This document shows positions 1-64,000 of a stretch of DNA of 64,000 nt, one piece after another. The position numbers were made by a program, and so were the translations under genes. The stretch's first letter is position 1, and each line of letters begins with the position of its first letter. The notes beneath the pieces are model-generated. The model was not told where the DNA came from and searched no databases. It saw nothing but the letters and a program-made list of their open reading frames with translations. Source of the stretch: Prostheceraeus crozeri (taxonomy: Eukaryota; Platyhelminthes; Polycladida; Euryleptidae); assembly GCA_907163375.1 (NCBI GenBank), contig CAJQUW010008646.1, positions 186,001 through 250,000 on the forward strand, given 5' to 3'.

Positions 1-129
1 AAAGTATAAATCAATACAATCTGTACGCTCAGACACTAGAGGCTGTATATTTTCAATTATCATTTTTTAGGTATCATTCGGCTGCCTCGTCGAAAAAATG
101 GACCGATTAATCCGGAGCTCTAAATAGCA

Positions 130-142
130 TCCTAAACAGTTA
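130..142. repeat. Target-site duplication, left copy
   Basis: The 13-mer tcctaaacagtta occurs here and again exactly at 1801-1813. The two copies bracket the LINE at 143-1800. A perfect direct repeat at both ends of a 5'-truncated LINE is the mark of target-primed reverse transcription. Confidence 0.85.
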
Positions 143-1800
143 TTCATCATCATCATCAGGGTATTTCTCTCTCCCTTAGGAGGAACCCCTCTTTCTCTCT
201 CTTCAGCGTCCACAAAACTTTGTCTTTAGCCATGCGGCTCCATGTGCGTCCGATTTTGCGTTCCAAATCGTCGAGCCATCTTGATTTCGGTCGTCCACGT
301 GATCCTTTGTAGTTGCGCGGAGTCCATTCTGTAACCCGTGTTGTCCATCAGTTGTCATTTGTCGCGCCACATGTCCTGCCCATCGATGTTTGCTCTCCCG
401 AATACACTGGATGATGTCCGTGACCCCTGTCTGCTGACGGATCCAGCTGGCTCTCTTCCTGTCATGAAGTGTAATACCCATCATTATGCGCTCCATTTTC
501 CGTTGAGCTCTGACGAGCTTCTCCAATTGTGTATCATTTAGCGACCATGTTTGGCTGCCATATGTCATAGTAGGAAGAATACATTCGTTGAACGCCTTTC
601 TCTTTAATTTCATGGGAACTTTCTTATCTCGCATATCGCCAAGCTTCCGGAAGACATTCCACCCAAGAGTGATCCTTCGCCACAATTCCATCAACTGGTT
701 GTGATCTTTAGTCTGCATCTGGATATTTGTTGACTTCTTCGATCTTCTATCCATCGATAATGACGTCGGTCTTCCGCACGGAATTGTTACACATGATATT
801 CGTTTTGGGAATATTCATCTTTAGTCCGACTGGCTGGCTATTGTCGTGGATATCCCGAAGCATCGTTTGCAACTCCTCTGTGGAACTGGCAATTAGGACT
901 ATGTCGTCAGCGAATATGAGGTGGGACAGAAACTCTCCATCGATATTGATACCTTTGCCCTTCCACTTGATCTTATTGATTACTGCATCTTCCAGACATG
1001 AGGTGAAGAGTCTGGGGGACATATTATCACGGAGTCGTAGCGAGGCAGTTGCTTCGTCGTAGAGGTTTTTCAGAATGTCAAGGTAAGCATCTTCAACTCC
1101 GTGATTCATCAGTGCTGTGAATAGGGGTCCGAACTCGATGATGTCGAAGGCTTTCTCGTAGTCGACAAACGCTAAACAGAAGGAATGTTGTATTCCGTCG
1201 CCTTCTCTTGCAATTGTTTAATGACTTGAAGATGGTCAGTGGTAGAAAACCCTGACCTGAAACCTGCTTGCTCTCCTGGTTGATGGAAGTCGAGCGCACC
1301 GATCATTCGCTGTAGAAGTACACTAGAAAATACCTTGCACATGATGGGTAGTAAGCTGATTGGCCTGTAGTTTCTGATGTTAGTTCTGATGTCCTTCTTG
1401 AATAGTAGTATGATTGTTGCATTTTTCCAAGATTTTGGAACTCGACATTGTTTTAAGCATTCATTGCAGAATTCGGTAAGGATTTCTATTATCACTTCTC
1501 CACCATCCTGAAGAATGGTGACCGAGATGTTATCTTCCCCCGGTACTTTGCTGCGTTTTAGCTTCTTGATGGATGCCCTTACTTCTAATGTTAGGACGGC
1601 CGGGAAAATATCAGCGCAAGTAGGACTTTGTGGTTGTCCACGTACAATTTTTCGGGCCGAGTCGAGAGGCGATTATCTTGACTTGTACAGATCTTCGTAG
1701 AATTCGACGCATCGTTCTATAATCCGCTCGTTGCTATAGATGAGCGTCCCATCCTCTTCTTCTAATAAACTGAATTGACTTTTCCCTAGGCGCTGGCCCG
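143..1800 (-). mobile_element. 5'-truncated RTE-like non-LTR retrotransposon
   Basis: The minus strand encodes a decayed reverse transcriptase. In order it has NYRPISLLPIMCKVF and GFRSGFSTTDHL (frame 1495-1172), FVDYEKAFD (about 1175-1140), FADDIVLIASS (frame 1109-747), and a C-terminal part with YGSQTWSLND and WAGHVARQ (frame 754-203). At least two frame changes separate these blocks, so no intact protein remains. The endonuclease and the start of the polymerase are missing, which is normal 5' truncation. The 3' end, at the low coordinate, is a short (TGA)n tail, a habit of RTE elements. The element sits inside a 13-bp duplication. The clade call rests on motif style and tail; the insertion boundaries are seen directly. 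Confidence 0.88.
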
Positions 1801-1813
1801 TCCTAAACAGTTA
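1801..1813. repeat. Target-site duplication, right copy
   Basis: This is an exact copy of the 13-mer at 130-142. It marks the 5' truncation point of the minus-strand LINE. Confidence 0.85.
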
Positions 1814-2553
1814 CACCAAGGAAATTGAGCTCTTTTTGCAATATCTCGTGCAGATGAGATTCAGATCGACAGACGCAAGTATTTCGATTTATTATTATTT
1901 CGTCCGTTTAGTTTAAAGCATGCTTCATCCGAATCAGGATAATCAAGATAAGTCATACGAATCTTACAAAATTTCCGACAAATAACAACTTTCAACAGCA
2001 TGAACACGTTCTTTCAGTGTCAAAGAGCGTTGTGTCCAAACCATGTCTTTTACATGAAATGATCTTTCAAAATTCTTTGGAGACAATAAGTGGCTTAAGG
2101 CTTTCAGGAGGTCGACCAAACACGTTGCTAGTGCAATCACGGATGCGTGCATAAACATCTTAGCATGCGCATTGATAGATAAAAATGATTTTAAACTTTC
2201 AATTGAATATAATGCTGTTAGATCTCTATGCATCCTTATTGCTATCATCTGCGTGTCTTGGTGGCGCTCGGTATTACCAGTGACTCCTATTGTGGAGTTT
2301 CATGGTTTGCAGAAGCTTTAATGTTGACGACTCTATCGGCAAATATGTCACGCAAGTGAAGTCTTTTCACAAATTCTTCAAATTCACATTAATTGGCTTC
2401 ATTGAAAGCAATAGACTTTGACCGAACTATCCATTAACTTTTTACATTCATTAAAGTCCACTTTCACCTATAGGGTAACTCGATCGTTTTCAACTTCAAT
2501 CAGGGTTCGGTTACTTCTTGGCCACTCGGTATTATCAATTGCCTGTATTGCTT
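1814..2553. other. Unassigned spacer
   Basis: No coding region, repeat or RNA gene was recognised. Short open frames here have no motif or splice support. Confidence 0.5.
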
Positions 2554-3904
2554 CTTATCGCACAGCGAACGATAACAAGAGCTCCCGTGCGACAACCAAC
2601 TAGTGGATTGGTTATCGCACGGCGAGCTTTTTTCGTTGCTTATTGCACTCCTCCAAATCATGGCTGTATGCAATGTGTGAATGCCATTGTGTAGGAATGG
2701 AATGAATCGCGGTGTTTACATCATCAACACAAGTTGAAAGTGAAGTCTGTTTGCGGGTGAGAATACAAATGTATGTAGTCATGTCTTGGTCATGTCACAC
2801 AAACACAGTAAACAAAACATGGATCGGGCGCTTAAGATTTTGTGGTAATTAATGTGATTTCTTCTAGTTTGATCTCTATAATCGGGATAAAGTTGTTTCA
2901 GATGTTTCAATTGTAATCAGCACAAGAAGATGTAAAGATTTCAAGATTCTTAATTCGTGCGGGAGAATTTTAAAGAAAGTTCTCAGAGTGATGAAAAATA
3001 TACTTCAGATACAATTGCACATGAATAGGTGAAAAGTATAATTCTCCTCCAAAATTGATCACATAGTGAAGTGGTATAAAGTTATTGCTGTCGCAGAAGC
3101 GGTCATCCCTGATGCAGCAATGAAGTACAACAAAAACATGAACGGCAGCTGCCTTAATCCTTCCAATTAATTTACGCGTGCTGCTCTTATAGTAATTAAA
3201 GCGATCAATCTTGAAGTGTAGATACTTCTATGAAAAGTTATAAAAAATCCCAAAGTTAAAAAGTATTAATGTTATAATAAATCCTATGTAAATCACCTAT
3301 GTACTATCCCATAAAAAACGGACGAAAATATTGAAAGTATTCTAATTGATGCAAATCGCGAATATCAAAAAGTAACGAAGAGCACTCGAGAAAGCAGCAC
3401 AAAGCAAATTTTTAAACATGAAGTAAGGAAGGATGAAGTTCTGGGAGTGATGAAAACCATAACACTAAAATTACACATAAATAAGTAATTGATCGAAAAT
3501 GTAGGCTAAAATGGGGAAAACATAAATTTCTAACTGCTTGCGTCCAATCTAAATTTCTTAGACTCCAGACTATTAATCATGAAGTGTAGAGATAATGGAA
3601 AAGCAAGAAACTAAAAGTATTTGATTCTAATATTAATCACATGTCGCTGTCACTCATATTAGAGAAATAGCTCCTCATAACACGTTCCATAAAACATTCT
3701 TAGAAATTGCAATAAAATCGAAGTGCAATCAATGACGTTTTATGTTTGACCTCATATGGAGATCACTTCTCATCTTCTCTTGAATCTCTTCGTGTCTCTG
3801 TCAACTACACCTGAAGCGTGCTGCACGTGTGCTACACATGTGCTCACACATGCACACACATGCACAGAAAGCAGTGCCGATAAGTATCGCACTGTTGCAA
3901 TAAC
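2554..3904 (-). mobile_element. Unclassified DNA element with hairpin ends, copy A
   Basis: Read on the minus strand, this block matches 18760-20626 (copy B) over most of its length with scattered differences and indels. Matching landmarks include cttatcgcacagcgaacgat at its left end, the hairpin at 2587-2620, the stretch around 2701-2760 (against about 20420-20480), and the stretch around 3780-3890 (against about 18830-18990). One end carries GTGCGACAACCAA facing TTGGTTATCGCAC. The other end has lost most of the hairpin seen in copy B. There is no long open frame, so it is non-autonomous or decayed. The superfamily is unknown and no convincing target duplication was found. Confidence 0.75.
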
Positions 3905-3989
3905 TATTACATATTGATTAAAAATGTCCCTTAAATATGTATTGGAAGTTACTTAGAAAGAAATCAAATGAATTGTTTGAATGTGAATG

Positions 3990-4062
3990 GTGCGAGTAAA
4001 CGTGTTATTGGCAATGGAAGCAAGCCACTTGTCTCCAGTGCCAATGACGATTTAACTCGCAC
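3990..4062. repeat. Imperfect hairpin related to the copy B terminal hairpin
   Basis: The left arm gtgcgagtaaacgtgttatt pairs imperfectly with the right arm ending in gtcattggcactgg-type sequence read in reverse, around a loop of about 20 bases. The arm core (GTTATTGGCA..TGGAAGCAAG) resembles the hairpin at 18760-18820. It may be the end of a related element just outside copy A. Confidence 0.5.
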
Positions 4063-5011
4063 TTGGCGCAGGATAATTCTGTCTTTTTCGTAGTTTAACG
4101 ATTTGATAGAATGTTTGAGCCTCATTATCAGATACAAGGCGACTTCAAGCGCTCTCTCTGGTCACGGTAGTCAGAATTGATTATCACATCAAATGACTCA
4201 CCGCACATATGGAAAATCAATCTCATAATTAAACTTATCAATTCTTTACACGCACTGGAATGTGCTACAATGTGTGTTGTATGTACATATGCACTTACAT
4301 GCGTGAGTACTATCCATAGATGAATTTTTGCTCATCTTCCATTCATACTACAAACATTAAATAGCAAAACACATTTGCAATGAAGTATATTACCTCCAAA
4401 GCTATTTACAGTATGTGGGCCTATTAGTATTTCTTTTTCATAGTCTATGATCCTACAGATCATTTTGGAGATGTAAATATACGATCGCAAGTCGGAAAAG
4501 ATTTGAAAATATTTGACCAAGTTTTTTAGTTGATCTACATTAATATAATGAGTATGTCTAATTAAGCTGAAAGTTTCTAGAAAATGTACATATTTTCAGT
4601 GAATGCAGTATATGACACACATAGCGACCTTCAGTCCCATTGAGATAGATCGTGTTTGTAAAGCACATGCCAGGCTTCAAATATATAACTATCAGAAATT
4701 TGCATGACATGTAATTAGGAAGATAGAGTTGAATGCTGTAGCGATGAGTTAACTCGTCTTAGCAATGGAGACATCTTGGGTTGGCAGTGAAGGTGCTAAC
4801 CCTATCTATTCCAGGCTCTGGAACTTATCCATACCTTGGGGGAGCAAATCGCCGCCTTGCTTACTTAAGAACATGCTATCGAAACTAGAAGTGCTTTATT
4901 TTAATGTATCAAAGCAGCTTTGAAGTTGGCAACCAATTCCATGTGTCATTCAATTGAAAAGAAACAATGATCTGCTTTTTGTTATAAAACATTTCAAGAA
5001 ATATGGTTGAC
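4063..5011. other. Unassigned AT-rich spacer
   Basis: No gene or element was recognised. A second, weaker GAGTTAACTC/CAATGGA-type inverted motif lies near 4745-4800. Confidence 0.4.
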
Positions 5012-6760
5012 GTGACGTTCAATGCAACTCAGACTCCAGATGCGATGTTCAATATAACTCAGACTCCAGATGTGATGTTCAATATAACTCAGACTCCAGA
5101 TGTGATGTTCAATGCAACTCAGACTCCAGATGTGATGTTCAATATAACTCAGACTCCAAATGTGATGTTCAATGCAACTCAGACTCCAGATGTGATGTTC
5201 AATGCAACTCAGACTCCAGATGTGATGTTCAATGCAACTCAGACTCCAGATGTGATGTTCAATGTAACTCAGACTCCAGATGTGATGTTCAATGCAACTC
5301 AGTCTCCAGATGTGATGTTCAATGCAACTCAGACTCCAGATGTGATGTTCAAAAGTCAAAAGTCAAAAGTCAAACATCAATGCAACTCAGACTCCAGATG
5401 TGATGTTCAATGCAACTCAGACTCCATGTGTGATGTTCAATGCAACTCAGACTCCATGTGTGATGTTCAATGCAACTCAGACTCCAGATGTGATGTTCAA
5501 TGTAACTCAGACTCCAGATGTGATGTTCAATGTAACTCAGACTCCAGATGTGATGTTCAATGCAACTCAGACTCCATGTGTGATGTTCAATGCAACTCAG
5601 ACTCCAGATGTGATGTTCAATGTAACTCAGACTCCAGATGTGATGTTCAATGTAACTCAGACTCCATGTGTGATGTTCAATGCAACTCAGACTCCATGTG
5701 TGATGTTCAATGCAACTCAGACTCCAGATGTGATGTTCAATGTAACTCAGACTCCAGATGTGATGTTCAATGTAACTCAGACTCCAGATGTGATGTTCAA
5801 TGCAACTCAGACTCCATGTGTGATGTTCAATGCAACTCAGACTCCAGATGTGATGTTCAATATAACTCAGACTCCAGATGTGATGTTCAATGCAACTCAG
5901 ACTCCAGATGTGATGTTCAATGCAACTCAGACTCCAGATGTGATGTTCAATGTAACTCAGACTCCAGATGTGATGTTCAATGTAACTCAGACTCCATGTG
6001 TGATGTTCAATGCAACTCAGACTCCATGTGTGATGTTCAATGCAACTCAGACTCCATGTGTGATGTTCAATGCAACTCAGACTCCAGATGTGATGTTCAA
6101 TGTAACTCAGACTCCAGATGTGATGTTCAATGTAACTCAGACTCCAGATGTGATGTTCAATGCAACTCAGACTCCATGTGTGATGTCCAATGCAACTCAG
6201 ACTCCAGATGTGATGTTCAATATAACTCAGACTCCAGATGTGATGTTCAATGCAACTCAGACTCCAGATGTGATGTTCAATGCAACTCAGACTCCAGATG
6301 TGATGTTCAATGTAACTCAGACTCCAGATGTGATGTTCAATGTAACTCAGACTCCATGTGTGATGTTCAATGTAACTCAGACTCCATGTGTGATGTTCAA
6401 TGCAACTCAGACTCCATGTGTGATGTTCAATGCAACTCAGACTCCAGATGTGATGTTCAATGTAACTCAGACTCCAGATGTGATGTTCAATGTAACTCAG
6501 ACTCCAGATGTGATGTTCAATGCAACTCAGACTCCATGTGTGATGTTCAATGCAACTCAGACTCCAGATGTGATGTTCAATGCAACTCAGACTCCAGATG
6601 TGATGTTCAATGCAACTCAGACTCCATGTGTGATGTTCAATGCAACTCAGACTCCAGATGTGATGTTCAATATAACTCAGACTCCAGATGTGATGTTCAA
6701 TGCAACTCAGACTCCAGATGTGATGTTCAATGCAACTCAGACTCCATGTGTGATGTTCAA
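5012..6760. repeat. 30-bp minisatellite with 360-bp higher-order repeat
   Basis: About 57 tandem copies of a 30-bp unit of the form gatgttcaatgcaactcaga plus ctccagatgt. Units differ mainly at two sites: gcaactc, gtaactc or ataactc, and ccagatg or ccatgtg. One break at 5351-5380 holds three copies of aaaagtc and shifts the phase. Because 30 is a multiple of 3, every frame without a stop in the unit stays open, so two long plus-strand frames and one minus-strand frame run through the array. Beyond about 5700 the order of unit variants repeats every 12 units (360 bp). The array is best read as non-coding satellite DNA. Confidence 0.93.
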
Positions 6761-7275
6761 AAACAAGCTACTTATAAAAACGAAATTTAAAAAATATAAT
6801 TGTTTGAATTTTGGAATGTTAGTTATTGCAACAAGAACCGCTTGAAATGCAAAATCGACAGCATTCCCAGACAGAGCATGTTTAAACTAGGTTCTACGGT
6901 AATTTTCATGTCTAATTTTCTAGATGCAATTACGAATTTTTTTAAAAAAGATTGTTTGAATTTTAAGATGCTGTTTACAGTAGCAAGATCAACTTGGAGT
7001 GAAAAACTGACACCACCATTGGTTAAAAATTCGTTTCGTGCACTAACTCGTACTGGAGGCCGGACTACATGCTTAATATATGCCGTTCCCCATTTCTGTT
7101 ATTCCGCATTATAGAACTTAAATATTTCAGCAAGAATAGTTCACAGCACTTTATCTCAAGATACAAATTTATAACTACAGCAGTCTTCAAGAACCCGATT
7201 CTTTTGACACTTAGAAACATCTTTCTATATCGATCAACGGAAAAGCCTACAATCAGTTACGAATATTTCTAATAT
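6761..7275. other. Unassigned AT-rich spacer
   Basis: No gene was recognised. Two small stretches (6785-6845 and 6940-6985) share the words ttgtttgaatttt and agatgct/aatgtt-type sequence, suggesting a short local duplication. Confidence 0.35.
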
Positions 7276-7312
7276 AGTCACGACGTTTTGGAAGACACTG
7301 CTTCCCTTGTCA
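7276..7312. repeat. Inverted repeat arm 1 flanking a Penelope-like fragment
   Basis: This stretch (agtcacgacgtt.. to ..cttcccttgtcatgtgg) is the reverse complement, with few mismatches, of 7624-7662. The two arms enclose about 310 bp holding the GIY-YIG-like coding piece. Confidence 0.7.
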
Positions 7313-7423
7313 TGTGGAATAAGATGTAAAGAAGAAATCGTTGTACACACAATCAGCGACGAACACTATTTACACCACACTTTGCTATCAACAAATCCGG
7401 CTGGTGGAAAACCATATTTATAT

Positions 7424-7662
7424 TCATGACATCAGACGACTGACCCTGATAAAAGAAGATTCAATGATGCATCGAACTCGAAAATCGTTACAACGTGACG
7501 GGATATCTTGGTTATCAAAATCAATAGCGTGATGAGAAACTATACAATGCTGAGCTATGGCATTATTTGGATCAAAATTTTGAACAGCTCTTTTATGTTC
7601 TTTACATGGAACATCAAACTTCACTTGACAAGGGAAGCAGTGTCTTTCGAAACGTCGTGACT
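7424..7662 (-). pseudogene. Penelope-like element, GIY-YIG endonuclease 3' fragment
   Basis: The minus strand reads FPCQVKFDVPCKEHKRAVQN, then DPNNAIAQHC, SHHAIDF and a final RCIIESSFI before a stop. Penelope-like elements end in a GIY-YIG endonuclease, and its distal half typically shows a K/R-EH-x-RA motif, an A-x-HC motif, a H-x-IDF motif and an R-x-x-x-ES-x-I ending. All four are visible here in order. The upstream GIY-YIG core and reverse transcriptase are absent, so this is a truncated remnant. Its 5' part overlaps one arm of an inverted repeat whose partner is at 7276-7312; rearranged and inverted copies are usual for Penelope insertions. Family assignment is by motif memory only. Confidence 0.6.
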
Positions 7663-9714
7663 ATTAAAAAATCTCAACTGATTGTGGCCTTTTTTCCGTC
7701 GATCCATCAAAGGAACCACATCGATGCCTGACTCACATTTTGAAATGTGGATAAACAGCAGCTGCCTCACATCCACTCCAACAAACTGAAACAAATTATG
7801 TTGTTTCACTCAATGAGATGATGCTCCCTGAAAAGTGAAATTCTTGACTTAAAAAGGGATCTTTTCGATGTTCAGAATGTTTCTACTTTTTGTCAGCACT
7901 TTTATACAAACCAAGAACAAACAGCATAATCAATCGATTATTCAATGATTTCACAGATTGTCCAGTGGGAAGATCAATAGGTCAATAGGTCGAAAGCGAA
8001 AAGACTGGCATACCAACTTGAAGGGTCGAAAGTTTGGTATTTTACTACCAATGATCCCTTGAACCAAACCTTTCGCAAATTGATCGTGAATCGAGAGTGC
8101 TCATTTAAGCAAATGGTTTCCATTGCTAATTGGCTTACAAGATTTCATAAGATGCTTTGATTCAATCATAATGCACTAAAGATGCCTTCACTGAGCTGCA
8201 TGAGTCTGAGCTGTTGTGCTACCCTCTTGTAGTTATTGCAGTTTCTTGCATGACAGCACGCTGGAAAGCCGCGGGAATGGGGAAAATCGAAGTCCGATAT
8301 GTAGCCTATCCCTCAATCTATCCGTCTGCTACCAATGTATTCATTCATTCATTATATAGTGCACATGTTGAGCATGTTTTCTCCACTGTTGGTGTCTTGG
8401 CATCAAGACTGCACATGACCGTGAATCCAGAGTAGCTCCAACGCTTGTCATTTTCGCGTAACCAATATTGTTAATCTGCTATTATTAGCAAATATTTATT
8501 AATATCTGTTAGTATATACATGTATCTGAAGTTCTCGCGTGGATTTTGGAAATTTGTGTTCGTGATTTTGAAATACAGTTATGGACAAATTCGAATTTTT
8601 TTGTACCAGGACATCTAATAAAAGCAAAATTCTAAAGAAAGAAAATATTTACCTGCTTAGTTTACATGTTTATGTTGTCTTTCAAATTAGTCTAAAGACT
8701 TTTACATCATAATGAATTTAGTGCATGATCTTTCGCTGATCGGTGGCCTTGATTGATGATCGAATCATCGATTGATTATCAAAATTTCTCCGCTCGAATG
8801 ATTGTTGATATCTTTCAACAGCAAACCCATGCGTGCAGAACCATAGACATCGCATGCCTTTTATAATTTGAATGCTTTTTAAATGCTACTTAACAAATAT
8901 TATCCTAGTAGTGTTGTGCAAGTAATTAAGAATATCATTTGGAAATATATCAAAAAATTCGAAATTTTGAAAAAATTTGGTGTTTGAACATCTTGAAATG
9001 CTATTTTCAGTAAGAATATGAGCTGCTTTGAGCAAATAGTTACCACCAATTGAAAGTTCAAATACTAAATATGATGTATTGAGAATTTCATGTCATTACT
9101 AATGATAGACGGTACAATTCCCATCTGCAACATCAAAATGACCGTCAAAATAAACACCGGCTTTCGGTTAGAAAAAGGTCACTGCTTTTCTGTTATGAAC
9201 CCATTTAGTACCAAATCTGAAACTGTACTCTCCATGGTATATCCCAAAAATATTTCTAATATGAAAAGTCAATCCAGGTAAAAAATGATTTTTTTACCAG
9301 CCACATTGAAGTAAACTTGAAGTATACTTATACTAGTAAACATTGAAGTGTTTTACTTATCTGTGAAACACTTCAAAACAGTCGTTGTCCATGCAAAGAC
9401 CCGGGCAACCGAAAGATTGACAACGGGATTCCTTGCGGAATCAAATCAGGATCTGAATCTTCATCACTACTTGAAGCGTTGTATTCAAGCGATTCTTTTA
9501 CTGAATCTTCAGAGATCAGCGTCATCTGAGCTATCCGGTGCAAATCCATCTCACTGGTACATGACGTTTGATATTGAGCATGTCATTTGTAGGATCTAAC
9601 AGAAGTTCCGTTCGTGTAGTGAAGAATTATGAAAAGTCAAAGAAGACGATGGCAATGGATTATGAGCAGTAATTGACCATCATACTATCCAAGTATCTGC
9701 TTACTGCATAGAAC
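7663..9714. other. Unassigned spacer
   Basis: No supported gene. On the minus strand near 9570-9400 a short frame contains the acidic run SSSDEDSDPD, but it has no conserved motif or splice context. The rest shows only short chance frames. Confidence 0.4.
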
Positions 9715-9960
9715 TAGACTGGTTGTTTATCTGAAGTTGACTAGAATGGAAATGGACTCGAGATTGCACGTGGAACAACCGAGGGAACTAAGTTGGGGCA
9801 TGAACCGCCATTCAAAAGCTTAGAATTATACATGTGACTGATTCTAATCCAATCATGCAATGGTTAACAAGTGTTTCTGAGTGAAAATGCGTCCCATTTT
9901 TGGGCCAATATTATGCAAGAAACTACATTTTTGTCCTAGAGGTTTCATTGTTATATATTT
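9715..9960 (+). repeat. Dispersed repeat R1, copy 1
   Basis: The block from gactggttgtttatctgaagt to the fttcattgtta-type stretch near 9950 recurs, diverged, at 10108-10318 in the same order. A shorter relative lies at 30738-30850. Shared landmarks include aatggaaatggactc, gaggcatgaa and aaaagcttagaatt. Its nature is unknown. Confidence 0.6.
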
Positions 9961-10107
9961 CTATGGCTTGCTGAGGCAAGAAAGAATTCAAATTTACTCC
10001 CTTGGCTAGTTTATAAATAAATAATAAAACCGCATTCGCAATGGTGTTCAATTTGTATTCGTGATCAACAAAACGTTTTTAACGACATGGACGAAGCATA
10101 GAAATAT

Positions 10108-10318
10108 ATTGTTTGTCTGAAGCTGACTGAAATGGAAATTGACTCAAGGTCGCGGCACATCCGGGGGCACTAAGTTGAGGCATGAATCACCAATGAAAAG
10201 CTTAGAATTGCGCATCTGACTGATTCTACAAGTGTACCTACATGTAGGTGAAAATGTGCATTGCATGAAGCTTTACTTCCATTCTAGACGTTTTATCGTT
10301 ATCTTATTAAAATACTAT
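10108..10318 (+). repeat. Dispersed repeat R1, copy 2
   Basis: Diverged direct copy of 9715-9960, with aatggaaattgactca, gttgaggcatgaa and aaaagcttagaattg in the same order. It ends just before the reverse transcriptase fragment. Confidence 0.6.
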
Positions 10319-10334
10319 GATGATTTACTATTTG

Positions 10335-10570
10335 ATGGAGTCGTTATCATCGCTTTCGATATGTCGGCAGTTTTGATTCTTTGGATCATTCATTAATAGG
10401 CTACTGCAGAGGTTTAAGAACTTTGGATTTCCTCTGGGTTTCCTTAAGTGGCTAGAATCCTATCTAAGTGATCGACGATTTGTTATGAAAATTGGAGAGC
10501 TACCATTGTTAAAATGTGTACCTCAAGGTGCAGTGTTAGGGCCCTCGATATTTTCGATATGTTCGAGTGA
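10335..10570 (+). pseudogene. LINE reverse transcriptase fragment
   Basis: Reading across one frame change gives the finger-to-palm part of a non-LTR reverse transcriptase: an IIAFDMSAV..DSLDHSLI block, then FGFPLGFLKWLESYLSDRRF, then CVPQGAVLGPSIFSI. These correspond to conserved blocks of Jockey/CR1-type enzymes (F-D-x-S-x-A-F-D-x-x-D-H and PQG-x-x-LGP). The YADD block and both ends are missing, and the frame degenerates after about 10570. Confidence 0.75.
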
Positions 10571-11106
10571 TCAGGTGGCTAAATTTTCTTCGACAACTGT
10601 CCTAAGTGCCTTCTACACAGCAAGCACTTTATATCCAAGCTTGCCCGTGTCGAAAAGTACCAAAGATCTTCCTTTCCATGGGTCACAAAATTACTTAATA
10701 ACAGTTTGTAAAAAGTATATTTCTTGAAACATTCTTAACTTGTAACTTCATTTTAGCTTTCTATGGTGATGATTTGTAGTCACAGAATTAGATTCATCTG
10801 CGCGCGCTTCGGTTTCCTAGAAAGGAAGAGCTACATGTAACCTTAATATCGAAATGGCACATCACAGAATTAGAGAACTTGTTCCTTCTCGAATGGATAA
10901 TTCGTGTATCACTTGCTATTGGAAATGGCAGACAATAAGCTGTCAGCAGAGGACACCAGAGCCAATGAGAGATGTGTGCGTGCTATGATATCACTTCGTA
11001 CACACCAAAACACACATCGATGCCTGGCTTCGATTCAATGTATGCACTATACAGTAAGCAATGCCGAAGAGAGGATGTGAAATCATCAAGTGAACTGATA
11101 TTCGTA

Positions 11107-11205
11107 CGCCTGCTACTTTCTTTAATAATGATCGGAAGGGCCAACATCATGGAGAAAGCTTGTGCGCAAGAGAGAATTCTTCGAATCTGAAGGAATTCTG
11201 GCAAC
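11107..11205 (+). repeat. Dispersed repeat R2, inverted partner of 17445-17555
   Basis: The stretch containing cgcctgctactttctttaat, aatgatcgg..ggccaacat and tcgaatctgaaggaatt matches the reverse complement of about 17445-17555, with moderate divergence. Confidence 0.6.
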
Positions 11206-11254
11206 TGTCTGTACGACTTTCAATCATTTTTTGAAATAAACTATTTATTGTTAG

Positions 11255-11361
11255 TATCAATTTCTATGAGTCGGAGTGACTTGCACTGCGACAAGCATTT
11301 GCACTGTTGTGCTTCAAGAACTGCCAAACAATTTGACAAAACAATGAAACCCAACATACGT
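11255..11361 (+). CDS. Possible upstream exon of the type I membrane protein gene
   Basis: The open stretch lies between an AG (attgttag) and a GTAAGT donor (cgt|gtaagt). It encodes a Cys/His-rich segment with DLHCDKHLHCC and AKQFDKTMKPNIR. It starts in phase 1 and ends in phase 0, which fits the phase-0 start of the next candidate exon at 12128. The acceptor has a poor pyrimidine tract, and no homology was recognised. It may equally be a chance frame. Confidence 0.25.
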
Positions 11362-11562
11362 GTAAGTAACACGATTGTTAGCTCGAGATTATCTCGCAGT
11401 GGACTGAAGGGGCTAACTGTCTTTAACTGTTGTGTCATCATTTTTTTAATATTTGCAGATTATTTCTGTTAAGTTTCACAGCTATGTTTTAGTTGTTTTT
11501 GGCGGTGTGCATGTTGAAGTGCAAATTTTCGAAAAAGCTAGGCTATTATTATAGGTCATCAG

Positions 11563-11634
11563 CGCCGGACCCTTGTGGCAGATCGTTTGCTCTGCGTCCG
11601 GGTGATCTGGGTTCAAACATTGGTACATCCTGCA
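11563..11634 (+). repeat. Possible tRNA-derived SINE piece
   Basis: The stretch has a B-box-like ggttcaaaca (11610-11619) preceded by a cttgtggcagatcg stretch that could be a degenerate A-box. It does not fold as a full tRNA. Confidence 0.3.
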
Positions 11635-12127
11635 TTTTTGCTAAGCACTCAGCATAGGTAAAAGGAAAGAAAGTGGGATGAATGAAACTCAGCAAAATTT
11701 GTTATTCTTTTATTTAACTTTATATCTATGTTATATCTTATTCTTTCTATTTTTCATTCTACATCGTTAATGCAACCGGACAGTTTATACATCTGTTAAA
11801 TTTCTGCAAAATAAATGTACAAAGAAATTCAAGTTGTGGAACTAGGGTAAATCAGATGTTCGGTTATGAATAGACTCAAGTCATATCAAATCACGATTCA
11901 TTTCGCTTACCACCGGTAAGCATGGTCACGTTCATCTGGTTTACAAGGTCAAACATCTGGTTTACCTTGGCTCCAGAACTTAAATCATATTCATGGCACA
12001 GGGTTTATTCAAACATAAAAAATACTATTATGTTATTTTTTACCATCGCTAAAATGTTCTTCCAAAGCTTTCGAGCAAATTTGAATTGATTCTGAAATGT
12101 ACTATCAACTGTTATTGCCTTTTTCAG

Positions 12128-12249
12128 GCACCAGTGGAACTGAGAAAAAGTCATGTCACTGTTTCCTTCTATGAGTTTTATCTCTCTGGAGCCACAAATT
12201 GCAGTAACAGTATCACCTTGTCATTCGTGAACACGACCAACATTATCAG
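12128..12249 (+). CDS. Candidate ectodomain exon of a membrane or secreted protein
   Basis: The borders are good: a pyrimidine-rich acceptor (gcctttttcag) and a consensus donor (atcag|gtaagtca). Of the three frames only one is open throughout. It reads APVELRKSHVTVSFYEFYLS, then GATNCSNSITLSFVNTTNII, with NCS and NTT N-glycosylation sequons, as expected outside the cell. It begins in phase 0 and ends in phase 2. It lies upstream of, and on the same strand as, the stalk/TM exons at 16647 and 21544. Membership of that gene is inference; a phase change from 2 to 1 requires at least one further exon, for which 16455-16592 is only a partial answer. The domain family was not recognised. Confidence 0.5.
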
Positions 12250-13600
12250 GTAAGTCAGTATAGCACGATTGATTTGCAGTCGATTAAGTAGTCACTCAGC
12301 GCATACTCGAAGTATTTCTGTGTACCTCAGTCCTCTTCATTCAAATAGGCTCCTATAGCAAAACTCAAAACCGCAATCAAAATCTCTAAATCGCATCATC
12401 AAAAATCATCCTTTTTGTCCAACAAGGATTTCTAGTAAGCTTGAAAGTTTATACCTACTTTTGAGTATCGCTTAAGTAAACAATCGATATTCGGTCACTG
12501 ATAGGCTTTTCCGATAACAGATCTGATTGACTTGTACTCGAGAATAAATTTGAGTTTTGTGTAGAATTCTGTACATATACAGGTATCTTTGATAGAGTCA
12601 TTGTTTTCGGGACTGCGGAACGTTTTTAGAATTTTCGCTGAGTGGTTGATCTGTAATTTAATCGAGACCATCATTTATGACTGTACAAATGAATTGATAA
12701 ATTGTTATACGTAAACAGAAAAACCTTCAAAACATGTTTCCGGAACGCATTTGAGGCGAAAAGACATCTGTACAATTGACATGTGCAGCATTTTGATGAT
12801 TTATATAATCACCGCGAATTCTCGATTGTATCATCATCTGGCCGACCATAAAAAACAGCTTCCGGTGAGTCATCTGTGGCGTGTGAAAAGTCTTTCAGCG
12901 TGTAAGCAAGAGTCTTTTGGTGATGTCGAGCGAGCGACTACTTTTGGGATAAAGAGAAAGAACGAGCCAGAGAAGATTACAAGGGATTGGCGAGTAGGCG
13001 AGAAAATCATGAGGACAATATGCGAGCGCAAATGTGATGAATAGCCCCCAAGCATTTTGTATGGCATTCGTTGTCGAGGAGGAAATTTGCAGTGACTTCA
13101 TTTGACGAGACACTGGTGTCTTCTAAGACGATGGATATCCACTATCTCAAGGTTCATAGGCTTATAGACAGCCGCAAGAAGAATTTATGATCAGATTTTA
13201 ATGTGCATGTAAAGTTTATGTATTTCTGTCCTTAGAAGAATGGCGCTTCTGCTGAAACCAAGCACGGTCATACTTAATTAGAAAATCAAATAAACTCCAT
13301 TCATTTTAATCATAGAAGTGAATAATTGTAAGCAAGAATTATTGTTTGATATCTCTCTCACGTACGATGTTGACATACATAAAACTGTATGTTTCAATTC
13401 AATTTCGGACCAATGCGTTGTGAAATCATGTATAAAATTAGGTCTAAAGTAAATAAATATAAGTCAAATACGTACCCAAACATGATGAACTTGACTTGGT
13501 CACACTGAACATCCCCTGAGAAATGAGAAAGAGCAGATCGATGGGAAGTGACGATGTATCCACCATTTTACATCCATATAGGTATGCGTACATGTATTCG
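12250..13600. other. Intron-like spacer
   Basis: This stretch probably lies within an intron of the plus-strand gene. A 97-residue frame at 12751-13044 has a possible acceptor (12788) and a gtgagt donor near 12861, but its composition is not convincing. No other element was recognised. Confidence 0.35.
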
Positions 13601-13639
13601 CTGGAACCTTAGCCCGTGTCTTCAACCTGTCTATCTACA

Positions 13640-15069
13640 TGTAAGAGCGTCAAATTCTGAAAAGATGGAAATTATCGCGTGTTGTTCCGGTGTGTGTCAA
13701 ATTTCGATCTACGTTAAATCAGTTGAGACAAGATCTTTCCCTGCACGTTGGAAATGTTGTGAGGTTGTGCCCATTCCTAAATGCCGTAAACCCAAACTCA
13801 AAGACTTTCGACCAATTTCTATTACTCCGGTCGTCAGTAAAATTTTTGAACGTTTGGTTCTACTGACTGTGTTGCCTGATATTTCTGCATTGTATGGGCC
13901 TTCTCAGCATGCATTTAGAAAGTTTGGTTCGACTAATAGTGCCCTAGTAAATATTCACGACACTATCACCTCATATCTCGACCTAAAGGAAACACAGGCT
14001 GTTAGAATGACATGCCTTGATTTTACTAAAGCGTTCGACAAAATTAATCATGTTTGCTTACTGAATCGTCTCTTGGAAGGTCATGTGAATCATGGTTTAG
14101 TGAGCTGGTTGAGGAGCTACTTGTGTGACAGGTCTCAAAGGCTCAAGGTCAATGGTATGTGCGGTCCACTTGCCAGCGTACCTTCTGGCTTGCCTCAGGG
14201 ATCAGTCCTTGGACAGTCGATGTTTGCGGCGTTCATGGGATCAATAGAGGTTTCATCCGGGTCACAGGCTGTCATATATGCTGATGACATCACCTTAATA
14301 GAAAAAGTTACAGTGAATAATGATCCAAATAATTTGCATCGTATTCAGGTGTGGCTTGATGAGAGAAACATGGAGCTCAATTTGTCAAAGTCAAAGCAGC
14401 TGCTGTTTTTCCGAGGTGAGAATTTTGACGCTTCATATAGTAATATCAAGATCTGTCATGATGTTAAGATTCTGGGTGTACTTTGGAATGATCGTCTTTC
14501 ATGGAATGATCATTTTCATCAAATTTTGAAAGTTGCAGCTCAGAGATTGTATGTGATCAGAACGCTGAAACCTATCATTGCCGTTGACCAACTTGTGTTG
14601 GTGTATCATTCTCTGATCACTAGTCTTTTTCTTTACTGTGCTCCACTTTTTGTTTCGTTGTCAAAAGGTGTCGACATCAAGTTAGAGCGCTTTCAAAAGC
14701 GAGCCCACAAAATTATTTGTGGTGATCATTGTGCCTGTGACAATTTTCCCTTGCTTTCTTTTGTCCGCAAAGAGCGCTCCATCAAGTTCTTTAATGAGTG
14801 TGAGTCAAACGTTTTTCATCCTTTACACCTTGTAGTACCTTCTCGTTTCCCTCGCAGTGGTCGTCTGTCTATTCCATTTGTAAGAACTTCCCGTAGATTA
14901 AACTCCTTCTTTCCATGGATGTGTTCATTTCTAAATGACTTTGTTGCCTAATGATTTTGATAGTTGTATGAGCAATCTCAACTTATCTTGTTTACTTTCT
15001 TTTTGTATTTGTGTATAAATGTATGTCATGATTCTCAATTCTTGAATAAAACACTTACTTACTTACTTA
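13640..15069 (+). mobile_element. 5'-truncated LINE with (ACTT)n tail
   Basis: This LINE lacks ORF1 and endonuclease but keeps a nearly complete reverse transcriptase frame (to 14951), a short 3' UTR with aataaa near 15045, and a tail of about four acttactta units ending at 15069. The exact 5' junction is not visible; protein similarity begins around 13690. The next base begins another 5'-truncated LINE in the same orientation. No target duplication was found. Confidence 0.8.
13690..14951 (+). CDS. Reverse transcriptase of a CR1/Jockey-type LINE (5'-truncated)
   Basis: The open frame runs uninterrupted to the stop at 14951; its nominal ATG at 13548 lies in flanking or 5' sequence. Blocks in order are FPARWKCCEVVPIPK, FRPISITPVVSKIFERLV, the palm block CLDFTKAFDKINH, SWLRSYLCDRSQRLKVNG, GLPQGSVLGQSMF, and the catalytic YADD in VIYADDITLIE. 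After these come the thumb/C-terminal region with KILGVLWNDRLSW and a Cys-rich ending around HKIICGDHCACDNFPL. The aspartates of FTKAFD and YADD are intact, so the polymerase looks recently active. Endonuclease and ORF1 are missing, so the copy cannot move alone. Confidence 0.85.
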
Positions 15070-16450
15070 ACGTGTTCCACCTAATGTTCATATTCCTCGA
15101 CCTTCCTTATTGTTGCATACCTCGGCAAAAATACTAGAGAGACTTGTCTTGCAGTCGGTTTCCAAGTTGTTTATCGATAACGTTGGTGACAAATAATATG
15201 GTGCTAGACATCTAACCTCTACTAGTGCAGCAATAATTGATCTGTATTATACTTTGATTAAGTTTTTAGAGAGCCCTGAAGTTTTAGACAAAAAATCATC
15301 GCATATTATTACACAAAAGCTTGTGACACTATGTCTCTTGAGCTAGTTGTTGAACAACAGAAAGCAAATGGCTTTCCTTTGAATTTCGTTATTTGGATGA
15401 CCAATTGCCTCGAAGACAGAGAGCAAGATACTCGGATTAGCTGCGTTGTGAGTTCATTCAATAAGATGGAATCAGGTGTGCCTCAGGGATCAGATTTGGG
15501 TCCAATGCCTTTGGCTAGTTGTTGCTTCCTTAAAATCGGCATAACAATGTACTCATCAGATAGTGCAACATATTGACGATGCAACTTTGTGCAATCCTCT
15601 TAATGAAAAATGCACAAGCCAGCATGGACTTGAAGAACATCGGGATACACTCAATTGGTCATCTGTAAATTCCGTAAACTTTATATCAAACTAGCAGAAT
15701 GTAAATCAATCTGCTACAAGATAACAATTCTAACTGACGATTATCAGCTGTCTATTATTTCCCAGCAGTTCAAGAAAGCTTCTTGTGGTCATTATCATTG
15801 ATAAGCTGACTTGGGCATCGCATGTGGGCAGGCATCTACAGAATGAGTGTGCGTTGCGACTCCTCTAACCTTTTATCATTTATAAGATGAGAGAAGTCCT
15901 TCATCAGTCTTCAGTCTTTCATCTTTCACTTGCCTGACGATGGTTGCCTGTAGCGCCAGAAAGGCCTCTCACGTTTTGAATGATAAAGAAGAGCGCTAAA
16001 CATGGACTTGTCTCATCTAATAAATTAATGACTGTTCCTCTGAAACCTTTTCCCATTGAGACTTAACTTTCTCTGGGTTATGACGCGAATATGCGACCTC
16101 TTCTAAAATGTACCTCCCCTGCATTTTTTAAAGCTTCCAGTTAGATTCAGTTATGAACTAGAAAAATTTCAGCACAGACGCCATTGAATGATTAGTGACG
16201 TCCCTGCTGGCCAGAATTACATGTGTGGCAAGTTTCAGTATTTACGACATTTATCATCAAAATACACTTGTTAAAACCTCAGCTGAGTGTCAGAATGTAT
16301 TGAACGTGATCATTTCTTAGAATTCAGAACAAACAGAAAGATTCTTGCAGCCATGGGTGAGGATAGCACATTTTTTGAACTCTTTTGTCCGATATACGAC
16401 GACTAATTTTACTAACTTTACTTAGTCACTTATCTACTTACTTAACTTAC
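15070..16450 (+). mobile_element. Decayed LINE abutting the previous one, degenerate (ACTT)n tail
   Basis: Directly after the (ACTT)n tail of the preceding LINE a second reverse transcriptase begins: LLHTSAKILERLVLQSVSKL, then a STSAAIIDLYYTLIKFLES block, then FVIWMTNCLEDREQDTRIS and ESGVPQGSDLGP, then DKLTWASHVGRHLQNE near 15800. Several stops and frame changes break it. The far end, about 16403-16450, is a degenerate run of acttact words, matching the tail type of its neighbour. The two appear to be members of one family joined head to tail. Confidence 0.7.
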
Positions 16451-16454
16451 AAAG

Positions 16455-16592
16455 CATGCTTGTCAAGATGTATACTGCCCTCCAACGCACACTGGTTTCT
16501 TCATCACAGCTTCTGCGGAAACTCGAGTCAATGGTGGAAGCGTCGAACATTTACGACAGACAGACTAGTGATCTCATTGAAGACGTCTCTTG
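16455..16592 (+). CDS. Weak candidate exon
   Basis: An open frame starting at 16456 reads MLVKMYTALQRTLVSSSQLL and continues to SNIYDRQTSDLIEDVSW, helical in character, with an AG just before it and TG|GTGAAT at the end. Its phase-2 start fits the phase-2 end of 12128-12249, giving a serine codon. Its phase-2 end does not fit the phase-1 start of 16647-16742. It also begins right after a LINE tail. It may be real with a different donor (for example after 16567, phase 1), or chance. Confidence 0.25.
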
Positions 16593-16646
16593 GTGAATTC
16601 CCTTCCCGGTTTCTCCTAGTGTATTATTTTTTCAACGTAAATCCAG

Positions 16647-16742
16647 TGGGAACTGTCACTCCAACTCCGGAAGTCAAATCATCTCGACTGACATCTCCAG
16701 TGAACACCAATCCTCCATTGTCAACAGCAACACCACCAAGTG
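16647..16742 (+). CDS. Ser/Thr/Pro-rich stalk exon of a type I membrane protein
   Basis: The exon is bounded by acceptor aacgtaaatccag and donor agtg|gtaagtcg. In phase 1 at both ends it reads GTVTPTPEVKSSRLTSPVNT, then NPPLSTATPPSG, a mucin-like sequence expected to be O-glycosylated. Joining its last base to the exon at 21544 gives PPSG-HLSTTWK and then the membrane helix. Symmetric phase-1 exons are usual in extracellular modules. An alternative frame is also open here, but only this one joins to the membrane exon. The protein family was not recognised. Confidence 0.6.
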
Positions 16743-17444
16743 GTAAGTCGTGAAATAATACTAATACTATGCACGTAATAATACTACTTTACATTATTGC
16801 TGGATCGATTCGTCGATTACGTGTGCATCTACATAGTCTAGTTCTCTTGCAATGTGTTTTCTGTGCCACAGTTACATGTATATGTACACCGTTGGCTAGT
16901 TGCCTTAGCAAACTGTGGCTGTGTGGTCCAGCCCGTGTAATATCGCTGAAAGCTGGTTGGAAGGGCATCCGGAGTTAATACACAGTTGTTGATTAACAAA
17001 CATGCAGTTGATACAGAGTGCTGAGCGGAGTGGCTCAGGGCAATTTTCTACATCTTCGACTTGAGTATCACCATGCCTTTCTCAAAAGTCAAAACCAAGC
17101 AACGCTAAAGCAGTTCGACGGTGGTATGCAAGCTAAATTATTACTTTAAGGACGAGACAGACCTTTGCAAAATCAGCGATTCCTGCAGAGGACAATAAAA
17201 TCTCGTTCATCTTGATCACAGTACTAACCCGACTGATGCCAGGCATAGTGTTAAATGCACACACATGTAATTAGATTGTTTAAGCGGGTCATTTTTACTA
17301 GAAGTGCAAACTGATTCAAAACGATGCACATGCAGGAACTTGCTAAGCGGGTAAAAAGGTACTTTCAATGCCCGACAGAGATAAGGAAGATAGTCGTGTG
17401 TCGCCTGTGGATTGCTGTGAATTCCCTCAAAATGCTTCGATCGC

Positions 17445-17555
17445 CACGATTCCTTCAGATTCAAGGAATTTTGAAGAATTCAGATCATTGCATAAAAGTT
17501 TTTTCGATAATGTTGGCCATATCGATCATTATTGAAAAAGATAGCAGGCGAAAAA
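17445..17555 (-). repeat. Dispersed repeat R2, second copy
   Basis: Reverse complement of 11107-11205 with moderate divergence. The longest matching words are around gattccttcagattcaagga and cgatcattattgaaaaag. Confidence 0.6.
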
Positions 17556-17878
17556 GCGCTCACAAACATCTCTGCAGAACTTGACATCGCATGTGTATCC
17601 TTGCAGTGTGATCCGGTTGATTGCAATCACTGAAACATACAATCTGACGTGTTTAACCCTCAGAGACCTAAGGGGGATCCAGTGAACTTTTACAAATTCT
17701 TAGTTTACCTCTTGAAATCGATATCAAATAATTAAAAAAAGTTGATTGTAAGTAAATAATAATGTTTGCGTGCAGCAAGTCGATATAGCTAATCCTTTGA
17801 GTGTCTTTCAGCCCTCTCATGAAACACATGCATGCGGAAATTTGGTGTTTTATAATTCAGCGACATGTAGCATAGTAT

Positions 17879-17907
17879 GTGGACCAATAAAGTTATCTTA
17901 TCTTATC
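17879..17907 (+). mobile_element. Ultra-short LINE/SINE 3' tail insertion
   Basis: Compared with the sister copy near 30460, this copy has an extra stretch, tggaccaataaagttatc followed by ttatcttat, and otherwise aligns on both sides. It carries an aataaa and a (TTATC)n tail, the hallmark of a LINE-mobilised 3' end cut down to about 30 bp. Confidence 0.6.
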
Positions 17908-18010
17908 AGTTGTACTGAGAGTCGCTTTTACGATGTTTGCTGTCGCCACGTAACCTCAGATAGTTGATCTTAATGAAATTGATTTATTTTTAACAGACGG
18001 AAAATAGCTG

Positions 18011-18084
18011 CGCGTCTTGGTGGATTTGAACCACCGACCTCTGGCATTCTAGGCCAACGCTCTACCAACTGAGCTATCGACGAG
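18011..18084 (-). repeat. tRNA-derived SINE head, copy 1
   Basis: The minus strand shows an A-box TAGCTCAGTTGG, an anticodon arm with loop CTAGAAT (anticodon AGA), and a B-box GGTTCAAATCC. D, anticodon and T arms pair well, but the acceptor stem pairs only partly. AGA would be serine, yet the long variable arm required for tRNA-Ser is absent. A near-identical copy at 57398-57471 shares sequence beyond the tRNA part on both sides (cgacag near 18085 and gacggaaa near 17996), so this is a SINE rather than a tRNA gene. Confidence 0.7.
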
Positions 18085-18759
18085 CGACAGAACGACATAA
18101 GTCCGTGCTTATTATTTCATGCAGCATAACCCCTATATTTGACCATTTTTTCAAATTTATCGATACCAATCGGAAATAGGCCTAAACTGAGCCATAATTG
18201 CTGCATTTTTAGACCCTCACAACACCCGTGAAGATCTGAAACTCATCAATTGCTGTTGTCAAAACTCTTCCAACAGTCTGCTATTGGTGTTGAACCATGA
18301 ATATGATGATGCCTTTCATTTTGGACATTGATTTATGCTGATTTGTTCATGTAGGCTAACCAGTCATGCACGATCATGTGCGAAAACAAAATATTCACAT
18401 TTTGCGACCTCCAAACATAACGCACATGCACGAGCATGATGCAAACATTGAATAAATGAGTTTCACTGATCATGCACCATCGTAGATATGCACGTCATCA
18501 TTTTTCATCTGATATTAAAAAAATTGTTTTGGGAATTTCTACACACTCTGAGACCTGAGGGTGGGTCCAGTGGACCCCCTTGGCCTATCTACCATACTTC
18601 TACTGATTTAATTGAAATGAAATAACACAAAAATGATGATTTTGCATTGGCATAAGCGGCTGATATATCCTCAACACAAAAAGTAAAACAGAAAAATATG
18701 GCTCCGGGGTCCAGGGTTAATGTTGAACTGGCTGCTGATTGTTCGATTGCTATGTAATA

Positions 18760-18820
18760 GTTATTGCACTGGGAGCAACAGTCGAGCGCGTAGCGCGAGA
18801 CTGGCTTCCAGTGCGATAAC
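18760..18820. repeat. Terminal hairpin of copy B
   Basis: GTTATTGCACTGGGAGC at the left pairs with the reverse complement of GGCTTCCAGTGCGATAAC at the right. The loop around gagcgcgtagcgcg is itself self-complementary. In copy A this hairpin has shrunk to gttgcaataac. Confidence 0.75.
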
Positions 18821-20626
18821 TAACTTATCGGCACTGCTTTCTGTGCGCGGTGTCCCACAAATCTTCCCTTTTTCTTGTGTGAGCCATGTGTGAGCACATG
18901 TGTAGCACACGTGCAGCACGCTTCAGACCACTCTGGCATTGAAACACGAACTAGACATTTCTCTCGTGTAGTTGACAGAGACACGAAGAGATTCAAGAGA
19001 AGATGAGAAGTTAAATATGTAGTCAGAATTTCACTGAGTTGTCTCTTAGCGCCTTGCTTTTATTTTAGATGATCTCCATATGAGGTCAAACATAAAACGT
19101 CATTGATTGTTCGTTTAAATCACTTCGATTTTATTGCAATTTCTAAGTGTGATTTTAGGAATGTTTTATGGAACGTGTTATGAGGAGCACGCGTCATACC
19201 GCTGTGGAACAGAAACCCGGAGTAATTATTTCTCTAATATGAGTGACAGCGACATGTGATAATTAATTGGGAGTCTGCAGTCCGAGAATTGAGAGAAGAT
19301 GATTAGAATCAAATACTTTTAGATTTTCATTAAAGTGTCTAGTTTCCTTGCTTTTCCATTATCTCTACACTTCATGATTAATAGTCTGGAGTCTAAGAAA
19401 TTTTAAGATTGTGAGACGCAAGCAGTTAGAAATTTTGACAGAATGTTCTATGTTTTCACCCCATTTTAGCACTACATTAGGGCTGACCGCTTTCTTTCCA
19501 CAACATCGATAATTTCTTCCACTTCACTATGTGATCAATTTTCTAGGAGCGATAAAGTCCATACGTTTCCTTTGGTGTCAGTTATCTATCTTCTCACTTA
19601 TTTATGTGTAATTTTATATGTGTTATGGTTTTCATCACTCCCAGAACTTCATCCTTCCTTACTTCATGTTTAAAAATTTGCTTTGTGCTGCTTTCTCGAT
19701 TATATGTGCTCTTCGTTACTTTGCATATACTCACTGGTTGATATTCGCGATTTGCATCAATTAGAATACTTTCAATATTTCGTCCGTTTTTTGGTATATT
19801 TCATTATACACGGTGAATGGGATAGTACATAGGTGATTTACATAGGATTTATTATAACATTAATACTTTTTAACTTTGGGATTTTTTATAACTTTTCATA
19901 GAAGTATCTACACTTCAAGATTGATCGCTTTAATTACTATAAGAGCAGCACGCGGAATAAATTAATTGTCTGAAGCATAAGAAATTGAAGGATTAAGGCA
20001 GCTGCCGGTTCCATGTTTTTGTTGTACTTCATTGCTGCATCAGGGATGACCGCTTCTGCGACAGCAATAACTTATACCACTTCACTATGTGATCAATTTT
20101 GGAGGAGTGAGAAAATCTCCCACGTTTCCTATGGTGTTAATTACTTTTTCACCTATTCATGTGCAATTGTATCTGAAGTATATTTTTCATCACTCTGAGA
20201 ACTTTCTTTAAAATTCTCCCGCACGAATTAAGAATCTTGAAATCTTTACATCTTCTTGTGCTGATTACAATTGAAACATCTGAAACAACTTTATCCCGAT
20301 TATAGAGAGCAAACTAGAAGAAATCACATTAATTACCACAAAATCTTAAGCGCCCGATCCATGTTTTGTTTACTGTGTTTGTGTGACATGACCAAGACAT
20401 GACTTCATACATTTGTATTCTCACCCGCAAACAGACTTCACTTTCAACTTGTGTTGATGATGTAAACACCGCGATTCATTCCATTCCTACACAATGGCAT
20501 TCACACATTGCATACAGCCATGATTTGGAGGAGTGCAATAAGCAACGAAAAAAGCTCGCCGTGCGATAACCAATCCACTAGTTGGTTGTCGCACGGGAGC
20601 TCTTGTTATCGTTCGCTGTGCGATAA
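18760..20626 (+). mobile_element. Unclassified DNA element with hairpin ends, copy B
   Basis: This is the longer (1.87 kb) partner of copy A at 2554-3904, in opposite orientation. It starts with the hairpin 18760-18820 and ends with a second hairpin (20561-20594) followed by cgttcgctgtgcgataag. Both ends share TTAT[C/T]GCAC read inward. Inside, two diverged units repeat in the same order: one near 19475-19690, one near 20040-20230. Both contain cacttcactatgtgatcaat and tttcatcactc. No coding frame of note exists. It is likely a non-autonomous DNA transposon, but the superfamily is not recognised and no target duplication was identified. Confidence 0.7.
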
Positions 20627-21543
20627 GATATTATGTCAGCAGATTTGCCGTTTCATTAGCGTTACATGTTCCAATTGTTCCTTTATAGTCAAACAGAAGA
20701 CGAGACGACCTGTCTAATTCTGTGCTCGGAAAGATTTTGACCGATGACAATGATCATAGTCATTGCTTGACCCCGTCAAGTACAATATAATCCGACGACT
20801 TACGTTGTGAAGCAACTGGGTGTGCTACATGTATTTATGATAAGATGCTTTTTCAACAAGCACTTCAATATGCGCCATGAAGGGCAGCGCGGTTTAAAGC
20901 AAAGCGTCAGCTCCGCTTAAGTTAAAAACAATGGTAGCTTGTGTCTCGGACGTTTCGAGTTCCGACCCTTTATCAACGAGAAACTAGTAGTCTAGTTACT
21001 TCCTGGAACCCATCGCTCTGAACCCATTTTTCGAGCGTCCATTTTCGGAGAAACTACTCGTCGACATATACACAAGCGGATCAACAAGCACCTTAAGGGT
21101 TGATCACATCAGAGGAATCGATGCAGGAACATAAGAGTTTTGTTACAAGTCAAATCATTCATCCACGCGTACCAACCTGAATTGAATAACCACTCCTATC
21201 AAGATCACTCGTACTTAACTGATTTTCGATTAATATTAAATTTGTCCAAAAGCTGGACTTTTTGCGAACAGATTCTGTTCATTAATTGAATGGATAGTTG
21301 ATACCTACTGTGATTTCATTGGAGGATAAATTATCTGTGCTTGCGAATTCTTCAGCGAGACCTTTTGGAGTGCCATCATGTGCTGATGACATAGTTGACT
21401 TGGAGAACCAGAGGTCGGTGGTTGAAGTTCACTTAATCCACGCAAATATATTCTGAATATAAAAAACATAAACGTTCAATTACAAATATTTTAATGAATA
21501 TTATATGACACAATATCATTAATCATTATGATCGACATTTCAG
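20627..21543. other. Intron-like spacer with a SINE scrap
   Basis: No gene was seen. At 21407-21430 the words ccagaggtcggtggttgaag resemble the anticodon-to-B-box part of the SINE at 18011-18084, plus orientation, truncated. Confidence 0.4.
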
Positions 21544-21716
21544 GTCATCTTTCAACAACGTGGAAAGTCATCATCAGTATCCTCATCGTTCTGCTTCTTC
21601 TTGGGATAGCATTGACGGCGATCGTCACTAGCGGCTGTTTTGAAGTTTGTAAGAAGAAAAACAAGGTTTCAAACATCCCTTTGGTCAATATCAACATAAC
21701 AAATGGATCAAGCTAA
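21544..21716 (+). CDS. Terminal exon: membrane helix and cytoplasmic tail of a type I membrane protein
   Basis: Acceptor cgacatttcag precedes the exon. In phase 1 it reads HLSTTWK, then the hydrophobic helix VIISILIVLLLLGIALTAIV, then the positively charged stop-transfer CKKKNK and a short tail ending ITNGSS before the stop at 21714-21716. A polyadenylation signal (aataaa) lies about 100 bp downstream near 21819. Joining to 16647-16742 restores a glycine codon. The topology (outside stalk, inside basic tail) is typical of a single-pass surface receptor or mucin-like protein. No cytoplasmic signalling motif is obvious. Confidence 0.65.
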
Positions 21717-21839
21717 AGCTATGAAGCATTAATTCTGACGATTATTATGAATATTGCAACATGACGTCTCAAAGATGCATTTTATTTTTAGACTACGCTA
21801 CATCTCTCATGTGCTGCTCAATAAAAATTTAATCAATTT

Positions 21840-22743
21840 GTTATTTTCAATCTCTGTTAGTCCGGCAGCCAGAACGAGTTTCTGCAGGGAACGAGGCCGC
21901 AAATGAGACTTTCAAAGAATGATGTACACCCTATGCCTACTATGAATCTGCGCGTCTGCCGAGTTCTAATTAGCTCCTCTTCTTGTCAGATTTGTCAAAG
22001 AAAAAAACATGTTGATCCAATGGGATGCAAATTGCAGTTTTTGGACAAAATGAAATTTTCTTTGTTTTTTCCTATTATTTGAACAGTATGAATCGTAATT
22101 TTTGACATGGAGTGTCTTCAAGTCGTTTCTTATGATGTTCATGAGCATTTATCTATGAAGGTTTAACAAGCCTCCTAATGTCGACAAAGAAAGCCATTTT
22201 TGTAAATTTCATCCACATTTAATTACATTCTTGGTTGCATGGCCGATCAGAAACATGATGATGTCACATACACATGATAGGAAATGACCATGACAAAGAA
22301 AATTCCGCTGTGACAGAGTTTTCTCAGATTGCCATTTTTCTATCATATTACAATGCCAAAACATTTCTTGATCATTGATTGTGAAAAGTAACGAAATTTG
22401 AGATAGACTTTAGATTGACAGAAATGCGAAATTCAATAAATGCAAAGAGCTAAATATTTTAGCCATTAGCTTCATTAACAATTTGGGGACACAAAGAGAT
22501 GCATGAAACATTGACTACGAAATGCACATCTTGCCGAATTTCTGACCGCGCATTCTTTTGAGTTTCTTATCCTCGAATTCGTTATTTTGATGAGCTGCTA
22601 CATCATGTGTCCATCATTCCTGCGACGAAGTGGCACAAGCTATATGTGAGTTTGTAATCAGTTATTTACTAATTAGGTTATGCAAATCTAGTGTTTAACT
22701 GAATAGATGCTTAATGCATGAGGAATGCTGATTGCTGATTGAC
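21840..22743. other. Unassigned spacer downstream of the membrane protein gene
   Basis: No gene or repeat family was recognised. Confidence 0.4.
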
Positions 22744-22758
22744 CTACACATACATCCT
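22744..22758. repeat. Target-site duplication of a LINE pair, left copy
   Basis: The 15-mer ctacacatacatcct stands directly at the 3' end of the minus-strand LINE 22759-24345. It recurs exactly at 28368-28382, just beyond the second LINE. Confidence 0.65.
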
Positions 22759-24345
22759 TCTTCTTCAGTCTCTGGTTTATCCCACATCAAGTAGAGTCGC
22801 CGTTTCTGGTCCGTGTTCGCCACATGATTCGATCCGCTGCTTCCCGCTCCTTCAACTTCTTATCCTATAAATCTTCACTCACACAATCCAACAACCTTCT
22901 CCTCGGTCTTCCAGGCTTCCTCTTGCCATGCCCTCTCTAGTCGAGCATTTGCTTTGCGTAATGTGTGTCTGTTCTCTTTGAAGTATATGGCCGCACCACA
23001 TCAGTCGCCTTTCCTGTAATTTTGCCATCCAAGTTGTATTTGATGGGCCACCTCTGCATCCAGCTCTCCATCCGCCGCCATCGTTGAACCTATGTACTTA
23101 AATTTCTTTACCCTTTTCAGCTGCTGGTTCTGTAGTTGGATATTTTTGTCACCGTCCTTATTGAACAGTGGGTATTCTTTTTTCCTTCTATTGATGTTAA
23201 AGCACCTCTCTTCCAACACACTTCTCCATTATTCCAGCTTTTCCTCGACTGCTTCACGCTCATTCCGACACAGAACGATGTCATCAGCAAATAACATGCT
23301 GCACGGAGGTTTTCATTCTACTTTTTCAATAATTACATCCATTACAATGTCGAAGAGGTAAGTAAGGACTCAGTGCTGAACCTTGGTGTAGGCCAACTCT
23401 CACGGGGAACTTTTCAGTTTTCCCAACACTGCTTCTCACGTGTGGTTCAACACCATCGTGCATATCTTGCACAATCCTGACATACTTCACCGGTATAGTC
23501 TTCTCTCTCATACACCTCCAGACCTCCTGTCGTGTCACCCTATCGTACGCTTTCTCTAGATCAATGAACACCATGTGGATTTCCTTCTGCTTCTCTTTGT
23601 GCTTCCCCATCATCATTCGCAAGGCAAAAAATCGCATAGGTTCCACGCCTTCCAGGGATAAACCCAAATTGCTCTTCACCAATACAGGTTTCTTCTCGAA
23701 TTCGATTATCTATGATCGTCTCCCAAATTTTCATTGTGTGGGACATGAGTTTTATCCCTGCGTAATTCCCGCATTCTTGTACATCCCCTTATCCTTATTG
23801 GGCGAAGTTATACCGTTCCTCAGTAAGTTTGTCAATTCCTACTTCTCCTAAAAATTTCCACGCCTCTATTGGATCTCATCGGTTCCTGTTGCCTCTCCAT
23901 TTTTCATTTTCTGCACGGCTTTTATTACTTCTTCTCGAGTAACTTCTCTAACAACTCCTTCATTCGATGTACCACTTCCAGTTGCTGCTCTTGGATTTTC
24001 TTCATCCAACAGGGTCTCGAAGTACATCTTCTACCAACACTCGTTCATTTCCATCTTTTATCTGTTTGACTTGGCTCAAGTCCTTTAATGATCTGTTTTG
24101 GCTTTTGCAATTTTGAATTTTCACTTGTCGCCTTACCGGTGTTTCCAGCTCTTCATTTACCTTCTGCCACGTTTTCGTCTTCGCACGCTTTTCTTCCTTC
24201 TTTGCAAGATTGCAGTCCTGTTTATCTGCACCACTTCCAGTCGATTCCCACTTCTTCTTCAATGCCTTTTTTCTACTTCACAGCTTCGTGAACTTCCTCG
24301 TCCCACCACCATGCCTCTTTATCAGCTGGAGCCTTCTTCCATTCA
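22759..24345 (-). mobile_element. 5'-truncated LINE, 3' partner of a two-LINE composite
   Basis: The minus strand reads, from about 24330, KKAPADKEAWWWDEEVHEA, then a linker, then HTMKIWETIIDNRI and EEQFGFIPGRRGT (23746-23561), VFIDLEKAYDRV, VGLHQGSALSPYL (23682-23326), LFADDIVL, and KFKYIGSTMAADGELDAEV (23219-23001). This is the linker-to-thumb part of a reverse transcriptase of the kind with WWW-x-EEV and Y-x-GS-x-x-x-x-DG motifs, widespread in invertebrates and related to RTE. Several frame changes break it. It ends at 22759 with a gaagaaga-like tail. Its truncated 5' end touches the tail of the next LINE. Confidence 0.8.
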
Positions 24346-24649
24346 TAATATGTGTGTTTTTATTCAAACAAATGAAAATCAGACATTACAAGGTTTGGTG
24401 AAAGAGCAAGTGAAAAACATAGAAAAAGTCAAAGTCAGAGCAGGTCAGCTTCATGGGCTTCGTGAGAGTATTTATCACGCTTTAGGAGGCCATTTGGTTT
24501 TCTCAGCAAATTCGGTTGTGAAGACCAGTGCAAAAGGGAATAAACGCAGAGTGGTGACGCATAGTCCTGATTCGAGGCATGATAAATTTTTGGGAATAAT
24601 TATGCTTCTTGGGAATAAGTTCGTGAAGCAGATGGCTATCATTTAATGC

Positions 24650-27059
24650 GGAGTCATATACTTTGAGTGCATGATGGTATCTTCTTATGAACAGGGGGTG
24701 AAAGAGCCACATGAACACTCTGAGCCGCAAACGATGCGGTGGCATTTCCGACGAATTTTTTCCAATCTTTCTGACAATTGATTATTTAGACCAACAAAAA
24801 GAGCACTACAGTATTCCAAACTGGTGAGAATGAAAGCTGAATAAATTTTTATCAGATCCTTCTTTGATATGTCATTTCTTAGTTTTGACAGAAGAAATAT
24901 TTTCTGTCTAGCTTTCCTTACTACTGCATCAATGTGAGCTGCCCATGTGAGATTACAGTCATAAATGACACCAAGAATTTTCAGCTGTGTGCACATTTCT
25001 GCGTTAAAGCTTAGGGTGATCGGACTTTGATTTTTGAACAAAATGATCTTTGTTTGGAGACATTGACTGCTAAGCCATTTTGTGAGCACCATGTTCTTAT
25101 ACCCTCATTTTCAAGACGTATGAGCTCGTCAATGTTCGAGCATGCACCGATTGAGAACAAAGTTACGATATCGTCGGCATACTTGACAGTAACGGCTGAG
25201 GATAATTGACTTTAGAAAGACCTCATGTGAGTCGAAAAGAGATAAGGCGCCAAGATTGAGCCTTGAGGTACTCCGGATGGGACAATTTTCCAAGAGCTGT
25301 GAGAGTTACCCTGTATGCGAACTCTTTGTATTCAGTCTTGAAGGTAATTGGCATACCATTCGAGAAAAGCCCCTGGTAAACGACCATCAGCGGGAGAACG
25401 AATAAGACATCCGTGCCGGACATAATCAAATCCCCTTTCTAAATCGAAGGACATCATTAAAACTCCATTACAAGACGAAACGTCAAGACTGGTCGTGATG
25501 AAATCATGAATTTTAATGTGTGCAAGTTCAGTGGAGCAATTTGGGCGGAAACCGAATTGTGAGTGACCGTATAACTCGATTAGATTTTCCTTCACAGAAC
25601 TGAGTACACATTTTTCTAGCAATTTTGAGATTATAGGTAATATCGAGATTGGGCGCAAATCCTTAATGGTGGGATTGTTATTCTTTGGAACCGGAGTTGT
25701 GTCGGCGGCTTTCCATTTTGTTGGCACTTTTCGTTCAGTAATTGAAAGGCAGAACAGATGACAGATAAGACCAGACAATGCATCCGCACTCTCTGATAGA
25801 ATCCTGGCGAATAGTCCATCACTACCTGGAGCTTTGTGAGGCTTGAGGTTTCGAAGGAGTGTGTGAACTAGTGAAACAGATACGTCGGGGGACCAATGAT
25901 CTTCGCTGCTATGCAAGAGTATTTAATCAAAAAAGTCCCAGTCAGTCTGAGAAGAAAAGTTGTTTGAAAATTCATCACTTATTCTTTCAGCAGCTTGAGA
26001 GGGGGAGGAGAACTGGCGTATAAGGGTTACAATAGACTGCTTGTTTGAACGATTCAGCAAGTTTGAGGTTAACTTCCAAACACCATTTGGGGAGCGGCTT
26101 TTTGAGTTGTTCAAGCATTTCTTAGAATTCGCAATTAAATCCTTTAATTTAGACTTGTAGTGATCATACATAACCAGATTTCCCATCCTGAAAGCTTCGT
26201 AACGTTTGTTGATGATCAACGTGATGAGCGGGGTTACCCAGGCCTTATCCTCCTCCATGAATGGTACTAGTTCGTAAGGAATTTCTTTCATAGCCCCGTA
26301 AACATACTCGTAAAATAAATTGCATTTATCTTCAATGCCAAGTGCAGCTTGATAAAAGTTGTGCCACGGAAATGATTGCAATTTCAATAAAAAGCGACCG
26401 ATGTTACTAGTCCGCAGATCGTAAATCTTCTTTATGTAAGGGACTGACAGCATTCTGTGTAAAGGGGATAGGCTGACATAGCGATGGTCCGAGTTTCCTA
26501 AATTTGGACCGACGACTGCTTCTTGGTACAATGCCGATAAAGAACTTTCAACAAGGATTTTATCCAAGATAGCTGTTCCTCTGGCAGGAGAGGTCGGCAT
26601 CGATATAAGACCAAAAAGATCTTCAAGCTCCTCCGTGCGAAAATGATTGATGTCACCTGCTATCACAGTTTTGAAATTTCCATATTCCTCAAGGACAAAT
26701 TCAATGTTGAAGACCAAGGATTGGTTAATATTTTTGAGATCTTCCACGGACAAATTAGGTGGTATGTACACGGCGACAAGAAGAATTTTTATCGCGGGGA
26801 AAATTATCCATACGTTTTCCAACGCTCGTGGACATGCAGAATGCGTATATATCCGATGACACATGATTGAATTTTCGATTAAGACGGCAACACCTCCACC
26901 TCGTCTGTCCTTACGGTCATGACGGAAAATCGTATGGTAGCCATTCAAAGAAAGTTCCTCGTTCGACACTGCATCTGACAACCACGATTCACAAATTACT
27001 ATGATATCTGGATGCGAAACAGAGCATATCAATGATAGTTCGTCGTATTTTGGAACCAA
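24650..27059 (-). pseudogene. LINE ORF2: endonuclease plus reverse transcriptase, with three stops
   Basis: From 27059 down the frame carries an apurinic-type endonuclease (IIVICESWLSD, RRGGGVAVLI, VAGDIN-type block AGDINHF, and NSDHRYVSL). Next come a linker (KRYEAFRMGN, KAPGSDGLF) and the reverse transcriptase (IKDLRPISILPIISKLLEK, FGFRPNCSTELA, SFDLERGFD, SGVPQGSILAPYLF, KYADDIVTLFS), ending in a Cys-rich CHRIVCGSECSCG. In-frame stops occur at 25923-25925 (TAA), 25332-25334 (TGA) and near 25213 (TAA), and the C-terminus is frame-changed. The endonuclease motif reads GDIN instead of the usual GDFN. The enzyme type is CR1/Jockey-like. Confidence 0.85.
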
Positions 27060-27158
27060 GGATTGAGCATTAGCTAAGAAGATGGAAGGGAGGTGAATGT
27101 CAGGCGGTAAAAACTTAACTGAAAATTTGTTATTGAGCCTCTGTCAACTATTTTGTTT

Positions 27159-27890
27159 TTACCTATATATTACAACAGATTCTCCCTTTTCGCGACGAGA
27201 TCTTAGCTGGGAGCGAAATTGTAAAAATTCTTGTTGTTGACATCTTGTTCGGTCTGGATTGATGAAGACTTTGTCATGTTGAGAACTCGAACGCAGAGTT
27301 CTGGCCCTTCGTAGAACTTTAAATTTGGATTCTTCGTTCTCGAACTTCACTTGCATCAATTTTGTACCGCCAGTTCTTGTTTTACCTATCCTTCTAATCT
27401 CCGATATCTTCATGTTCTCATGGTTAAGGCCGATGGACTGAAGGATCGAGTTAAACTCTGATTCATCATACTTTTTCCTTTCCTCTACTGTCCCATGAGT
27501 TGACTCAGGGAGGCCAGTAATTATGACATTTCCTCGACGACTCAACCTTTGCTCAAATTCCTCGAGAATATTCGGAGCCAGTTCGGATTTTACATTCATC
27601 TCATCTCTAAAGGATGTAATGAGTTTTTCGTGATGATTCTGGATTTCACTAATGGTAGAGATTCTGGATACAAGAGTGTCTAATCTTTGATGCAATGAAT
27701 CCAGTTTCTCATTTATATTCCTGAATTCTGTTTGGTTTGATTTGATTATTTCCTTTTTGTTTCTCTCCAAAATCTTTTGAATTTCATCACTTAAAGAGGA
27801 TGATTCGTTTGATTTTGACCTTGTCGTCTGCTGAGGAGTTTTGCCATTGTTGCCAGTTTCAGTATACAAAATACGAAAACGACTGTTCAC
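27159..27890 (-). CDS. LINE ORF1 protein (coiled coil plus RRM-like)
   Basis: An intact 243-residue frame. Residues 30-95 are rich in E/K/L heptads (EIQKILERNKKEIIK, KLDSLHQRLDTLVSRI), a likely trimerising coiled coil. Residues about 120-200 hold the RRM-like start NVIITGLPES and the basic RRIGKTRTGG. The C-terminus (QFRSQLRSRREKGESVVIYR) has the R-x-x-GE pattern found at the end of LINE ORF1 chaperones. Such proteins bind the element's RNA. It lies 100 bp upstream of ORF2 on the same strand. The start ATG directly follows a tRNA-like stretch. Confidence 0.8.
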   Translation of the reverse strand: MNSRFRILYTETGNNGKTPQQTTRSKSNESSSLSDEIQKILERNKKEIIKSNQTEFRNINEKLDSLHQRLDTLVSRISTISEIQNHHEKLITSFRDEMNVKSELAPNILEEFEQRLSRRGNVIITGLPESTHGTVEERKKYDESEFNSILQSIGLNHENMKISEIRRIGKTRTGGTKLMQVKFENEESKFKVLRRARTLRSSSQHDKVFINPDRTRCQQQEFLQFRSQLRSRREKGESVVIYR

Positions 27891-27895
27891 CAGCA

Positions 27896-27965
27896 GGATT
27901 CAAACCCGAATCAAAAAGTGACGCAGATTGTGGTTAGAGCACCTACCCACTACACCACCGAGCAG
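27896..27965 (-). repeat. tRNA-like sequence in the LINE 5' region
   Basis: On the minus strand, GGTGGTGTAGTGGGTAGGTG looks like a D-arm/A-box and GGGTTTGAATCC is a B-box about 45 bases on. It stands just before the ORF1 start. It is either a SINE inserted in the LINE leader or an internal Pol III-type promoter piece. It is not identical to the SINE at 18011. Confidence 0.5.
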
Positions 27966-28367
27966 TTACACAATAACGATGTGCGGATGAAGTAAGAATC
28001 CTGTAATGTTTGCAGAATAGTTGAAAGAGGGGTGAATACAATGTGCAGACGATTTCTCGGAATTACAATAATACGAGGTGATACAGTAACAATAGCGAAG
28101 TGAAAAGTTGGGCGCAGCAAATCGATGCGATGAAATTGATCCGCAATAAACACATGTAGATACACGACGCAAGAGAACGCAGCAGGAACTTGATCACGTG
28201 ACCCCAATGAACGAGATCGACAATGAAAAAGAACGCCAAACCAACGAAGAACAACGACGACACGACGACGACGACAATTCCTCGGAAACCGAAGCACACC
28301 AGCAGAATCAGGAAACCAACAGCAACCAATCAAGCCAAAAATCCGCTCAATGAGAAAATCCGCTCAT

Positions 28368-28382
28368 CTACACATACATCCT
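28368..28382. repeat. Target-site duplication of a LINE pair, right copy
   Basis: Exact copy of ctacacatacatcct at 22744-22758. It marks the 5' end of the composite of two minus-strand LINEs. Confidence 0.65.
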
Positions 28383-28795
28383 AATTATTCTAATTTACCT
28401 ATTATCTTAAGGGCTTCCTTAATACAAAATTGATCTTTTGATTCCAAAGACTATGCGAATTGTACAGCAAGACCCGAAGATGGTAATAGGCCGAGAATTT
28501 CGGGCCGGTGTTACATTGTTCAGATTATCTTAGTTTTATTTTCCGATCAGAAATTGTGATCTTGCTTTTATATTCCTATAACAATAGGAAAAAGAGTTAT
28601 TAGTCTCATTTTCGAAGTGAAACTTTATCAAAACCGCAACATGTACACGGTTCTAAGTTTCTGTGATATACATGTTCCGCTTTCGCTATAGAGACCTACA
28701 TATATCGGCTGACTATGAAATTGGATGCAATTTTGGAATACAAAAAATTTGAAACCAACCAATACGAAAATGAAAGAGACTAGTACAACAAACTT

Positions 28796-28941
28796 CATGC
28801 TCTTATCATGTAGCTCTCCTAAGATTCAAATCAAAATGTTAATTTTTGTTACTTGATTTGTGTATATGCAACATGAATAGAAGACCCAAGTTTTGTATCA
28901 CTTACCCAAGGTCGACCCAAAACCCAAGGTCCAACCTTGCT
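28796..28941 (+). repeat. Dispersed repeat R3, copy 1
   Basis: About 145 bp from tgctcttatcatgtagctct to caaggtccaacctt match 50668-50816 in direct orientation with scattered differences. Shared words include gattcaaatcaaaat/gattcgaatcaaaat and ggtcgacccaaa. Confidence 0.75.
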
Positions 28942-29399
28942 AAGCGAAAAATTACCTTCACGGTAACAGTGATGCATATTAGTAAATGCTGGAGTGTAGA
29001 AGAGAGAGAGAGAGAGATTGAGACAAACCATGTGCTGAGAGTTGTCCAGATGCAATAATTAGGATTTGTGGGTCTCATTTTAGGCAGTATTTTCCATCTG
29101 AGATGAAAAGTTAATATTAAATTAATGCAACAATGGCAGTTTTAACATCTCTTCCTTTTGATAAAAAATATATCTCTAACAGCTCATGACAATTTCAGAA
29201 CGTGTGGAAAATGACCTAACAGCACCCCAAAAGCACATCGCCATTTCTATCATCATCCTTGTGAGGAAGATTATTAGAGAAAAAACTAGAGAAATGAAAA
29301 TAAAGTTGTATTTTCAATCGTCAACTAAAATCACCTTTGTTTCTCATACTCCTAGTCTAACAAAAACAAGTATCTGTTACTTTTCCCTCGGTACGCATT

Positions 29400-29899
29400 C
29401 TAAGGACGATTTTTAGGAAATATCATGACCGCAGTTCTACAAGCACCACCAACGAAAAAAAATTGTCCAGTCTTATTTGTGTAGTAGACTCCTTTATACC
29501 CAATATTCTTTACCTTTGAATTCGGGAATTTATTGCCACTTATGTCGCAAAATATCCTGTCAGATACTGAAGACGGCAGCAGTTTTCGTCGGCCTGAAAT
29601 TTTGAAACCGAGAACCACATCTTTGCCATTCACTGTTCCCATCGTTTGCACTCCGCTGTAAAGTTGAACGTTGCCGATTAATGGTTTCAGAATGTCATTG
29701 AACTTTTTGAAATTCACCCAACCAGGACAAAGACCTGAAAGATTCTTAGCGAGAATACCGTGCCCTCTATGTCTTCCTGGAAGAGGTTTACCCCGATCAT
29801 TAGTCCATTCATACCCGGGATGTTTTTTGTTGACAATGATAGTCTTCGGAGTATTTCTATCATTATCCTCATCGTACAACACAGCAATCTTCATGTGAT
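29400..29899 (-). CDS. Secreted TSP1 protein, exon 3: unrecognised C-terminal domain
   Basis: Acceptor tcttcatttacag (minus) precedes the exon, which begins in phase 1 (G|AT CAC ATG) and ends at the stop 29402-29400. It encodes about 165 residues: a hydrophilic start (AVLYDEDNDRNTP), a His/Gly/Arg patch (PLPGRHRGHGI), LSGLCPGWVNFKKF, VQTMGTVNGKDVVLGFKISG, DRIFCDISGNKF and a final YYTNKTGQFFFVGGACRTAV. Three cysteines and many Gly, aromatic and beta-prone residues suggest a compact extracellular fold. Splice phase matches exon 2 at 32183-32016. I do not recognise this domain; further exons between 32016 and 29899 cannot be excluded. Confidence 0.7.
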
Positions 29900-29910
29900 C
29901 TGTAAATGAA

Positions 29911-30227
29911 GAAGAGATAATGGGATAGTGGATGTTCTTGCAGGTGTTTAAATGCCAACATATATTTCCTCACACTCAACTATATCCTGAAGTAGCAAAT
30001 GCATGTATAACTAAAGCTCTGGAGGCGAAAGATGTCATGGCGAGCGCGAGTCCAAAATTCAAGAATTCGTCCTCTTGCTATTATGACTTGTCTGTTCGAG
30101 GAATTCTTGCGATGTGGGAAGTTGTGATGGACATTATCCATCGATTTAATGTGATGACGCTACTGACTTTCTTGGAATTAGGATGAGTTAATGTCAAAGC
30201 ACTTACTGTATTGCAGCAAATAATATT
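29911..30227. other. Intron sequence of the TSP1 gene
   Basis: Lies between exons 2 and 3 of the minus-strand gene. No element was recognised. Confidence 0.4.
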
Positions 30228-30556
30228 AGCCCTCAGAGACCTGAGCTTTTTTCACACCCTCTGAGTCCAGTGGACCCCTTTTACAAATTCTTAGTTTACG
30301 TGCTTAAATCGATATCAAATTATTAGGAAAGTTGATTTTAAGTAAAACAATGATGCTTGCGTGTAGAAAGTCGACATAACTAATCCTTTGAGTGTCTTTC
30401 AGCCTTCTCATTAAACACATGCAAAAATGTGGTGTTTTTGTAATTCAGCGACATTTTGCACAGTATCAGTTGTATTAGGTGTGGGTTTTACGATGTTTGC
30501 TTTCGCCATAAAACCTCATATAGCTGATTTTAATGAATTTGATTTATTCCATTAAG
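30228..30556 (+). mobile_element. Second copy of the TTAA-type element (5' part)
   Basis: Starts attag|CCCTCAGAGACC and follows 17657-17995 through aattcttagtttac, gtgtctttcagcc and gatttatt, ending near ccattaa (30556). It lacks the 29-bp insertion present in the other copy. It lies in an intron of the TSP1 gene. The left flank reads TTAG rather than TTAA. Confidence 0.65.
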
Positions 30557-32010
30557 TCGAGCACCAAAGTTTTCAGACTTCAGTCCTACGGTATAAGTTT
30601 GCATCAACACTTTTAAAACGCTTGTACTGTGTAGATTACTCTAACTTCATAGCTTCGCAGAATCAAAACTGTTTGCGGTGATTAGGTGACTGTCGAGGCG
30701 AAAATAAATCACCAAGCGAGCGGCTACATGTAAAACCATAGCTGTGCTTATCTGAAGTTGCCACTATTGTGTATCGCATGAAGCTTTTAGAATTAGATTG
30801 AAGCTAAGATTGTAGAGGTTTTATTGTTGTCAATTTCTATTTGCAACAGTGGCTTCTTAATCAATCATAACAATGATTGAAGTTGTTGAACAATGAGTTG
30901 AAGTTATCTTACTGCAGGTGAACAGGTGCAAGAAATCGATCAGCCGCTGAAGTTTTCAATACGAAGCATGAATAAATGCATGTTAATCACACGTCCGTTG
31001 GTCTCACTTGCAAAATTCAAATAAACTGGTAGTTGTCAAGAAAAATAGAAAGGTGGACGTCCAAGAATATCTAAGGAACCACGAACATCGATTGTGAATA
31101 AAGTCGAGCAAAGTCCCAAAGAAATCCATCAGCAGATCATCTCGTGAACTAGACCCACCCGCACGATCATGCAAACGGTGCTCCAGTAATAACTTTTCCA
31201 TACATACAAAGTGCAAATTCCAAAGAATTCATACGAAGACGTTCCTGATTGACGTGTGGAGATGCCAACGTGGTTTCTTAGTCGAATAGTACTCTTCAGT
31301 GATGTAGCCAATTTCTATCTCCATGGAGAAGTGAGCAAGCATCTTGTTCTGGAGATAATTGGATGGATTCCACAAATTTAAGAACACACCAATGCAAGAG
31401 TAATGGTCGGCTGCAGTCAATAGAAAAGCCATGTTTTGAGACATTTCATTTTTGGTGTCACCCCAAATGATGATATTCACTTCAAAATGCTACAGGAATA
31501 AAATATGCCTCAGTTGGACTCAATTGGAAAAAGCCACTATATGGTTTATGCACGATGGAGTACTGTGTTCTTACTGTTCGCGACTGGCTGGATAAATGAT
31601 TTGAACACTGGATCGGTCGATAAGGGACAGTCGAAAGACTTTCCCAGATCCTCGATCTCAATCACATTTACTGCTTCTTTTGGGAATTCCTCAAGTACTT
31701 GGTGTATTCTGAGCGGATAGATGACTTGAATAATCTACAAACTTGAATACACCAATCTTGTATGCAAATCAACAGCGATTCGCACTTGAACTCATCAACT
31801 TCGCATCATCAAATCTATTTATTTGTGAATGCCGTCAGTGGACAGCATTTTAGTTACTTTTGTTAGCTATGCATCATTCTCCGTTTTAAACTATATGGAA
31901 GCAATCAAAAATTAGGGTTTCGTTTTGATGCGCAACTTTATGACCATCCCATATATTCAGAGGGTTGTCAAAAACAAGTTAAGATAAAACTTCTGCCAAA
32001 GTTGAACTAA
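30557..32010. other. Intron sequence of the TSP1 gene
   Basis: Holds a short relative of repeat R1 near 30738-30850. Minus-strand frames at 31480-31004 share one frame broken by a stop at 31229-31231, but no motif was recognised. Confidence 0.4.
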
Positions 32011-32015
32011 TTTAC

Positions 32016-32183
32016 CTTTCTCATAATCTCTGGTTGAGCAACTTCGCACTTCGATAGATTTTCCAGTACAGTTCCTCATGATGTTAGCTGGATCATGACA
32101 ATTTCTTGTTCGATTTTGTGTTCCAGTACCACAGGACTGACTGCAACTGCCCCATGGAGACCAGTCCGACCAGCGTGGAGTGC
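32016..32183 (-). CDS. Secreted TSP1 protein, exon 2: thrombospondin type 1 repeat
   Basis: 168 bp bounded by acceptor tatatgttttacag and donor gaaag|gtaaat (minus), phase 1 on both sides, the classic shape of a shuffled TSP1 exon. It reads TPRWSDWSPWGSCSQSC, then GTGTQNRTRNC, with cysteines at MRNC and RSC. The WxxWxxW ladder, CSxxCGxG and RTRNC are all present. The exon 1 junction supplies an extra cysteine just before TPRW, which matches the Cys layout of group 2 (F-spondin-like) repeats and supports the join. Tryptophans are likely C-mannosylated and CSQSCG O-fucosylated. The repeat usually binds matrix glycans or receptors. Confidence 0.9.
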
Positions 32184-32319
32184 CTGTAAAACATATAAAA
32201 CACACATTGCATAACTATGGCCAAGTTTGGATTAGTAGGCCTAACCTCGAGAGGCACCGTCCAATGTACATATATACAGATTCGAACCTTGAACATTTTA
32301 TAACTAAATTCAATCAAGC

Positions 32320-33781
32320 TTAATTTTCAACAGCAGTCGCCGCGCTTGTCATGTGAACAGGGGTCTTGTCTAAACTTCCCTGCTGACTTGTGTTCGAATT
32401 TCGGTCGGTCGAGTTGTAGTCGAGAAGATTGGGTGTTTGCCTTCATTCGGATTTAATCTGTGTCATGTCTATGCTAATCATCAATATGCTCGAACATTGT
32501 AATTAATGCAGCAACACTTTAACCAAAACCAATTGTATATTAATTTTTTATCTCAATTGGTTTAGGGCCGCACTTATGATATAGAGGGTCCAGGATTCAC
32601 ATGTGTCCCCTGGGGAGGTGACTTGCTACAGACATCACCGTTAACCTGGATAGACTTGCCACTGCATGAAGGCTAATCCACCTTAAACCTGCTTCGTTCC
32701 TCGGACGGGTTTTCAAAAATTGATATCTTTAATATTTTAATTAGATGAATTAAGCCTATAACTTGATAAGTACGTAACAATTTAGACGAAATAAGGGATC
32801 AAAAACCATCAGTAGCATTTGAATTTAGACAAAGCTGATATAATAGCTATATATCCCTATAGATTCAAAATTTGAGCTTAACAATCTTGTTGAAGTAGAC
32901 ACATGAAGTCAGTCATTATGACAATTCTATTAAATGAACATTTCAATCGATTGACATAGATCAAATTGAGACATCAACACTTTAAGACGTAGTTTCAATT
33001 GTTTGGAAGAACATTCGTTCATTTCATAACATTTTGATATTTTAGTGAATGCACAGGACGATGGAAACTTATTCTAAATTCACAATGGCTACCTAAACAC
33101 GATTATGCAAGTTGGAAAAATGGAAATCTTCTCTGGATACTGCTTCTATATTAAATGCACGACGCTTCACCCTTCCAAGGGGTTTTCGTGTGTGAATAAT
33201 GAATTCAAGGAAAGTGCTATATATTTTTGAATTCTATATTCCTTGCAGTCATCATAAATAAACCTGTGTAGGTGAAATGTCGTGTGTTTAATACAGAATC
33301 AGATTTTCAGCTTCCTGTAAATATCATATACAGATGCATTTATACAGATGTGGATAAGTAAGGCATGTGAAATATGCACTCGTCAGAAAATGAATACATA
33401 AATGCTCTGTCCATTCACATGCTGCATAACAATAAAAATTTCCAGCTGATGAAATTATATCGATTTTAGTTGTATGGATGCTCTTCTTTTGAATGTCAAC
33501 TATTCTTAGTACGCTTTCAAGTACCCGATAAGTAAGGTAGTAGTTTTTATGCTAATAAATAATTTCATGTGTTAGCTATTTCTAACCGTTGCATATTATG
33601 GGAAGAATATAATAACCAGATTTTCACTGATTAAAAGTGCACAGGATAATTACGTCGGTAAAACGAACATTTGTATCTAGCTTTAGCAAAACTTTTTGCA
33701 GCTGCAAATACAGATAGCACACATGGAATTTTAATTTGTATGTGAATATAGCATTTTAGATCAAAAGCATTCAGAACTCAC
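32320..33781. other. Intron sequence of the TSP1 gene
   Basis: AT-rich, with no coding frame or recognised element. Near 32565-32640 a stretch with ggccgcacttatgat and ggtccaggattcac may be a degenerate tRNA-like piece. Confidence 0.4.
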
Positions 33782-34037
33782 ATTTATTGTCATTTAGATG
33801 TCCCAGTATTTGCATCAATAGCTCGGTGTGCCGAGCTGAAACGTTTGCATGTTGTTCAAACGATTTATTCACGTCTAATATTCTTCGATTTGCTTCCTGT
33901 ATTTTCAGATCATCCAAGGACTGTTGTAGAGCATTAATTTTCTCCCATATTTTTTTCAAAGCTTCAGATGGAGATATGCTGCCAATATGTCCAGCAAGTG
34001 CAGAGAATGTGACGATGAAGATAACCAGCTTATTCAT
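33782..34037 (-). CDS. Secreted TSP1 protein, exon 1: signal peptide and coiled coil
   Basis: The first ATG (34037) opens a signal peptide, MNKLVIFIVTFSALAGHIGS, with a positive start, hydrophobic core and small residues at the cleavage site. Residues 27-75 are a heptad-rich coiled coil (ALKKIWEKINALQQSL, then NKSFEQHANVSARHTELLMQ) with NKS and NVS glycosylation sequons, so the protein probably oligomerises. It ends at a consensus donor aaat|gtgagt in phase 1, matching exon 2. A possible acceptor (tatcttctcag) just upstream of the ATG hints at a further 5' UTR exon. The assembled protein is about 307 residues. Confidence 0.75.
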
Positions 34038-34259
34038 GATATCTGAGAAGATAAATCACGATGACTGTAGGTCAACAGTGGTAGACAACAAGTCTTGCGT
34101 TACAATGATACACCTACTATAGCTGCATCACTAACCTGAGAAGGGAGGAGGTGCTGTGCCCGTCCTCTTTACACTGAAAAAGCACCAACTCGTCAGCTAC
34201 GCTAGTTAATAATAGAACGAGCACTGTTCGTCCTCGGCACTTGAGACAATTATCAAAAC

Positions 34260-34335
34260 TTCATTATGAAGTTCGTTTCAGTCTGTTTCGTCTCCCCAAT
34301 AGTATGTTTGCTACTAAAATTACTTTAATGTTCAA
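34260..34335. repeat. Dispersed repeat R4, inverted partner near 43065-43120
   Basis: The stretch with cgtctccccaatagtatgtt and gctactaaaattacttt is the reverse complement, with few mismatches, of about 43065-43120. Confidence 0.55.
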
Positions 34336-34344
34336 AACATGACA

Positions 34345-34490
34345 ATTGTGAGGTCTGTGATCGTTTGGGGTATAGTTTTGCTTGCTCTGATAAACATTTA
34401 GTATATCGGTTTACTTACAAGTTGTGTCATGGCAGCTACATAGGTCAGACGTCAAGACCTTTCGACTTCCGATATAAGGGCCAAGCCATG
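34345..34490 (+). pseudogene. Penelope-like GIY-YIG endonuclease fragment (N-terminal half)
   Basis: The plus frame reads CEVCDRLGYSFACSD, then KHLVYRFTYKLCHGSYIGQT and SRPFDFRYKGQ. The Y-x-x-x-C-x-x-C-x-x-x-YIGQTSRP-x-x-x-R pattern is the GIY-YIG core with the zinc-binding cysteines typical of Penelope-like elements. It stops abruptly where LINE sequence begins. With 7424-7662 it shows that this family exists in the genome, but the two pieces are different halves. Confidence 0.6.
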
Positions 34491-34494
34491 GTAA

Positions 34495-34850
34495 CGCTTG
34501 CTACATTTAGGGCCTTACACCAAGAGCTGAAAGAGAGAAGAGACGCCGGAGAAATGTTTTTATACGAAATGGAAAGATTACGCAAATAAATGCTCGTCGT
34601 GATTGACTCGGTCATCGGTATCCCTCAATTTGCCTTACAAATGCACGTTCTGTTTCCAACAAGATGGACGAATTATCGCTATTTGTTTCTAGTCATGATT
34701 GTGACTTCATCTGTGTGGCCGAAGGCTGGCTAAACAGCACTATCCTCGACTACTCTGTTCACTTGCGTGGGTATTCTCTTTTTCGTGCCGATCGCCCTTC
34801 GCAGCGGAAAGGTGGTGGTGTTCTAGCGTGGATTAAAAAGTGAATTCTTC
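34495..34850 (+). pseudogene. LINE scrap: ORF1 tail and endonuclease start
   Basis: The stretch reads ALHQELKERRDAGEMFLYEM before a stop at about 34589, then, after a frame change, NARSVSNKMDELSLFVSSHD, FICVAEGWLNSTI and RADRPSQRKGGGVLAWIKK. The first matches the ORF1 C-terminus and the second the endonuclease N-terminus of the LINE that follows (compare FFNARSLMNKMDELSIF at 35925). It is a separate, truncated copy of a related family, ending where the 5' region of the next LINE begins. Confidence 0.7.
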
Positions 34851-35131
34851 GTTGAGATCATTGCTGATAGATACATTGATGAAACTATGGAACTACTCCA
34901 CACAGCCACGTAGTGCAGACGTATCGTTGACTCTCTCGTGCAAATTGTGATTTTCTCCTAATTTATCACGCTTAACGAACACCTACACTGACGAATTTGA
35001 CATCATTCGATTCGACGTTGCCTGGTGTACAAGTTGCTCAGCTTTTTATTGTTTGATATTGTCTTGATTTTCCACTATTTTTGATTTTTTCCATTTTGAA
35101 TACACATAATTCTTCGACAACTTACTGATTC

Positions 35132-35883
35132 ATGGCGTCCAGGAAGAACAGCGATTTGTCGATCAATATCTCATTGTGCCAGGTTTGCAACAATGGAGTA
35201 GATGGTGAGCTTTTGCGCTGTCACCTTTGCAAGAAGCCGGTACACATAAAGCGTGAATGTAGTGGTCTACCTTCAGCTGCTAGCAAAGTGATCTTGAACA
35301 ATGAAAGTGTGTCATTTGCTTGCGATTCGTGCAAGTCCATTGACATCCATGGTCTATTACAACGTTTCGTGAAAGTTGAATCCGAGCTGCAATGTATGCG
35401 TGAACAATTGAACACAAAGCTATGCATGGATTTTTCAACCATTATAGACAGAACCTTAAATGAATTTACTGAAAGACAGAACAAAAGGAACAATCTAATT
35501 GTCTTCGGCTTGGAAGAAAGCTTGTTTGATTCTGGCGACACTTGATTGAGCACGACAAGGAACAATTATGTGACATGCTTGAATCTGTTGATGCTCCCAA
35601 AGACAGTGTGGTGGTGTGCTCTCGTCTCGGCAAACGTGGTCGTAGATGTAGACCGTTGAAGGTTTGCTTTCGAAGTTATGAAGATAAAATGCGCTTCTTC
35701 AACCAAAGGTACAAGATGAAGGAATACAATGAAAGAAACAATTGTCGTGTGTCTATTCGCCACGACAAAACGAAAGCTCAGTTAGAGCACGATAAGCTTT
35801 TGTTAGAAGAATTTCAAGAACGGAAGAGGCTTGGTCACAATGTTGCAATTCGTCAAGGTAAAATTATAGAAAGAAATGACTGA
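35132..35883 (+). pseudogene. LINE ORF1 with PHD-type zinc finger, one frameshift
   Basis: Frame 35132-35545 begins near MASRKNSDLSINIS and holds a PHD-like finger: CQVCNNGVDGELLRCHLCKK, then a H and C (HIKREC), then FACDSCK, giving the C4-H-C3 pattern (residues about 17-66). A coiled segment follows (ESELQCMREQLNTKL), then NLIVFGLEES of the RRM-like part. A frame change near 35541 moves the rest to the frame ending 35883, which has RLGKRGRRCRPLKVCF and the terminal LGHNVAIRQGKIIERND. PHD fingers occur in ORF1 of some CR1-like LINEs and may read histone tails. Confidence 0.8.
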
Positions 35884-35907
35884 CAAGCACCAGTTCTCAA
35901 GACTTGC

Positions 35908-38472
35908 TTGCCATCTCCGTGTTTTTTCAATGCAAGATCACTCATGAATAAAATGGACGAACTGTCAATTTTCGTTAATACTCGTCCACCGGACATTCTG
36001 TGCGTTGTAGATACATGGTTGAGTTCTCAAGATTGTGACGACTCTATTTCTGTCAAAAGCTATAATATATTTCTTGCCGATAGAAATACTGGAGCCAATG
36101 GTGGAGGTATAGCTTGTTAGATTCACAATTCTTTTGTCTCTGAGCTGCTTTTTGCCAATCTAAATTTTCCTAAGTTGAAGTTGCAATCATCCGAATTTGG
36201 AAACAGTATTTTCACTGTGTATTAGTGATCTTATATTTTCCGCATGGAGGTCGCCTGAACGCAAATGTTTCTAGTGTGTTGAGTATTTAGGGCCTACATC
36301 GTTGCAATAGTTGACGATCTGCTGGTGAAGTATCCTGATTATTCAGTGTACATGACTGGGGACTTCAATCTTTTCAACATTTGGTATTAGCAATTTAATT
36401 CAAGAGCCTACAAGAAATGAAAGCATTTTGGATCTCGTACTTATTCCTGAAGATTACATCAGCTTGTATCATAAGCCCGAGATTCTGCCACCTATCTCGA
36501 CAAGTGACCACAACGTGCTTTTTCTCAGACCGCTTTCATCTTTCCCAAATGATGAAAATTACATCAAAGTGTTTGATTTTCGAGATTCTTTTGTGCAACG
36601 TGCATCACGTTTACTGGATGTTAACTGGGACAGTCTACTTGACAACCTGGACCTGAATGAGGCTTGTGAGATATTTTATGCATGTTTAAACAATTCCATT
36701 AATTCCTTGCCATTTGATTTGGTCAAAAGAAAATCCACGGAAAAGACATGGATCACCAATGTGATAAAGGCCAATATTAACAAGAGGTTTCAAGCTTACA
36801 GGGAAAAGAATTGGACATTGTTTGCCCACTACAAAGACAGGGTCCGACGAATGATCTGTGCTGCAAAAAGGGAATGGAGTAAGCAATACCTTTCTACAAA
36901 GTCTATTTGGGATATTAAGAAAATTCACAGTGGCTGTGCTACAGTCAATCCTAACTGGCTATCTCAATGTGATCCTGACATGACAATAGATGACATTTTG
37001 CAAATTACAAATGACAATTTTGTGCGGCGTTTGTGCGTGATTTGCCGGATAAAGTGCATCTACCATTCACGGCTCCTTTTCAGTTTGTTGAAAGTCATGT
37101 GGAATTACTGTTGACACGTGTCCGATCGAGTACAAGTTCTGGATCTGATGAAATCCCTTCGATGGCATGGTCTAAATTTGCTCATTTTATTTCTAAGCCT
37201 TTGACAATACTCTACAACAAATGTCTATGTTCTGCTGATCTTCCAAGTGTGTGGAAGAAGGCTAATGTGATATTGTTTCCGAAGTCAATTTTCCTCCAAA
37301 TTTAGATCGCATTCGTCCCATTTGTCTATTGTCTATACCAGAGCGTTTATTTGAAAAAGAGCTTCTTAAACATGTTGGTGGCAATACGAGTATATCAGAA
37401 CACATTGATGCGCAGCAGTTTGGTTACCGCAAGAAATCTTCGACAACATGTGCTTTATTAAAAGTTGAGGATTTTGTCACACGTACTCTTCAAATGCCTG
37501 ACGTAAATGCTTGTCACCTGCTGTCATTGGATTTAGAAAAGGGGTTTGACAAGATTTCTCATCGTTTGCTGATAGACAAAATGCTGCGAAATCGTCTTAA
37601 TCCGTTTCTCATATCCTTTATGACGAATTATATAACCTCAAGATACCAAAGGACAAGATGGAAGGACCTTCACAGTGAGTATCTGCCAGTCACGGGTGGA
37701 TTACCGCAAGGCTTGTCCATCGGCCCCTCCATGTTTGCATTCTTCGCAGCTGATTTGCTCATTCAAAATAGTCATGATGTTTTACTAACAAAGTATGCAG
37801 ACGATATAGTTGTCGTTGGAGCAATACGGAAAGGCTACTCACAGATCTCTGTGCTCAATGCGCTTACTGACATCGCCACTTGGATAACGGAGATTAAGAC
37901 GGAAAAGTGTTCTCAGATTTTCTTCCGACTCTCCAAGGCTCATACTTGTGAAGGTCTATGCATCCCCAATGATCCTATTCAAACAGAATTTAAGTTTCTT
38001 GACTATGCATGAAAGTTTCAAGTGGCATTTACATGTTCAGAACATTACAAAAAGCGCTTCATCTAGACTTTCCGTGTTAAGACAATTAAGGACTTTTATC
38101 AGTTGTGAGGACTTAGTCAGTATATATAATAATTGCATCAGGAGCATCCTCGAATATGCGGCACCTATGTTCTGCCATCTTCAAGTGAAGGATAATGTTC
38201 TGTTAGAAAAAGTTCAGTCCCGAGCCCACAAAATTATCTATGGTGCCTCAAATTGTGATTGTGAAAACTTTTTGCCACTAGATTATCGCAGAAACATTTT
38301 GGGAGTTCGACTGTTCCAGAGCTTGGTGAATGACGAATCGCATCCCCTGCATCACTTGTCTCCAGAAGTCAACCTCCATTCAAAGACATATCGCATGCCA
38401 AAAGTGATGGCTTCAATTCGTGATAAATCATTCATTTCCATGATGCGTCTGTCAAATAGCGGTTTTTTCTAA
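35908..38472 (+). pseudogene. LINE ORF2: endonuclease and reverse transcriptase, multiple frameshifts
   Basis: Pieces in order: endonuclease start (FFNARSLMNKMDELSIF, ILCVVDTWLSS, GANGGGIAC), its end (TSDHNVLFLRPL near 36500), linker (KTWITNVIKANINKRFQAYR), and reverse transcriptase. The last comprises SSGSDEIPSMAWSKF, PICLLSIPERLFEKELL, FGYRKKSSTTCALL, LDLEKGFDKISH, GGLPQGLSIGPSMF, KYADDIVVVGA and KIIYGASNCDCENFLPL. Catalytic aspartates of LEKGFD and YADD remain. At least four frame changes (near 36120, 37030, 37290 and 37960) make it non-functional. Confidence 0.85.
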
Positions 38473-38606
38473 CTTTTGAGTCTTTCGATTGTGTTTTTGT
38501 TAATGTCTTTTTCCAATCATAGAAATGTGTGTATCTTTTTACTTTTCGTGCCTCACGTTTTTCAGTAATGAGACTTTTGATAAATATACGATTATTATTA
38601 TTATTA

Positions 38607-41096
38607 CTCATGCTACGTGTTCATCGAGGATCATTCACGTGTTTTCTGTTGGTGGTTTATTTTCCTTATGGTCAGACTATGAATGTCTCTGCAAAAACAT
38701 CGTGTTTCAAATATCTTATTAATTTAATCGACGGACAATTAGATACATTTTTGAATTCATATTTATACGTTGTTGGGGATTTTCAACCGCATTGATCATT
38801 CGCCTCTGGAACTCAATTTCTCCTTCTAAAATGTCGTATTTGATCCTACACGTAAATATGCTATCCTTGACCTAATCCTTATTCCCGAGGAACTCGTGCC
38901 TCAATATCGACCAGCCGAAGTCTACGCTCCTATCGCAAAGAGTGATCATGCTATGTTGCATTTAAAGACCGTTGCAAATTATCCTGAGGATAATTCTTGC
39001 AAGAAAGTGTTGGATTTACGGGACTCGAATTTGGAACCTACACGTATATTGAGCCATCTACTTTCCCTGAATTTCGAGAATTTGTTTTCTAAATTGAGCC
39101 TGAATGACATGACTGCTAAGTTCTATGATATTTTCAATGACTGTATCTCGTCTCTGCCGTACGATTATATTCCACGAACGTCGAATGACAAACCTTGGAT
39201 CACTTCGAACATCAAGGTCCTAATTAACAAGCGCTACATAGCCTACCGATCTGGCAGATGGACTTTATATTATCACTACCGCGATAAGGTGAGGAGAGCC
39301 ATATTTGAAGCGAAACGCGCCTGGGCAAATCGCATTCAGAAGGAAGGAGTCTCGATCTGGCATATAAAAGACAAAGTTTTGGGTAACCCGCGAGATTATG
39401 AGTGGCTGCAGAAGTGTGCCCCAAATGATCAAGTACCTACTGTGTTAAACTTCCTCAGCGACAAATACACGTCTGTTATGAATAATGATCCTGCTGAGCT
39501 ACTCCCATGTCCATTTATCATTCCTTACAACTTCTTGGAATCAGAAGTTGAAAAACTTTTACTGGGAGTCAACCCAAGGAAGTCTCCTGGCTTAGACGGG
39601 GTACCTTCAATTTTGTGGGTGAAGCTGGCGTCTGGTCTTGCTAATCCCATTTGCCGGATATTTAATAGATGTCTTCAAACAGCAAACTTACCTTCCCTAT
39701 GGAAACAAGCGGATGTGGTTCCTGTACCGAAGACAAGGTCACCCAGTCTGTCAGATACTCGACCTATATCCCTACTGCCCATGCCTGCCAGACTGTTTGA
39801 GCGGTTTATTGTGAAATTAATTTCCAGCGAATTATCTAAACATGCAGATTCAACGCAGTATGCCTACAAGAGAAAGAGCTCAACGAACTGTGCCCTGATA
39901 CTGCTAACTGACTACATCGCTAAAGCTCTATCTTCAAAGCATATTTCTTCTTGTCAACTGTTGACACTTGATCTAGAGAAGGGATTTGATCGTCTGTCCC
40001 ATAAACTTCTGATTGAGAAAATGCTGAGAGACGATTTCGATCCCTACCTTGTGACCTTCGTCTTCAATTACCTAAATGGTCGATCACAGAGGGTCCGTTT
40101 GAAGTCCGATTTCAGTGAATACAAACATGCTACCAGTGGTGTCCCTCAGGGGTCATCGATTGGGCCCTCCTTGTTTTCATATTTCTTATCTGATCTGAAA
40201 ATAGCCTCCAATGTGTGCATGGTGAAGTATGCAGATGATATTTTTATATGTGGTTCATGGTGTTATATGACGATTCTGCAATTGTAACCGCCTATAATGA
40301 AATAATGACGTGGATGTTGAACAATGGGATGAGCATTCAAATAAGAAAATGTCGACAGATGACTATAATCCTTGTCGTATAATCACTATCCTATTTGGTC
40401 TGTCAATGATGTCCCATGTGTTGAGGAACTAAAAATTCAAGGAGTAACTTTTGATCAGTGCCTCACTTGGAAATCCCATTTTGAAATCGTTTGTAGAAGA
40501 GCCTCGTCCAAAATGTACGTTCTTCGAACACTGCAGCCCTATCACAACCCTAATGAGCTTTTCCTTATATATTCTGCGTGTATCAGAAGTGTGCTTGAAT
40601 ACAGCGGTCCACTATTTGTGAATTTGGGAAAGTATCAAAGTGACCTGGTGGAAAGCGCGCAAGATAGATGCCATCGCATCATATGTGGCTCGGCCTCCTC
40701 ATGCGGTTGTTCACTCTTCGTCCCGCTACATTACAGACGAACTATTCTTGGTTGGAACTTATTCCAGCAAATATTAACGGATGAAAGTCATCCGATCCAC
40801 GGCCCTTTGCTTCCCCGACTACCACATACTCAACACTTTCGTGTTCCATTGTCTTCAAATTGCCTTCTACAGCGTTCATTCGTTCCCACTATGTCGAAAT
40901 TAAGTAATTCGAATTTCAATGTATAGCGGTTCTCGTTCGACTTGCTTGCTTACTTCCTTATTTTTTTGAATTTGCGTTTCTATTCGTATTGACTTGTTAT
41001 GTATTATTTACCTTTGCACATCCCATGTTGTAACTTGATTATGCCCCACGATTCTCAATATTGGGGTCTGAGAAAATAAACGTTATTATTATTATT
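38607..41096 (+). mobile_element. 5'-truncated LINE directly joined to the preceding LINE, (ATT)n tail
   Basis: It starts inside the endonuclease immediately after the (ATT)n tail of the upstream LINE, runs through reverse transcriptase, and ends with aataaacg and four att units at about 41082-41096. It belongs to a related but distinct subfamily: its C-terminus ends KLSNSNFNV against RLSNSGFF in the neighbour. Confidence 0.8.
38620..40926 (+). pseudogene. LINE ORF2 fragment: partial endonuclease and reverse transcriptase
   Basis: After LLVVYFPYG and VVGDFQ of the endonuclease, a frame change leads to the long frame 38896-40287 with KSDHAMLHL, KPWITSNIKVLINKRYIAYR, RKSPGLDGVPSILWVKL, DTRPISLLPMPARLFERF, YAYKRKSSTNCAL, LDLEKGFDRLSHKLL, SGVPQGSSIGPSLF and KYADDIFI. 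A frameshift near 40262 and a stop precede the last frame (40372-40926), which has the Cys-rich HRIICGSASSCGCS. The core polymerase (463 codons) is uninterrupted, making it the best preserved of this family here. Confidence 0.85.
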
Positions 41097-41256
41097 TGAT
41101 AGCAAAATTCGATCGAAAACCAACATTCTCTATGATACGATATCCTTTTTGAATATTCTGAAGATGCAGTTTGATGTAACACGACATCGACCTATTACAT
41201 ACAAAATATAAATTTCATACTATCTCTGCATGTGTGTACAGAGATCATTTAATATG

Positions 41257-42362
41257 GTAGCGCTCGTGACAGAGATAAATAATTCACTATAGATTTTTTG
41301 AGGCTGGATGGATATTTTATCGAAACTACAGAAGCTGTTGTCTCAAAAACGAAATGATAGATAAATAATGAATAGTTGATGATTTCTTCATGCTTATAGA
41401 TTACTGAATACACCGATTGTGGGATTTCAATCAATCTTGACGGTAACGCTCGTGACATGCCGTAGTAACGCTCGCGACATTATCTAATAAAATTATGGAT
41501 AACATAAATTTTGCCATTGAATTTGTCATCACAGAAGATAATGATAATGAAGATTACAAGATTGAACGACTAGTTTAGAAGCAGCACACCAAACATTTTA
41601 TTTGTTCCGGAATCATAACACAGAAGTTAAGCATAATGTAAGATGAACGTCAACATCGGAGAGTACTATATCTTGAGTAGCTATAGCCATAGAATAATGA
41701 ACAAGCTTTTGTCACTTGAAGAAGAAACTCCCCTTACCTCAACGAGTCTTTCTCTGACTTAGGACAGGAAATGGAACTTTCTAGTCCTTATACATATACT
41801 TACCACCCCCCGCTTTTGTCCTTGTACTTGGGCCTACAAGACCAGGCCTCGCTTCGGCCTGAATTAATGTCTGTACATGAATTAATTCTGTCTGTTTTGT
41901 AGGTTAAACAAGTTAAATAAAGGATTGGGCGTATTAATGAATGCCAAATATAGTTAAGATTGGTATTGCTATCTTAATTTCAATAACAAATAAAACTAGA
42001 TAATTGCAATTAGGCCAACAATTAGACTATTGTACAGCAAATTGCAGTTGTTTGTAATAAATTACACTTTCTGAATAATTGGCACAATCTGATATAGGCC
42101 TGCTTGTAATATCAAATTAGAGATCTCGAGATCTCGGTATTTGATAAATACTGAGTTCATTAAGTGTATGTCATTCATGGTAACGCTCGCAACAGACATT
42201 AAATTGATTATCTACCAGGAAGTAGAATTGGAATAACTTAGCTGATTATCACACTGATTAGCATTTATGGAAAGTCTATAATCTTTGGTAGTATAAACTG
42301 GCTAATCATTCTTGTCTCCGAGGGAAAAAGCTTATTCTATATTTTCTGTAACGCTCGCGACA
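41257..42362. repeat. Five dispersed TAACGCTCGCGACA motifs
   Basis: The word taacgctcgygaca or a close variant occurs at 41258-41271, 41444-41457, 41466-41479, 42181-42194 and 42349-42362, all on the plus strand and all in otherwise AT-rich sequence. Spacings are irregular. No coding or transposon context explains them. Confidence 0.6.
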
Positions 42363-42369
42363 TTCTAAT

Positions 42370-43681
42370 ATAGAAATTTAATATTTTCTAGAGTCATAAT
42401 TAGCTTTGACAGAAAGTTGTCTTTCAGATATATCGACCAACGTGAAATCATCTAGCATCACAAACGATTTTTCAACTTAATATTGTCATTTTCATTTACA
42501 AAATGCATTGAAGCACACAGCTCATAAAATAGGGGCATAATTGAAACTTTCATAATAGATTTTAGACTACCCTTTGTCATCTATGCAGACACATTTCAGA
42601 TCTTTAGCTAGCATGCGTCTGAACTTTAGACTACATATTATATCATGGTCATTTGCACAATTTGTCAAAAACTGATTTAAAATTTCACTTCGGTGCAACC
42701 AACTCGTGGTTTGACCCGTAATGAACACAAGCGCAGCCTATCAAATAACAGCATAGATAGCACATTGGCAGAGCACGCAAGACAATGGGCCTGTCCTATA
42801 ACGTGTCATTTATTTGGCCGTCATTTGGCATAAAAGACAGTTTAATGAAGACACGCTAATGACAGTTAAAAAGACTTCGATTTTGGTGTACATGAAACCC
42901 TCCTTTTAGCTGACTTTTATTCTGCTGTCATCTAACTGTCATAAAGAAGTGGATGCGACTTCGAACTGGATGTGAATTTTGATAAAAATCAGACCCTCAC
43001 TTCTGCCAAACCTTGACAATGCGAGCCGGCTCGCGAAAGCTCGATCATGTACACATTTTTTAACATGAAAGTAATTTTAGCAGCAAACATACTTTTGGGG
43101 GACGAAACAAACTGAGGTGATCTTCGCAATGAAATTAAATAACTTCCTGTTAGCTGCCATCAACCAATTGTCAAAATCGCTAAACCTTTCTCAAAACCTA
43201 GTATTACCTTTAGACGTTTAGGTCTAGACAACCTGTCAGCTACCATATATTGTATGGCAGTTCTAGCCTATATAGCCTACTGCATATCTCATTTCGTTCA
43301 TTGTTAATTGGATCATTCAACCTTAATTGTTTCTTGTCCGCAAAATGTCTCTTCAAAATAAGCATCTAAAATTCCATGAGACATTAGAGCAAGCTTTTTC
43401 CGATGGTGACATCTGGGTATTTTGTGTTTTCAGTTGAATTTGCTGCTATAAAAACATTCAAAATCACTCACATCACTCCGTTCGATATCTTAATGCACGT
43501 TCAAATAAAGGAGTGAATTTCATTCAATTGCGAAAAAGCACTGAAAAATACTCTAAAACTGCAGATGCGAGTAAAAATGTATTTTTAATGTAAATGTTGA
43601 TATTATGTAAAAATTCTGTAAATATTATGTATAAATGTAAATGTTGATTGTATATGTTGTCATCACTACTTATTGCTCTAA
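42370..43681. other. Unassigned spacer
   Basis: No gene. It contains the inverted partner of repeat R4 (about 43065-43120) and a small palindrome gagccggctc near 43022. Confidence 0.4.
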
Positions 43682-46032
43682 CACTAGAACGGCCGAAGAT
43701 TTTTTATACCTAGAACGGCTAAATCCGTCAATTGACGATTTTCATTCATATACCACGTTTTACTATTTAACTGTTAAAATAATGCAAATAATAGCGCTAA
43801 ATCTTAAAAAAATCATGATTAAGCTATGTATTATCAGACAAAACAAAGCAAAACTCTATTAATTAAGGTCATAATTTCGAAAAAAATCGTCTTTTCAGTT
43901 TTTCATTTTTGTAGCTGGCCATGCCATTGTGATATTTTTCATTCATTGATGCATTTGTCAAAGCAACCATCGTGATTGAAATTCTGGCCTCTGAACACAC
44001 GTTGCGTAACGCGTGCGACGTTATCTTACAAGGCCGCTGCGCTGGTCTCCTTTATAGACATGAATAGAGCTCGCATTCAATCAGCGCGCGAGCGCACACA
44101 AAGGAGAACGCGGTGATGCTTCGAGAGATTGTATTGTTTTCGCACACCCAATCAAATATTGTCTAGATAAAAATAGAGGCGTAATTATTGCAAATCAGGC
44201 GAGGAGCAGTGTTCATCTGGCCTTGCCAGCGCGGTCGCCTTGTGATTCCATTTCACTCTCAAATTTGACACGATGGCAAGAAGACGCTATTCTGCTGAGC
44301 AGGAATTTTTGATCTCGCAGACGATGATTCTGGAGATGAATCTGGACGAGAATCAGCCTTAGAAGATGAACAAGATATTGAAGAATCAGTCGTCAGCTCC
44401 AGTGAGGATGAAGATTAGCCTGATCACGGGCAACCTGGAAAAGTTGAAGGGCGTGATAACACTAAATGGCGCGTTGTCAGAGATCAAAACGTAAGACGCC
44501 CAGGAAGGACAGCACAGCACAACGTGTTCAACGAACGAGTTGGAGTCACAAGAATGTGCCAAACCATTGTAAACCCGTTAGACGCCTTCAGACTTATTTT
44601 CGATAGATAGTGTGTTCTTCATATCGTCAATTGCACCCAACAATTTGCAAGAAGAATTGGCAATGAAAACTGGAAGTTTGACGAAGAAGACCTTGAAAAG
44701 TTTATCGCCTACTTTACCTACGCGGAATTAATAATCAAAAGAATTTTCCTTTCAATGATCTTTGGTCCAAGGCCGTAGGATGCCCTGCCTTCAACAAGAC
44801 GATGTCCCGAAGAGAGATCGTGCTCGTAAAATAAAGCGATATATACATTTTGACAATCGTGAAGACCGTCGAGGAAACCTTGATAACGACAAGTTTGCTT
44901 TCATCTCTCCAATTCTCAAAGAATTCGTCGAAAACAGGCAGAAGTGCTATCGTCCAGGTCCATGTTTGACTATTGATGAGCAGCTGTTCCCAACGAAGGC
45001 CCGGTGCAGGTTTACGCAATACATGCCGAATAAGCCGGACAAATTCGGCATCAAATTTTGGCTGTTAGCAAATGTTGATACAAAATATTGCTTCAACATC
45101 ATTTCTTGTATCGGTCGCGATGAAACTCGTGTGGAATCCCTCGGCACTCACGTGGTAATGCTGTTGACGGAGCCTTTACACAACAAAGGTTACAGCGTTA
45201 CGACGGACAATTTCTTCATTTCAAAACATCTTGCTGAATTGCTGCTACAAAAGCGAACCACGATTACTGGAACTATGCGCAACAAACGACGAGAGTTTCC
45301 ACCACTACAGCCTCTGGAACTACACAATTCCATTTTCTTTGAGTGCGACGCAATGCATCTGACAATGTATCAAGCAAAAAAATAAAACCGTCTACATTCT
45401 TTCGTCGCAACATCGCGGCTCAACCTGTCAACCTGTTGGTAAGAAAAAAACAGAGACGGTTTTGTTCTACAACAACACGAAGTTTGGGGTTGACATGCTC
45501 GATTCAATGTGCCGCCATTTCTCAACGAAGTCGGGATGCGGAAGATGGCCTCCAGCAGTTTTTTATAACATTCTTGACTTGGCTGCAGTGAACTCGTGGA
45601 TCATATACAAGAAACAAACTGGCTCTGGAATTTCTCGCCGCAAATTCCTCTTCGAATTGTCAAAACAGCTTCAACGAGACGATGACCAAGAAGCGCGCAA
45701 TGATGCCCTTCCAATGACCCTGGATCGTCGTGTGACCTGCGCCATCCATGACAAGTGCGAAATAAATCGCACCGTGAACCTCTGCAGAAAATGCAAAAAG
45801 CCAGTGTGTGGAAAGTGTCAGGCAATTGTTTGCATAAAATGTTTCTGAAATGAACTATTGCGGCGAATATTATTGTCCGATTATTTGAAGTATATGGACA
45901 TGTATTACTGTTACTACTACTTCTGATGTATGTATGCTGGAAATAAAGGTTGTGTTTCTATTCTCACATTGTAGTTGGAATTCTAGAGAAAATCTAGTTG
46001 GGAATTCTCAAAAGCCCACATGGTGTCCAGTG
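43682..46032 (+). mobile_element. PiggyBac-like DNA transposon, degenerate but with both ends
   Basis: Left end: CTAA|CACTAGAACGGCC. Right end: GTGTCCAGTG|TTAA (TTAA at 46033-46036). Read inward the ends are CACTAGAACGG and CACTGGACACC, a short imperfect terminal inverted repeat next to TTAA (left flank degraded to CTAA). The length of 2.35 kb is normal for piggyBac. A subterminal copy, cctagaacggc (43710-43720), lies just inside the left end, as does the palindrome cgtcaattgacg. Confidence 0.65.
44272..45848 (+). pseudogene. PiggyBac transposase pseudogene
   Basis: The relic starts with MARRRYSAEQ, then in another frame an acidic N-terminal run (DDDSGDESGRESALEDEQDI). Next come NWKFDEEDLEKFIAYFTY, the core frame 44762-45385 with RARKIKRYIHFDN, CLTIDEQLFPTKARCRFTQY, PDKFGIKFWLLAN and YSVTTDNFFIS, and frame 45462-45848 with NNTKFGVDMLDSMCRHFS. 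The catalytic aspartates of TIDEQL, TTDNFF and GVDMLD are visible. The C-terminus has a Cys-rich zinc finger (CAIHDKCEI, then CRKCKKPVCGKC). Frameshifts lie near 44310, 44740 and in the A-run at 45377, and stops occur between. The enzyme would cut and paste at TTAA. Confidence 0.88.
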
Positions 46033-46036
46033 TTAA

Positions 46037-48047
46037 GCCTTTGGCGGCTCCGAAGAAGAGTAAAAGTAAAGAAAATCAGGAACCTTGCTTGTATCATTAT
46101 GCAATCATGTAAGCTTTATCAAATAAATTGTCAAAACAGACACATGAAAACATAAAAATTAGATGCCTGCTAAAAATGTTCACATATTGGCTTTTCAGTG
46201 TCAATCCAATCTTTTGTGCCATCAGCTCTTACATAACAAATGTAACAATATTTTCCGAAATAATCCCTTTGTTTATCAATAAGTTGCACATGCTCGTTTT
46301 TAAAAAAAACAATAGCAATAACATTTACAGTTGCGGTTTCGCTCATAAATAATAATTCTATATCAGGATAACAACCCAGTTTTACGCAAAATATAGTAAC
46401 GTTTGATCAAAGTTTCTGATCTATTTTTGTCATGGGTCATTGATCTTTATCACATTTACGCATTATTGTAAATCAATTATATTTTAAAACAAGCACGCTT
46501 GTAATCTATTTAATCTTTTCGATAATTTTAAACTGCGTACCTATGTTTCAATTGTAACTATTGTATTATTGGAAAAAAGAAATTTTTAGAAATGAAAAGA
46601 AAAATATTTCTTGCTATTTTACTCTTATTTTATTATTTGTTGCTTTAAAAACCATGTAGATAAGCTATTGAAAGCCTAGTGGAGCATGTTATAAAATACA
46701 TTTAGACTTGCATTCTGCATTCACAGATTCAAAATTTCTTCAATTCAACTCTCCGGTTCACAATTCTTTACATGTAAGCGTACATGTACATATAATGGCG
46801 TGAAAAGAGAAGCAAAAAGTAGCTAATGCATTCATGCTAGTGATCATGGCATGAACTGTGATGCATTATACCGTCATATCAGAATCACCTAGTGACAGCA
46901 ATGTACGCAACGCCATTTCTTGGCACATTGAATCTTGAGATTATGATAGCATGGCCGTTCAAGTAGATAATATTTGATGACTGTATGTAGCCTCCGTAGA
47001 TTTAAATACGACTTACTTTTAAGCAATTTCAAAAACCCCGCTTCATTCCAGCGCTAGTGATTTTCTAGCGTTGCAATTTTAGAAGTTTTATTTAATCGGA
47101 GAAGAAAGAATATTAGTTAGTTCTTTTGTACAGATTCACTGCATCTAATGCTGCACACATTACTGTACGATTTAATGCAAATGCTCACGTGTAGATTCAA
47201 ATCTTACAATTCCACTAAGAATATCACCTGCTAATTTCATTAATTCAACTTCTCTTATGATCTTTTATGAATAAAAAATATTTATATTTCAATCTAAAAA
47301 GATGATGCCTTTTATCTTCACAGAAACAATTATAACCGGCCTCAATGCCATAAATACAATGACTTAAGAAAATATGTCTGAAATTCAAATCAATGAAATT
47401 AATCAAACTAATTTTTCTTACTTTATTTCATGGATTCCACTCAGGCAGGAGTCAAGATACATTCAATTTGTCCAAGACGGATCCTTAGTCAACTATCTCA
47501 GCTAATGAGATAACGCTATTTCTGGTCTATGTGCCACTATAGATATCGGCTTGGTAATAACATTTGAAATTTATGTATCAAGAAATGTTGTACGCACCAT
47601 TGATACCATAGAAATTAATAATACCATAAAAAGTGTACTATTATCTACTTTCATGATTGATACAGAATGTAGCATTCATGCCTTCACATCATAGCATTCG
47701 ATCAAGGTTGCCGGGCATAAAAAAACATTCTTTTATATTGGGCAAATGTCCAAATTATGCCCGCCAATTTCTCATTTCAATGGTATTGCCCCTGCTATTA
47801 CTCGCTCATCGACATATATGGACCACGTCACAGTGTTTTTTTTAATCCATGATAGTTGATGCATGAATAGAAATTATAGCTATCTGTCGAGGGCGCGAAG
47901 CGCACGAGGTTTTGTGAATTTTCGGTTCTGTGAAGTGCTTCCTATAATGCGTCTCTGCTTCTTTAAATCTCCTGCAAAAAAGTGTAAAAGCTGTACTCCA
48001 ACGTTTTATCAAACGCTTGCTATTATTCACAACCTGGCATAGCTTAG
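46037..48047. other. Unassigned AT-rich spacer
   Basis: No gene or element was recognised. Only short chance frames and simple AT-rich runs are present. Confidence 0.4.
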
Positions 48048-48090
48048 CATAGCGCTTCCCAAACTCAATTTTTCGCGACCCAAAACTGAA
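48048..48090 (+). repeat. hAT/Charlie-like terminal sequence
   Basis: catagcgcttcccaaact followed by ttttcgcgacccaaaac is the style of a Charlie-type hAT end (C-A-G-x-G-x-TT-C-C-C-AAAC-T, then a CGCGACCC-like motif). No matching inverted end was found downstream, so the element is partial or over-diverged. Confidence 0.35.
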
Positions 48091-50667
48091 TATGGAAAGC
48101 ATTTCGAATCACTTTGCTGATTTTATTTGGCCTACAAAGTTGGTCTTTATGCAAGCCTCATCGAGCAAAAGTAAAATTAATATCGGCTTCTTGTAGTACA
48201 CTGACATTGCTTGATCAGCAAACTGGCTTTTGTGACGCACTTGTGACTTCATATTTACGTGTAGGCCTTCTTTGGAGTCAAAATAAAGTCACTGTGTAAA
48301 TTCAGTAGCTCAATGCTAAAAAGAAATAAAATGACATCGAGGTAAGAAAAGAATTATCGATCGATTGACATCAAATTGAAATAGCTGCGTATGTTTGTAT
48401 TGTGTGGAAACAAAAACATGAATTGTACAACATCCTGTAGCAAAAAATAACAAGTGAAATGTCCAAGACGAAATCAGTTTGCTTTAGAAAATAGTCTTAA
48501 GTCCGTGAAATCCTCGTGTTGAACGTTGATTTAGTGTGGAGAATGAAAGAAAGTACCCTGTCATCCTGAACATGAAGGGCATGATCGCTAGAGCCACCAC
48601 TGATGTGGACGATGTATGCTTACCAGTATTTGAAGGGACAAGCTTGATGCCTAAAGATCATAACTCAACAATGTTTCGCGATGGTCTAAGAAGAACAATC
48701 TCCCACCTTGAACAAAAGCAAAACGTGGGGCTTAATTATCTATCACAGTTGTGAAGTTCACTTCCTGTTCATTCCAGTGATCCTTGAAGTTTCTCGGCAT
48801 AATGCTTGACGACTCTTTCGATGGAAATATCACATAGGGTTTGGTCTGTGACAGGAATGAAGTCTTTCACAAATGACGATGGAATTCTTACTGTCAGCAA
48901 TGTTAATAAGAAGTCTGATTGAGTATACTGCCTTGCCTTTATTGGCGTTTCATCGATTAAACTCAAAACTTCAAAGTATTCAGAGAAGTTGAGTAAAGAT
49001 TGAAGATCATTTATCTGCTGGAGATCTTACATCACGACGAAGAACTGTGGCAGGAAAACTGCTTGACAATTTGATGAAACACAACAACACACATTTATTG
49101 TGCAGTTTGTTTTTGCACTGTCGATTCAATTCTAGAGGACTATCACGTGCAGCAATTCATTTTTGCCGCACATGAACATTGCTCAATCTGTAACTTTTCG
49201 ATTGATAACTTCCTCCGATTATGGACTCCGCTCATTTGTTTTGGATTCGATGTGGCACGCCTACTTCTTGATTCAAATTTTGTGATTGCACATTTACAAT
49301 ACATTCCTTCAACGTACCAGCAAAAGCGATATTTTAACCCTAAACAGATATATCTCCTTTGTTCTCCATTGTTAGAAGAGGAGATCCCAAATGTTTATGT
49401 GGTCCATCAGTTGGCAGCATAAGCCGAAACTCAATTTTAATTTTAGACCAATTTCGGTAATTGGGCAACCTGAAGAGATAAAGTGGCCGACAAAGATTTA
49501 TGCAAAATGCTATAGAGAGCTCTCCGTGTATCATTTGATTAACATGTGTGATTAACATGTGATTATAGCACCTATACACCTAAATCAGTACTATGAGCAG
49601 TTTCTCGATAATTGCTATAAGCTTAGCACTTTGCATCACAGATGGGCGTACAACTTGATCGATTTCCAGAATATAGGCTAATTGAATGTACACCGCCTCA
49701 CACTATTTATCAAATAATTTCTACAGACCAGAATTATTTTGAGGATTGACAGTATTGTAGCCTGATACAGAATCACGCACTGAATGATGATGAAAGCAAA
49801 AAGCAATTATTTTCCATTTCTACATGTATATTTCTATTAATAGCTACTGCCAATTAATAATTTAGTAACATGATGCTAATGCTGTTGTAAAAACTTCAAA
49901 GCCAACATGTCAAATTGGGTGTCTTGAAACCACAAGGATGAACTTCTTCTGTTTTTATTATGATGTTTACCGATATTAAATTTGCTTCAAGAAGTAGTAG
50001 TCTACTTGTAAAACAATCATAAGCAACAATCACACATGTATAAAGCAATGTTGGGCAAAAACTGGTTGGCCCAAAACTCGGGTCGAGACCCGAAACCAAA
50101 ACCTGAAACCCAAGTTTCATAACTAGAATCAAATAAACGAAGTACATTCTTTATGTTTTCTCAGAAAGATAAAGATTCTTCTGCAGGCCAAAATTCCTAT
50201 GGGCCAAGGAGAAGTGTGGCATTAGTGGGAGACTATTTTTTTGCAATAACAGTAATTTGTAGCCCAGTACATGTATTATGTTGTAAAGGTTTCATTGAAT
50301 AATCTAACCTGCACTAATAGACTGCTAACTGAAGATCTTTGATCTATATGACTGAATTACACATTGTTCATAATAAACCAATTGTTTTCATTTTATGATT
50401 CAGAAATATAAACAGACCTAATAAGTATTATAACTGCTTAGTGAGTGCATGGTTAAACATAATTAGAATACGAAATTGGCATTATTAAAAATACATGAAA
50501 TATATAAAAATTCAATATGCACAAATGCAACAAAATGCATGTACGCTTTCAGCAAATACAATATGTGCGAAGTTTCAATTCGCGGGTTGTCAAACCTAGA
50601 ATGAAATAACTAATGAGCACAAGTATTTCATTTTTGAAATATTCTGTGAATTTTGATAAAAATCAGA
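48091..50667. other. Unassigned spacer
   Basis: No supported gene. A 72-codon plus frame (48536-48754) and a 65-codon minus frame (48966-48769) lie back to back without motifs. A local inverted piece, ggtcgagacc, lies near 50090. Confidence 0.35.
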
Positions 50668-50816
50668 GATTTATGCTCTTATCATGCAGTTTTCCTAAGA
50701 TTCGAATCAAAATATTAATTTTTGAAATGTGATTTGTATATATGCAGCATTAATGGAAAGCCCAAGTTTTGCATCACTTACATAAGGTCGACCCAAAGTC
50801 CAAAGTCCAACCTTCT
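50668..50816 (+). repeat. Dispersed repeat R3, copy 2
   Basis: Direct diverged copy of 28796-28941, keeping atgctcttatcatg, cctaagattcgaatc, gatttgtatatatgca and ggtcgacccaaagtcc. Confidence 0.75.
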
Positions 50817-51868
50817 ACAATATAAAATAATTTGAAAAATAATTTTAAGAATTTGGACCTGTAAAACATTTTTTCTGAATATTGAATTTTTTCATCACGT
50901 ATTTTACAAATAGCATAAATAACCAGCAATCATGCATGTAAGTGAAATCATGATTTAACCAGTAATTTAATGACCTCCGTACTCGATCTTTTCCTCCCAT
51001 ACATGCTCCTTCTCTCAGAGCATTCGAGACTCACATTCTCAGGTATCAACATGAGCTATGATGACCTTGTAATCGTTATTGTGCTTCTGGACAGTGGTCA
51101 AAGTACGAAAACTTGCTCAATTTACAAATCGTAATTTTCAATGAGAAAACATTTGAGTATGAATCTAGCAGGTGGCGAATGAACATTTTCAAATGTTTCT
51201 CTTGTTGTATTGCTCAGTGGACTTGAAAAAATACAGTGATGTGAAGTTGTCACAAATTAGTGACTTTATTGGCTGAAAATGTCATTTTCTCACTTTTTCA
51301 TCAAAAATGTAAGAGTTTGATATCTTCAGAATTGTTGCGATGTAAGGAGTACGAATATATGAGTATCATTTAAATAAGTTCAATCTTCAACTTTCAAAGT
51401 TGATCAACATTTTTCTCATGACGACAAGATTCTATTCAATTCAACACACGCCTTAGCTAATTGCTGGTGCGTCGTCGTGCAGTGACAATATAACATTTGC
51501 AGCCGGTTATAGCCATCATAGTTATGATTTTGTGATAACTACATGTATCCGAAATCACTACTTCTCTCCATGGCCACCCATTAGTCAAAACATACATGAA
51601 ATATTCTCAAGAGTTGAAAGTTGGTCATGGGTTAAGTGTCGTTGATCCACTTCCAGATCTGAACATGCTTGCTAGGTACGTTTTGCATGTGATGTAGATA
51701 ATATCCTCAACTATGTGCATCTGCTGTTTTGTGACGGTTGATGTACTTTTATGGATGTTAGACAAATGCCGGTATGATAACGCGTGGGGCGGTAACCCAT
51801 GAGTATCGGGCGTCCTTCCTTCCATACAATGTATCCCTAGATCAATGTTTATCCAACTTTCTCTCATC
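50817..51868. other. Unassigned spacer
   Basis: No gene or element was recognised. Confidence 0.35.
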
Positions 51869-51912
51869 GCGTACCACTTGACAGCCGAAACCACTGCCGC
51901 GTACCACTATGC
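51869..51912. repeat. hAT-like end (internal or solo)
   Basis: gcgtaccacttgacagccga followed by aaccactg looks like the terminal sequence at 52650-52695 (gcgtacc..cac..aaacactg). It is followed by a second ccgcgtaccactatgc. Probably a diverged end of the same family. Confidence 0.4.
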
Positions 51913-52649
51913 ATGATACTTAAGAAGTTAATGGCAATAATTACGATAATTATGGACGTTTAGTTAAGATAATAAATATTGGTGTTGTAGAGAAATTATA
52001 GAGCTTGTACTATATACTCGTACATTGGATAGTATCTTTACAATCATTGGAAGTTAAGAAGATGCCATATACAGTGCGCGACAGCAAGTTGGAAACTTAG
52101 CATAAATCTACGGACACGTATTTTTTCCAACACCTAAAAATTGTTTACTATTAGGAAATATCGACAAATTTATAATCATCTGAAAGAGAATTTTCGGATC
52201 TATCATTTGAATGTTGTTGAATTAATTGTTTTTGAAGTGGGTGGTTCCTAGAGGCCCATAAACCCGAAAGCCCCAAATTTTCTTTGACTTGTTTTGACAA
52301 GCACATAAATCAATTTGAAACATTCTCCTTGTGATATTCAAAACCGTCACAAAATAGGCTTTCAGATAATATATAGTTTGACAGTGTTTTCTCGAAGTTT
52401 ATTGGCAATATTTTGAAAGTAGTAGATAGATAATGTGGCGATTTTTTCATTTTCAGAATATTTCTTCGAAGGGCCTTAAATTTACCCAACAAAAGCAGAG
52501 AACACTAGTTTTGAGGTAAATAAATGCCACCAGTTAGTTAACAGCGTTATTTCTGTTATTATCGCAACACATTCTGAAAATGAAAAAAATAATAAATTTA
52601 CAACAAATTGCCATCTATAGAAAGTTTCACGCGTGCCGCCTGAAACGCA

Positions 52650-52695
52650 TCCGCGTACCATTAGTGGTACGCATACCACAGTTTAAGAAACACTG
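52650..52695 (-). mobile_element. hAT-like terminus
   Basis: Read from 52695 on the minus strand the sequence starts CAGTGTTTCTTAAACTGTGG, followed by TATGCGTACCACTAATGG and TACGCGG. CAGTG-TTCT-AAACTGTGG is a characteristic start of Charlie/Tip100-like hAT elements. The flank tcgataac could be one 8-bp duplication, but no partner was found. The opposite end was not identified; 51869-51912 is a candidate. Confidence 0.55.
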
Positions 52696-52699
52696 TCGA

Positions 52700-53181
52700 T
52701 AACAAAGAGCAGCAGAAGTGGAAAAGTCTGCTTATGTTCCAAACTTATCTTAATAGCGCACCCGCTTGCAAGGATAGTCAGTAATCTTCTAAAATAACAT
52801 GGATGTCGACCTACAGTGCTCTACCACAGAAGAGAGGCATCATACATAAGCATATTCGTTAGGACTCTGTAGCACAATGGTTTAAAGCCTACCTCGAAAA
52901 CATCGCAGCCTGAAGAAACTAGACATCTATCGGCTGTGTCTAGTCCCTACGTTCGAAATCGAGTGCTGATTTTGGACTTCAAGAGCGACATTTAAGCTTT
53001 GGTCAACGAAATAGTGATTTCAATAATGACATTGAGTTTCATAGTGAGACTATGACCAAATGAAGAAAAGCGGAATTCAAGAGGGAACCTACGAAATCGA
53101 TGGAGACAACAGCATTCCAAAAGCTTCATAACGATGCCGCTACCGAATTCAATTAACTTACACACTCACAAAAGTAACATT
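52700..53181. other. Spacer with a possible tRNA-like piece
   Basis: At 52866-52975 the words gtagcacaatggttt (A-box-like) and gttcgaaatcg (B-box-like, 52951) are about 75 bp apart, too far for a normal tRNA. A SINE relic is possible. Confidence 0.25.
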
Positions 53182-53189
53182 GTAATAAC
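53182..53189. repeat. 8-bp target duplication, left
   Basis: gtaataac abuts the left end of the hAT-type element. The right flank is gtaacaac (54492-54499), one mismatch. Confidence 0.7.
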
Positions 53190-54491
53190 CAGGGTTGGCC
53201 GGTAAAAACCACCCTGGTTTTTACCACCTGGTGAAATTCGGTAAAAACCACCAGCTAATGTAACCTTTTTTTGGCTAATACTGGCAAAAACTGGCTAAAA
53301 CAATTTTTTGCAGCATTACTACTTATGTTTTGGGTACATGCAAAGGGATCATCGTCACTCCTTACTTTATTAATGAACGTTAGTATAAGTTCATTTTGCT
53401 TTTTATCATTCGATAAACATTTAGGCCTGTATTTTCACAATTTACACCTCATCAATATCACATTTTTAATCAAGAATATGTTCCAAGTATAAGTGTAAGA
53501 ACATGAATTCTTGTAAAAAATATTGCTATAAAGCTCGACCTGTGCATTCTTTAAAGCGTACACATGAATGTCACAATTGTTTGTCGCTCTCAGATTCTAT
53601 TAACAGCGATCAATTTTGCAGCTTACTGAAAATGTTCTTTTGTAGAGATTGAAACTGAAGCTGTTCAGACATACACTATGGCTCAATTTATCAAGATTGC
53701 TGGTGCGAACAATGTAATTTAATTATTATTTGTTCTTCCAAATCATGATTTTCCGCTCCAGTCGAAAGCATTAATACATTTAGTACCGTATATTTCTCAA
53801 AAATGTGTTCTAAGTGCTTAATTTGGGAGCTGAGATTTTCCGGTGCAGAGGCCTTTTGGTAGAGTGTTCTCTCTATGTTCATGAGACCTCGGTACACATC
53901 TAGATCTGATGAAACCTAAGCTACTATCACAGTACACTCTTCATTCTTGCTGAACACTCAACACAGAAGAATGACGGTGGGATTATTGAAGCTCGTCCAC
54001 ATTAGCAAACGAGTTTGCTTAATTTAATTCTATGTATAAACCGGTTTTATTCATACATTTATTTTCATTTATTTGGATTTAACGAAATCACATTCTTTGA
54101 CCTAAAAGAGCATTCATTTGATGATAATCTCGGAAGTGTCTAACAACTTCTCTTACATGAACTAAAGGGCCAAAATGGTGCTGATGTCTACATATGTTCG
54201 AAAGGCACAAGAAAACAATCAAGAAAAGAGCAAGCAATCGTGAAGAAATACAACATTGCATGCTGTTCGTAATAAAATCATACCACATGGTTCTATCAAA
54301 TGTCATGTTATACAAGGTAAGAGTACCTATCTGCAAACACGCATGCATAGTAATACTCAAACCACAACTTGCTGTCGATCATTTCGTGAAGAAATAGACT
54401 GATTTTTCGGAATTTTAGTTTTTGCCGGTTTTTGCTGGGTCTTTACCACTTAGTGGCAAAAACCAGTTTTAGCCGGCAAAAAGTCAACCTG
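53190..54491 (+). mobile_element. hAT-type non-autonomous element
   Basis: Starts CAGGGTTGGCCGGTAAAAAC and ends GGCAAAAAGTCAACCTG. Read inward, the right end is CAGGTTGACTTTTTGCCGG, so both ends share CAGG[G]TTG followed by CCGG and (T/A)AAAACC-type subterminal repeats (ccaccctggtttttacc on the left, ggcaaaaaccagttttag on the right). It is flanked by 8-bp direct repeats, the duplication size of hAT. At 1.3 kb it has no transposase; the small frames inside lack a hAT dimerisation motif. Confidence 0.8.
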
Positions 54492-54499
54492 GTAACAAC
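54492..54499. repeat. 8-bp target duplication, right
   Basis: gtaacaac, matching gtaataac at 53182-53189 except one base. Confidence 0.7.
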
Positions 54500-55140
54500 G
54501 CCTACATAACAGTAGTATCCGTTAGATCCTGGAAGAATAACGTTAGTACAAGACGTACAAGAATATTTGTAATAATGCTCTTATTATGTTGCTGTAAAAA
54601 GGTTGTACATCAAATAAATTGTGATCAATCTTGTCTAGTTAAGAATTAATTATCTTTATTTCAGTGTTAGTCAAATATTTAGCATTTCAATTTCAGTCAA
54701 GGGCTGAAGTTGAACGAGTTCAAATCCTGGTTCAATCATTATTTTTAGCACGCAGACATTTTTAAAAGCTGTTGCATAATAACATTCAAAATTAACTTTT
54801 TCGCAAAAGTGTGGCAGGGCAGTGTCAAGTCAGCACTGATTTAGATTAGGGTAGTGTGCACTCGGAATGCTTCTTCACGGTCTGCAGCATCTTTTCTATC
54901 ATCTCTTCATCGACTTCTAAGTTCGTTGTCCCTCCCCGAGAACGAATAACAATGTCTACTTCAGATTCGACTTCTTGGCGCGATTCCGACGGTGCATTTC
55001 CAGGAACAAGTGTCTGCTACGTTCTCCAGGTAGGGTTTCTTATCGCTTTAAATGCTCCTTTATTCGTTTCTGTGGGAAGCGTTTCACTTTCTTTTTTCTT
55101 CCTGTCTTTTTGTGATTGTGTGCCATCGACGATTGTTGCG
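54500..55140. other. Spacer
   Basis: A minus-strand frame at about 55015-54850 (TLVPGNAPSESRQEVESEVD, then IVIRSRGGTTNLEV) looks composition-wise like coding sequence, but it has no start, splice support or known motif. It could be the edge of another element. Confidence 0.3.
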
Positions 55141-55543
55141 AGTAGGATGGTATGAGTGCAAGAGCAACGAATGGGTCTTGGCCAAAATTGGTAGAATGGA
55201 ACGACTACTTACCGTGATTGAGGAAAGAAAGCTTCGTTACATTGGACATCTAGTAAGGAAACAAGGATTGGAGAAAGACGCAACGGGAATGGTTTACGGC
55301 AATCGTGGAGGTGAGCGATGCCAGACGCGCTGGTCAGACGACATTCGACAGACAACAAGAATGTCAGTAACGGACTGTATACGGAAAGCTCATGATCGTG
55401 GACGGTGGCAAAAATTCGTGAGCAGGAAAGCGGCAATCCGCTTCGACGACCAATCCGCCGAAGGAGGAGGTAGTGTCAACAAGTCTACCGAATTTGCACT
55501 GTGGACCAAAATAAAGATTGTTATTATTATTGATGAACATTAA
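55141..55543 (+). pseudogene. LINE ORF2 C-terminal fragment with (ATT)n tail
   Basis: The frame reads NEWVLAKIGRMERLLTVIEE, RKLRYIGHLVRKQGLEKDAT, GERCQTRWSDDIRQTTRMS and CIRKAHDRGRWQKFVSRKA. This is the region after the reverse transcriptase of many invertebrate LINEs (K-L-x-Y-x-GH-x-x-R and G-x-R-x-x-x-R-x-x-D-D). It ends with aataaagattg and three att units (55515-55535). Everything upstream is missing: strong 5' truncation. No target duplication was found. Confidence 0.75.
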
Positions 55544-55795
55544 TCCCAATCAATCGTTGCCCTTTGAACAAACTGACATTTACAGGTGTCATGCGATATG
55601 ATCATTTTCAAAAAGATCCATTCCGTTCATGAATCACAATCAGTTTCTAATAGTAGGACACTCCTGTGATGAGCAAAGCAGCCGCGATATTTGCCTTAAT
55701 TAAGAGCCAATAGGCACTCTATAGCCAATAAGGCACTTGCAGGGCGAAATAGGGGTTAGCACATGTAACAGGCAGGTCTCACATGAAATCCTAAT

Positions 55796-56308
55796 GTCAC
55801 TTTTAGTTTTAGGTTTATAGTTGGAAAGAGTCAGGAGTATTTTGTGATGTTATTATAATTAGTTTTGAATGTTTGTACAAAATTTTTCGGCTGCTATCTG
55901 GCAATCATCTTCAGGGACAAAAGAATCTATTGATGTTAGTAGGAGTTTGAATGATTAGTTTGAAAAGTTTGAAATGATTAGTTTTCATGTTCGAAGATCT
56001 TATGCCTTGTTCGTTATATCCGTTAATGCGTAATACACTAAGTTGTCACATTCTTCTTTGTGCTTTTTGAGAGTAAAACTATCTGAGCATTGTTCAGAAA
56101 TTCTTTTCTTCTCATTCAGTATGAAAGATTATTATTTTTCAAAATAATCATTCAAACTCCGACTAACATCAATAGATTCTTTTGTAACTGAAGATGATTG
56201 CCGGATAGCAGTCGAAAAATTTTGTATTAAACATTTATTAACATTCAAAACTATTTATAATAACACCACAAAATACTCCTGACTTCCAACTATAAACCTA
56301 AAAATGAC
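55796..56308. mobile_element. Foldback (long inverted repeat) element
   Basis: A left arm (about 55796-55970) and right arm (about 56137-56308) are reverse complements over about 165 bp with few differences. Shared words include aggtttatagttggaa, caggagtattttgtg, caaaatttttcg and gcaatcatcttcag. They enclose a loop of about 165 bp. The direct repeat cctaatgtcact at 55790-55801 and 56330-56341 flanks the structure, possibly a target duplication, although the right arm stops about 20 bp short of it. No coding sequence. Confidence 0.75.
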
Positions 56309-56399
56309 TAGTCAGGGCCTCTTTTCAAACCTAATGTCACTCTTTTGTAGCATTTGTCCACGATATCACAATGTCATGATTTCACTTCCTCGACACGGT

Positions 56400-56960
56400 G
56401 TGGAAGGAGAGGCGGCTTCATTTTGGAAATTTTCCATTATATTTCTCGACGGTTTCTGATGTATTTTTGTATGAAAATTTCGAAAATCATGGTTTAAAAA
56501 TCATACAACTAGCCCATTTCGAGAAAATGACGAAAATTCAAAATGGTAGGACGGAAAACCGAAACTGCATTCTGGGGCTGGATTAAAAAAGATTCCCATC
56601 TATTTCGTAAAAACAGTTTCCTATGTAGGTTGATCAGCTCTCTTCAAATATAATTGCTAGAAAATCATACGATCAGCTCTTTTTAAGAAAATGACGAATA
56701 TTCAAAATGGCGGGCATCAAATCGAAACAGCAGTGCAAGTGTGGGGTTCGGCTAATCTGTATTATGCATCAGCAACAAGCCTTGGAGGTCTTTAGGTTCT
56801 CAAAATTTCTTGGAAGTGTCATGTTCGCTTGTGTGCAAACCAAAATATGTGAATCAGTGGTCTGTATCACATCGATCAGACCTACGAGGCTTGTTGTTGA
56901 TGCATAATACACATTAGCCGGGCCCCATACTGATGTTTCGGATTTATGTCCGCCATTTTT
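56400..56960. repeat. Local partial duplication
   Basis: gagaaaatgacgaaaattca with caaaatggtaggacgg (56519-56555) recurs as agaaaatgacgaatattca with caaaatggcgggc (56688-56716), each followed by aaaccgaaac/aaatcgaaac and a tgggg-containing stretch. A reversed echo (ccgccatttttaatttttc) lies near 56951. Confidence 0.5.
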
Positions 56961-57397
56961 AATTTTTCTTACTTTTCGAAAATTGCTAATCGCTTGATAT
57001 TCCACCAGTGATAACTGTTGAAAAATGCGTGTCAAAATACATACAAAGCTGTTGACAGTTGACAAGCTGTTGAATATTTTTAGGCATATAAGACGAATTA
57101 TCCGAAAAACATGCATGCATACCACTATCGGTAGTTTGGCACGATATGCCTTCCTACCTGTAGTCAGTTTCATTGAGTCGCACTTCTTATCATTAAGACT
57201 CACTTTGTGCTAAATAACGCCACATAAGGAAACTGTACGCAATGTTGTTCCGAACTCTCACATTAATTACCACGGAGATGTTTTCAAACATGGTTAGTAT
57301 TGACACTTCAAGTTGCACTGCATCACATTGCAAGGCATGCGCAGAACGTCTCTCTCCATCAGACTGCCATGTAAATTTCACCAACGGAAAGTAACTT

Positions 57398-57471
57398 CGC
57401 GTCTTGACGGATTTGAACCACCGATCTCTGGCATTCTAGGCCAACACTCCACCAACTGAGCTATCGACGAG
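57398..57471 (-). repeat. tRNA-derived SINE head, copy 2
   Basis: Near-identical to 18011-18084: A-box TAGCTCAGTTGG, anticodon loop CTAGAAT, B-box GGTTCAAATCC. It differs at a few sites, including one that weakens the T stem. Similarity extends about 20 bp beyond the tRNA part on each side, as expected for a SINE. Confidence 0.7.
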
Positions 57472-57689
57472 AGACAGCATGACTTACGTCTTCACTTGAA
57501 GAAAAGAGGCATTCATTCTACGTAATTGTCACACCATGCAATGCGTCAAGCTAAACAGTTTCATGTCGCATTTTGTCATATGGCATCACAGCCAGTCATA
57601 CCATGTTAGACCGTGTGACTTTGAATTAATGAAGTAGGCCTATCACAATCTCCACTCTGTAATCTACGAAATACTGAATTCATTTTCTT

Positions 57690-59750
57690 CTATAGGTTTA
57701 GTATTTCATGTCTGTCAATTTCATTCATAATATTATGGTTCACGGTTTTAAAAAAATTTCGACAATGCAGAAGGCTAGAAAGCAGCAGCCACAGTCTTGA
57801 GGTGACAAAGTAAAGTGGATAAGCAAGGTTGAACGGTACCGGGTTATTGTCATTCCATAAAATGTATTTGATTTTAAGTCGTGACTGAGCAAAGCAGATT
57901 TCAGCTTCACGATTTTCATCTACATTATTGTAAGTAACGGCCATCAATGCAATAAGAAAATTGATCAAAACAAGTGTTCCAGTTACGAAAAACATCATAT
58001 ACAGAATCTCTCCTATTGCTGCAACCATAACATTTGAGCCTTGGTCAGTCAATTCCATTGCAGACAGTTTATAGTCTTCTGCACCGGTCATTGAGAATAA
58101 GACCCAAAACATCCGAGTAATGGCATTCTTGAAATTCGGAAAATATGAATTAGAGCATCGATATGAAGCATACAACACAACAAATGCTAAACTAAATCCG
58201 AGAATAAAGAGCCCGAGAAAGAAAATCTACTTCGCGACATCATAGAACATTTTCTCCACTGCAACAGTAAATTGTGCAAGATAGCGATGCATGTACAACA
58301 AATGTCCAGCGGAAACACAATAACACAAATGAGCACATGCATACAAAGCAGTTCCGATGGTGTACGGTTCTTTGATTGCAGTAATATTGCCGATTAGAAA
58401 AGGATTTTCTATATACAATTTTCGCTGTTCGTTACATGTTCCCTCTATATTTGAGATATTCGGCATCTTCATCACTGTTTCATCACAAAATTGTCTGATT
58501 TTAGGATGTATAGGGACTGAATACAGTGAAATCAGGAGCAGACTGACGCCTGTAGCATACATGCAAATGCTGAGGAAGTGAAGTACATCATACCCACTTA
58601 ACCAAAAGTTCTTATCTGCATAATAGAGTGCAGTTCCCATTCGCATCAGTTTAGATAGAATCATACCGACAAATATGGATTGAATAATTGTGATTTTCAA
58701 GAATCTGGGCGAATTTTCGCGTCCTTGGCAAATCAACAAGATGTTGTAATGTATCTCATTCGACGCAATAAAGGCTCCTACCAAGAAAAACCAATAGCCA
58801 AAGTGATCATTTTGAAATCGTATAAGTGGCGTACTCAAAATGCGAATAATTTTTTTGCACCGGAAAAACAATAGATATCGGAACTAAAAACCCATAGCAT
58901 AGGAAGTATGCCACAAATGCAAACAAAGGCGATATATTATCCAATTTCATCAAGCACTTTGCGAATCTCGAATCACGATCACACCATTCGTTCTTAATTG
59001 CTGTCTGAATTGCTGGATGTTGTATAACTCGCTTCATCTCGTGTTTGGAGAATGCATCAATCTTTCCAAGTTTTTGGTTTAAAAATCTGTCTTTACTTGG
59101 GTCATTTAGAAGATACAAAGTTTCTTGATCGGTTACACAACAATCAAATGCTGTAATTATCACGTCTTCAATTCTTCTATGAAAATTTTCAATTAGAGCT
59201 TTACTGAGAAACATTTCATATTTCTTGAGGTTTTGAAGAAAATTCAAGCATGAATCAATTGCATTTTCTTGATCATGTGAAAACATATGAATTGGAGAAG
59301 TTGCTGCTCCCCAAATCAACTGAGCAAACTGAAGGAGAAAAAGTTCATTTTTCTCCAATAGTTGGCATCGTCGACACACACACAGTTCATTTCATGGAAT
59401 TCCTTTAAACGTTTATTGTATTTTGTTACCAAGAAATTCACTACAGAATAATGTTTTTTATTGATAGACATCGCCAAAGGATTCATTAGACATATATCAG
59501 GGAATATGAATAATGGCACGGAATCACAAAGTTCCTCCCACTGACTAAATACTTTTTCAACCAGTTGAAAATCTTCAGTACCAATCACAGTCGATATGGT
59601 GACACGGAGTTCTGACACGAAATTCACCAATTGGCTTGAAGATGAATCATCTGAAAATTTCACCTCATTGATTTCATTGGAGTGGTTATACATGTGTGTT
59701 ATATCTTCCAATGAATGGGAAACATAACGATAATCATAGTTTTTAGCCAT
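57690..59750 (-). pseudogene. TRP cation channel (TRPC-like), intronless and disrupted
   Basis: One uninterrupted 2-kb stretch encodes most of a TRP channel. The N-terminal region (59750-59380) has an ankyrin-like NPLAMSINKKHYSVVNFLV. A pre-membrane region follows (frame 59379-58807, ending FVAYFLCYGFLVPISIVF), then membrane segments (frame 58871-58230: WFFLVGAFIASNEIHYNILL, QSIFVGMILSKLMRMG, LHFLSICMYATGVSLLLISL). Last come pore and S6: VLFSMTGAEDY, FFVTGTLVLINFLIALMAV, then FAQSRLKIKY (TRP-box side) and PVPFNLAYPL. There are two frame changes, near 59385 (a tg-repeat) and 58845 (a 7-A run), and one in-frame TAG at 58227-58229. Family members usually have many introns, so this looks like a retroposed or dying copy. 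Homopolymer assembly error could explain the shifts but not the TAG. Confidence 0.8.
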
Positions 59751-59769
59751 TATCTACGTGAAATGTAAA

Positions 59770-60646
59770 ATAGTTCGGCACCGGAACGACTGAGATAGTA
59801 ACTTAAAAATATTCTATATAACGTCGCGAGGCCTCTGAATTCACTAGGTGTTCTGTTGTCGATCAAATGTTAAACTGAAATATGTATTGAGGAATCATTA
59901 CTATAATGAACAATAGACGTTTGCAGTTTGACCTATTTAACTAATAATCTGAGTGTTGAGTCCTGCCATACAATTACAGTTAACTACAGTTGAATAATGA
60001 GAGATGAGAATCTTACATGAGAATATTTGCTTGATGGGCGTGTTTCTGCATCATCTTTGGTACCTTCATAGCAAAGATTCCAAGAAGATTTTTATGACAC
60101 AAAATCATTGCATTAGTGGTCTGAAGATTTTGTTCTTCATAGCGTAGAAAAAGAAAAATAGACTATTCATTGAGAAAATTGCACCAGACTTTTATAATTA
60201 TTTCATACCCGATTTCATGGATGATAATTCTCTGAATTGGATAAAATCACAATTTAATTCCGTTTAGCTTTTGATAATACAACTCAATGTGCTCAGATCA
60301 TGACATGAACGTCCTTCGTGTCGCTGTGACTGTCTTTTGCTTCTCTTCATTCTTTAATCAATGCTACATGTGGGTCTATTATCCAATTTCTTTATGCGCA
60401 TCTGATCCTATGGTTCCCTTGTAATTCGAAAGCTTCTGACTTTTTTTCCTTCAATCGCATACGAGCTTCTTGCTATTTTAAATCTTTAGATTGCCACCCA
60501 ACAACAATACTTAAGCTATATACTTCCAGTCGTCTTGCAAGTTAAGGTGCGTCAAACATTTCAAAATTCCGTTTGTTCATGCATGTAGATCCATGGGTTT
60601 CCGAGCTTGGTGAGCTTGATCGCGTAATAATCTAACATTCATTTAA
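59770..60646. other. Unassigned spacer
   Basis: No gene or repeat was recognised upstream of the TRP relic. Confidence 0.4.
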
Positions 60647-61636
60647 TCACTCAAAATGGGATTTGTCCTTTTTATGACTTTGATTGCAGACATCTTCAGA
60701 CTTTTCTGACGATAGCAAAATAGTTTTCTTCTTTCGGATATCCTTTTCAATCCTGCCGAAGGCTCTGTCTGCTGAAAGAAAACTGTGTACCCGAACAGGA
60801 GAAGAAATATCTATATTCAAAAACGGAAAGTTCTGTTTCCTAAGACTGAACAGCATGGACAATAAATAATATCCATAGCATGAATCAGCGAATAATCGCA
60901 GAGCACGAAAATCCAGAGGCTCATGTGTAATGTGTGAAAAGTAATGGAACAGTGCAGAAGAAATCATGTTGTTGTCTTTCGTATTTTCGTGTTGGCACCA
61001 AACAAACAACTGAACATTGTCATACTGGTGCTGCGGTATACCTTTTCCTAAATGTCGAATAACAGCAAAGACTTAGGCCTACATATGCGGCTGTCGTGAG
61101 TAATAGCCTGGACCTATGGAACACTAGGTTTTCCATCATGTCTAAGCAAACTCCAAATGAATCTTCAACAGCATCCAGAAAACTATAAAACTTGTTTGCT
61201 ATTCGTTGATGCCAAGGCGGTTTCACACTCTCAGCTTCTTTTTCAGCTGTTACCAGGTGTTTCAATAGAAGCCTGGATTTATGCAAAACAACATGTATTA
61301 GTGCTCGGATGGCCGAAGCCGTGTTTGAAGTAGTACGAAAAAACAATATAATACAACGCATAGGGCGGGCACAGACGCTTGCTGATGATTCTGTTCTTAA
61401 ATCACACGATGCATTTTCATCACATTTTAATCCGGTGGGAAATATTTTCGTCCAAGAGCTCTCCATCGACCATAATGACTAACTCGACATTTAAAGCTTT
61501 GAATATGATTCTGGATCAATTCGTGAACTATCCGTCTAATCCATTTAATTGCATGAACCACCACGATTTTTAGGTCTTGGGTTTCTGTTCGAAATCCAGT
61601 ATTGTGTGATTCTACACAATGAAAATCCTTTGACAC
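60647..61636 (-). pseudogene. Transposon-like gene relic (DUF7869-type protein)
   Basis: The minus strand, across two frames and several stops, reads SFKCRVSHYGRWRALGRKYF, then PPD.NVMKMHR (61500-61400), and later NMISSALFHYFSHITHEPL, then RVHSFLSADRAFGRIEKDIR with KKKTILLSSE (60960-60690). A family of uncharacterised, probably transposon-borne proteins in invertebrates shows an SHY-x(5)-R-x-YL-x-x-x-LN motif followed far downstream by GHSFLPADR-x-FG-x-IEK; the order and spacing fit. The middle (61466-61020) is in another frame. Function is unknown and the assignment is from memory of the motifs. Confidence 0.45.
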
Positions 61637-61639
61637 ACC

Positions 61640-64000
61640 TGAAAATATAGGAATTGTTGCACTTATTAAAACATGTGGTTAAGTTTGTGTGTGACATTTC
61701 ATCAGCTTATGTTATTATGCCGATATATATAGCTTGCATAAATGTACATGTAAGAGGCACACATCAGAAGGGTATGCTGCTATTCAATATTGTCACCATA
61801 GAATAATTATGGAGTGTCTACTCAAAAATTATATGCATACTTTTTATATGAATTTTTTATACGAAAGATTTAGTTTTTCGCGGAGATTACGTTCCCGCTG
61901 TCGAAAAACTATTTCAGCAGTTTTCAAAAAGCTCAAGTTTTGAAAATCATTCCTGTGTTTATATACACACTACCGAGATAAAATCACTTTATGAGTAATA
62001 TGAAACAAGTTGGATATCAGAAGGAATGAATATTTGATAAAAAGTATCTTAAGGGATCTCAGCGGAAATCAAGCTGATGATCAAGGAAATTGCATCAGCT
62101 GCATCAAAATGTAAGTCCCTACAAGTCTTCAACGAAAAGATGAAATCGTATTGAGAACTTCTTGGCTGAGATGTCATGCATTTAATTCAGTTTTCAGCGG
62201 TATGGTTTCATGATTCACAAGGCTTCATTTCTTAAATCTGAATAGTAATGTGGACCCATACATCTTTTAAAGCTAATTATGATCATTTTCTTTGATGATG
62301 ATGTTTTGCTCTTTCAGTGGCAGGTAGTTTGCGATATTATCACGCTTAAGAAAATAATCTTATTATAGTAAGGCTAAGCTTTAAAGTAATGGTAACCCAT
62401 CGAATTGCTACTTTAACAAACCACATTACCTCTCCAAGGTTGCGTTGACATGGAGGACTTGTAAACTACTTTTCTTTCTTCTGTATTGTTGTCATAATCA
62501 GTCAAATTCGTGTACATTTCTTCAGAAGTGTAAAAATTCGTGTATCTCACGTGTAGTGCTGGGTCTCAACTCAAGTTCATTTAATGAAATCGAAACTGTA
62601 TACAAATTTGGGATTTAGTAAATGCTGAGTTGCTACTACCTACATGTAATATGCATACTCTATGATTACCACTTGTCACAAGTGTGGGCTAATTGTAGAT
62701 CGATCCCAACCTTCAGCGTGAAATCTTCTGAGATTATAAAAGTGATCCACTTTTGGCTCAGTTGTTGGAAAGGTCCATCAATATAACAGAATTCCAATTA
62801 GCAACTAAAATAACACCTAGTGTAAAATGTAAAGTGTAAAGTATACCTAGTAAAAACTGTGTTAATAGATCTTCAAAGCACTTCAAAAGTTTAGCTTTTA
62901 TGAAAATAGCTATTTATCTCATTCCTGATCTTTACAAGTCTGTATTTCTTGATTATCATAAACTATACAACCACTTCAATTGCATTCATTTGCTGTATAT
63001 GAAAAGTAAGACAATATAAAGTATGCAAACTAACATGAAATAACCCAAGCGTAATCCATTTCCAATTTCACAAATCACATTTTTACATGCTGTTTTATTA
63101 GCAATCCTGCAGTTTGTGTGCAACCATTATGAGTTAAGATCTATTTAAAATTTGAGCATAGATCACCGAATCACTTAAATACTTCGACCCACCCGCTTGT
63201 TTCCGGCGAATGTTCCTCTGTATATTCGAAATATCAAGTTATTGGGCAACTTCCTCAATTATTTGCATACGTGTATGGCCTACGTACAGAGTGTACATTG
63301 CAGGCCTACGTACATTATTTTGTAAACATGTGAATTCGACAAATGACTTTTAAGCCGATTAGGTGATGAAAATTTAAAGTTTTGTTAATAGAGTAATTTC
63401 GACTCTCCTTGACGACGTGCTTTGAAAAAAGTAATTTGAGGAAAATACACAATATAGTATGCCTAAATAAAGAATCTTTTAATGACCACTGAAGATAATG
63501 TCATCATATACTCATCGATTCATGTAGAAAATGACAGTTTATTAAGTGTAATAATTATTTTTACTATTTTGTACTTTCCCGCCAATTTTCAAAAGTTGGT
63601 CTACATCGTTTGGATTAAGGATTAAGGGCTAGTCAATATGATGGTTAATACTCACCCTAACCAACCATAGCTTAGACTCTTACCCTACTTTGCTTACCCG
63701 TTCTTACAACAATTTGTACACGAAGTTTGTCGGATTTATTGAAAAAGATTGTACTGATGCTCGTTAGATTGTACTTGTTTTCAAGTCGAGAAAAAATACT
63801 TGGAACACCGTGAAAGCGTTTCATTTATATCCGGTAATTAGAAGAATACATGACAATCAGCTGTTCGTTTCATTCTCAGTCAGCTGTCAATTTGTATATT
63901 GTACGATTAAAACAACAATAGTAGAAAAGAGCGGATGAACAATTGGTAATGAAATTAAATGCCGTCACACATGTAATGTGTATAATAATTTATAATGCTT
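61640..64000. other. Unassigned AT-rich sequence
   Basis: No coding region, RNA gene, hairpin or repeat shared with the rest of the window was recognised. Confidence 0.4.

Follow-up and report, generated by a model that had tools for sequence, protein, structure and literature searches.

A near full-length LINE joined to a truncated RTE-type LINE within a single 15-bp duplication

Chimeric retrotransposons are known from Magnaporthe, where they comprise MINE and other WEIRD/Mg-SINE/MGL chimeras (PMC2104539; this and the other reports are cited from excerpts). The hallmarks of template-switch chimeras given in that excerpt are a full-length 5' part, a 5'-truncated LINE as 3' part, a direct join in the same orientation, short direct repeats around the whole, and random truncation sites among independent chimeras. 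In Anolis, the RTE-like RTEX-2 is the primary template in three U6 chimeras; for opossum U6/RTE chimeras, which have no clear duplication, the excerpt reports that the authors left the origin open (PMC4476161). For the Drosophila R2/R1 hybrid SIDEs, DNA recombination was deemed the likelier origin by the authors (PMC3414825).

Two minus-strand LINEs meet end to end in the window analysed here (the whole 64-kb stretch of DNA): one with two ORFs, near full-length (28367-24346), and one of RTE type that is truncated at its 5' end (24345-22759). Of the published hallmarks listed in the excerpt, the 5'-truncated LINE as 3' part, the direct same-orientation join and the short outer repeats are found here (PMC2104539). 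The best reading is that the whole locus entered in one insertion event, by whichever RNA route (probability roughly 0.78), because it combines two families and one outer duplication with no inner duplication found and no RTE 5' half in the three flanking stretches examined. Target-primed reverse transcription (TPRT) that started once, at the RTE 3' end, accounts for the locus best.

Anatomy of the locus

22744..22758, plus strand: target-site duplication, copy by the RTE 3' end (exact 15/15 match)
22759..22786, minus strand: presumed RTE 3' UTR, 28 nt, ending in GAAGAAGA
22759..24345, minus strand: decayed RTE-type LINE, 5'-truncated, with EN-RT linker, RT and C-terminus (frame-aware alignment to the RTE-like reference L001, 24323-23010)
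24346..24502, minus strand: LINE 3' UTR with its tail (AATAAA at 24364-24359, followed by AACACACATATTAT)
24346..28367, minus strand: near full-length LINE with two ORFs, putative 5' partner of the chimera (Pfam endonuclease just under cut-off, RVT_1)
24503..27143, minus strand: LINE ORF2 region with the endonuclease and the reverse transcriptase (5 breaks kept: 3 in-frame stops, 2 frameshifts)
27162..27847, minus strand: LINE ORF1 region (reading frames; one probable frameshift near the start)
27848..28367, minus strand: presumed LINE 5' UTR, upstream of the first ORF1 ATG (GC 0.442, CpG o/e 1.3)
28368..28382, plus strand: target-site duplication, copy by the LINE 5' end (exact 15/15 match)

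The first LINE contains a Pfam endonuclease (27143-25926, E = 5.7e-05, 23.4 bits, just below the cut-off of 24.5) and RVT_1 (25922-25335, E = 1.2e-09). The sole Pfam match of its ORF1, NPV_P10, stayed below threshold (19.6 bits vs 29.8), and no Pfam match, hence no RNase H, was obtained in 25104-24688 and 24781-24506. It is presumably of CR1/Jockey type. The element has a 5' region, ORF1, ORF2 and a 3' UTR, with ends that are not fixed by a family consensus; its 3' end carries no poly(A), and three further LINE ends of the window have a similar 3' layout (AATAAA, then a tail). Identity to the other LINEs of the window was about 28-43% over matched stretches, and a nucleotide search of the window for other copies of the LINE or the RTE part returned self only. 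A tRNA-derived promoter is not claimed for the LINE: a search of 27700-28400 against Rfam, with E values of up to 1 allowed, gave no tRNA, although box-like letters are present. Searches for relatives in viral contigs (by protein and by pattern) and a first contig pattern search yielded nothing useful. The PDB matches, which were RTs of L1 ORF2p, R2 and relatives and, more weakly, bacterial RTs and chance hits, do not inform on mechanism.

The second element also contains RVT_1 (23709-23329, E = 3.2e-11). It matched L001, which we assign provisionally to the RTE clade from its motifs, at 158/308 aligned residues (23964-23010) and 43/107 (24323-23977); the identity of its RT to the RTE-like ORF of L001 was 53% over 113 residues, vs 22% for the first LINE. 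Homology begins in the EN-RT linker, as in a 5'-truncated LINE. The segment 23010-22787, a portion that L001 lacks, is presumably the RTE C-terminus. At the primed end, 28 nt past the presumed stop, the RTE part terminates in a GAA-type tail (GAAGAAGA), which we take to be a genuine RTE end from the habit of RTE LINEs rather than from a consensus. The Pfam domains and the alignment to the RTE-like reference thus bear out the initial annotation of two minus-strand LINEs of different families lying end to end. The two parts are joined directly in the same orientation, with at most about 29 nt unassigned between them; because secure RTE protein homology begins at 24323 and the LINE lacks a consensus, the inner junction is placeable only to about 24351-24323.

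The repeat CTACACATACATCCT is exact at 22744-22758 and 28368-28382 and occurs at no other site in the window at up to 2 mismatches, in agreement with the initial annotation, which had placed the sole duplication outside both LINEs. In shuffled sequence the mean was 0.15 matches, and two matches were obtained in 0/100 shuffles. Among 200,000 flank pairs (40 nt + 60 nt) simulated with a dinucleotide chain derived from the window, two had a common run of 14 nt and none reached 15, which upholds the earlier view that a 15-bp match at these exact borders is unlikely by chance. As a looser control, in 11/400 trials some 12-mer of a 30-nt flank also turned up in a simulated sequence of 12 kb. Apparently unrelated exact 15-16-mer pairs do occur elsewhere in the 64 kb (e.g. 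16311/26116, 20324/57258), and the weight of the repeat therefore lies in its position, not its length. In element orientation the duplication opens T|A and TT stands at -10/-11, which agrees in part with the Tn-TA signature described for RTE insertions in the excerpt of PMC13295347.

A scan for copies of CTACACATACATCCT with start positions in 24300-24420 found no third one; the closest fits had 6 mismatches in inverted and 8 in direct orientation. No 6- to 12-mer around the inner junction (24311-24360) recurs at the 5' boundary of the LINE (28331-28430), and on this comparison a duplication of the LINE's own, of at least 6 bases, was rejected. An RTE 5' half beside the LINE was also rejected: with frame-aware scoring of three flanking stretches, the endonuclease-linker half scored 46 (21900-22760), 33 (27800-28420) and 29 (28368-29300) vs 159 for the true segment. 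The last two of these stretches bear on whether sequence of the second LINE continues past the first, as the initial annotation had asked, and none was found there. A tblastn search with the N-terminal piece of the L001 RTE against the whole window (E up to 1e-4) returned no rows; it missed the true RTE fragment too, and this null was therefore set aside as evidence.

Elsewhere in the window a LINE (A) is nested in another (B) on the same strand, with parts of the older element on both sides. LINE A likewise has no clear duplication of its own, and the missing inner duplication at the present locus is therefore only moderate evidence. The earlier argument that nesting would call for a second duplication holds to that extent: none was found around the LINE, but its absence weighs moderately.

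Decay of the two parts

The RTE part looks more decayed than the LINE, as judged from its reading-frame breaks (stops and frameshifts, with larger deletions left out). In the main count the RTE part had about 7 breaks/kb vs 1.9 in the LINE, about four times as many (one-sided p = 0.01-0.02; between 0.002 and 0.15 when breaks were counted by other rules), with unequal references (about 51% for the RTE core vs about 32% for the LINE) that favour finding RTE breaks. The alignment of 24323-23010 gave 14 breaks, of which 9 were kept; the stops at 24135, 24123 and 24033 and the frameshift pair 24142/24102 were dropped as possible compensating artefacts. Two further frame changes (23010-22787) came from open segments, not from alignment, and the strictest count (7) also drops 23797/23791, alignment stops with a gap. 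For the LINE, 3 stops and 2 frameshifts were kept, and the pair 25922/25876 (25870 with another reference) was dropped because the open-frame listing shows one frame across it; keeping it weakens the test. With 11 breaks in 1,537 bp of RTE vs 5 in 2,640 bp of ORF2 the one-sided p was 0.0095; it was 0.017 for the aligned RTE core (9 vs 5) and 0.065 for the strictest RTE count (7 vs 5). Keeping the dropped LINE pair gave p = 0.049 (9 vs 7), and 7 vs 7 gave p = 0.15; all printed breaks (14 vs 7) gave p = 0.002. Given this excess, the RTE part may have been templated in trans by a copy that was dead by then.

Routes to a single insertion, and alternatives

A jump, or a ligation, between two RNAs is the route that we slightly favour, at somewhat less than even odds. 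The target would have been nicked by an endonuclease, and the 3' tail (GAAGAAGA) of an RTE-type RNA, probably the product of a copy that had decayed beforehand and was used in trans, would have primed at the nick, so that TPRT would start at the RTE 3' end. Reverse transcription would have copied about 1.6 kb of this RNA; at the 5' end of the broken RNA, the polymerase may have switched to the 3' end of the other-clade LINE RNA, or the two RNAs may have been ligated beforehand. The LINE RNA would then have been copied through to its 5' end, for an insert of 5.6 kb, and repair of the staggered cut would have left one 15-bp duplication outside both elements. The two elements, their orientation, the lone outer duplication, the GAA-type tail at the primed end and the larger number of frame breaks in the RTE part are observed; the two RNAs, the jump and the acting enzyme are what we infer. 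Besides the single outer duplication and the failure to find a third copy or an RTE endonuclease-linker half, the partial Tn-TA fit, the three hallmarks present and the RTEX-2 chimeras of Anolis speak for this account, and the opossum chimeras speak against it. An excess of RTE frame breaks is not predicted by a jump between two live elements, and the LINE ends, with any junction microhomology, rest on no family consensus.

The anatomy is equally predicted by a single read-through RNA, which comes close to the jump and is a real, if less favoured, possibility. A LINE inserted on the same strand in an old decayed RTE elsewhere could have been transcribed from its own 5' promoter, with transcription running on past its 3' end as far as that of the RTE; RTE machinery acting in trans would then have inserted this one transcript here, a route that resembles 3' transduction. 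This would explain why the LINE is near full-length and the RTE truncated, why there is a single duplication and, with no further assumption, why the RTE part looks older; same-strand nesting of LINE in LINE does occur in the window. However, it needs three things together (a LINE lying in an RTE on the same strand, a transcript that runs past the LINE 3' end, and mobilisation in trans), and one narrow literature search found no precedent. The initial annotation did not consider a read-through or ligated chimeric RNA. Its proposal of a single event by template jumping stands as regards the single event, but jumping as such is not established, since a chimeric RNA fits too.

Origins in more than one step appear unlikely. 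A truncated RTE with its 15-bp duplication could have been followed by the LINE at the RTE 5' border, or the order reversed; the RTE has the older look of the two, a perfect 15-bp duplication gives by itself no close date for its insertion, and the example of nested LINE A makes the missing inner duplication not decisive. Such sequential insertions nevertheless require that the later element landed precisely at the edge of the earlier one with no visible duplication, or that a third repeat copy lies between them; neither was seen, and the nested pair keeps older-element parts on both sides, unlike this locus. Distinctly less probable is insertion of the LINE into a longer RTE and then deletion of the RTE 5' half: the 5' end of the LINE, lacking a consensus, could be truncated, but the deletion must end no more than about one base from the duplication, and 27800-28420 holds no RTE remnant. 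Least probable of all is an assembly artefact or a chance 15-mer; the window does contain other pairs of that length, but this repeat stands exactly at the RTE tail and the LINE outer edge, where the simulated flank pairs produced no equal.

If both LINEs entered together in one insertion event, then one LINE can be moved to a new place in the genome by the enzymes of an unrelated LINE, via a foreign end. This would offer a route for clades to exchange 3' ends or 5' regions, and one by which LINE-tailed SINEs could arise. The locus also has a clean signature that a genome census can count: a LINE 3' tail joined to a truncated other-clade LINE, with one outer duplication. As a long shot, polymerases of one clade might copy whole near-intact LINEs of another by switching from the RNA of a dead relative; dead RTE copies would then be carriers that spread foreign full-length LINEs, and the genome may hold a LINE-RTE hybrid family.

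Comparison with known chimeras

The Magnaporthe MINE resembles this locus in that a 5' part, full-length there and near full-length here, is joined directly, in the same orientation, to a 5'-truncated LINE (MGL) or SINE, and in that one 10-20 bp duplication surrounds the whole where visible (19/31 MINEs). It differs in its 5' partner, a 1.1-kb non-coding RNA there and a LINE of about 4 kb, presumably from another clade, here, and in copy number, with 31 copies described in the excerpt and one known here (PMC2104539). The vertebrate U6/L1, U6/RTEX and Alu/L1 chimeras also have a second RNA 5' of a LINE and one duplication, but their partners, in the excerpts, are small RNAs, SINEs and mRNA/lncRNA pieces (PMC4476161, PMC13174262); U6/RTEX further indicates that an RTE-like LINE can serve as primary template (PMC4476161). 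In the R2/R1 hybrid SIDEs two different LINEs are joined, with a 14-bp duplication of the 3' partner, but these are short and internally deleted, consisting of the R2 ribozyme and the R1 3' end (PMC3414825, excerpt). The literature searched, largely titles and abstract beginnings and including PMC3747384, describes no whole other-clade LINE as 5' partner. Chimeras of this sort are already known, and what is unusual at this locus is a 4-kb LINE as the partner.

Anatomy and ends of the insert

The insert consists of two minus-strand elements placed head to tail: a near full-length two-ORF LINE (28367-24346, here "the LINE") and a 5'-truncated RTE-type LINE (24345-22759, "the RTE part").

Features of the insert, in 5' to 3' order of the elements
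520 bp starting at 28367, minus strand: 5' region of the LINE
27847-27162, minus strand: ORF1 of the LINE
~27143-24503, minus strand: ORF2 of the LINE (endonuclease and reverse transcriptase)
24364-24359, minus strand: AATAAA, within the short 3' UTR of the LINE
~24345 to 22759, minus strand: RTE-type element, directly after the LINE's tail

The terminus of the LINE at the inner junction is AATAAAAACACACATATTAT. The RTE part starts within the linker between endonuclease and reverse transcriptase and terminates in a GAAGAAGA tail at 22759, 28 nt from its presumed stop. For RTE-clade LINEs, PMC3747384 and PMC13295347 (in extract) describe short terminal repeats, for example (TTG)n, (CAA)n and (CGA)n. 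At the ends of three other LINEs of the window, AATAAA or ATAAA is followed by a short repeat:

LINE ends elsewhere in the window
~15050: tail ACTT
about 38590: tail ATT
about 41080: tail ATT

The reference contig used for protein alignment of the RTE part (L001, 1-6113), which is filed under a Breoghania MAG and is likely eukaryotic contamination of it, holds two eukaryote-type LINEs: an RTE-like element and, apparently inserted antisense into it, a different LINE whose stop is followed directly by an ATG-type tail. In a relative of the latter at the left window end, protein homology stops at 162 and a TGA-type tail comes just after. Together, the tails of these other LINEs lend indirect support to the LINE and the RTE part having genuine ends.

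At the extreme 5' end of the LINE (28338-28366), a 12-bp sequence is repeated with a spacing of 17 nt, which is either native or a small re-copying event at insertion. Just 5' of ORF1 (27885-27960, minus strand), a stretch reminiscent of tRNA A and B boxes gave no tRNA match in Rfam up to E 1.

Outer repeat and number of insertion events

An exact 15-bp repeat, CTACACATACATCCT (22744-22758 and 28368-28382), immediately flanks the insert at both ends; no further copies were found in the window with up to 2 mismatches allowed. In 64 kb, two sites that share a 15-mer are nothing unusual by themselves, and apparently unrelated 15-16-mer pairs were found elsewhere in the window. At exactly these two positions such a match is rare: among 200,000 simulated pairs of 40-nt and 60-nt flanks, the longest shared run was 14, reached twice. 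This bears out the initial annotation, which had allowed for a chance match in 64 kb but not readily at these points. On the elements' strand, the junction of 5' flank with repeat is AATAATT|AGGATG, a T|A nick with TT at -10/-11. For RTE-clade insertions, the extract of PMC13295347 describes TA at the cut and a run of thymines some ten nucleotides before it; one such site is weak evidence for RTE-type insertion. The GAA tail might also run on into the AG that opens the repeat.

An RTE element invaded by the LINE at this locus would be expected to leave RTE sequence on both sides. A frame-aware search with an RTE N-terminal reference did not find the upstream half in three flanking stretches (scores of 46, 33 and 29, vs 159 for the true fragment). 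Insertion of one element at the edge of its neighbour should have left either another duplication or a third copy of the existing one. Neither was seen, in agreement with the earlier claim of a single duplication: the best fits for a third copy starting at 24300-24420 had 8 (direct) and 6 (inverted) mismatches, and the inner junction had no 6- to 12-mer in common with the outer boundary of the LINE. A LINE at ~34870-38605 splits another (parts at 34622-34849 and from 38767 on) in what looks like ordinary nesting, with no clear duplication around it (7-base matches only), and therefore the absent inner duplication alone is moderate evidence. More weight falls on the outer repeat, which is exact, and on the RTE half that is missing; we put the probability that the whole insert arose in one event at about 0.78.

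Several other repeats were noted. The nested LINE (34622-41090 region, plus strand) has a cysteine-rich ORF1, which we take to be PHD-like, and its apparent host, the older element, is of the same general kind. In a second head-to-tail contact (plus strand), a LINE that is 5'-truncated and has an (ACTT)n tail (13510-15065) directly adjoins a reverse transcriptase fragment of another LINE (15066-15516). No convincing outer duplication was found around the pair, whose 3' limit is provisional, and a search of 12300-13560 did not find the upstream half of the second LINE. Two tRNA-like stretches above the Rfam threshold within a repeated unit (18011-18083 and 57398-57470, minus strand) are probably tRNA-derived SINEs. 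An inverted pair of ~1 kb and 90% identity (2553-3486 and 20628-19596) perhaps represents two copies of one mobile element. A long tandem array (5003-6790, plus strand) forms an uninterrupted reading frame of 595 codons that encodes a repeat of ten residues, and broken DNA transposon ORFs, presumably piggyBac-type, lie at 44762-45848 (plus strand; Pfam DDE_Tnp_1_7 in 44762-45385, E 2.1e-41).

Decay of the RTE part and the RNA route

On a conservative count based on the L001 alignment, the RTE part has 9 frame breaks in 24323-23010 and 11 in 24323-22787 (7.2 per kb), vs 3 stops and 2 frameshifts in the 2,640 bp of the LINE's ORF2 (1.9 per kb). The excess has the same direction under every counting rule and is not secure under the strictest (one-sided p for RTE vs LINE breaks: 14 vs 7, all printed breaks, 0.002; 11 vs 5, 0.0095; 9 vs 5, 0.017; 9 vs 7, 0.049; 7 vs 5, 0.065; 7 vs 7, 0.15). 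To us it suggests that the insert drew on an RTE template that was by then a fossil. Such a template would need RTE machinery acting in trans on a dead copy, whether by a polymerase jump between two RNAs or by read-through; SINEs sharing RTE tails suggest that this machinery can do so (PMC3747384, in extract).

The initial reading is upheld in part: one insertion event is the best account, and the template jump is one candidate route. The insert shows three of five hallmarks of template-switch chimeras drawn from the available text of PMC2104539, and in Anolis three U6 chimeras have an RTE-like LINE as their primary template (PMC4476161, in extract). Yet the same insert would result from read-through, in which one transcript started in a LINE inside an old RTE and ended at the RTE 3' end; this somewhat doubtful route expects an old RTE, which a jump merely permits. 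Ligation of the RNAs before insertion is a third route, indistinguishable from a jump by sequence alone (PMC13174262, in extract). We tentatively place jump or ligation slightly ahead of read-through, because the human genome has hundreds of documented chimeras of this kind (253 carrying known types of small RNA and 452 carrying Alu, in the same extract).

The combined insert is known here from a single copy, and no chimera with a whole LINE of another clade as 5' partner was found among the literature matches listed, as far as their extracts go. The nearest known systems among these matches are the R2/R1 hybrid SIDEs, which are short and for which, in the part of PMC3414825 available, the authors consider DNA recombination the more likely origin.
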